DNA of 31,628 bases from a virus. Location: positions 1 to 31,628 of IMG/VR virus record IMGVR_UViG_3300033149_005344, one strand, 5' to 3'. Shown here piece by piece: positions 1 to 31,628 of the stretch. The first letter of the stretch is position 1. Each line of letters begins with the position of its first letter. Position numbers and translations under genes: made by a program. The notes under the pieces are model-generated. The model worked only from the letters and a program-made list of their open reading frames with translations. It was not told the DNA's origin and did no database searches.

Positions 1-337
1 GCCCCGCCAACTGAACCCCAACGCCCGGCCTCACCACATGGCCCTGAACCGGGCCCGCCAGGAATACAAGGAACTTGCCTACCTGACCACCCTCAGCGCT
101 GTAGGCCGCGACCGCCCACTCAACTGGCCGACGGTCCGCTGCCGCGCCACGTTCTACTGCCCCGACCGCCGGCGCCGCGACCGCGACAACCTCGCCGCCA
201 TGCTCAAGCCCGCCTGGGACGGCATCGCCCTCGCCATCGGCATCGACGATGGCCGTTTCATCCACGAGCCCGTGCGGAAGGAACTCGACCGCGACGATCC
301 CCGCGTCGAGATCACCATCTACCGGGAGGAACGGTGA
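1..337 (+). CDS. rusA: RusA-like Holliday junction resolvase (5' end cut)
   Basis: The reading frame is open to the window edge. The residues before the first ATG at 38 (PRQLNPNARPHH) match the proline- and asparagine-rich start usual for RusA proteins, so the real start lies before the window. The core has the acidic motif DRDNLAAMLKPAWDG followed by GIDDGRF, the metal-binding aspartates of this endonuclease family. RusA-type enzymes resolve branched DNA during phage recombination and before packaging. It fits next to the packaging genes. The stop overlaps the GTG start of the next gene by 3 nt, so the two are translationally coupled. Family assignment is firm; the true length is unknown. 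Confidence 0.85.
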   Translation, partial: PRQLNPNARPHHMALNRARQEYKELAYLTTLSAVGRDRPLNWPTVRCRATFYCPDRRRRDRDNLAAMLKPAWDGIALAIGIDDGRFIHEPVRKELDRDDPRVEITIYREER

Positions 338-614
338 CCACCGCCGGATACAGCATCGAGGATATCCCGCTCGGCCCGCCTCGCCAGGGTGCCCGCCTTG
401 AGTGGAGCGAGCGTCCCAGCCCCGGCCTCCACAAGGGCCGCTGCATTGCCTGCCGGCACCTCGTCGTCCTCGAGGGCATTGGCCACGGGTGCGAGCGGAC
501 CGCTGTCGACGCCGACCGCGACGTTACCCGCATGATCTACTGCCGACACTACAGCCCCATGAGATCCGCCGCCTCAAAGCCAATTGGGAACGCTTGCAAA
601 AGGAGAAGCCATGA
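334..614 (+). CDS. Small Cys-rich phage protein, apparent -1 frameshift
   Basis: It starts at GTG 334 behind a good ribosome site (GGGAGGA at 324-330). The first 75 codons hold CIACRH, GCER and YCRHYSP, a cysteine/histidine pattern that could bind zinc. At the C4 run 555-558 the frame fails: the original frame continues with atypical codons, while the -1 frame continues as HEIRRLKANWERLQKEKP. That frame stops at 614 in an ATGA overlap with the next gene, exactly as intact neighbours do. One extra C restores a 93-aa protein. It could be a sequencing or assembly deletion, a real mutation or programmed slippage; the first seems most likely. Function is not recognised. Confidence 0.55.
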
Positions 615-1056
615 ACCTGGAAGAAGCCAAAGCCATCGTCCGCGACTATGGCAACTGCGACCGCGAGGGCGAGGCCCGACACACCGTCCTACTGGCCCTC
701 GAAGAAGCCGAAGCCGAACGCGACGGCGCGTGGGCAGCCCTGCGGCACGCCGCACGCCAAGAGGATGCCCTCCGCGACGCCCTCCGCCAGATGCTCGATG
801 ATGCCGAGGCCCTTATCCTGAATGGCGAACCCATGCCCGACAACGGCAACCTCGACCGCGAAGGCTGGCACGAAATCGCCGACCGCATCGGCAAGACCCG
901 TGGCCGTTTCGGCCTGCAGCCCAAAGAAGCCTACATCGGCATTTGCCCGTCTGCGACAAGCCGGGCGTGACCGAAGCCACCGAAAGCCGCAACGGCATTC
1001 ACCGGACCTTCTGGTGCGAGCATTGCTCTGCCCGCTTCACGGTGCCCGTGGCCTAA
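611..1056 (+). CDS. Helical plus zinc-ribbon phage protein, apparent -1 frameshift
   Basis: ATG 611 follows AGGAGAA and overlaps the previous stop (ATGA). The first 110 residues are helical and rich in Ala, Glu and Arg. The original frame ends at 970 just after GICP. In the -1 frame the sequence continues as VCDKPGVTEA... and then FWCEHCSARFTV, stopping at 1056. Joining the frames at the C-run near 946-948 gives CPVC...CEHC, a complete zinc ribbon, in a 148-aa product. Without the join the first product lacks its ribbon and a 29-aa peptide could start at GTG 967. The joined form is favoured because it restores a paired CxxC motif. The role is unknown; such small ribbons are common among phage early proteins. 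Confidence 0.5.
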
Positions 1057-1128
1057 AGTGCCATGGGCCGCAAAGAATCCTTGGCAGATGGTCGATAGTA
1101 CCCCACAGAAGGCCGGGAGAGTCACAGA

Positions 1129-1311
1129 ATGAAGGCGTGTGCCGCGAAAGGTCGCCCACCCGACGCATACCGCCACCCGCAAGGATCGGTCGCCAGAGAG
1201 CCGCACAGGGGCCTTAAAGGTACTACCAATGGCCCCCGCCAGCGCGAGCGGAAAGGGAACACCCGCGCGGTTACACAGACTTGCTTGCAGCCGAAAAAGG
1301 GGCCGAAATGA
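1129..1311 (+). CDS. Possible 60-aa basic protein, doubtful
   Basis: An ATG with a modest GGGAGA site nine bases upstream opens a 60-codon frame. It ends in an ATGA overlap with the following ParB-like gene, which is the coupling pattern of real genes here. The peptide is very basic, contains a GRPP element and has no recognisable domain. Codon use is weaker than in the neighbours and another frame overlaps it. This stretch (1057-1307) otherwise shows no clear gene and no strong promoter, so it may equally be an untranslated leader. Confidence 0.3.
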   Translation: MKACAAKGRPPDAYRHPQGSVAREPHRGLKGTTNGPRQRERKGNTRAVTQTCLQPKKGPK

Positions 1312-1988
1312 CAGGCCGACCTCAATCCCAGCCTGCGAAAGGGGCTAATACCATCGCCCGCCAGGGCCCGGAGTCCGGCTTCAGCGTGGAATGGCGTCCC
1401 ATCGGCGACATCATCCCCTATGAGAACAACCCCCGGCTCAATGACGGCGCCGCCGAGGCCGTCGCCGCGAGCATACGCCAATTCGGCTGGCGACAGCCTA
1501 TCGTCGTGGACGGCGACGGCGTGATCATCGCCGGACACACCCGCCTCAAGGCCGCCCAACACCTCGGCCTCGCCACGGTCCCCGTCCACGAGGCCGACTT
1601 GACACCGGCCCAGGCCAAAGCCTACCGGCTCGCCGACAATCGGACCGGCGACCTTGCCGACTGGATACCCCAGGCCCTCGAAGCCGAGATGATCGCCCTC
1701 ATCGCCACCAGCGAAGGCCTCGACCTCGAGGCCCTCGCCCTGCCGATCACCGACGGTCCCGAGCCCGAGCCGGAGGATACCGGCGACGGCCAAGGCGGTG
1801 GCCGGCCCACCGACGATTCAGGTGCCGGAACCGAAGTGCTCCGCGTCACGTTCTCCGCGACCGGCTGGGATACCATCACCCGAGCCCTCAAGAAGGCTGT
1901 CGAGGCCGGACCGTTCCCCGAGACCGGCAACACGAACCGCCAAGGCAACGCCCTTGCCCGGATCTGCGAGACATACTATGCGGATTGA
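1308..1988 (+). CDS. ParB/sulfiredoxin-fold N-terminal domain protein 1
   Basis: The 226-aa product has the ParB-like N-terminal domain at about residues 25-110: IIPYENNPRLND, AVAASIRQFGWRQPIVVD, then GVIIAGHTRLKAA with the GHTR box and YRLADNRTG. After an acidic linker there is a C-terminal module (VTFSATGWDTI...ALARICETYY) shared with the next gene. ATG 1308 is chosen over TTG 1281 because AAAAAGGGG lies just upstream. This fold covers nucleases, DNA-segregation proteins and nucleotide-binding enzymes. Single-domain phage versions near terminase and modification genes are common but of uncertain role. Here it sits two genes before a Mom-like modification gene. The domain call is firm; the function is not. 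Confidence 0.75.
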   Translation: MTGRPQSQPAKGANTIARQGPESGFSVEWRPIGDIIPYENNPRLNDGAAEAVAASIRQFGWRQPIVVDGDGVIIAGHTRLKAAQHLGLATVPVHEADLTPAQAKAYRLADNRTGDLADWIPQALEAEMIALIATSEGLDLEALALPITDGPEPEPEDTGDGQGGGRPTDDSGAGTEVLRVTFSATGWDTITRALKKAVEAGPFPETGNTNRQGNALARICETYYAD

Positions 1989-2589
1989 ATACCGCGACCC
2001 CCGCGAGATCAGGCCGTACCACCACAATCCGCGGACCCAAGACCAGGCCGTGGAGGCTGTGGCAGCGTCCATCGCCAAGTACGGCTTCCGCCAGCCCATC
2101 GTCACCGACGCCGAGGGCGTTATCATCGTCGGCCACGCCCGCCACGCCGCCGCCCTGCGCCTCGACCTGGATACTGTACCCGTCCACGTCGCCGCCGACC
2201 TCACCCGCAGCCAGGTACGCGCCTACCGCCTCGCCGACAACGCCACCCGCGACCTCGCCGAGTGGGACAACGAGGCCCTCATCGCCGAAATCCTCGCCCT
2301 CGACCCCGACGGCGAGGCCATCCCCGGATTCACCTCCGAGGACATCGACGCCTTGCTCGCCGCTGGCGAGGAACCGGACTATGACGAGTGGGACGTCGCC
2401 CTCGACGGCCTCTCGGACGGCGAACCCCAGGCCCGCCGGGCAACCTTCACCCTGACACCGGCTCAGCGGGCCCTTGTCCAGGCCACCGCCGAACGTGCCC
2501 AGCCGCACGTGCCCAAGGGCCATGGCGAACCCAACGCCGACGCCGCGGCCCTTGTGCACATCGCCCGCTGCTACCTGGGGGAGGCATGA
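1978..2589 (+). CDS. ParB/sulfiredoxin-fold N-terminal domain protein 2
   Basis: A 203-aa paralogue of the preceding gene, overlapping it by 11 nt. The ParB-like domain runs from residue 1 to about 95: REIRPYHHNPRTQDQ, AVAASIAKYGFRQPIV, GVIIVGHARHAAA and YRLADNATRDLAEW. In the GHxR box the final Arg is kept (GHAR). A C-terminal module (FTLTPAQRALVQ...ALVHIARCYLG) resembles that of protein 1. The long open frame extending upstream to 1798 is a shadow; ATG 1978 gives the natural domain start. The pair arose by duplication and has diverged, which suggests a heteromer or two related tasks. It ends in an ATGA overlap with the Mom-like gene, so it is co-translated with it. Confidence 0.75.
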   Translation: MRIEYRDPREIRPYHHNPRTQDQAVEAVAASIAKYGFRQPIVTDAEGVIIVGHARHAAALRLDLDTVPVHVAADLTRSQVRAYRLADNATRDLAEWDNEALIAEILALDPDGEAIPGFTSEDIDALLAAGEEPDYDEWDVALDGLSDGEPQARRATFTLTPAQRALVQATAERAQPHVPKGHGEPNADAAALVHIARCYLGEA

Positions 2590-3398
2590 GCGCCAAAGAC
2601 ATCATCCTCAAGCCCATCAGCCGGGCCGCCGCCGACGCCGTCATCAAGCGCTACCACTACAGCGGCAAGGTGGTGAACAACACGCAGGTCAACATCGGCG
2701 TCTACTACCGCCGCCGCCTCGAGGGAGCCATCCAACTCGGCCCGCCCCTCGACCGGCGGAAACTGCTCGGGCTGGTAGAGGATACCCCGTGGGAAGGGGT
2801 GGCCGAACTCAACCGCATGGCGTTCAGCGAGCGGCTGCCGAAGAACAGCGAAAGCCGGGCCCTCGCCATCACGATGCGGCTGTTACGCCGCCACAAGCCC
2901 GCTCTGCAATGGGTGGTCTCCTACGCCGACGCGACGCAGAGCGGCGACGGGACGATCTACCGGGCCGCAGGCGCCCTGCTCACCATGATCAAGCCCTCCA
3001 CGGCCCTCGCCCGCCTGCCCAACGGCGACGTGATCCACGAGATGACCCTCGAGAGCAACCCCACAAGGCCCCGGCCGGAACTCGGCGGTCGGACGTTCTA
3101 CGACGTGACGGGTGGCAAGTACGACTGGAACGCCTACGTCAAGGCGGCCGGGGCGACAATCCTCCCCGGCTTCCAGTTGCGTTACATTTTCCCCCTCGAC
3201 CCGACAGTCCGCGACCGGCTCACCGTGCCGGTCCTGCCATACTCGGCCATCGACGAAGCCGGAGCCCGCATGTACCGAGGCGAGAAACCACGCGCGGAAA
3301 GTGCTGACAGCGGCACGCCCGAAAACCAATCGGGAAGGGGCGGTGCAAGTCCGACCTCCGCGCTCCACCATTCCCAAGAGGCCGCCCATGCCGACTGA
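2586..3398 (+). CDS. mom: Mom-like DNA base modification protein
   Basis: The 270-aa product matches the Mom family, the GNAT-fold phage enzymes typified by Mu Mom, which converts adenine to a carbamoylmethyl form that blocks restriction enzymes. Visible family features are YHYSGKVVNNTQVNIGVY (24-41), the GPPLDRRKL segment, ELNRMAFSERLPKNSESRA (74-92), and WVVSYADATQSGDGTIYRAAG (109-129). It acts on phage DNA in the cytoplasm before packaging. The start overlaps the ParB-like gene by ATGA; the stop overlaps the next gene by 11 nt. Residues from about 236 on (SADSGTPENQ...SPTSALH) are encoded by DNA that also folds like a tRNA (see 3292-3370). Family call is strong; the exact modification is not known. 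Confidence 0.8.
   Translation: MSAKDIILKPISRAAADAVIKRYHYSGKVVNNTQVNIGVYYRRRLEGAIQLGPPLDRRKLLGLVEDTPWEGVAELNRMAFSERLPKNSESRALAITMRLLRRHKPALQWVVSYADATQSGDGTIYRAAGALLTMIKPSTALARLPNGDVIHEMTLESNPTRPRPELGGRTFYDVTGGKYDWNAYVKAAGATILPGFQLRYIFPLDPTVRDRLTVPVLPYSAIDEAGARMYRGEKPRAESADSGTPENQSGRGGASPTSALHHSQEAAHAD
3292..3370 (+). ncRNA. tRNA-like structure inside the 3' end of mom
   Basis: The sequence folds as a cloverleaf. The acceptor stem is 7/7 bp (3292-3298 with 3357-3363), the D stem 4/4 (GTGC 3301-3304 with GCAC 3313-3316), and the anticodon stem 5/5 (3318-3322 with 3330-3334). The T arm is 3338-3343 with 3351-3356 around the loop TGCAAGT, with one G-A mismatch. It ends T-CCA-CCA at 3364-3370. The anticodon loop AAACCAA lacks the invariant U33, so it is unlikely to work in translation. 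It lies within the coding sequence for the mom C-terminus and ends 17 nt before the next start codon. It may be a processing, regulatory or decoy element; chance is possible but unlikely with three perfect stems. Confidence 0.55.
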
Positions 3399-4005
3399 TG
3401 ACGACTTCCTGATCGACGACATCCTCACCAACAACAACGAGAATCTCGAGACCGAATACCGCCCGAAGGCCCGAGCCCACAAGATCAGCGCCCGCCAGCG
3501 ATACGAGCGGATCCTCGCGCAGCAGGCCCTCGCCGAGGTAGTGCCCGAGGCCCCTGCTGCCGGCGAGTCGATCCACGTGCTGAGCGACGCGCGGTTCGAT
3601 TTCTGGACGTGGGTCCCACAGATGGCGGACTGGCTACCCGGAGCCGTCACCCTCTACTGCTCGACCTGGACCGTCAGCCGCCAGAACGTCGTGGAACTAT
3701 TCAGCCTTTGGGACCGCGGCAAGTTTCGCGACGTGGCGTTCCTCACCGGCCTCTACTTCAAACGCCGCGAGTCAGCCGTCTACGCGACTCTCCTCCAGGG
3801 CCTCCGCGACCGAGGCGGTCGCTATCGCTGCAGCCCGAACCACACGAAGGTGCTGCTGCTCGCCGACGATGCCGGCAACTACCTCACGTGCGAGGGTTCG
3901 GCCAACCTCACCAGCAACCCCCGCCTCGAACAGTACGTCATTACAAACGACCGCAGCCTGTACGAGTTTCACCGCGAGTGGATGGAGGAACTACTGGCCC
4001 GATGA
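3388..4005 (+). CDS. Phospholipase-D-like (HKD) domain protein
   Basis: The 205-aa product carries one HKD-type motif near the C-terminus: HTKVLLLADD followed by GNYLTCEGSANLTSN (H152, K154, D160, then G170-S171-x-N173). The spacing to Asp is one residue longer than the classic HxK(x)4D. Single-motif members of this superfamily dimerise to make one active site and include nucleases such as Nuc and BfiI, so a DNA-cleaving role is more likely than a lipid one. Residues 65-150 form the usual alternating fold (TLYCSTWTVS, DVAFLTGLYF). ATG 3388 follows AAGAG and overlaps the mom stop. Its place between mom and terminase suggests DNA processing. Function is inferred. Confidence 0.65.
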   Translation: MPTDDDFLIDDILTNNNENLETEYRPKARAHKISARQRYERILAQQALAEVVPEAPAAGESIHVLSDARFDFWTWVPQMADWLPGAVTLYCSTWTVSRQNVVELFSLWDRGKFRDVAFLTGLYFKRRESAVYATLLQGLRDRGGRYRCSPNHTKVLLLADDAGNYLTCEGSANLTSNPRLEQYVITNDRSLYEFHREWMEELLAR

Positions 4006-4499
4006 CCGAAACCGCTACCGCACCCGACTACAACGCGAAGAAGGTCGCCCTGCTGCTGGTCTCCGGCCTCACCGAAACCCAGGCCATCAACACCGCCCAG
4101 GAGAAACTCGGCCTCGACGCCGACCAGGCCCAAGCCACCGTCCGCGAGGCCAAGCGGCTCATCACCGTGGCCGCCGACTACAACCGCGAGGCCGAGATCG
4201 GCACCGCCATCACCCGCCTCAATGACGTCTACAGCCGGGCCCTGAAGGTCCAGGACCTCAAGACCGCCCTCGCCACACAACGTGAACTCGACAAACTCAT
4301 GGGCCTGCACGCCGACACCCGCCAAGCCGAGCCCGACGGGGCCAACGTCGACACCGGCGAGAGCGAGTCCGCCAAGACCCTCGCCGCCGCCCGCCGCTAT
4401 CTCGAGCCCCTCGGCCTCACCGACCTCGACACCCCCGTCGACGAACTCGCCCGCCTCGCCGCCGCCCGGATCATCGCCCTTGAATCTGAGGCCGGATGA
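4002..4499 (+). CDS. Probable terminase small subunit
   Basis: The 165-aa protein begins with a helical HTH-like segment (YNAKKVALLLVSGLTETQAINTAQEKLG). A long helical region follows (NREAEIGTAITRLNDVYSRALKVQDLKTALATQRELDKLMGLH) of the kind seen in small terminase subunits that form rings and bind pac or cos DNA. It lies immediately before the large terminase gene, overlapping it by ATGA, and itself overlaps the HKD gene by ATGA. Sequence motifs alone are weak; position carries most of the weight. It could instead be another DNA-binding packaging accessory. Confidence 0.6.
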   Translation: MTETATAPDYNAKKVALLLVSGLTETQAINTAQEKLGLDADQAQATVREAKRLITVAADYNREAEIGTAITRLNDVYSRALKVQDLKTALATQRELDKLMGLHADTRQAEPDGANVDTGESESAKTLAAARRYLEPLGLTDLDTPVDELARLAAARIIALESEAG

Positions 4500-6574
4500 C
4501 CACCGCCCTCGACAAACCGCCCACCGCATACGAGAAGCGCAAGGAGCGAGAGCGCCGCCGCATGGCCGTCCAGGCTGCCAGCGGCATGGACATCGGCGAT
4601 ATACCGCCCGTCGAAAGCCCCCGCAGGCGAGCCAGCGGGGGCCGCAACCTCCGGCTGTTCTGCGAGACTTACCTCCCGGCCATCTTCTACCGGGCGTGGA
4701 GCGATGACCACCTCCGCGTGATCGGCCGGATGGAGCGGGTCATCCTTCGAGGCGAGCGATACGCCCTCGCCATGCCCCGCGGGAACGGCAAGACCGTGCT
4801 GACCTTCGCCGCCGCCCTGTGGGCGGTCCTGTACGGCCACCGGCGGTTCGTGGTGGTCGTCGCCGCCAACGGCAACCGGGCCCAGGAACTACTCGAGGCC
4901 ATCAAGACCATGGCCGAGACTAACCCCCTGCTGCTGGCCGACTTCCCCGAGGCCATCTATCCCATCCGGGCCCTCGGCCGTATCGTTAACCGCCAGAAAG
5001 GCCAGCGCTACCGCGGCGAGCCCACGCGTATCGAGTGGAGTACCGGCAAGGTCGTATTCCCGACGATTCCTGGAAGCCCCGCGAGCGGCGCCGTCGTCGC
5101 TGCGGCCGGCCTCAAGGGATCCGACATCCGCGGCCAGACCCACACCCTCCCCACCGGCCAAATCCTCCGACCGGACCTCGCCATCGTCGACGATCCACAG
5201 ACCGGAGAGAGCGCGTGGAGCAACGCCGAGTGCGAGAAACGGGAGCGGCTCATCAGCCAAGACGTCCTTGGCATGGCCGGACCCGGCGAGTACCTAGCCG
5301 CCGTCATGCCCTGCACTGTCAACCGCGACGGCGACGTGGCCGACAACCTGCTCGACCGCGACAAGCACCCCGAGTGGCACGGTGAGCGCTACAAATTGCT
5401 CTACGCATGGCCGGAACGCATGGACCTGTGGGAGAAGTACGCCGAGATCAGGGCCACCGAATTGAAGAACGACGGCGACGGGAGCCAAGCCCTCGCCTTC
5501 TACCTCGAACACCGCAACGCCATGGACGCCGGAGCCAGGCCCGCGTGGCCGGAGCGTTACATCGAGAGTCAAAACGAGGCCAGCGCGCTTCAGCACGCCA
5601 TGAACCTCTACTTTGAGAACCCGGAAGGGTTCGCCGCCGAATACCAGAACGAACCGCAGCCCGAGGCCGAGGCCGACACCATCGCCCTGAACGCTGACCA
5701 GATCGCCGCCCAGGTGAACGAATACAAGCGCGGCCGTGTGCCGACCGGCGCCCGCTGGCTCACCGCCAGCATCGACGTGCATGACAAACTACTCTACTGG
5801 ACCGTTACCGCCTGGGCCCCGGACTTCACCGGCTGGGTGGTCGACTACGGCACCTATCCCGACCAGCCCCGAAAGTACTTCACCATGCGAGCCGCACGCC
5901 GGACCCTTCGCCGGATGCACCAGGGCATCGGCCAGGAGGAAGCCATTCGCCTCGGCCTGCTCGCCCTGATCGAGGACCTCCAGGGCCGCGAGTGGAAACG
6001 GGAGGACGGCGCCGTCCAGCCGCTCGACCTCACCCTCATCGACCGCGGCCACAAGCCCGAGATTGTCGACGCCGTCGCCAAGCACTTCGGCCGCGGTGTC
6101 ATGCCCTCATTCGGCCAATCGATCCGGGCCGCCCACAAGCCCCTCAGTGAATACACACAGAAGCCGGGCCAGGTCATCGGCCACCACTGGTGGATACCGC
6201 CCGCCAAGAAACGCTGGGCCGTCCGATATGTGCGGGGTGACACGAACTACTGGAAGTCCTTTATCCACGCCCGTCTCGGCACCGGCCTCGCCGATCCCGC
6301 CAGCCTCAGCCTATTCGGCAAACGGGCCGCCGAGCACCGGCTGTTTGCCGAGCATCTTACCGCCGAGACCCCGACACGCACGCAGGGCCGCGAGCGGACG
6401 GTCGACGAGTGGAAGGAACGCCCGGCAAAACCCGATAACCACTGGTTTGACGCTATCGTCGGCACGGCCGTTGCCGCGTCCATGCTCGGGGCCAGCCTCG
6501 CCGCCGAGGGAGGCGGAGCCCCGAAACGCAAACCCAAGCGGAAACGGAAACGCAAACGAGTCACGTACCTGTGA
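4496..6574 (+). CDS. terL: Terminase large subunit (packaging ATPase-nuclease)
   Basis: The 692-aa motor protein cuts concatemeric phage DNA and pumps it into the prohead. The ATPase domain shows a deviant Walker A, PRGNGKT (94-100), an adenine-side segment VVVVAANGNRAQE, and Walker B DLAIVDDP (227-234). The C-terminal RNase H-like nuclease domain starts near 421 with WLTASIDVHD (D427). Further acidic positions lie in LTLIDRG and in NHWFDAIVGTAV near the end. The extreme C-terminus is a lysine/arginine stretch (KRKPKRKRKRKR), probably for DNA or portal contact. Length fits the large GpA-like terminases. ATGA coupling to the gene before supports a small/large subunit pair. Confidence 0.92.
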   Translation: MTTALDKPPTAYEKRKERERRRMAVQAASGMDIGDIPPVESPRRRASGGRNLRLFCETYLPAIFYRAWSDDHLRVIGRMERVILRGERYALAMPRGNGKTVLTFAAALWAVLYGHRRFVVVVAANGNRAQELLEAIKTMAETNPLLLADFPEAIYPIRALGRIVNRQKGQRYRGEPTRIEWSTGKVVFPTIPGSPASGAVVAAAGLKGSDIRGQTHTLPTGQILRPDLAIVDDPQTGESAWSNAECEKRERLISQDVLGMAGPGEYLAAVMPCTVNRDGDVADNLLDRDKHPEWHGERYKLLYAWPERMDLWEKYAEIRATELKNDGDGSQALAFYLEHRNAMDAGARPAWPERYIESQNEASALQHAMNLYFENPEGFAAEYQNEPQPEAEADTIALNADQIAAQVNEYKRGRVPTGARWLTASIDVHDKLLYWTVTAWAPDFTGWVVDYGTYPDQPRKYFTMRAARRTLRRMHQGIGQEEAIRLGLLALIEDLQGREWKREDGAVQPLDLTLIDRGHKPEIVDAVAKHFGRGVMPSFGQSIRAAHKPLSEYTQKPGQVIGHHWWIPPAKKRWAVRYVRGDTNYWKSFIHARLGTGLADPASLSLFGKRAAEHRLFAEHLTAETPTRTQGRERTVDEWKERPAKPDNHWFDAIVGTAVAASMLGASLAAEGGGAPKRKPKRKRKRKRVTYL

Positions 6575-6614
6575 TCAGGTGGGGAAATTCCCCACCTCGG
6601 AAAGGAGGCCCGCC

Positions 6615-6920
6615 ATGGCCAGGACGAAGAAGAAACGCAGGAGGAAGGGCGGTCGACCCCGCGGGAGCCGCGCCCAGGACTACCACCGCGTCGCCGTCGT
6701 CAGTACCCGATGCCCCCGGTGCGGATCAAGCGACCGCCACCGGGTGAAGGGAGCCGCCCCCATCGCTAGGCCCTTTGCCGGCACCCTCGCCGTCGGCCAG
6801 AGGCGCGTCACGTACAACCGCGTGGTGCGACGGCTGTTCCAGTGCGACGGGTGCGGCCAGCGATACCTTGAAGTCACCTACGAGCAGACAGGACCGGCCG
6901 AAAAAGTGCCAGGAAACTAA
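6615..6920 (+). CDS. Basic zinc-ribbon protein
   Basis: ATG 6615 follows the strong site AAAGGAGG at 6601-6608; the longer open frame upstream overlaps terL and is a shadow. The 101-aa product starts with a very basic tail (KKKRRRKGGRPRGSR) resembling an AT-hook. It then has CPRCGSSDRH and FQCDGCGQRYLEV, two CxxC knuckles that form a zinc ribbon. Such proteins often bind nucleic acid; near terminase it could aid packaging or late transcription. No specific family is recognised. A stem-loop covers its stop codon. Confidence 0.6.
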   Translation: MARTKKKRRRKGGRPRGSRAQDYHRVAVVSTRCPRCGSSDRHRVKGAAPIARPFAGTLAVGQRRVTYNRVVRRLFQCDGCGQRYLEVTYEQTGPAEKVPGN

Positions 6921-6940
6921 CCCCGTTAGTTTTCCGGCAC
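6906..6940 (+). terminator. Stem-loop over the stop codon of the zinc-ribbon gene
   Basis: GTGCC (6906-6910) pairs with GGCAC (6936-6940), and AAACTAAC (6914-6921) with GTTAGTTT (6925-6932), around the loop CCC. There is one A-C mismatch and one G-U in between. No T-run follows, so it may protect the mRNA end or attenuate rather than act as a classic terminator. Confidence 0.4.
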
Positions 6941-7012
6941 AAAATGACGGCCTCCGCTCATTTCATGGCCGCACCAGGACGATAGGGCGGACGTGGAAGG
7001 CATAGACCGTGA

Positions 7013-7089
7013 CGCGGGTGGCGAGGACTGGAGTCCTGGCCGGTTTCATGCGCCGAGCAAACCCGGTTCGATTCCGGGGCCCGCAACCA
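7013..7089 (+). tRNA. tRNA-Met-like gene (anticodon CAT), atypical
   Basis: The 77-nt cloverleaf has acceptor CGCGGGT/GCCCGCA (7013-7019 with 7079-7085), with a C-A mismatch at the first pair, and discriminator A and CCA at 7086-7089. The anticodon loop is TTCATGC (CAT at 7047-7049). A five-base variable region leads to a perfect T arm CCCGG-TTCGATT-CCGGG (7062-7078). The C1-A72 mismatch is the hallmark of bacterial initiator tRNA. The D stem is weak (one A-C mismatch) and the anticodon stem lacks the three G-C pairs of true initiators, so activity is uncertain. It lies in the terL-portal gap with no gene over it. It could also be tRNA-Ile2 or a tRNA mimic. Confidence 0.65.
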
Positions 7090-7182
7090 TGACCCCAAGG
7101 GAACCTCGCATGAGGCTGTGAGCACCCCCAAAACCCGACGCCGTGGGAGGCCGGGTCCTGCCCGATGCCCGGCCAACCGCCA

Positions 7183-7228
7183 CCAGAGGCCGTGTGGGGC
7201 CACACACCCGCGCGGCCTCTGGTTTCTT
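7183..7228 (+). terminator. Strong stem-loop with short T tract before head module
   Basis: A 16-bp stem (7183-7198 with 7207-7222, two G-U pairs) with an 8-nt loop is followed by TTTCTT. It shares the 14-nt core GGCCGTGTGGGGCC with the stem-loop at 14681. It sits 11 nt before the next start codon. The gap 6921-7238 holds the stem-loop described above, the tRNA-like gene and this hairpin; no protein gene is visible in it. Confidence 0.65.
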
Positions 7229-7238
7229 GGGAAGCCAC

Positions 7239-7439
7239 ATGACACACGCCGAACGCATGGCGGACAAGTACGCCGACCTCCTCGAGAAGATCGGTGGCCT
7301 CGACCGGATCACGGTCGACGGCCAGACCTACACCTACGCCGACCTCGAGGCCAAATACCAGTTTTGGGCCCGGAAGGTTGCCCGCCAGAAGGGCACCCGG
7401 CCGGCCGTCGCCACGCATAACCTCGGGAGCGCGTTCTAA
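7239..7439 (+). CDS. gpW-like head-tail joining protein (candidate)
   Basis: The 66-aa protein has an N-terminal helix (ERMADKYADLLEKIGGLDR), a short beta hairpin (ITVDGQTYTYADL) and a second helix (EAKYQFWARKVARQK). This is the layout of lambda gpW, the small protein that plugs the filled head before tail attachment. In lambda, W lies between terminase and portal, exactly the position here. ATG 7239 lies after GGGAAG. The stop overlaps the portal start as TAATG, so the two are coupled. Similarity is structural and positional; residue-level identity is low. Confidence 0.55.
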   Translation: MTHAERMADKYADLLEKIGGLDRITVDGQTYTYADLEAKYQFWARKVARQKGTRPAVATHNLGSAF

Positions 7440-8869
7440 TGGCGGTTGCCCCCGCTACCATCATCGACCGCGAAGCCACCGCCCTCGCCAGGCTTCACCA
7501 GCGCGCCCGCGCCTCCTACGACGCTGCGGAGGACAGCCCCCGCCGGCGGTCGCCGTCGAGCATCCTCAAGAGCGAGGATGACATCCTGCGGCCGCAGAAG
7601 CGGAGGAAACTGCTCGGCAACGCCCGCGATCTCCGCCGCAACTTTGCCGTGGCCGCCTGGGCGATTCGCCAGCACCTGAACTATGTCGCCTCGTTTTCCT
7701 TCCAGGCCCGCACCGGCGACGACGCCCTCGACGAAGCCATCGAGGAACGTATCCGCACCTGGAGCCGCCCCGAGAATTGCGACCTCTGCGCACGCCACGG
7801 CCTGCACCGCCTGATCCGTCTCGCAGAGGGTAGCCGCACCATCGACGGCGACGTGTTTGCCCTGAAACTCTCCAGCGGTCGCCTGCAGATGATCGAGAGC
7901 GACCGCGTCGCCCTCCCCGCGGACCTACCGCACACTATCGACCCGGCCGAGTTTCCCCACGGCATCCGCACCAGCCGCGGCGGTCGTGCGCTCGAGTACG
8001 TCATCTGCAAGCGGGCCGGCCTCGGGGCGCTCGAGTTTGACAAGACCGTGCCCGCCCGCCACGTCGAGCCCCTCGCCTACTTCGACCGGTTCGACCAAGT
8101 CCGCGGCATCGCCCCCATGGCCCCGGCCATCAACGCCTGCCGCGACCTGTACGAGGCCATCGACTACGCCCTCGCCAAGGCGAAGATCTCGCAATTCTTC
8201 GGCCTCGTCTTCAAACGCGAGGCCGAGACCGCCCTCGGCGACATCACCGCCACCAGCGACGACACCGATGGCGACGGGGATGAGGAAGATACCAGATATG
8301 AGGTCGACCTGGGGAAGGGCCCGGTCCAACTGGACCTCGACCCCGGCGACGAGGCCGAGTTCCTCGAGAGCAAGACGCCGTCGCAGGAGTTTCAGCAGTT
8401 CGCCCAACTCAGCATCCAACTCGCCCTCAAGGGCCTTGACATCCCGTATTCGTTCTTCTCCGAGGACTTCACCAACTACAGCGGCGCCCGCCAGGCATGG
8501 ATTCAGTACGAGAAGGGTGCCGAGGAACGCCGCCGCGACCTCCGCCACTGGCTCGACCGCCTCACCGCGTGGCGACTCATGCTCTACATCGCCGACGGCG
8601 ACCTGACCCTCCCCGCCGGTTGGACCCTCGCCGACGTCCGCTGGGAGTGGATCGCGACGGGCGTGCCGTGGATCGACCCGCTCAAGGAGGTCAAGGCGGA
8701 CATCGCCGCCCTCAAGGCCGGACTCGCTACCAGGGCCGACATCCTCAAGCGGCACGGCCGCGACTTCTACGAGGTCGCCGCCCAACTCGCCCGCGAGCAG
8801 AAACACCTGGAGAGCCTCGGCCTCAACCCGGACCCCGACCCCAAGACCCCGGCCAAGCAGGAGGCCTGA
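7439..8869 (+). CDS. Portal protein, lambda type
   Basis: The 476-aa product forms the dodecameric ring at the packaging vertex of the prohead. Family features include the early basic segment (ILRPQKRRKLLGNARDLRRN), the FAVAAWAIRQHLNYVASFSFQ stem region near 80-95, and IDGDVFALKL. In the C-terminal third are GLDIPYSFFSEDFTNYSGARQAWIQYEKG and WRLMLYIADGDL. GLDIPYxxFSxDFxxxxxSxxR-type sequence is typical of lambda gpB relatives. It begins in a TAATG overlap with the gpW-like gene. Length is a little below lambda gpB (533 aa). Confidence 0.9.
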   Translation: MAVAPATIIDREATALARLHQRARASYDAAEDSPRRRSPSSILKSEDDILRPQKRRKLLGNARDLRRNFAVAAWAIRQHLNYVASFSFQARTGDDALDEAIEERIRTWSRPENCDLCARHGLHRLIRLAEGSRTIDGDVFALKLSSGRLQMIESDRVALPADLPHTIDPAEFPHGIRTSRGGRALEYVICKRAGLGALEFDKTVPARHVEPLAYFDRFDQVRGIAPMAPAINACRDLYEAIDYALAKAKISQFFGLVFKREAETALGDITATSDDTDGDGDEEDTRYEVDLGKGPVQLDLDPGDEAEFLESKTPSQEFQQFAQLSIQLALKGLDIPYSFFSEDFTNYSGARQAWIQYEKGAEERRRDLRHWLDRLTAWRLMLYIADGDLTLPAGWTLADVRWEWIATGVPWIDPLKEVKADIAALKAGLATRADILKRHGRDFYEVAAQLAREQKHLESLGLNPDPDPKTPAKQEA

Positions 8870-8871
8870 AC

Positions 8872-10176
8872 GTGCCGACGACCATCCGCAATGCCGAACC
8901 GCCCAAAGCCGAGATCGAGGTCGAAGGCGGCGACTACGCCGTCGATACCGAGACCGGCGAGGTCTGGCTCTACGGGGCCATCGGCCTCGGCCTTGGTGTC
9001 GCCCCGGTCCAACTCGCCCGCGACCTTCGGGCCATCCAGGCCGACCGAATCACCCTCTACATCAACAGCCCCGGTGGCTGGGTGGACGACGGCACCGCGA
9101 TCTACAACCTTCTCCGCCGCGAGACCCGGCCCGTCGACATCATCGTCGACGGCCTCGCCGCCAGCATCGCGTCGGTCATCGCCATGGCCGGCGACACCGT
9201 CACCATCGCCGACGGCGCATTCCTCATGATCCACCGGGCCTGGGCCCTCGTTCTCGGCAACGCCAACGACCTCGACGACGCGGCCCGGCTGTTGCGGAAG
9301 TTCGACGACGCCATCGTCGACATCTACGCCCGCCGCACGGGCCAGGATGCCAAGGCCATCAACAAGTGGATGGACGCCGAAACGTGGTTCACCGCCCAGG
9401 AGGCTGTGGACGCCGGGTTTGCCGACCGAGTCGGCACCACCGCCCAGGGCGACGCCGAGGCCTTCGACCTCTCGCTCTACACCAACGTACCGGCCGACCT
9501 CGGCGGCAACCAGCCGGGGCCCGCTGGCGAGACAGACGACCAGTTCCGGCGGCGAGCCGCTGCCTTCTTCGGGGCCCCCAACCTCACGCGGCCCCGTGCG
9601 TTCCAATCGCCTCTTACGAAGGGAGACACGATGGCCACGACCGACAAACCCAAGGCCCAGGACGCCGAACCCCAGGCCGATGAGCAGACGCCCGAGACCC
9701 AGGAACCCGAGACGGAGCCGACGCAGACCCCGGCCGAACCCGAGCAGACCGACACGGACGCCGACAGCCAGGCTGTCCAGCCGGACGCCGACCAGCCCGA
9801 GACTCCGGAGGAAACCGAGGCCGACGGCGACGCCGAACCCACGCCGGACAGCGAGGCCCAGGCCCGCAAGGCCGAAGGCCAGAAGTTCATCGAGGCCTTC
9901 GGCGAGACCCTCGGGGCCAAGTACTTCGCCTTGGGCCTGACCTTCGACCAGGCCCGCGACCGCTACACCGCGGATCTCGAGCAGCGGGTCTCCGACCTCG
10001 AGGCCGCCAAGGCCGAGGCCGAGCAACGCCTCGCCAGCATCGACCGCGGCGAGGACGAACCCGCCGAGGTCGTGGTCCACGACGATACCCCCGAAGCCAA
10101 GCGCCTGCGGGACCTCCGCCAGCGCCTCGGCCAGGGGGCGGGCCAGTACGCCGCCAGTCTCACGCTGCCAAACTAA
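8872..10176 (+). CDS. ClpP-type prohead protease with scaffold tail
   Basis: GTG 8872, two bases after the portal stop, opens a 434-aa protein; the longer frame back to 8497 lies inside the portal gene. The first 190 residues are a ClpP/S14 peptidase: ITLYINSPGGWVDDG, LAASIASVIAMAGD with nucleophile S98, and FLMIHRAW with H121. The C-terminal half is acidic and low-complexity (many PE, TP, DA repeats), followed by a coiled coil (DLEQRVSDLEAAKAEAEQRL). This is the lambda gpC arrangement: a maturation protease fused to a scaffold that can also be made alone from an internal start (see 9631). It acts in the prohead interior. Confidence 0.88.
   Translation: MPTTIRNAEPPKAEIEVEGGDYAVDTETGEVWLYGAIGLGLGVAPVQLARDLRAIQADRITLYINSPGGWVDDGTAIYNLLRRETRPVDIIVDGLAASIASVIAMAGDTVTIADGAFLMIHRAWALVLGNANDLDDAARLLRKFDDAIVDIYARRTGQDAKAINKWMDAETWFTAQEAVDAGFADRVGTTAQGDAEAFDLSLYTNVPADLGGNQPGPAGETDDQFRRRAAAFFGAPNLTRPRAFQSPLTKGDTMATTDKPKAQDAEPQADEQTPETQEPETEPTQTPAEPEQTDTDADSQAVQPDADQPETPEETEADGDAEPTPDSEAQARKAEGQKFIEAFGETLGAKYFALGLTFDQARDRYTADLEQRVSDLEAAKAEAEQRLASIDRGEDEPAEVVVHDDTPEAKRLRDLRQRLGQGAGQYAASLTLPN
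9631..10176 (+). CDS. Nested scaffold protein from internal start
   Basis: Within the protease gene and in the same frame, ATG 9631 is preceded by AAGGGAGA at 9619-9626, a stronger ribosome site than that of the protease GTG itself. The resulting 181-aa protein holds the acidic low-complexity region and the terminal coiled coil, which is what scaffolds of this phage type look like. Lambda Nu3 is made the same way from within gene C. The call rests on the ribosome site and this parallel. Confidence 0.7.
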   Translation: MATTDKPKAQDAEPQADEQTPETQEPETEPTQTPAEPEQTDTDADSQAVQPDADQPETPEETEADGDAEPTPDSEAQARKAEGQKFIEAFGETLGAKYFALGLTFDQARDRYTADLEQRVSDLEAAKAEAEQRLASIDRGEDEPAEVVVHDDTPEAKRLRDLRQRLGQGAGQYAASLTLPN

Positions 10177-10221
10177 GGCACGTGACCGCCAGAACCGCGC
10201 ACACGCAGAAAGGAAACTACA

Positions 10222-11151
10222 ATGGCAGCCGATGATCGCCTGACCCTGTTGGACGTCATGAAACGGGCCGGGACGTCCGTCTCCGGCCTCATCGACGAAA
10301 CCACGAAGCCCACGCCGGAGGTCCGCCTCGGCAACGCCCGGCCCGTGGCCGGGACGGTGTACGAGCAGCGCATCCGCGTCGCTCTGCCCACGGTGTCGTT
10401 CCGCGACGCCAACGAGGGCTCCACCGCCTCCAAGAGCCGCACCGAAAAACGGATGGTCGAGTGCTTCATCTTCAACCCCCGCTGGGAGGCCGACGTGGCG
10501 GTCTGCAACGCCTCGCCCGACGGGCCCGAGGCAGTGATCGCCGAGGAAGCTGACGCCGTCCTGACCGCGTCCTTCCACCACCTGGGGAAGGTGTTCTTTT
10601 ACGGCACTGACACCAACTTCGGCGATCCGAAGGGCTTCCCCGGCCTGCTGCAGACCTACGACGCAGCCAACATGACCGTCGACGCCGGCGGCACGACCGA
10701 CGATGTGGCCACCTCCGTGTGGGCCGTCAAATTCGGTCCCAAGGACGTCCGCTGGGCCATCGGCCAAAACGGTCGCGTTGCCCTGAGCGACCTCCGCAAG
10801 GAAAGCATCGCCGACGCCAACGGGAAGCGGTTTACCGCTTACGTCCAGGAAATCCTGGCCCGCATCGGCATGCAGCAGGGCCACAAGGCATCCGTCGCGC
10901 GCATCAAGAAGATCACCACGGACAATGGCTGCGGCCTCACCGAGGATCTGCTGACCTCGCTCATGGCCAAGTTCCCCGCCGGCATCATGCCCGACGTGAT
11001 CTTCATGAGCAAGCGGAGCCAAGGCCAACTCCGAAACGACATCAGCGGCAAGACCATCACCGGTCGCCAGGCCCCGCTGCCCACGGATTTCGACGGCGTG
11101 CCGTTCGCCATCACGGGGTCAATCGTCGACACCGAGAAACTGGCCCTGTAA
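10222..11151 (+). CDS. Major capsid protein
   Basis: The 309-aa protein follows the protease/scaffold gene and has a good ribosome site (AAAGGA, 10210-10215). Features of the HK97-fold capsid group with this kind of N-arm include LLDVMKRAG, YEQRIRVALPTVSFRDANEG, and FFYGTDTNFGDPKGFPGLLQTYD. Near the end are DVIFMSKRSQGQLRND and GVPFAITGSIVDTE, the receptor-binding-like P-domain strands that end many phage major capsids. It builds the icosahedral shell and is the natural substrate partner of the upstream scaffold. Identification rests on both position and sequence style. Confidence 0.85.
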   Translation: MAADDRLTLLDVMKRAGTSVSGLIDETTKPTPEVRLGNARPVAGTVYEQRIRVALPTVSFRDANEGSTASKSRTEKRMVECFIFNPRWEADVAVCNASPDGPEAVIAEEADAVLTASFHHLGKVFFYGTDTNFGDPKGFPGLLQTYDAANMTVDAGGTTDDVATSVWAVKFGPKDVRWAIGQNGRVALSDLRKESIADANGKRFTAYVQEILARIGMQQGHKASVARIKKITTDNGCGLTEDLLTSLMAKFPAGIMPDVIFMSKRSQGQLRNDISGKTITGRQAPLPTDFDGVPFAITGSIVDTEKLAL

Positions 11152-11231
11152 CCCAGCGACGCGACGCCTGCCCGGCCGGCCCACGTAGCCGGTAGGGCCG
11201 CTCGCACAAACCCGACAGAAAGGAGAGGCCC

Positions 11232-11642
11232 ATGCCTCAGTACCGCGTTGCAGACGCCGAACTCAAGGAAACCAAGGCCCTGCCGAATGGTGCCGCTACC
11301 GTCGCCACCGACACCTTCGACCTCGGCCACGGCGACCGCGGCGACGTGCCCGGCAACTTCGAACTCAAGATCAGCGCCCCGGCCCTCGCCACCGCCGATC
11401 TCGGCGACGGCGACACCATGACCTACAGCGTCCAGCACGGCGACAAGGCCGACGGCTCGGACGCCGCCGATCTGCTGCCGAGCGTCATCGTGCAGACCGG
11501 CGCCGACGCTTCGGGGGCCCCCGCCGCCACCCAGCAGGTGCGCCTGCCGGTCGACACCAAGCGCTATGTCCGCGTGACGGCGACGAACTCCGCCGCCGGC
11601 GACGCCAGCGACAAGAGCATGACCGCGCAACTGCTGTTCTAA
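11232..11642 (+). CDS. Capsid cement/decoration protein (candidate)
   Basis: The 136-aa protein comes directly after the major capsid gene with the strong site AAAGGAGAGG. It is rich in beta strands and small residues (ATVATDTFDLGHGDRG, NFELKISAPALATADLGDGDTMTYSVQHG) and ends with RYVRVTATNSAAG...MTAQLLF. This resembles the Bbp16-type cement proteins of Bordetella phage BPP-1, which stabilise the capsid surface. The resemblance is by pattern only. Confidence 0.5.
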   Translation: MPQYRVADAELKETKALPNGAATVATDTFDLGHGDRGDVPGNFELKISAPALATADLGDGDTMTYSVQHGDKADGSDAADLLPSVIVQTGADASGAPAATQQVRLPVDTKRYVRVTATNSAAGDASDKSMTAQLLF

Positions 11643-11654
11643 GGCCAGCCGTCC

Positions 11655-12032
11655 ATGAGCCTGCCCGAAACCATCGCGGCAGCGCAACGCATCGCCGTTG
11701 CGTCCTCCGGTCGGCCCGTGACCTACCACCGAGGCACGTCCTCGGTGGAGGTCACGGCCATGGTCGGCCACACCGACGCCGCCAGCCTTGACGAGTACGG
11801 CGTGGCCGAGACCACCCGGCTCCGCGACTACATGATCCTCGTCGAGGACCTCATCCTCGACGGCGAGAGAGTGGAGCCGCGGCAAGGCGACCGCATCCGC
11901 GAGCGGGAAGGCGGAACCGTCCATGTGTACGAGGCCATGGGCCCCGGCGGAGAGCCGCCCTGGAGGTATAGCGGGCCAGGGCACTCCATGTACCGCGTCC
12001 ACACGAAACACATTGACACGGAGACCGGCTGA
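11655..12032 (+). CDS. Head-tail connector/stopper candidate
   Basis: A 125-aa protein with alternating beta strands (PVTYHRGTSSVEVTAMVGHT, YMILVEDLILDGERVEPRQGDRI) and a charged C-terminal part. The DGxxxxPxxGDRI stretch is typical of small beta-barrel head-tail adaptors (lambda gpFII-like stoppers). Position after capsid and before tail completion genes fits. It ends in an ATG overlap with the next gene. No decisive motif. Confidence 0.45.
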   Translation: MSLPETIAAAQRIAVASSGRPVTYHRGTSSVEVTAMVGHTDAASLDEYGVAETTRLRDYMILVEDLILDGERVEPRQGDRIREREGGTVHVYEAMGPGGEPPWRYSGPGHSMYRVHTKHIDTETG

Positions 12033-12733
12033 TGCCAGACGACGCCCCGAAAGCGGACACCGACTGCGGGCGCAAGCACCTTTACTTGGTGCTACGGATC
12101 GCCGCCGTCGTCGCGGCAATCTGCGGCAGCACCATCGGCTACTGCACCGTGCTGGTTGGCGGCCTCGAAGTCCGGGTCCGCGAGGTCGAGAAACACGACG
12201 CCGCCAACGCCGCCCGTTTCGAGTCCATCTGTGACCGGATCGACCGCCTCGACCGTCGCCTCGAGCGCATCGGGCTGTTGCCGCACGAAAGGACTATGCC
12301 CATGGCCCGCGCTACCGACCTCGCCGACGCCATCGTCACCCTGCTAAACGGTCACGAGTTCAGCCAGGACTTCACCGCCGAGCGACAGTTCCGGCCGCGA
12401 TACGAGATGCGGGACCTCAAGACCCTCCGCGTCACCGTCGTGCCCGGCGGCCTGGAGGCCGAACGGTACAGCCGGACGGAGGACGCCGAGACCTACCGTG
12501 TCGGCGTGGCCGTGCAGAAGAAACTCGGCGACGAGGCCAACGAGGAAGCCGAGATCGAGACCCTCCTGGACCTCGCCGAGGAAATCGACCTCTACCTCCG
12601 AGCCCAGCGCATCGATTCGCCGGAGGCCGTCTGGACCGGCACCGAACACCCAACCCTCTATGATCCCGACCACCTGGACCAACTCCGGTGCTTCACGAGC
12701 GTTCTCACCCTTACCTACGTGACCACGAGGTAA
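12032..12733 (+). CDS. Membrane-anchored coiled coil fused to tail-completion domain
   Basis: The 233-aa frame joins two parts that usually stand alone. Residues 1-90 hold a transmembrane segment (YLVLRIAAVVAAICGSTIGYC, about 18-38) and an amphipathic coiled coil (VRVREVEKHDAANAARFESICDRIDRLDRRLERI), like small phage membrane proteins. Residues 91-233 look like a tail terminator/completion protein (DLADAIVTLLNGHEF, LKTLRVTVVPGG, IETLLDLAEEIDLYL). No stop codon separates them, but a second start with its own ribosome site lies at the junction (see 12302). A lost stop codon fusing two ancestral genes is the simplest reading. Confidence 0.5.
   Translation: MPDDAPKADTDCGRKHLYLVLRIAAVVAAICGSTIGYCTVLVGGLEVRVREVEKHDAANAARFESICDRIDRLDRRLERIGLLPHERTMPMARATDLADAIVTLLNGHEFSQDFTAERQFRPRYEMRDLKTLRVTVVPGGLEAERYSRTEDAETYRVGVAVQKKLGDEANEEAEIETLLDLAEEIDLYLRAQRIDSPEAVWTGTEHPTLYDPDHLDQLRCFTSVLTLTYVTTR
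12302..12733 (+). CDS. Tail terminator/completion protein from internal start
   Basis: ATG 12302 lies 8 nt after AAAGGA (12288-12293), inside and in frame with the gene starting at 12032. The 143-aa product would be the soluble tail-completion part alone. It has the N-terminal helix and strands expected for gpU/gpZ-like completion factors that cap the tail tube. This start probably makes the virion protein, and the long form may be minor or non-functional in the virion. Confidence 0.5.
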   Translation: MARATDLADAIVTLLNGHEFSQDFTAERQFRPRYEMRDLKTLRVTVVPGGLEAERYSRTEDAETYRVGVAVQKKLGDEANEEAEIETLLDLAEEIDLYLRAQRIDSPEAVWTGTEHPTLYDPDHLDQLRCFTSVLTLTYVTTR

Positions 12734-12736
12734 CCC

Positions 12737-12994
12737 ATGGCCAACGGCACCTACTTCGACAAGTTCGACCTCGGAGCGGCCTACGCTCCGCTCTCGACGA
12801 ATCGCAAGCAACTCACCGTGACCGTTTCCGCCCCGCCCAGCAATAGCGCGACCGCCTACCTGAAGGGCAACGACGGCGGCGACGTGCCTCTCGAACCCGG
12901 CGAGTGGCACACGCTCGTCGACGTGGACCTCTCGAAGATCGAGCTCAAGGGCACGCCGGGCGACGCGGTCACCATCGTTGGAGGGACCTGGTAA
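12737..12994 (+). CDS. Small structural protein, unknown
   Basis: An 85-aa, mostly beta-stranded protein (KQLTVTVSAPPSNSATAYLKG, GEWHTLVDVDLSKIELKGTPGDAVTIVGGTW) with no recognised family. It ends in a TAATG overlap with the fibre gene and is probably co-translated with it. It could be a fibre-attachment or head-decoration protein. Confidence 0.5.
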   Translation: MANGTYFDKFDLGAAYAPLSTNRKQLTVTVSAPPSNSATAYLKGNDGGDVPLEPGEWHTLVDVDLSKIELKGTPGDAVTIVGGTW

Positions 12995-13881
12995 TGCCGT
13001 ATCGCACCGTCGGAATCCAGGCCGTTGCTGACGACGCCTCGCCCAAACTCGGCGGCGACCTCGACGTGAACGGCCACAAGATCACGTCGGCTGAGAATGG
13101 TGATGTGCAACTGGCGCCGCACGGGACCGGGGCCATTGTCGCCTTGCCCGGCGGCAACGCTCGCGGTGAATGCGCGGTGGACCTCGGCAGGGTGCGAGCG
13201 GTGGACACGGACGTGGCCAGCGGTGACTACGCCACCATTGGCGGAGGGCGTGCAAACACGGTCAGCGGCATCAACAGCGTAGTCGCGGGGGGATACGAAA
13301 ACGACGCGACGGGAGCGAGCTGTGGAGTGGGCGGGGGGCGAGGCGCCAAGGCCCAGGCCAATTACGCGTGGGCGATGGGGTTTTCCCTGTCTGCACAAGC
13401 CTCCTATGCCCGCGCTACCGGCCGCCAAGCCATCGCCCGGCTTGAGGGCGAAGACGCCTGGTCCGGCGTCGGCAGCAGTTACGGCGTCCAGCGGTCCTGG
13501 TTCCAGCAGCATGGCGAGGTGACCTACAACGGGGGGACCCCTCAAGAGATAACCAGCCCCGAGAAACTGACCCTCGAAAGCGGGTACACGTACTTCATCC
13601 GCACGCGCGTTCTCGTCTCGTGCGACCCATCGAACAATCTGGCCGTCGCGGCCACTTACGAAACGCTCGTCGCCAACGACGGCGGTAGCATAGTCGTCTT
13701 CGACGGGCCGACGCAGATTTGCTCGATGGGGTCGGGTGCGAACATCAATGTGAACGTTGATACGTATGACGACGAGGCCCTGGAGGTTGAGGTTGGCGCG
13801 ACCTTCGACGGAGACCACTGCCGAGTGCACGTGCTGCACGAAATCCTCCGAGTCGCCAACGGCTATCACTGCGGCTGTTAG
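12994..13881 (+). CDS. YadA-like head-repeat fibre protein
   Basis: The 295-aa protein has an N-terminal virion-anchoring part (SPKLGGDLDVNGHKITS, NGDVQLAPHGTGAI). It then has YadA/Hia-type head repeats: ASGDYATIGGGRANTVSGINSVVAGGYENDATG, GVGGGRGAKAQANYAWAMGFS and SYARATGRQAIAR. These form trimeric beta-rolls. The last 110 residues (TLESGYTYFIRTRVLV...HVLHEILRVANGYHCGC) form a beta-rich, possibly receptor-binding tip. It starts at ATG 12994 in TAATG overlap. Location among head/neck genes suggests a head or collar fibre rather than a tail fibre. Confidence 0.7.
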   Translation: MPYRTVGIQAVADDASPKLGGDLDVNGHKITSAENGDVQLAPHGTGAIVALPGGNARGECAVDLGRVRAVDTDVASGDYATIGGGRANTVSGINSVVAGGYENDATGASCGVGGGRGAKAQANYAWAMGFSLSAQASYARATGRQAIARLEGEDAWSGVGSSYGVQRSWFQQHGEVTYNGGTPQEITSPEKLTLESGYTYFIRTRVLVSCDPSNNLAVAATYETLVANDGGSIVVFDGPTQICSMGSGANINVNVDTYDDEALEVEVGATFDGDHCRVHVLHEILRVANGYHCGC

Positions 13882-13892
13882 GGAGAGTTGAA

Positions 13893-14156
13893 ATGCTAAC
13901 AGACGTGCCAGAACCGCAATTGACGAAGGCCGAGCAAGACGCCCTGATGATCCGCCAAACGATGGCGGACCTGACCGGGCATGCCGCACACGCCCTGACG
14001 CGCATCCGGCAACTCGTTCGGGATTCGGCACACCGCCAGGCCGTCGTGGACGTTCTTGGGCCGGCGGACGCCAAGGCCCTGCGCAACGCCTTCGCCGGCT
14101 ACCGTGCGGGCGTGCAGGCAGCCCGCGAGGTCGATGTCGGAGGCCTGGAGGCGTGA
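13893..14156 (+). CDS. Small helical protein, unknown
   Basis: An 87-aa all-helical protein (LTKAEQDALMIRQTMADLTGHAAHALTRIRQLVRD, ADAKALRNAFAGYRAGVQAAREV) behind a GGGAGA site. Its stop overlaps the GTG of the next gene (GTGA). No family recognised; structural or chaperone roles are both possible. Confidence 0.5.
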   Translation: MLTDVPEPQLTKAEQDALMIRQTMADLTGHAAHALTRIRQLVRDSAHRQAVVDVLGPADAKALRNAFAGYRAGVQAAREVDVGGLEA

Positions 14157-14652
14157 TTTCGCCGGATAACATCGCGGCCGGGGTGCTGACGTACCCCTGC
14201 GGCCATTGCCGGCGCTCACCCAGACGGACATCAATCCGGGCCGGGTGCATTTTCTCAACCAGGAAGGTCTGGCTCGGGCCCCGAACGATCTGCTCACCGT
14301 CCTGCTGGCCGAGGGGCGAGACTGGCTGCTCGTGGTCGAGCGCGACATCGTGCCGGTCGAGATGGCCGCCTGGTGGCAGGCCGACGCGGATGTCGTGGGC
14401 GTCTGGTATCCTCATTCGTCGGGCTGCACCGAGCGCACGGAGAGTATGTGGGCTCCTTGGCCGTCCGGCCCGGCATGGCACCGGGGGCTTTGGCGAGCCC
14501 GCCGCGAGGTCTTGGAAACTATGCCGAGGCCGTGGCTGCCGGCTTACCCGCGAGGCGGCTGCCGGTGCAAGAACTTTGCTGAAGAAGCACGCCGCAACGG
14601 CTTCACCGTCACAACCGCAGGCCGGGCCGAGCATGCCGAGTGCCCGAAGTAG
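14153..14652 (+). CDS. Glycosyltransferase-like protein, apparent -1 frameshift
   Basis: GTG 14153 overlaps the previous stop and encodes ISPDNIAAGVLTYP. The frame then turns into poor coding, while the -1 frame continues as LRPLPALTQTDINPGRVHF to the stop at 14652. One extra C in the C4 run 14194-14197 joins them into a 166-aa protein. The alternative start is a weak TTG at 14206. The core LLVVERDIVPVEMAAWWQADADVVGVWYP parallels the 203-aa protein at 23067 (LLQLDEDMFPRPETDAIL...LVYCGYP), suggesting a shared GT-A-like fold with an acidic metal-binding motif (ERD against DED). Activity and target are unknown. Confidence 0.5.
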
Positions 14653-14680
14653 GAACGTAGACAACCGAACAGAACAGCAA

Positions 14681-14731
14681 GCCGGCCGTGTGGGGCCGAC
14701 GCGAACACCCCACGCGGCCGGCTTTTATTTT
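14681..14731 (+). terminator. Rho-independent terminator before tail module
   Basis: A 15-bp GC-rich stem (14681-14695 with 14708-14722, one T-G pair) is followed by TTTTATTTT at 14723-14731. This is a classic intrinsic terminator separating head and tail modules. It shares the core GGCCGTGTGGGGCC with the stem-loop at 7183. Confidence 0.85.
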
Positions 14732-14763
14732 GGCGCAGAACGGATAACCGAAGGGAGAACCCA

Positions 14764-15204
14764 ATGACTCACCGTAGAGGCTATGAAGCCAAGATGTACC
14801 GGAACACCGGCACCTACGACACGCCGGTGTGGGAGGAAGTCACCAACATCCGCGACCTCACCCTCGGCAACGAGAAGGGCGAGACCGACGTCACCACCCG
14901 CCAGAACAGCGGCTATGAGGCTGTTGTGGGGACGCTCAAGCGCGCCAACGTCGAGTTCTCGATGGTGTGGAACACCGGCGACGACGACTTCACCGCCATC
15001 AAGGACTCCTACTTCAACGGCACCGGCATCGATGTGATGGTCCTCGACGGCAGCAAAGACGTCAGCGGCACCCAGGGCCTCCGCGCGACCATGGAGGTCA
15101 TGACCTTCAACCGCAACGAGAACCTCACCGACGCCCTCACCGTCGACGTGACCATGAAACCGACCTACAGCGACCATGCGCCCGAGTGGGTGACCATCGA
15201 GTAA
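14764..15204 (+). CDS. Major tail tube protein
   Basis: The 146-aa protein opens the tail module with a strong site (AAGGGAGAA). It has the tail-tube pattern: N-terminal RGYEAKMYRNTGTYDTPVWEEVTNIRDLTLG, then KGETDVTTRQNSGYEAVVGTLKRANVEFSMVWNTGDDDF, a central strand-loop, and C-terminal YSDHAPEWVTIE. Such proteins stack as hexameric rings to make the flexible tube of siphoviruses. Position between terminator and tail chaperone supports this. Confidence 0.8.
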   Translation: MTHRRGYEAKMYRNTGTYDTPVWEEVTNIRDLTLGNEKGETDVTTRQNSGYEAVVGTLKRANVEFSMVWNTGDDDFTAIKDSYFNGTGIDVMVLDGSKDVSGTQGLRATMEVMTFNRNENLTDALTVDVTMKPTYSDHAPEWVTIE

Positions 15205-15250
15205 CCCTCGCCACCCGCGCGAACGCTAACACACAGAAAGGGAGAACCCC

Positions 15251-15790
15251 ATGGCTACCGACCTCACCGGCCTCCAGGCCCGCGTTTCGCTGGGCGTAAC
15301 GGCCACCCCGAAAAAGGAAATCGACCTCTCCACCCCGAAAGCCCCGCTCAACCTGAGCGACGTGATCCAATTCGCTTTCGGCTCCGATGCCGACCAGGCA
15401 GACCAAATCTGGTGGGGCCGCCGGACCATCGGCCCCGGAGCGACCGACACCCTCGATCTCGCCGGAAGCCTGACCAACGCCTTCGGCGGAAGCGTCACCT
15501 TCGACAACATCAAGGCGATCCTTATCTTCAACCGCTCCGACACGGCCATCGGTGCCCACACCGCGACCGACGCCGCCATCCAGATCGGCGGAGCGGCCAA
15601 CGAGTTCACCGGCCCCCTCAGCGCGGCTGGGACGTTCGACGTGCCCGCCGGCGGTTTCGCCGGGTTCGCCACGCCCGAGGCCGACGGCTGGGCCGTCACC
15701 CCCGACACCGCCGACGAACTCGACGTGACCAACCTCGACGGCGTGGAGGAAGCCCTCTATGACATCGTGATCATCGGGGAGAGCGCGTAA
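15251..15790 (+). CDS. Virion structural protein, unknown
   Basis: A 179-aa beta-rich protein with a strong ribosome site (AAAGGGAGAA). Features include DVIQFAFGSDADQADQIWWGRRTI and IKAILIFNRSDTAIGAHTATDAAIQIGG, then NEFTGPLSAAGTFDVPAGGFAGFATPEADGWAV. The last pattern resembles proteins that describe a surface value at a lattice (tail or capsid decoration). It lies between the tube and the chaperone genes and is probably a second tail component. Confidence 0.5.
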   Translation: MATDLTGLQARVSLGVTATPKKEIDLSTPKAPLNLSDVIQFAFGSDADQADQIWWGRRTIGPGATDTLDLAGSLTNAFGGSVTFDNIKAILIFNRSDTAIGAHTATDAAIQIGGAANEFTGPLSAAGTFDVPAGGFAGFATPEADGWAVTPDTADELDVTNLDGVEEALYDIVIIGESA

Positions 15791-15812
15791 CTGGAAAGGA
15801 GGCTGTGCCGCG

Positions 15813-16295
15813 ATGGGCCAGTTCACTGATACCGAGGGCCGCATTTGGACCCTCGCCGTCGACGTAAACATCGTGCGCCGCGTCCGGAACGCCTTGGGCG
15901 AGAACCTGCTCGACCTGGCAGGCGGCGAACTATGCAAGCGCGTCACCCGCGACCCCGTGCTGCTCGTCGATCTCATGTACGAGGTTGTCCGGCCCGAGGC
16001 CGAGAGTCAGGACGTTAGCCCCGAGGCCTTCGGCCGGGCCCTCACCGGCGACGTGATCGACGCCGCCACGACCGCCCTCTTGGAGAGCGTCGCGGATTTT
16101 TTCCCGAGCCGGAAGGCGACGGTTCTCCGGCGAATGATCGAGAAAGGGGCGGAGATCGACGCCAAGGTGGTGGCGAGGGCAGAGCGGGTCCTGGAGGACG
16201 GGACGCTCGACGCCGAGATCGAACGGTTGGCGAGCAAGCCTGGGAGACCATCCACCACCTCGCCGGCGCCGTCGGCCTCGACCCCGGCCCCCTGA
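15813..16295 (+). CDS. Tail assembly chaperone, short form (gpG-like)
   Basis: ATG 15813 follows AAAGGAGG (15795-15802). The 160-aa protein begins with a beta part (FTDTEGRIWTLAVDVNIVRRVRNALG) and continues helical (VLLVDLMYEVVRPEAESQDVSPEAFGRALTGDVIDAATTALLESVADFFP). This is the build of the N-terminal domain of siphovirus tail assembly chaperones, which coat the tape measure during tail assembly. It lies upstream of the tape measure gene. The last residues (PSTTSPAPSASTPAP) are low-complexity and likely come from reading past the frameshift point. Confidence 0.65.
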   Translation: MGQFTDTEGRIWTLAVDVNIVRRVRNALGENLLDLAGGELCKRVTRDPVLLVDLMYEVVRPEAESQDVSPEAFGRALTGDVIDAATTALLESVADFFPSRKATVLRRMIEKGAEIDAKVVARAERVLEDGTLDAEIERLASKPGRPSTTSPAPSASTPAP

Positions 16296-16534
16296 CCCTC
16301 CGCGACCTCGTCGCTATGGCCAAGGGCCGGGTCGAGACTTTCGACCGGCTGCAATGGGCAACCACCAGCGCCGTGCTGGCCATGATTGCAAACGTGAATC
16401 GAGACCCGAGGAAAACCGGCCCGTTCAGGGCCCGCGACTTCGACCCCTACGCCAAGCGATGCCGGAATGGAGTGCCAATCACGCCCGACAATATCGAGGA
16501 TCTCAAGGTTTTCGTTCCAGGAGAATCGCCATGA
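15813..16534 (+). CDS. Tail assembly chaperone, -1 frameshift long form (gpGT-like)
   Basis: In the -1 frame the coding pattern continues from about 16232 as EQAWETIHHLAGAVGLDPGPLTLRDLVAMAKGRVE..., with a clear helical chaperone domain, and stops at 16534. Joining the frames gives about 240 aa, equivalent to lambda gpG-T, which is made by ribosomal -1 slippage. The -1 frame is open from upstream of 16142 to 16534, so the shift falls within roughly 16142-16295. I see no textbook slippery heptamer there. An indel in the sequence is a fair alternative. The long-form stop overlaps the next ATG (ATGA). Confidence 0.6.
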
Positions 16535-17418
16535 CCCGCGCACTCGTTGCCGTTGCCTTGGCCGTCGCCGTGGTAGGCTGTGGCCAGCCCGACCTTACCC
16601 GCGACCGCCAGGCTGCCGAGGCCGCCCTTGCCGACATTCCCGACCGGGCCGACAAGGCCATCGGCCACATTGACAAAGCCAAGACGGGGGCCCGCGAGTC
16701 GGCCGCCGAGGTCCGCGACGCCGCCAGCGACGCCTCGACGATTCCCCAGGCCCGCCCCATCGCCGAGCGCCTCGCCACGAGCGCCGACCGCCTCGACCGC
16801 GAGGTCGTGCCCGAGTTGGACGAAGCCCTCGCCGACGTGGAAGCCGTAAAGACCGGGGCCGTCGACGCTGCCGGTCTCGCCGACGCCATCGCCAACCTTG
16901 AAGCCGAACGCGACCAATGGAAGGCCGAGGCAGCCGAGCAACGCGAGCGGGCCGACTCGGCCATCCGCAAGTGGCTACTGATCGTCGCCGCGGCCGGTTT
17001 CGCGGGCATCCTCGCCGGCGGAGCCCTTTTCGTATGGGTCGGCCGCAAGGTCGGCCTCGCCGTCGGTCTCGGAAGCCTCGCCCTCTTTGCCGCAGCCGTT
17101 GCCCTACACCGGTGGTACGAGTGGATTGCCTGGGGAGGCCTCGCCGTGATCCTGCTGGCCGTCGCGGGCCTTGCCTACGGCCTGTGGCGATACCGCGACG
17201 CTTTCCGGGCCGTTGTCGAGGGTGGCGAGCACTTCAAGGAATACCTTCAGGACGGCGTCACGTACACCCGCGAGCAAATCCGCGACATCTTCCGACGCAT
17301 GCAGCGCGCCACGCAGTACCACGCCCGGAGCGACGCCGAGAAGATGGTCCGCGACGTGAAGAAGGAGGTCAAGACGGGATGCCCCGCATTGTCCTCGTTG
17401 CCCTTGCCGCCCTCGTAG
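16531..17418 (+). CDS. Predicted lipoprotein with three membrane segments
   Basis: ATG 16531 follows CAGGAGA; the longer frame is a shadow. Residues 1-17 are a lipoprotein signal (ALVAVALAVAVVGC, Cys17). A long helical coiled-coil stretch (20-145, DRQAAEAALADIPDRADKAIGHIDKA...) follows. Three membrane segments lie near 148-170, 173-192 and 199-218, with a basic cytoplasmic tail. Between tail chaperone and tape measure this is unusual. It might serve lysis, membrane passage or superinfection exclusion. The sequence gives no family. Confidence 0.55.
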   Translation: MTRALVAVALAVAVVGCGQPDLTRDRQAAEAALADIPDRADKAIGHIDKAKTGARESAAEVRDAASDASTIPQARPIAERLATSADRLDREVVPELDEALADVEAVKTGAVDAAGLADAIANLEAERDQWKAEAAEQRERADSAIRKWLLIVAAAGFAGILAGGALFVWVGRKVGLAVGLGSLALFAAAVALHRWYEWIAWGGLAVILLAVAGLAYGLWRYRDAFRAVVEGGEHFKEYLQDGVTYTREQIRDIFRRMQRATQYHARSDAEKMVRDVKKEVKTGCPALSSLPLPPS

Positions 17419-17558
17419 TCGGCTGTGCCACGCCTGACCGGCCGGACCGGCGAGACATCCACTTCAAGTGGGACGGCGAGCGGTGGGAAAAGGTTATGCC
17501 ACCCGACGAACCCGAACTGGAAAGGATACCTCCATGGCGCGTCGCTATATTCTCTTGA
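17379..17558 (+). CDS. Small lipoprotein (possible o-spanin)
   Basis: A 59-aa protein starting at ATG 17379 after AAGGAGG, overlapping the end of the previous gene by 40 nt. It has a signal with lipobox LVVGC (Cys16), then a short proline- and charge-rich tail. Size and overlap resemble Rz1-like outer-membrane spanins, but no partner i-spanin is certain. It overlaps the next gene by 25 nt. Confidence 0.5.
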   Translation: MPRIVLVALAALVVGCATPDRPDRRDIHFKWDGERWEKVMPPDEPELERIPPWRVAIFS

Positions 17559-17791
17559 ACCCGGCCGACGGGCCCCTGTGGAGGCTCGCCCAGGCCGTCA
17601 CCTGCCAGGGTGCGACCGAGTACCTCGACTTTGCCGACCTCGCCCGCCGCCTTTGCGAGAAAGAGGCCGGCGAGGCCGAGGTCAACATCGCGCAGATGAG
17701 CGAGATCGTGGCCGACCTCCAGCGCCTGCTCGCTGACGATCCGCAGGCCGTGCTGGCCGTCCTCGCCGACAAGCTGCCGGCCACCCCGTAA
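17534..17791 (+). CDS. Small phage protein, unknown
   Basis: The 85-aa product begins MARRYILLNPADGPLWRLAQAVTCQGATEYLDFADLARRLCEKE and ends in a helical region (EIVADLQRLLADDPQAVLAVLADKL). The ribosome site is GGAAAGGA. No family recognised; its place before the gp10-like and tape measure genes suggests a tail role. Confidence 0.5.
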   Translation: MARRYILLNPADGPLWRLAQAVTCQGATEYLDFADLARRLCEKEAGEAEVNIAQMSEIVADLQRLLADDPQAVLAVLADKLPATP

Positions 17792-17804
17792 TGCGAGGCT
17801 ACCC

Positions 17805-18293
17805 ATGCTCCGCTTCAACGTCGATTACAGCATGTTCTTCGACAAGATGCCCGTCAAGCGGGCCATAGACAAGGCCTCGCGCGACCGCCTGATGAAGGCC
17901 GGGTCCTTCGTCCGCACGACGGCCAAGCGGAGCATCCGTAAGCGCAAGAGCATCAGCGAGCCGGGCCAGCAACCGCGAAGTCACCACGGCCTGCTGCGGA
18001 AATTGATCTTCTTCGGTCTCGAACCTTACGCCAAGACCGTCGTCGTCGGCCCGATGGACGCCAACATCGAGAATCCGCCTGTACCGAACCTGCTGGAGTT
18101 TGGCGGACGGGCCCGCCGGTACTTCCGGTGGCGTGGCTGGCCGCCCCGGCCCGAGCCCTGTAGCCGCAACGCCCCCGGCGCCATCGCGTACATGGCCCGA
18201 TACCGGCCGCGGCCGTTCATGGGCCCCGCCCTCGAGGCCGAGGCCCCGAACTTCCCCGACCTGTTCAAGAACAGCATCAGAAAGGTCGCCTGA
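17805..18293 (+). CDS. HK97 gp10-like tail component
   Basis: The 162-aa protein has the basic N-terminal half of gp10-type minor tail proteins (KRAIDKASRDRLMKAGSFVRTTAKRSIRKRKSISEPGQQPRSHHG). A beta section follows (KTVVVGPMDANIENPPVPNLLEFGG), then the C-terminal RPRPFMGPALEAEAPNFPDLFKNSI, where RPFMxPALE is a family hallmark. These proteins help join or terminate the tail. The stop overlaps the tape measure ATG (TGATG). Confidence 0.7.
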   Translation: MLRFNVDYSMFFDKMPVKRAIDKASRDRLMKAGSFVRTTAKRSIRKRKSISEPGQQPRSHHGLLRKLIFFGLEPYAKTVVVGPMDANIENPPVPNLLEFGGRARRYFRWRGWPPRPEPCSRNAPGAIAYMARYRPRPFMGPALEAEAPNFPDLFKNSIRKVA

Positions 18294-20530
18294 TGGGCCG
18301 CACCGGACAGATCAAGGCCGGAGAGGCGTTCGTCGAACTCAGCCTCCACGACCGCACACAACGGGCCCTCGGCCGGGTCCAGGCCCGCCTCAAGCGTTTC
18401 GGCCGGGACACCGCCGCCCTCGGCCGGTCCATGCTCACCGTCGGTGCCGCCGCCCTGGGGCCCCTCGCCGGAGCCCTCAAGACGTTCTCAAGCCTCGGCG
18501 ACGCCACCGCCAAGATGGCCCGCCGGACCGGCCTGAGCGTCGAGGCTGTCCAGAGCCTCGGTTTCGCCGCCGAGCGGTCCGGTTCCAGTACCGAAGCCCT
18601 CGAGAAGGGCGTCCGACGGATGCAGCGGACCGTGTGGGATGCCACGAGAGGCCTCAGCACGGCAAACGATGCCCTGGACGAACTCGGCCTTACCGCCGAT
18701 GACCTGGCAGGCAAGAGCCCCGAGGAACAGTTCAAGATCCTCGCCGACGCCCTCCACGGCGTCGACGGGGCCAGCCGCCGCGCCGCCATCGCCCAGCAGA
18801 TCTTCGGCCGGTCCGGTACCGAACTGCTACCCATGTTCGAGAAAGGCCGGGCCGGGCTCGAGGCCCTGCAAGACCGTTTCCACAGCCTCGGCGTCACCCT
18901 CAGCAGCGAGGAAACGCAGGCCGCCGAGCGGTTCACCGACCAGCTGACCAACCTTTGGACCGGCCTCAAGTACGGCGTCGCCCTGATCGGCAGCCGCCTA
19001 GAACCCGCCATCCGCGACCTGCTCGGCACCGCCCAGGACACCATCCGCGAGTGGGCCGGCTGGATCAAGAACAACCGCGGCCTCATCACCTCCTACGCCC
19101 GCCTCGCCCTCGAGGTCGGCAAGTGGGTGGCCCTGATCGGCGGCGGCCTGCTCGTCGTGGGGAAATTCGCCGGGGCCATCGGCAGCCTGATCGGCGTCGT
19201 CAAGGGGCTGTCGGCCGCGACCGCGGCCCTCATCGCCAACCCCGTAGCCCTCGCCTTCGTCGGGGCCGCCGCCGTGATCGGCGGCGTTGTCTATGCCATG
19301 GACCGCCTCACCACCCACTACGCCGAACTGCGCCACGAGGCAGAGCAAGCCCTCGGCACGCAACGCCGCCAGAACGCCGCTGACCTTGAGCGGATCGAAC
19401 GCCTCCAGGCCCTCGCCGACAAGGAAAGCCTCACAAACCGCGAGCGGGAAAAGGCACAGGACCTCATCGACACCCTCAACAACCACCTCGGCGACTACGG
19501 CGCCACGGTCGACGAGACTACCGGCAAGGTCCACGGGCTCGCCGAGGCAACCGACGGGTGGCGGAAGACCATGCAGCAGGTCACTATCGCCAAGGCCCAG
19601 GCCGAGGTCATGGAGTTGCAGCACAACCTGGACGAACTACGGACCGAATTCTACAGCCGGACGCAAAGCCCCCTCCGCGTCTGGCGAGAGATGTTCGGTG
19701 CCGACGCACTCGGCGAACTTGACGAGCGGATCGACGTGGCACGGGCCAAGTTGGAGGCCGCCCGCAAGCACCTTCAGGCCTTGGAGGAAGGCCCGGTCAC
19801 GCGCCAAGAACTGACGGGCCAAGACGAGGCCGCCGACACGGGCCCGGACCTCGGGCCCGCCGAGGACGCCGCCCGCAACCTCGCCGACCTCGACCGAACC
19901 CTGACGACCCGCCTGCACCGCCTCCGCCTTGAGATGATCGAGGACGAGCACGCTCGACGCATCGCCCTCATCAATCACCGCTACGACGTGGAGCGGCAAC
20001 GCCTGAAAGAGCAGGGGGCCACAGCCGAGCAACTCGCCACCCTTCAGGCTGCCCGCCAAGCAGAACTGGCCAAGGCCCGCCAGGACGCCGAACGCAAGCG
20101 AGCCGAGGAAAACGACCGCCGCGAGCGGGAGTGGAAGCAACAGCGGCTCGCCGAACTCGATTACGAACGCGACCTCCGCCAGCAACTCGCCCGCGAGGAA
20201 ATCCGGGCCACGAAGGAAGGCAAGGAGGAACGCTTCGCCCTACTCGAACTGCAACGTAAGGCGGCTATCCGCGAGGCCGCCGAGTATGGCCAGGATGCCA
20301 TCGACCTTGTCAACCGCCTCTATGACGCGAAACGGCGAGCGATTGAGGGCGCCGATGAGGCCGACCGCGTCGCCCGGAGCACTCGCGGCACGTTCGGCAG
20401 TTTCAGGGCCGGGGCGAGCCTGGCCGTGGCATCGGTGGCCGAGCGAACGGCCAAGGCCGTCGAGGAGACGGCGCGGAACACCAAGCGGCTGGTCGAAGAG
20501 GCCAGGCGTGGCGGGCCTGTCTTCGGGTGA
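18293..20530 (+). CDS. Tape measure protein
   Basis: The 745-aa protein sets tail length. It has a helical N-terminus (RVQARLKRFGRDTAALGRSMLTVGAAALGPLAGALKTFSSLGDATAKMARRTGLSVEAVQSLGFAAERSGSS), the conserved opening of these proteins. Next comes a hydrophobic domain at about 275-340 (VALIGGGLLVVGKFAGAIGSLIGVV, LIANPVALAFVGAAAVIGGVVYAMD), expected to insert into the host membrane. The C-terminal part is long coiled coil (KQQRLAELDYERDLRQQLAREEIRATKEGKEER). At about 1.5 angstrom per residue this implies a tail near 110 nm. It ends before the tail-tip genes. Confidence 0.9.
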   Translation: MGRTGQIKAGEAFVELSLHDRTQRALGRVQARLKRFGRDTAALGRSMLTVGAAALGPLAGALKTFSSLGDATAKMARRTGLSVEAVQSLGFAAERSGSSTEALEKGVRRMQRTVWDATRGLSTANDALDELGLTADDLAGKSPEEQFKILADALHGVDGASRRAAIAQQIFGRSGTELLPMFEKGRAGLEALQDRFHSLGVTLSSEETQAAERFTDQLTNLWTGLKYGVALIGSRLEPAIRDLLGTAQDTIREWAGWIKNNRGLITSYARLALEVGKWVALIGGGLLVVGKFAGAIGSLIGVVKGLSAATAALIANPVALAFVGAAAVIGGVVYAMDRLTTHYAELRHEAEQALGTQRRQNAADLERIERLQALADKESLTNREREKAQDLIDTLNNHLGDYGATVDETTGKVHGLAEATDGWRKTMQQVTIAKAQAEVMELQHNLDELRTEFYSRTQSPLRVWREMFGADALGELDERIDVARAKLEAARKHLQALEEGPVTRQELTGQDEAADTGPDLGPAEDAARNLADLDRTLTTRLHRLRLEMIEDEHARRIALINHRYDVERQRLKEQGATAEQLATLQAARQAELAKARQDAERKRAEENDRREREWKQQRLAELDYERDLRQQLAREEIRATKEGKEERFALLELQRKAAIREAAEYGQDAIDLVNRLYDAKRRAIEGADEADRVARSTRGTFGSFRAGASLAVASVAERTAKAVEETARNTKRLVEEARRGGPVFG

Positions 20531-20541
20531 GGGAGAAAAGC

Positions 20542-21432
20542 ATGGCCATCACGGTCGCCGAGCGCCACGAAACCGATACCGGCAGCGACGGCCAGCGGAA
20601 GGGGACCGAGAAGCGGTATATCATCAAGGGGACGGCGTCCCTGGCGGACGCCCTGGCTGAACTCGCGTCCGTCTCCCCGACGACGTTCAACGATCTGGTC
20701 CGCCAGACCTGGAACGTCGAACCCGTATTCGTCGACGTCGACAACCCGGACCAGTGCATCTGGTACGGCACCGTCTACTATGAGCAGACGAAGACCAGTA
20801 CCCTCAAACTGGCCAAGGGCGATCAGATCATCCGGACGCGTTCCGGCGGCGGCACGGAGCACATCATGGTCCCCATCATTCGGCGCGGGGCCTACGCACC
20901 GTCCGGCGAAACCGCCCCTGCCGCCCACGGCATCGGCGACGATGGCCGCGGCAACGTCGAAGGCGTGGACATCCACGGATGGCGGTACGAGTTCACCGTG
21001 ACGCGCATTTATCATAACCCTACCGGCACCGGCGAGGATGATGCGCCCAGCGAGGGCGATATCGCCTTCGAGCTCAACCACACCAACGGCGCCAAGTTCA
21101 CGGTCGTCGACACGCACAGCGGGCGGACCATCACCGCCCAGGTCGACGAGTGTATCTTCCTCGGCCACGAATGCGGCGGTACGGAGCGAGCCGACGGCGG
21201 GTTCCAGATTGACTACCATTTCGCCATCCGACCGCACCGGACGGAATTCGAGATTCCGAACACGGGGATCACGGTGCCTGAGGTCCATGGCTGGGATTAT
21301 CTGTGGACCCGGTACGAGCAGGCGGAGGACGATACGGCGAAGCGGGCGTATGCCAAGGCCCTGGCCGCCTACGTCGACCAGGTCTACTACCAGGGCGACT
21401 TCTCCGGCCTCAAACTCAAGAGCAGCCTGTAA
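20542..21432 (+). CDS. Tail-tip/baseplate protein candidate
   Basis: ATG 20542 follows GGGAGA and is preferred over GTG 20527. The 296-aa product has an N-terminal helical-plus-strand part and a middle beta domain (IHGWRYEFTVTRIYHNP, KFTVVDTHSGRTITAQVDECIFLGHECGG). It ends with PEVHGWDYLWTRYEQAEDDTAKRAYAKALAAYVDQVYYQGDFSGLKL. It directly follows the tape measure, the slot of distal tail or hub proteins. No family is recognised. Confidence 0.5.
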   Translation: MAITVAERHETDTGSDGQRKGTEKRYIIKGTASLADALAELASVSPTTFNDLVRQTWNVEPVFVDVDNPDQCIWYGTVYYEQTKTSTLKLAKGDQIIRTRSGGGTEHIMVPIIRRGAYAPSGETAPAAHGIGDDGRGNVEGVDIHGWRYEFTVTRIYHNPTGTGEDDAPSEGDIAFELNHTNGAKFTVVDTHSGRTITAQVDECIFLGHECGGTERADGGFQIDYHFAIRPHRTEFEIPNTGITVPEVHGWDYLWTRYEQAEDDTAKRAYAKALAAYVDQVYYQGDFSGLKLKSSL

Positions 21433-21436
21433 CGCC

Positions 21437-23074
21437 ATGGGCACCTTCGACCACGTCCATCCCGGTCAACCGATCTCCGGCATCCCCGCCGCGGCCTACA
21501 ACGCCGCGATGGATGCAGCCAGAGCATTCCAGCAGAGCGGAACCCTCTTCGACCGCAAGGCGGCACTACAGGCGGTCGGCCCCGTGGTCTGGGTGCGCAA
21601 CAATACCGGCTCGGCCCTCGCCCGGTTTGACGTGACCGCATTGGGCCTGCCGATCATCGTGCCAGCGGACAACGAGAGCGAGTTCGAGCAGCAGGTCATG
21701 TTCGAGGGCGGCACACCCAGCGTCCCCGCCGATCTCGGGGAGTGGGCCATCACGCTAGAGCCGATCCCGGCCGGCAAGATCGGCCGTGCAATGGTCTCCG
21801 GCCTTTGCCAGGTCCGCCTCTACGTCCCGGAGGGCCAAGAGGAGTACGAGTTCGCCGACGTCGCCGGCGGTGCCACGGGTTACCTGCTGCTGCAGCGCGA
21901 GGGACCCGCCCAGATCCTCTGGCGGGAAAGCGGCACGAGCACGAGCACGGAGGACCTGAAGTGGGCCGTGGTGCGCCTCGGCCTGCCGGCCCGCCGCGGC
22001 TTCTGGGTCCGGCTCACGGCCGAGTCGGGCGACCTCGGCGGCGACTATTCCTGGATCATGCTCCAGGACGACGGCGAGACGCCCGTTGACCCCGAGATCA
22101 GCGGCGAGAACACCGCCCACGAGGTCTCCGACCGCGAGGGCCTCAGAACCGACGCCGACGAGGGCGAGGAGGCCACGTCGGGCACCGTCGTCTGGGCCTG
22201 GCCCGCCGGCTTCGACGACGAGGGGGCGCCGCTGCTGCGGTTCGAGCACCGGCCCGCCGAGGTTTCCGTCAAGAACACGACGGCGAATGATCTGAGCAAG
22301 TTCGACGTCCTCGGCGTCAGCGGCGTCGAGATCACGCCAGCGACCAGCCTCTCAAAGTTCAAGCGGCGGGTGGCGCTTACAGGTACGACGCCGGCCGTGC
22401 CGGACCATCGCGGGAAGTTCGTGGTCCTCTTGGACGACCTGCCTGCCGGCGCCGTCGGCCGGGCCATCGCCTCGGGCCTCTGCCACGTCCAGATTAGCGT
22501 CTCGGCCGGCGAAGAGGCCATCGAGCGGGCCGACGTGGACGACGGCCAAGTCGGTCACCTCGTGCCTCGCCCCGATGGCAGTGCCCAGATTCTCTGGCGC
22601 GAGACCGGAACCGGCACGCGGTGGGCCATCGTCCGGCTCGGCCCGGACCGGCGGCGCGGCTTCTGGGCCCGCCTGACCGCCGAATCCAGCAACCTCGGCG
22701 ACTACTCCTGGATCATGCTGGAGGATGACGCCTCGACGGAGGTCACGCCGAACGTGACGGGTTCCTGGGACGGCACCGACAAGGCCTCGGAGGTCAACGG
22801 CCGCGAGAAGATCGGCACCGACGCGAGCGAGGCGTCGGACCCGAACGCGCCGGCTCGGACGGTCTGGATGTGGCCGGTGTCGGACGGATCATATCGGTTC
22901 ATCTATGAGCGGGCGGACGAAACGCACGTGTACTTCGACAGCACCGATTACTTTGACAGGTACCAGTTCAGCGGCATCCGCTGTGACCGGGACGGCCGGG
23001 TCCTCGCCGCCTACGGTCATGCCGATGGATGGAAGTGGTACGACATTCACGGAAATCTCTTATCAAATGAGTAG
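21437..23074 (+). CDS. Tail/fibre protein with two copies of a 200-residue domain
   Basis: ATG 21437 lies 4 nt after the previous stop. The N-terminus (FDHVHPGQPISGIPAAAYNAAMDAARAFQQ) looks like a virion-docking helix. Two related domains follow: copy 1 from about residue 50 and copy 2 from about residue 275. Matching segments are IPAGKIGRAMVSGLCQVRLYV with LPAGAVGRAIASGLCHVQISV; GPAQILWRESG with GSAQILWRETG; RRGFWVRLTAESGDLGGDYSWIMLQDD with RRGFWARLTAESSNLGDYSWIMLEDD. The C-terminus is a short beta tip. The duplication has diverged. It is probably an exposed tail structure. Confidence 0.6.
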   Translation: MGTFDHVHPGQPISGIPAAAYNAAMDAARAFQQSGTLFDRKAALQAVGPVVWVRNNTGSALARFDVTALGLPIIVPADNESEFEQQVMFEGGTPSVPADLGEWAITLEPIPAGKIGRAMVSGLCQVRLYVPEGQEEYEFADVAGGATGYLLLQREGPAQILWRESGTSTSTEDLKWAVVRLGLPARRGFWVRLTAESGDLGGDYSWIMLQDDGETPVDPEISGENTAHEVSDREGLRTDADEGEEATSGTVVWAWPAGFDDEGAPLLRFEHRPAEVSVKNTTANDLSKFDVLGVSGVEITPATSLSKFKRRVALTGTTPAVPDHRGKFVVLLDDLPAGAVGRAIASGLCHVQISVSAGEEAIERADVDDGQVGHLVPRPDGSAQILWRETGTGTRWAIVRLGPDRRRGFWARLTAESSNLGDYSWIMLEDDASTEVTPNVTGSWDGTDKASEVNGREKIGTDASEASDPNAPARTVWMWPVSDGSYRFIYERADETHVYFDSTDYFDRYQFSGIRCDRDGRVLAAYGHADGWKWYDIHGNLLSNE

Positions 23075-23678
23075 TGATCTCGCCGTCCACGTCATCAGCC
23101 GCACGGGCCACGGCCCGAACCGCTGGCTGCGAGCCTGGCTGGAGCACCGCCACCTCGCGCCCGAGATCGTCACGTCGCGCTACGAGGTGGCCGCCGGTCG
23201 CAACCGATCGGTTGAGCGGTTCCTGACGAAGGCCGTGCCAGACGGGGCGGCGTTCCTGCTGCAACTCGACGAGGACATGTTCCCCCGGCCCGAAACCGAC
23301 GCGATCCTCGACCTCGCGAGCGGCGACCTCGTGTACTGCGGCTATCCGGCTCGCGATGGGCACAAGGGCGTTTACGGCGACGGCATGATCGCGCCCGGCT
23401 GTCTGCGGATGAGCGCCCGCCTGCTTCAGCAGATCGACCCGCCGTGGTTCTGCCCGCGGTGGAACCACAATCGGACCGAGCAGATCGCATGCGAGGCGAC
23501 GCACCTCATGCGGGCCGCCCAGGACCGCGGCTACCAGTGCCGCATCGTCGGCCTCATCGACCACCTCGTGGTGGCTGTTCTCAGAGCCAACCCGGCCCGG
23601 CCGACCGAGCCGGATCTGGCAATGCCGGCTGACCTGTCCTCTAACCGCGATCCTCTCGCTTCGACAACTTTCCCTTGA
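23067..23678 (+). CDS. Glycosyltransferase-like protein, last tail-module gene
   Basis: The 203-aa product starts with DLAVHVISRTGHGPNRWLRAWLEHR and has AAGRNRSVERFL, then AAFLLQLDEDMFPRPETDAILDLASGDLVYCGYP, an acidic DED motif like the metal site of GT-A glycosyltransferases. EATHLMRAAQDRGYQCRIVGLIDH near the end fits the same fold. It overlaps the previous gene by 8 nt and is the last gene before the CRISPR locus. The distant relative at 14153 shares this plan. Virion, DNA or cell-surface sugar transfer are all possible. Confidence 0.5.
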   Translation: MSSDLAVHVISRTGHGPNRWLRAWLEHRHLAPEIVTSRYEVAAGRNRSVERFLTKAVPDGAAFLLQLDEDMFPRPETDAILDLASGDLVYCGYPARDGHKGVYGDGMIAPGCLRMSARLLQQIDPPWFCPRWNHNRTEQIACEATHLMRAAQDRGYQCRIVGLIDHLVVAVLRANPARPTEPDLAMPADLSSNRDPLASTTFP

Positions 23679-23711
23679 GCAGCACATCTAACCCTTAACG
23701 TTTCTTGGTCT

Positions 23712-23821
23712 AAAAAAAAGGCACCCCTTCTGGGAGGTGCCGGGTGCGCCCCGTAGGGCGTTGCCCGCGGAACGAAAGTTCCTTACTGTGACTTGAAGAA
23801 CAATCGCCGCTCAGGTACACT
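23712..23821 (-). ncRNA. tracrRNA
   Basis: Reading leftward, the RNA begins with the anti-repeat (23821-23786). Its first 18 nt match the array repeat exactly. It pairs with the crRNA repeat as 18 bp, an internal loop (5 by 4), then 7 bp, a U-G and 5 bp. After TAAGG come hairpin GGAAC-TTTC-GTTCC, the GGGCAACGCCC and CGCCC-TAC-GGGGCG stems and a terminal hairpin (23741-23720). Eight Ts follow (23719-23712), a clear intrinsic terminator. The layout, including AAGG after the duplex and GCAACGC in the middle, resembles type II-C tracrRNAs such as that of Neisseria. It guides crRNA processing and Cas9 loading. The promoter is at 23828-23856. Confidence 0.9.
23793..23821 (+). promoter_or_regulatory. 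Candidate cas9 promoter inside the anti-repeat
   Basis: On the plus strand TTGAAG (23793-23798), 17 nt, then TACACT (23816-23821) gives a moderate sigma-70-like promoter (4/6 and 4/6). Its start would fall near 23828, 39 nt before the cas9 ATG. The same two boxes, 16 nt apart, occur in every CRISPR repeat on the minus strand. The promoter lies within the tracrRNA gene and faces the tracrRNA promoter. Predicted only. Confidence 0.45.
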
Positions 23822-23827
23822 AGCGTC

Positions 23828-23856
23828 TTGATAGTCTTCCGGAACCGCCCTGTCAA
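23828..23856 (-). promoter_or_regulatory. tracrRNA promoter
   Basis: On the minus strand a perfect -35 TTGACA (23856-23851) is followed after 17 nt by TATCAA (23833-23828). The expected start lies about 7 nt on, at the first base of the anti-repeat (near 23821). It overlaps the region between the cas9 promoter-like box and the cas9 ribosome site. Confidence 0.7.
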
Positions 23857-23866
23857 GGAAAATCTC

Positions 23867-26800
23867 ATGTCATCTCAAGAAAACTTCGACTACATTCTCG
23901 GTCTTGACATTGGGGCCAACTCCGTGGGCTGGGCCGTGATCGGCGTCGAACAGGGCAAGCCAGCCCGCCTCGTCCGGACGGGCGTCCGGGTCTTCGACGC
24001 CGGCGTGGAGGGGAACTTCGAGTCGGGCCATGCCGAGTCTAGATCTACCCCTCGCCGCCAGGCTCGTCTTATAAGGCGCCAGCATAATCGCCGGGCTCGC
24101 CGGCAACGCAGGTTGCTCCATCAGCTTCAGGAGGCCGGTCTGCTGCCTGAAGGCGAAGCCCGCGATGTCCTTCCCGAACTCGACCGCCAGCTTTACTCGA
24201 AGCATATCGGCAATCTTCAGGACGGTTCAACGGAGAAGCGTCGCCGGGCTCACATCCTGCCTTACCACCTGCGGGCCCGGTCATTGGACGAGAAACTCAA
24301 ACCTCACGAACTTGGCCGGGCCATCTACCACCTTGCCCAGCGGCGGGGATTCGCAAGCAACCGGCGGCGCCCACCCTCCGACGATGAAGACGAAGGTCAG
24401 GTCCGCGACGCCATTAGCAAACTCGGCCAAGACATGGAGCAGGCCGGCGCCCGCACCCTGGGAGAGTACCTCGCCGGACTCGATCCGCGCGAGGAACGCA
24501 TCCGCCGCCGTTGGACCTCCCGCCAGATGCACCTGGATGAGTTCGAGGCGATCTGGAAGGCGCAGGCACCGCATTACCCGGACCTGCTCACGCCTGAACT
24601 CAAGGCCAAGCTGTACGACACCATCTTCTTCCAGCGGTCGCTTAAGAGCGCTAAGGGCTTGGTCGGCCCGTGCGAGCTCGAGCCCAACTCACGCCGGGCT
24701 CCCATGGCCCTTCCTCTTGCCCAGCGTTTTCGGCTTGTCCAACAGGTCACCAACACCCGCATCATCGAGCCGGATGGCAATCACAGATACCTGACCTCCG
24801 AAGAGCGCGAAGCACTGCTTGACTGCCTTGAGCGCGAGGGTGACCTGCGATTCAAAAATGCCAAGAAACTCCTTGCGCTCAGCGCCCGTTGCAAGTTCGC
24901 GTTCGAAGAGGGGGGCGAGAAACGTTTTGTAGGCAACCGCACCAATGCCCGGATGGTCGAGATCTTCGGCGATCGGTGGTGGGTCTTTGGCGACGAGGAC
25001 CGGGAGCAGATCGTCCAGGATCTGCGCAGCATCCAGAAACGCGATGTTCTGGCCCGACGCGGCCGGGAGGCGTGGAACCTCGATCCGCAGGCAGCCGGGC
25101 GATTCGCCGACATCGAACTTGAACCCGGCTACGCCAACCTCTCGCGCCGGGCGATGGGCAAACTGTTGCCGCTCCTCGAGGACGGCGTCCCATACGCAAC
25201 GGCCATAAAGGAGGTCTACGGTGAGTTTCACCAGCACAGCGACTTCCTCGAGTTGCTGCCGGCGGTCGACCAGGCGCTCCCACACTTGAGGAACCCGGCC
25301 GTTCACCGAGCCCTGACCGAACTCCGCAAGGTCGTCAATGCCGTCATCCGCAAGCACGGCAAGCCTGAGATCATACGCGTGGAACTGGCCCGCGAGATGC
25401 GCCGCTCAAAGAAGCAGCGACAGGAATCCTCCCGGAGGAACCGGCGGCGGGAACGGCAGCGCCAGGACGCTGCTAAGAGGCTGGCGAAAGAGGCTGGCAT
25501 TCAGAATCCCCGCCGGTCTGATATCGAGAAGGTGCTCCTGGGGGAGGAGTGCGGTTGGCAGTGTCCGTACACGGGTCGGCCGATTTCGATGGCGGGGCTG
25601 TTCGGCGACAGCCCGGAGTTCGACATCGAGCACATCGTCCCCTTCGGCCGCTGCCTTGACAACTCCTTCTTGAACAAAACCCTCTGCGAGGTGGCCGAGA
25701 ATCGCAACCGCAAGCGCAACCGCACACCTGCTGAGGCCTACGCGGGCGATGACGAACGGTGGGAGGCCATCCTCGAACGGGTTAAGCATTTCAAAGGTGA
25801 CAAGCGCCTCGTACAGGAAAAACTCCGCCGGTTCCGACTGACGGCTGAGGATCTCCAGGACCAGGACGAGTTCGTTTCTCAGCAGATGAACGACACGCGC
25901 TATGCCTCCCGCCAGGCCCTTCAGTACCTCGGCTTCCTGTACGGCGGCCTGTGGGATGCCAAGGGCAAACGGCGCGTTCAGGCTGTCCGCGGTATCGTCA
26001 CCGGCTTCCTGCGAGGCGTCTGGCACCTGAACCACGTGCTGGGTGAGGACGGCAAGAAGAGCCGTAGCGACCATCGCCACCATGCCGTCGATGCAGTGGT
26101 CGTGGCGTTGACAAGCCCTGGCACCATCAAGATGCTTGCCGACGCCGCTCAGCGCCCGCGCGAGGGCGGGGGATATCTCTTCGACCGCGTTGAGGAACTC
26201 TGGCCCAATTTCTTTGACGATGTGTGCGGCGCTATCGAGGCTGTCAACGTCTCTCACCGGCCGAAGCGCCAGGTCGGCGGCCCATTGCACGCTGAGACCC
26301 TCTACAGCCCGGAAAAAACCGATGAGAAAGGGAAGCGATGGGTCCATTTCCGCAAGCCGCTTGAGGATCTTGCCGCTACAGAAGTCGATGCCATCGTTGA
26401 CGACACGGTCCGCGATCTGGTCAAGGCCAAGCTAAGTGAAGTCGGTGGACCGCCTGAGCAGGCCTTCGGCGATCCCAAGAACCATCCGTGCCTGACGTCA
26501 CGTGACGGACGTTCCGTCCCTGTGCACCGTGTTCGCATCAAGAAGGCCGCTGCCACCACTACAGTGGGCGAGGGGCCGCGCGCCCGTCACGTGATGCCAA
26601 GCGGCAACCATCATGTGGAAATCTTCGAGACCTCGAATCGCAAGGGCGGGAAGAAGTGGGTCGGCCGCATGACGACGCGGCTGCAGGCCTTGGAGAGGCT
26701 CACTAATCACCAGCCCGTGGTGAATAGTTCCGACCCTGCAGGTCCATTCGTGTTCTCGCTCGCCTCGGGAGACACGGTTCAACTCGACACCGAAGACGGC

Positions 26801-27010
26801 GGCCGTGGCCTTTTCTGTATTCGCAGTGTGAGTCAGCAGAAGAACCGTGCCATCCGCGTCGAGTATGTTGATGTAAAGGATTCGAGGAAAAAGGCCGATA
26901 TCAGGAAAGCGGGCGCTTGGCAATCGTCTGCCATCGACACGCTGCGCAAACTCAACGCCCACAAGGTTACGGTCACTCCCCTCGGCGAGATACGCCGGGC
27001 CAATGACTGA
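23867..27010 (+). CDS. cas9: Cas9 endonuclease, type II-C
   Basis: The 1047-aa RNA-guided DNA nuclease is in the compact II-C size range. ATG 23867 is chosen because AAGGA lies 7 nt upstream; the TTG at 23828 lies in the tracrRNA -10. RuvC-I: LGLDIGANSVGWAVI with D14. The arginine-rich bridge helix is about 60-85. RuvC-II: IIRVELARE with E506. HNH: CPYTGR, then DIEHIVPFGRCLDNSFLNKTL with H589 and N612 (ENRNRK). RuvC-III: SDHRHHAVDAVVVAL with H739 and D742. All catalytic residues are present, so it should be active. Residues from about 800 are the PAM-interacting part. It overlaps cas1 by 8 nt. Third-position bases are more mixed than in the phage genes, hinting at a separate origin. Confidence 0.97.
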   Translation: MSSQENFDYILGLDIGANSVGWAVIGVEQGKPARLVRTGVRVFDAGVEGNFESGHAESRSTPRRQARLIRRQHNRRARRQRRLLHQLQEAGLLPEGEARDVLPELDRQLYSKHIGNLQDGSTEKRRRAHILPYHLRARSLDEKLKPHELGRAIYHLAQRRGFASNRRRPPSDDEDEGQVRDAISKLGQDMEQAGARTLGEYLAGLDPREERIRRRWTSRQMHLDEFEAIWKAQAPHYPDLLTPELKAKLYDTIFFQRSLKSAKGLVGPCELEPNSRRAPMALPLAQRFRLVQQVTNTRIIEPDGNHRYLTSEEREALLDCLEREGDLRFKNAKKLLALSARCKFAFEEGGEKRFVGNRTNARMVEIFGDRWWVFGDEDREQIVQDLRSIQKRDVLARRGREAWNLDPQAAGRFADIELEPGYANLSRRAMGKLLPLLEDGVPYATAIKEVYGEFHQHSDFLELLPAVDQALPHLRNPAVHRALTELRKVVNAVIRKHGKPEIIRVELAREMRRSKKQRQESSRRNRRRERQRQDAAKRLAKEAGIQNPRRSDIEKVLLGEECGWQCPYTGRPISMAGLFGDSPEFDIEHIVPFGRCLDNSFLNKTLCEVAENRNRKRNRTPAEAYAGDDERWEAILERVKHFKGDKRLVQEKLRRFRLTAEDLQDQDEFVSQQMNDTRYASRQALQYLGFLYGGLWDAKGKRRVQAVRGIVTGFLRGVWHLNHVLGEDGKKSRSDHRHHAVDAVVVALTSPGTIKMLADAAQRPREGGGYLFDRVEELWPNFFDDVCGAIEAVNVSHRPKRQVGGPLHAETLYSPEKTDEKGKRWVHFRKPLEDLAATEVDAIVDDTVRDLVKAKLSEVGGPPEQAFGDPKNHPCLTSRDGRSVPVHRVRIKKAAATTTVGEGPRARHVMPSGNHHVEIFETSNRKGGKKWVGRMTTRLQALERLTNHQPVVNSSDPAGPFVFSLASGDTVQLDTEDGGRGLFCIRSVSQQKNRAIRVEYVDVKDSRKKADIRKAGAWQSSAIDTLRKLNAHKVTVTPLGEIRRAND

Positions 27011-27893
27011 GCGGATTCTGGATGTCGCGCAGGACTCAGCCCGCCTTCGGGTGGACTGCCGCCGTCTCGTCATCGAGCAGAACGACAAAGCGGTAGCGAA
27101 GGTTCCCCTCGGCGAAGTGGCCGCCCTGGTTGTCTCGCACCCTAAAGTCACCTATACCCAAGCGGTCCTCTCAGGACTTGTCGAACACGGCGGGGCACTG
27201 GTGGTATGCGACCGCCGACACCTGCCGGTCGGCATGCTCCTGCCCATCGAGGCTCACTACGTCCAGGCGGAGCGGTTCGCCCTGCAGGCCCGTGCCGCGA
27301 AGCCTCGTTGCAAGCGCCTCTGGCAGCAGATCGTGAACGCCAAGGTTGCTGCCCAAGGCCGCCTGCTGGCCCGTCTGCACGGTGATGATCGGGGTCTCCT
27401 GGCCCTGGCGCGGACCGTTCGCTCGGGCGATCCGACCAACGTGGAGGCCCAAGCTTCGCGGCGGTACTGGCCTGCCCTCTTCAATGACCCGGAGTTCCGG
27501 CGGGACCCGACCCGCGACGACCAGAACCGCTTCCTGAACTACGGGTACGCTGTCCTGCGGGCCGTTGTGGCCCGTGCTATCTGCGCCGTCGGGCTGCACC
27601 CAAGCCTTGGCATCCATCACCACAACAGGTATAATGCTTTTTGTCTGGCCGATGATGTGATGGAGCCGTTCCGGCCGCTTGTGGATGAGCGCGTATGCGA
27701 AATCGTTACCGTACAAGGTCCCCAGGCCCCACTCGATCCAACTACCAAGCAGACGCTGCTCGGCATCTGCACGGCGCGCCTTGCGCTGGAAGGGGAGTCG
27801 CGCAGCCTGTTCGACACCTTGGCCCGAACAGCCTCCTCCCTGGTAGCCGCTCTGCGGGATGGTTCGCAGAAACTAGCCCTGCCGGAGGTTTGA
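27003..27893 (+). CDS. cas1: Cas1 integrase, type II
   Basis: The 296-aa protein inserts new spacers together with Cas2. The beta N-terminal domain ([31 protein letters not shown]) leads to the helical catalytic part. The metal-binding residues are E148 ([13 protein letters not shown]), a histidine in [15 protein letters not shown] (205-207) and the acidic set in [16 protein letters not shown] (D218, E221). The length is usual for type II Cas1. ATG 27003 overlaps the end of cas9, showing a coupled operon. All key residues are present, so adaptation should be possible. Confidence 0.95.
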
Positions 27894-27894
27894 C

Positions 27895-28239
27895 GTGTCG
27901 CCCCGGCGCAACTGCCCCTCGGAGTACAGGGCCTTGTGGCTTTTCGCGATGTTCGACTTGCCGGTGGACACCAAGAAAGCCCGGAGGGCATACGCGAGGT
28001 TCCGAAAGGCCCTGCTGGCTGAAGGGTTCCAGATGCTCCAGTTCTCGGTCTATGCACGCTATTGTGCTTCAGAAGAACGAAGCCGGACGTTTCGGCGCCG
28101 CATCCGGGCATGGCTGCCCCCACACGGTCAAGTTCGGCTTCTCGCCATCACCGACAGGCAATTCGGTAAGATGGTTATCTTCGAAGGGAAAAAACGCCGA
28201 AAGGCTGAGTCTGTTCCACAGCAGTTGTCGCTTTTCTGA
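27895..28239 (+). CDS. cas2: Cas2
   Basis: GTG 27895 lies one base after the cas1 stop. The 114-aa protein has the ferredoxin-like start [29 protein letters not shown] with the conserved D21, then [13 protein letters not shown] and [17 protein letters not shown]. It ends with QQLSLF, a tail common in type II-C Cas2. It forms the Cas1-Cas2 complex that measures and integrates spacers. No csn2 or cas4 follows, which places the locus in subtype II-C. Confidence 0.93.
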
Positions 28240-28256
28240 CCGATCATTTCGCCGCA

Positions 28257-28287
28257 ACCCCCTGCAACGCAACGCGTTACAGGGGGT
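28257..28287. repeat. Long imperfect palindrome between cas2 and the array
   Basis: ACCCCCTG (28257-28264) pairs with CAGGGGGT (28280-28287) and AACGC (28266-28270) with GCGTT (28274-28278), around the loop AAC, with one C-A mismatch. There is no T-run on either side. It lies 3 nt before the first repeat. It could end convergent transcripts from cas2 and the array or mark the spacer-insertion end. Confidence 0.5.
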
Positions 28288-28325
28288 CGAGTGTACCTGA
28301 GCGGCGACTCCCTTCAAGCCACAGC

Positions 28326-28350
28326 GCGGCGACTCCCTTCAAGCCACAGC
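28326..28350. repeat. 25-nt partial repeat duplicated after repeat 1
   Basis: The last 25 nt of the repeat (GCGGCGACTCC...CCACAGC) occur twice in direct tandem at 28301-28325 and 28326-28350. The second copy is followed by a normal 30-nt spacer. It could come from slippage or recombination inside the terminal repeat, or a faulty integration event at this end. Confidence 0.85.
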
Positions 28351-30221
28351 GCTGGGTGGAAGAGGGCGAGCCGTTTCGGGAGTGTACCTGAGCGGCGACT
28401 CCCTTCAAGCCACAGCTATGCTATCATGTTGGTAGCGGGGCTAATCAGTGTACCTGAGCGGCGACTCCCTTCAAGCCACAGCTGATATCAACGCGCCCCA
28501 ATTCATCCAGGGAGTGTACCTGAGCGGCGACTCCCTTCAAGCCACAGCTCCGGGGCGCGGACCGGTCGGCCCGGAACTAGTGTACCTGAGCGGCGACTCC
28601 CTTCAAGCCACAGCCTGGTCCGCCGTCGCTGCTAGCATCCGGTCAGTGTACCTGAGCGGCGACTCCCTTCAAGCCACAGCGCATGCCGTTGTGGCGGTTG
28701 CCGCCCGCTGAGTGTACCTGAGCGGCGACTCCCTTCAAGCCACAGCCCGACGGTGATCTGCTCCCCGTCCAAAAAAGTGTACCTGAGCGGCGACTCCCTT
28801 CAAGCCACAGCAGACGCCCGCCGACAGACAGGCGGCCGCGAGTGTACCTGAGCGGCGACTCCCTTCAAGCCACAGCACATAAGCCGCCGCCCCTCGGTCC
28901 ACATCCAGTGTACCTGAGCGGCGACTCCCTTCAAGCCACAGCGCCACCGACGGGACCGAGTGCCGAGATTGCAGTGTACCTGAGCGGCGACTCCCTTCAA
29001 GCCACAGCCAAGATAAGCGTCTATGGCATTAGCACCGAGTGTACCTGAGCGGCGACTCCCTTCAAGCCACAGCGCAACGGCTGGCGGAGCGGCATCGCAG
29101 GCGAGTGTACCTGAGCGGCGACTCCCTTCAAGCCACAGCCTCAAGCGACTGCATACAGCCTCACACGCGAGTGTACCTGAGCGGCGACTCCCTTCAAGCC
29201 ACAGCGATGCTTGGCCGGCATCCCTGCTCTACTGAGTGTACCTGAGCGGCGACTCCCTTCAAGCCACAGCCTCAATTGCCGGGACTTGCCGCCAAGAGTT
29301 AGTGTACCTGAGCGGCGACTCCCTTCAAGCCACAGCCGAGCACGAGCGCTTGATGCGTGAGGCGCAAGTGTACCTGAGCGGCGACTCCCTTCAAGCCACA
29401 GCAGTCTTGGCACTATGGACGCGAGTTTGAACAGTGTACCTGAGCGGCGACTCCCTTCAAGCCACAGCGTAATTGTGGCCCCTACGTTGCTGCATTCTAG
29501 TGTACCTGAGCGGCGACTCCCTTCAAGCCACAGCAATCAGTTGCGCGCCACACCACACGAGGAAGTGTACCTGAGCGGCGACTCCCTTCAAGCCACAGCT
29601 CGCTTTGACCGATGCCGAGATCCCACTGGAGTGTACCTGAGCGGCGACTCCCTTCAAGCCACAGCGCGACCTGGTGATCGTCGATCCGGATCAGCAGTGT
29701 ACCTGAGCGGCGACTCCCTTCAAGCCACAGCGCGAGGGAGCCGAGGCAACCTGGATGCGACAGTGTACCTGAGCGGCGACTCCCTTCAAGCCACAGCTGA
29801 GCGATACGGGGGCCGGCGAGCCTCCTAGTGTACCTGAGCGGCGACTCCCTTCAAGCCACAGCCGCCCGTCCATCCGCTCCGCCGCCGATCTAAGTGTACC
29901 TGAGCGGCGACTCCCTTCAAGCCACAGCACCTGCGCCCGGGGCCGTACCGCATCGGCCAGTGTACCTGAGCGGCGACTCCCTTCAAGCCACAGCCAACGT
30001 GCGAGTGTATGTATCTGGCCGAGAAGTGTACCTGAGCGGCGACTCCCTTCAAGCCACAGCGTCCGGGCGCGAGGCTACCTGCTCTCCCAAGTGTACCTGA
30101 GCGGCGACTCCCTTCAAGCCACAGCACGTGTTGACACTGGCGCCCGATCCCCCCTAGTGTACCTGAGCGGCGACTCCCTTCAAGCCACAGCCGCTCGCCG
30201 CGGAGATCCGAACGGTTCAAT

Positions 30222-30250
30222 AGTGTACCTGAGCGGCGACTCCCTTCAAG
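30222..30250. repeat. Truncated terminal repeat beside the integrase
   Basis: The first 29 nt match the repeat, then the sequence switches at once to GTTTGTTCGTCATCC; the final CCACAGC is missing. The integrase stop codon begins 10 nt further on, at 30260. On the crRNA strand this is the upstream end, so the missing bases are the 5' end of that repeat, including part of the tracrRNA pairing region. Confidence 0.9.
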
Positions 30251-30259
30251 GTTTGTTCG

Positions 30260-31414
30260 TCATCCGATCTCTTTGGCGACAATGCTGGCCAATTCCATGT
30301 CCAGTTCCCCGTAGTGCTCGGTGATCGCGACGGACGAATGCCCCAGCGCCGCCCGCGCCGCTTCCAACCCTCCCGCTCGGGCCGCACGCATCTTGAACGC
30401 GTGCCGAAGTTGATGCGGCGTCCAGCGGTCGATGCCGGTCTTTTCGCAGGCTCTGTAGATCGCTCGCCGGTAGGAGTCCACGGTGTATCGCTGCCCCGGC
30501 CGGCGCTTCGGCCGACATGCGGGCCGCTTGTGGTTTCCGACCCCACAGCGGGCCTGACGTTCCTCGATGAGACTGGCTCGACGCTTCTCCTCGGCCTCTC
30601 GCGGTTGAAAGAGGTACGCCTCGTGGTCCGGCCGTAGCCACGGGGCGATGGCATCCTGGGCCCGAGGCCCCAGTGCAATGCACCGCTGGTGGCCGAGGTA
30701 GTCCGTCTTGTGCGACTCGGGCCGGTAGAGCCACACGGACCCCGACCGGTCGATGTCGCACGTCCGCATCTGGACGACCTCGCCGGGGCGCATGCCCGTA
30801 TGCCATTGCAGCCGGATCATCGCCCACACCTGAGCCGACACGTGCGGACGGACCGCCTCGACATCGGCCCACGCGACCGGTCGCCGCTTTGGCAATTCCT
30901 TGCCCCCTTGGCCTTGCCGGAGCCCTTCGACTACCTGGAGGCGGTGCCAGATTTCCGGCGAGATCAGTTCGTTCTCCGAACCCCAGCGAAATACGCGCTT
31001 GATTTGACCTGTCCGACGGTTGACCGTCCGCCGGGCCAGCCCCGCCTCGACCATGTGCCGACGGACCGCCTTCAGTGCGAGCGGGCCGAAGTCGTCGACG
31101 CGAGCGTCAACGTACAGGGCCAGGAGATAGTGGCACGCCGACCGGACGCTGAGAAACTCGTCGCTGCCGTTGTAGTATTCCCAGGCGTGCTCAAGGTAGG
31201 CCGACACCAGTTCAGCGATGGTATCGACGCGGCCACCGGGCCCGCTGGCGGACGATCCGCTCGCGAGCCATTCAGAAATGAGCCGGTGGTAGGCTGCCTC
31301 GGCATCCGGTGTACCGTACTTGCCGAGGTAGTGATCCTTGCCGTCGAGCCGGACAACCGCCCGCCCCGAGGCCTTGTGACGCTGCAACTTCGGAACCCGT
31401 CGACGCCGCGACAT
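30260..31414 (-). CDS. int: Phage tyrosine integrase
   Basis: The 384-aa recombinase starts at ATG 31414, behind GGAAGGAGAG; the TTG further upstream is rejected. The N-terminal arm-binding part is about 1-60, the core-binding part about 65-160, and the catalytic part starts near 180. Catalytic residues: R209 in HTGMRPGEVVQM, K236 in RPESHKTDYLG, H334 and R337 in TPHQLRHAF, H359 in ALGHSS, and nucleophile Y368 in ITEHYGELD. It inserts and excises the prophage at a tRNA site. The gene sits just downstream of tRNA-Val. The MRTCDIDRSGSVWLYRPESHKT style is common in planctomycete integrases as I recall. Its 3' end faces the CRISPR array 9 nt away. Confidence 0.93.
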   Translation of the reverse strand: MSRRRRVPKLQRHKASGRAVVRLDGKDHYLGKYGTPDAEAAYHRLISEWLASGSSASGPGGRVDTIAELVSAYLEHAWEYYNGSDEFLSVRSACHYLLALYVDARVDDFGPLALKAVRRHMVEAGLARRTVNRRTGQIKRVFRWGSENELISPEIWHRLQVVEGLRQGQGGKELPKRRPVAWADVEAVRPHVSAQVWAMIRLQWHTGMRPGEVVQMRTCDIDRSGSVWLYRPESHKTDYLGHQRCIALGPRAQDAIAPWLRPDHEAYLFQPREAEEKRRASLIEERQARCGVGNHKRPACRPKRRPGQRYTVDSYRRAIYRACEKTGIDRWTPHQLRHAFKMRAARAGGLEAARAALGHSSVAITEHYGELDMELASIVAKEIG

Positions 31415-31434
31415 GGCACTCTCCTTCCGCAATT

Positions 31435-31447
31435 CCGTAAATTACGG
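31435..31447. promoter_or_regulatory. Inverted repeat upstream of the integrase gene
   Basis: CCGTAA (31435-31440) and TTACGG (31442-31447) surround a single A, about 20 nt upstream of the integrase start. This is the usual place and form of a dimer-binding operator. No regulator gene is visible in the window. Confidence 0.4.
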
Positions 31448-31514
31448 AGGAATCCGTCGCGGCCCGCCGTCGGGCCGGTGCCACGTAAGTAGCGGCGTCC
31501 TCACGAGTTATCAA

Positions 31515-31560
31515 TGGTGGGCGCTACAGGACTTGAACCTGTGACCTCGTGGGTGTGATC
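31515..31560 (-). other. Probable attachment site core (3' half of tRNA-Val)
   Basis: Integrases of this kind usually recombine within the 3' part of a tRNA gene, and the phage sequence restores the gene end. The integrase start is about 100 nt away with the tRNA 3' end pointing to it. The exact core cannot be fixed without the left junction, which lies outside the window. Confidence 0.5.
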
Positions 31561-31590
31561 CACGCGCTCTGCCAACTGAGCTAAGCGCCC
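31515..31590 (-). tRNA. tRNA-Val (anticodon CAC)
   Basis: The 76-nt gene on the minus strand has acceptor GGGCGCT/AGCGCCC, D stem GCTC/GAGC, and anticodon stem CGTGG/CCACG with loop ATCACAC (anticodon CAC). The T arm is ACAGG-TTCAAGT-CCTGT. It ends A-CCA (31518-31515), with CCA encoded. All stems pair fully. Its 3' end faces the integrase. Confidence 0.95.
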
Positions 31591-31628
31591 ACCCTGTGGC
31601 GACTTCCGGTCTCCAACTATACGCGGCC

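Follow-up and report, generated by a model that had tools for sequence, protein, structure and literature searches.

Background

Phage type II CRISPR loci were reportedly described by Al-Shayeb in 2022. In phages of less than 200 kb, CRISPR is reported to be rare (PMC11656645). A complete phage-borne system is known from the lytic Vibrio phage ICP1, whose class 1 type I-F locus is directed against a satellite (PMC11656645). The 2020 survey of huge phages (>200 kb) found type II Cas9 effectors together with spacers directed at structural genes of other phages, almost all phage systems lacking Cas1 and Cas2 and possessing short arrays with a median of six repeats (PMC7162821). On the integrated mobile element CampyICE1, an ICE, a II-C Cas9 is present without cas1 and cas2 and is thought to be active against competitors (PMC8743540).

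Here, the entire IMG/VR record IMGVR_UViG_3300033149_005344 (31.6 kb, 66 % GC; in the following "the window") was analysed. It most probably (probability about 0.83) represents a temperate, siphovirus-like Planctomycetota phage whose cargo, located between tail genes and integrase, is a complete type II-C CRISPR-Cas9 system predicted to be capable of adaptation; this system would probably serve superinfection immunity.

Results and discussion

Phage gene set

Terminase, portal, capsid and tail genes, i.e. the set of a tailed phage, are all present in the window, and its assignment to a phage is solid, judging from PHROG and Pfam matches for the following features except the last, an ORF without match in either collection:

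4496..23074, + strand, packaging/head/tail module
4496-6574, + strand, terminase large subunit (gpA)
7439-8869, + strand, lambda-family portal
end at 10176, + strand, ClpP-type head protease
10222-11151, + strand, major capsid protein
14764-15204, + strand, major tail protein
18293-20530, + strand, tape measure
20542-23074, + strand, distal tail genes
23067..23678, + strand, last tail-module gene before the CRISPR locus

With respect to the host phylum, terminase relatives in genomes derive nearly all from named Planctomycetota lineages.

CRISPR-Cas locus

The locus follows the order tail genes (+), tracrRNA (-), cas9-cas1-cas2 (+), array, integrase (-) and tRNA-Val. All components that the preliminary description had placed between position 23678 and the integrase, i.e. 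tracrRNA, cas9 with its catalytic residues, cas1, cas2 and a 29-spacer array, were recovered:

about 23712..23822, - strand, tracrRNA with anti-repeat (~23786-23822), hairpins and intrinsic terminator ending in U8 (repeat match, fold)
23867..27010, + strand, type II-C cas9, 1047 aa (PADLOC 1e-99; Pfam RuvC_III/HNH_4; alignment to PDB 9ar4 Cas9)
27003..27893, + strand, type II cas1 (PADLOC Cas1_II 1e-98)
27895..28239, + strand, type II cas2 (PADLOC Cas2_II 2.5e-42; Pfam)
28240..28289, no strand assigned, leader with stem-loop CCCCCTGcaACGC..GCGTTaCAGGGGG, almost the same in a second phage, G441 (sequence comparison)
28290..30258, - strand, CRISPR array of 30 repeats and 29 spacers, repeat unit 36 nt, crRNA sense GCTGTGGCTTGAAGGGAGTCGCCGCTCAGGTACACT

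The model matches of Cas9 and Cas1 are beyond chance, and the predicted type II-C locus is complete and unbroken. As is typical of type II-C, the tracrRNA lies upstream of cas9 and is complementary to the repeats (positions 23786-23826 match them at 84-87 %), Cas1 also matches the PADLOC model "subtype II/NMENI" at 6e-78, and neither csn2 nor cas4 is present in the operon, which consists of cas9, cas1 and cas2 back to back with no further ORF and ends 50 bp from the array. The tracrRNA folds at -44.1 kcal/mol (z -2.6), its terminator being separated from the last tail-module gene by a gap of 34 bp. Translation of cas9 is assigned to the ATG at 23867, which is preceded by a Shine-Dalgarno-like AAGGA; the TTG at 23828 used in the listed ORF is the less likely start. 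Alignment and residue check revealed the catalytic residues of Cas9 to be intact (RuvC D14, E506, H739/D742; HNH H589), and the conserved residues E148, H206/H207 and E221 of Cas1 are likewise present.

The array comprises 29 perfect 36-nt repeats and one degenerate terminal (trailer) repeat at 30222-30258, and its leader-end spacer holds a 25-nt partial repeat. The crRNAs have to come from the minus strand, the cas genes being encoded on the plus strand. In Neisseria II-C systems each repeat contains a promoter. Promoters within the repeats of the window array appeared weak by eye and were not supported by a sigma-70 scan of the array, which yielded no match at 9-of-12. Searching viral and genome collections for the exact repeat gave no match.

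Related phages with and without the CRISPR locus

Single-sequence searches with Cas9 and integrase yielded no match; alignment-based searches then revealed two informative phages, G441 and L200 (also G471). G441, from another metagenome, harbours an orthologous locus (Cas9 76 %, Cas1 84 % and Cas2 89 % identical) with conserved tracrRNA and leader. It is located directly after a homologous tail module and thus at the same position, and the tail-to-CRISPR stretch shares about 75 % DNA identity with the window. The distal tail genes of both phages are 53-55 % identical, compared with ~35 % or less for most other phages (exceptions are L264 and L265), and in a Cas1 tree the two proteins group together at 100/100 within those of Planctomycetota. 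Behind the G441 array, which contains at least 57 repeats and at least 56 spacers, lie a helicase and a methylase, and defence genes of this kind are also frequent in host islands; an integrase of the window's family was not seen in G441.

L200 is related to the window phage: its terminase, protease and tail genes are homologous, and its integrase is 48 % identical to that of the window. It shows the same tail(+)/integrase(-) layout, with only 150 bp and no CRISPR in between. The view that the tail/integrase interval is the accessory slot of a temperate phage, put forward beforehand, agrees with this empty counterpart and with the repeated tail-CRISPR order in G441.

These two phages also bear on whether the contig could be a chimera in which phage and bacterial DNA were joined during metagenome assembly. 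A second record (G001/L090), 99.9 % identical to window positions 1-19293, ends at 19293, so that the phage/CRISPR junction, like that between CRISPR and integrase, is spanned by a single assembly. A chimera is nevertheless extremely improbable, since the independent G441 sample repeats the phage-tail-to-CRISPR order at about 75 % DNA identity, the flanks are those predicted from the empty slot of L200, and a natural-looking degenerate trailer repeat adjoins the integrase stop.

Integrase and attachment site

The right end of the window carries two further features:

30260..31414, - strand, tyrosine integrase (Pfam PF00589, PHROG_1)
31515..31590, - strand, tRNA-Val(CAC), putative attachment site, 3' end at 31515 (ARAGORN, Rfam)

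The integrase stop is located 1 nt from the array end, while its 5' end faces the tRNA, the start lying ~100 nt from the tRNA-Val 3' end. In six loci of Planctomycetota genomes and several viral records, relatives of the integrase (36-49 % identity) lie downstream of tRNA 3' ends, at a distance of ~100-210 nt. The prophage G472 resides in a tRNA-Val(CAC) with a 50-bp att duplication, the copies of which are about 33 kb apart. The window integrase, having the same placement as these relatives and as expected of a temperate phage, is assigned by sequence to the family carried by its phage group, which inserts at tRNA 3' ends, in agreement with the tRNA-Val target named earlier.

A second attachment site near 23.68 kb, regarded in the preliminary description as evidence against a single element, was sought, and no second copy of the tRNA-Val 3' end was detected there or elsewhere in the window; the longest match is an inverted 12-nt stretch at 5208 in the terminase gene. 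As no copy is present within the window, the element extends beyond the left end of the record. The left att site is located outside the record, and att direct repeats on both sides are seen only in the relative G472.

The phage might alternatively end at ~23.68 kb without CRISPR, an integrase plus CRISPR island having inserted separately into tRNA-Val beside an older prophage. Such an island would account for the array abutting the integrase and for the lower GC3 of the cas genes (0.70-0.74) versus phage genes (0.84-0.89), read here as foreign origin of the cas locus, and the left end of the phage and any second integrase lie beyond the record. It is, however, very unlikely in view of the missing second tRNA-end copy, the only 34 bp between last tail-module gene and tracrRNA terminator, the tail-CRISPR adjacency recurring in G441, the use of this integrase family by other phages of the group, and the convergent tail and integrase genes that L200 pairs without CRISPR.

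Origin of the CRISPR locus

Chromosomal II-C systems of Planctomycetota, the closest kin among known systems, share the cas9-cas1-cas2-array order and 36-nt repeats of the same type with the window locus, at identities of up to 52 % (Cas9), 65 % (Cas1) and 71 % (Cas2). Of 392 Planctomycetota genomes, 45 contain Cas9 relatives of up to 52 % identity, and none above this value was found among genomes of one order searched for a closer host Cas9. In contrast to these systems, the window locus is phage-located and forms its own well-supported clade with G441. It probably descended from such a chromosomal system.

The locus could also still be chromosomal, related prophages having inserted beside it in both the window and G441, e.g. 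at the tracrRNA terminator. A 35-bp direct repeat at the G441 tracrRNA terminator, the helicase and methylase typical of defence islands behind the G441 array and the occurrence of Cas9 relatives in host genomes are compatible with this reading. It is nonetheless highly improbable: in the window the CRISPR locus is followed by the phage-group integrase and its tRNA, the distal tail genes of window and G441 are close kin, and the host CRISPR loci examined contained no terminase, head or tail genes and no window-family integrase nearby or beside the tracrRNA (one ParB-like match). The chimera and host-locus readings were rejected once G441 and L200 were known.

Spacer targets and proposed function

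One spacer match bears on the proposed competition against other phages. When the 29 spacers of the window were compared with phages, plasmids and 4.5 Mb of related loci, no match was significant (chance level only). Spacer 38 of G441 matches the portal gene of the window (8485..8514, +) at 25/30. All five mismatches are synonymous and fall on codon position 3, the last eight bases are perfect, and the flanking sequence after the match is GGGTGCCG. Among the weaker matches of this spacer, the same RQAW..YE motif recurs in other phages. Five-mismatch matches without codon logic also arise by chance in GC-rich spacers, and the match between G441 spacer 47 and L184, with mismatches at all codon positions, was taken as chance. 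The G441 array otherwise matched phages weakly (best E 0.002, a Mycobacterium phage). The portal match, a single and imperfect pointer to phage-phage competition, is suggestive and would imply that the window phage and G441 use CRISPR against one another.

In a lysogen, Cas9, tracrRNA and 29 minus-strand crRNAs would form surveillance complexes cutting incoming DNA, mainly of rival phages and other mobile elements, and would thereby confer superinfection immunity; exclusion of competing phages is the likely role. Cas1-Cas2 would insert new spacers at the cas2-side leader. Self-cutting would be avoided, as no spacer matches the sequenced part of the window outside the array and the array presumably lacks a PAM.

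Counter-defence by cutting host islands or phage satellites, with ICP1 as precedent (PMC11656645), is doubtful. In its favour, the searches gave no target for most spacers; the sole codon-consistent match, however, is to a phage portal gene rather than a host island, and phage-phage targeting is reported for other phage arrays (PMC7162821).

Possible repeated capture of type II systems

Predicted type II cas9, cas1 and array loci are located beside portal, capsid or terminase genes in other phages (L345, L352/L353 and L355), representing at least two further phage lineages. They differ from the window in Cas1 clade and insertion site. Chances appear about even that ordinary-sized temperate phages have repeatedly captured complete, learning II-C systems and use them as adaptive immune systems of their own against related phages, with at least three independent captures in two kinds of slot (counted in IMG/VR as window plus G441; L345; L352/L353/L355). 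If true, adaptive immunity of phage against phage would belong to the normal lysogenic cargo beyond the jumbo phages.

Comparison with known systems

The window provides a concrete example of a host CRISPR system captured into a phage cargo slot of which the empty version is known. A complete long-array II-C system in an ordinary temperate phage, together with the portal-matching spacer of G441, renders phage-phage adaptive immunity testable and raises the question whether prophages record their rivals. Window and G441 resemble ICP1 in that the phage carries the complete system, adaptation genes and array included (PMC11656645); the window locus differs as a class 2 II-C system in a temperate phage, and no satellite match was found for the spacers. 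The window group shares with the type II systems of huge phages a phage-encoded effector and spacers to structural genes of other phages (PMC7162821), but the window possesses cas1, cas2 and 30 repeats (at least 57 in G441) in a temperate phage of ordinary size. Like CampyICE1, it combines a II-C Cas9 with an integrated mobile element; CampyICE1, however, is an ICE with Cas9 only (PMC8743540), whereas the window represents a phage with the full set.

Phage genome

The window (31,628 bases, GC content 66 %) is a complete IMG/VR virus record in which the genes of a siphovirus-like phage fill the left two thirds. They include genes for a RusA-type resolvase, ParB-like proteins and a Mom-like DNA modification protein, and those for head formation and packaging (gpA-type terminase, lambda-family portal, ClpP-type head protease, major capsid protein) and for the tail (major tail protein, tape measure protein). 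A near-identical record, IMG/VR 3300033150_000799, matches positions 1–19293 at 99.9 % identity and extends about 985 bases further to the left, hence the phage part is not an artefact of a single assembly. At about position 561, the window lacks 28 bp of that record, so that a small early gene is read in a different frame. Genome-encoded relatives of the terminase are almost all from Planctomycetota. The Mom-like gene (2580–3398) adjoins two ParB-like genes, and the phage likely combines a predicted anti-restriction function with adaptive immunity. Additionally, ARAGORN called a tRNA-Met between terminase and portal (7013–7089), which Rfam did not confirm.

CRISPR-Cas locus

A full type II-C locus follows immediately to the right of the last tail-module gene:

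23067–23678: last tail-module gene
23712–23822 (approx.), minus strand: tracrRNA (anti-repeat at ~23786–23822, hairpins, terminator at 23712)
23867–27010, plus strand: cas9
27003–27893, plus strand: cas1
27895–28239, plus strand: cas2
30260–31414, minus strand: tyrosine integrase, reading toward the array
31515–31590, minus strand: tRNA-Val(CAC)

All three cas genes have high family scores, and the expected residues are in place in Cas9 (D14, E506, H589, H739, D742) and Cas1 (E148, H206/H207, E221). The array comprises 29 spacers and 36-nt repeats, 29 of them perfect and the last one degenerate. Since this degenerate repeat is on the integrase side and a stem-loop nearly identical to that of a second CRISPR-bearing phage (G441, see below) is on the cas2 side, the leader was placed next to cas2; pairing with the tracrRNA requires crRNA transcription from the minus strand. 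Within the leader-end spacer unit (28326–28381), the repeat occurs once more in a form truncated to 25 nt, which may reflect a recent acquisition that went wrong.

Insertion slot and attachment sites

Whether the locus is phage cargo or a mere neighbour of the phage is decided by two comparisons. A related phage without CRISPR (L200/G471; 46 % identity in terminase, 44 % in head protease, 48 % in integrase, with tail proteins also of the same kinds) has plus-strand tail genes and a minus-strand integrase converging across just 150 bp, a gap which by its position is the empty slot. In G441 (record L187), from a separate metagenome, distal tail genes homologous to those of the window (53 % and 51 %) are followed, in the same order, by the same tracrRNA, cas9 (76 %), cas1 (84 %), cas2 (89 %), leader and array (at least 57 repeats). 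Carriage of the locus by the phage between tail and integrase, as proposed in the preliminary description, is thus supported. A 35-bp direct repeat in G441 (L187 ~9750–9860; CCTTGTCCTCATCCCAAAAAGAAGGCACCCCTTCA) overlaps the tracrRNA terminator and could be a scar of locus entry into the slot.

Past its array, G441 encodes a PLD-SNF2 helicase and an Eco57I-like methylase (the latter read by eye from the translation), and in the related phage L265 the tail module is directly followed by a gene for Eco57I-type restriction-modification (13229–16511); together, these genes make the post-tail slot look like a defence cargo site of the phage group. In other members (G033, G009, G025), the tail is followed by a tyrosine integrase gene that is encoded on the opposite strand.

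In the window, 1 nt separates the array end from the integrase stop codon, and about 100 nt separate the integrase start from the 3' end of tRNA-Val(CAC). Planctomycetota genomes and viral records contain related integrases that are placed equivalently next to genes for tRNA-Gly, -Pro, -Met, -Arg, -Val and -Lys. One phage with a 42 % identical integrase (G472) is located in tRNA-Val(CAC); there the tRNA 3' end is duplicated exactly over 50 bp, with the second copy ~33 kb away, past the phage genes. No comparable copy was found within the window, including the phage-side edge of the CRISPR locus near 23.68 kb; the longest stretch shared with the tRNA 3' end has 12 nt and lies, inverted, in the terminase gene. 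The second site is therefore most likely to be sought to the left of the window, and the element would include the phage genes as well as the CRISPR locus. As judged from these genomic data, a complete CRISPR locus is carried in the phage, save for the left attachment site outside the record.

Spacer targets and predicted function

Searches of phages, plasmids and related loci yielded no convincing target for any of the window's 29 spacers. Spacer 38 of G441 agrees with the window's portal gene (8485–8514) in 25 of 30 bases, including the eight nearest the presumed PAM side; each of the five mismatches is at a third codon position (probability of that phase by chance ~0.002). Among the weaker matches, the same RQAW..YE motif recurs in other phages. 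The portal of G441 itself was not matched by spacer 38. This single match is regarded as suggestive.

By analogy with the family, a lysogen would express the locus, produce crRNAs from the array, cut DNA and take up new spacers. Competing phages would be the target, as suggested by the one spacer and by reported phage-phage targeting (PMC7162821); counter-defence as in Vibrio phage ICP1, whose type I-F system is aimed at a satellite, is a possible alternative.

Origin and probable further captures

Among 392 Planctomycetota genomes sampled, 45 encode relatives of the Cas9 (up to 52 % identity), and the host loci examined share the gene order and similar repeats. The Cas1 proteins of the window and G441 group as a single clade (100/100) in a phylogenetic tree, nested among Planctomycetota Cas1s. 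GC3 is 0.70–0.74 in the window's cas genes versus 0.84–0.89 in its phage genes, and G441 shows a comparable difference. Further viral records contain type II cas9-cas1-array loci just before portal and capsid genes (L345), between terminase and portal (L353) or adjoining the terminase (L355). Since L345 and the L352/L353/L355 group are placed apart from the window/G441 clade, the tree indicates at least three captures of type II CRISPR by phages. Type II Cas9, Cas1 and arrays, with flanks that may be either phage or host, were also detected in IMG/VR records L350, L356, L358, L359, L360 and L361.

Comparison with known phage-borne systems

Phage-borne CRISPR and phage Cas9 are already known; published accounts describe CRISPR as rare in phages smaller than 200 kb, and most of the phage systems as having short arrays and no Cas1/Cas2 (PMC11656645, PMC7162821). 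The variant described here, a full II-C locus with a long array carried by a temperate phage of ordinary size and seen again in a second phage, appears to be new; some of the loci may already be contained in Al-Shayeb 2022. In contrast to most published phage systems, that of the window has both Cas1/Cas2 and a long array.
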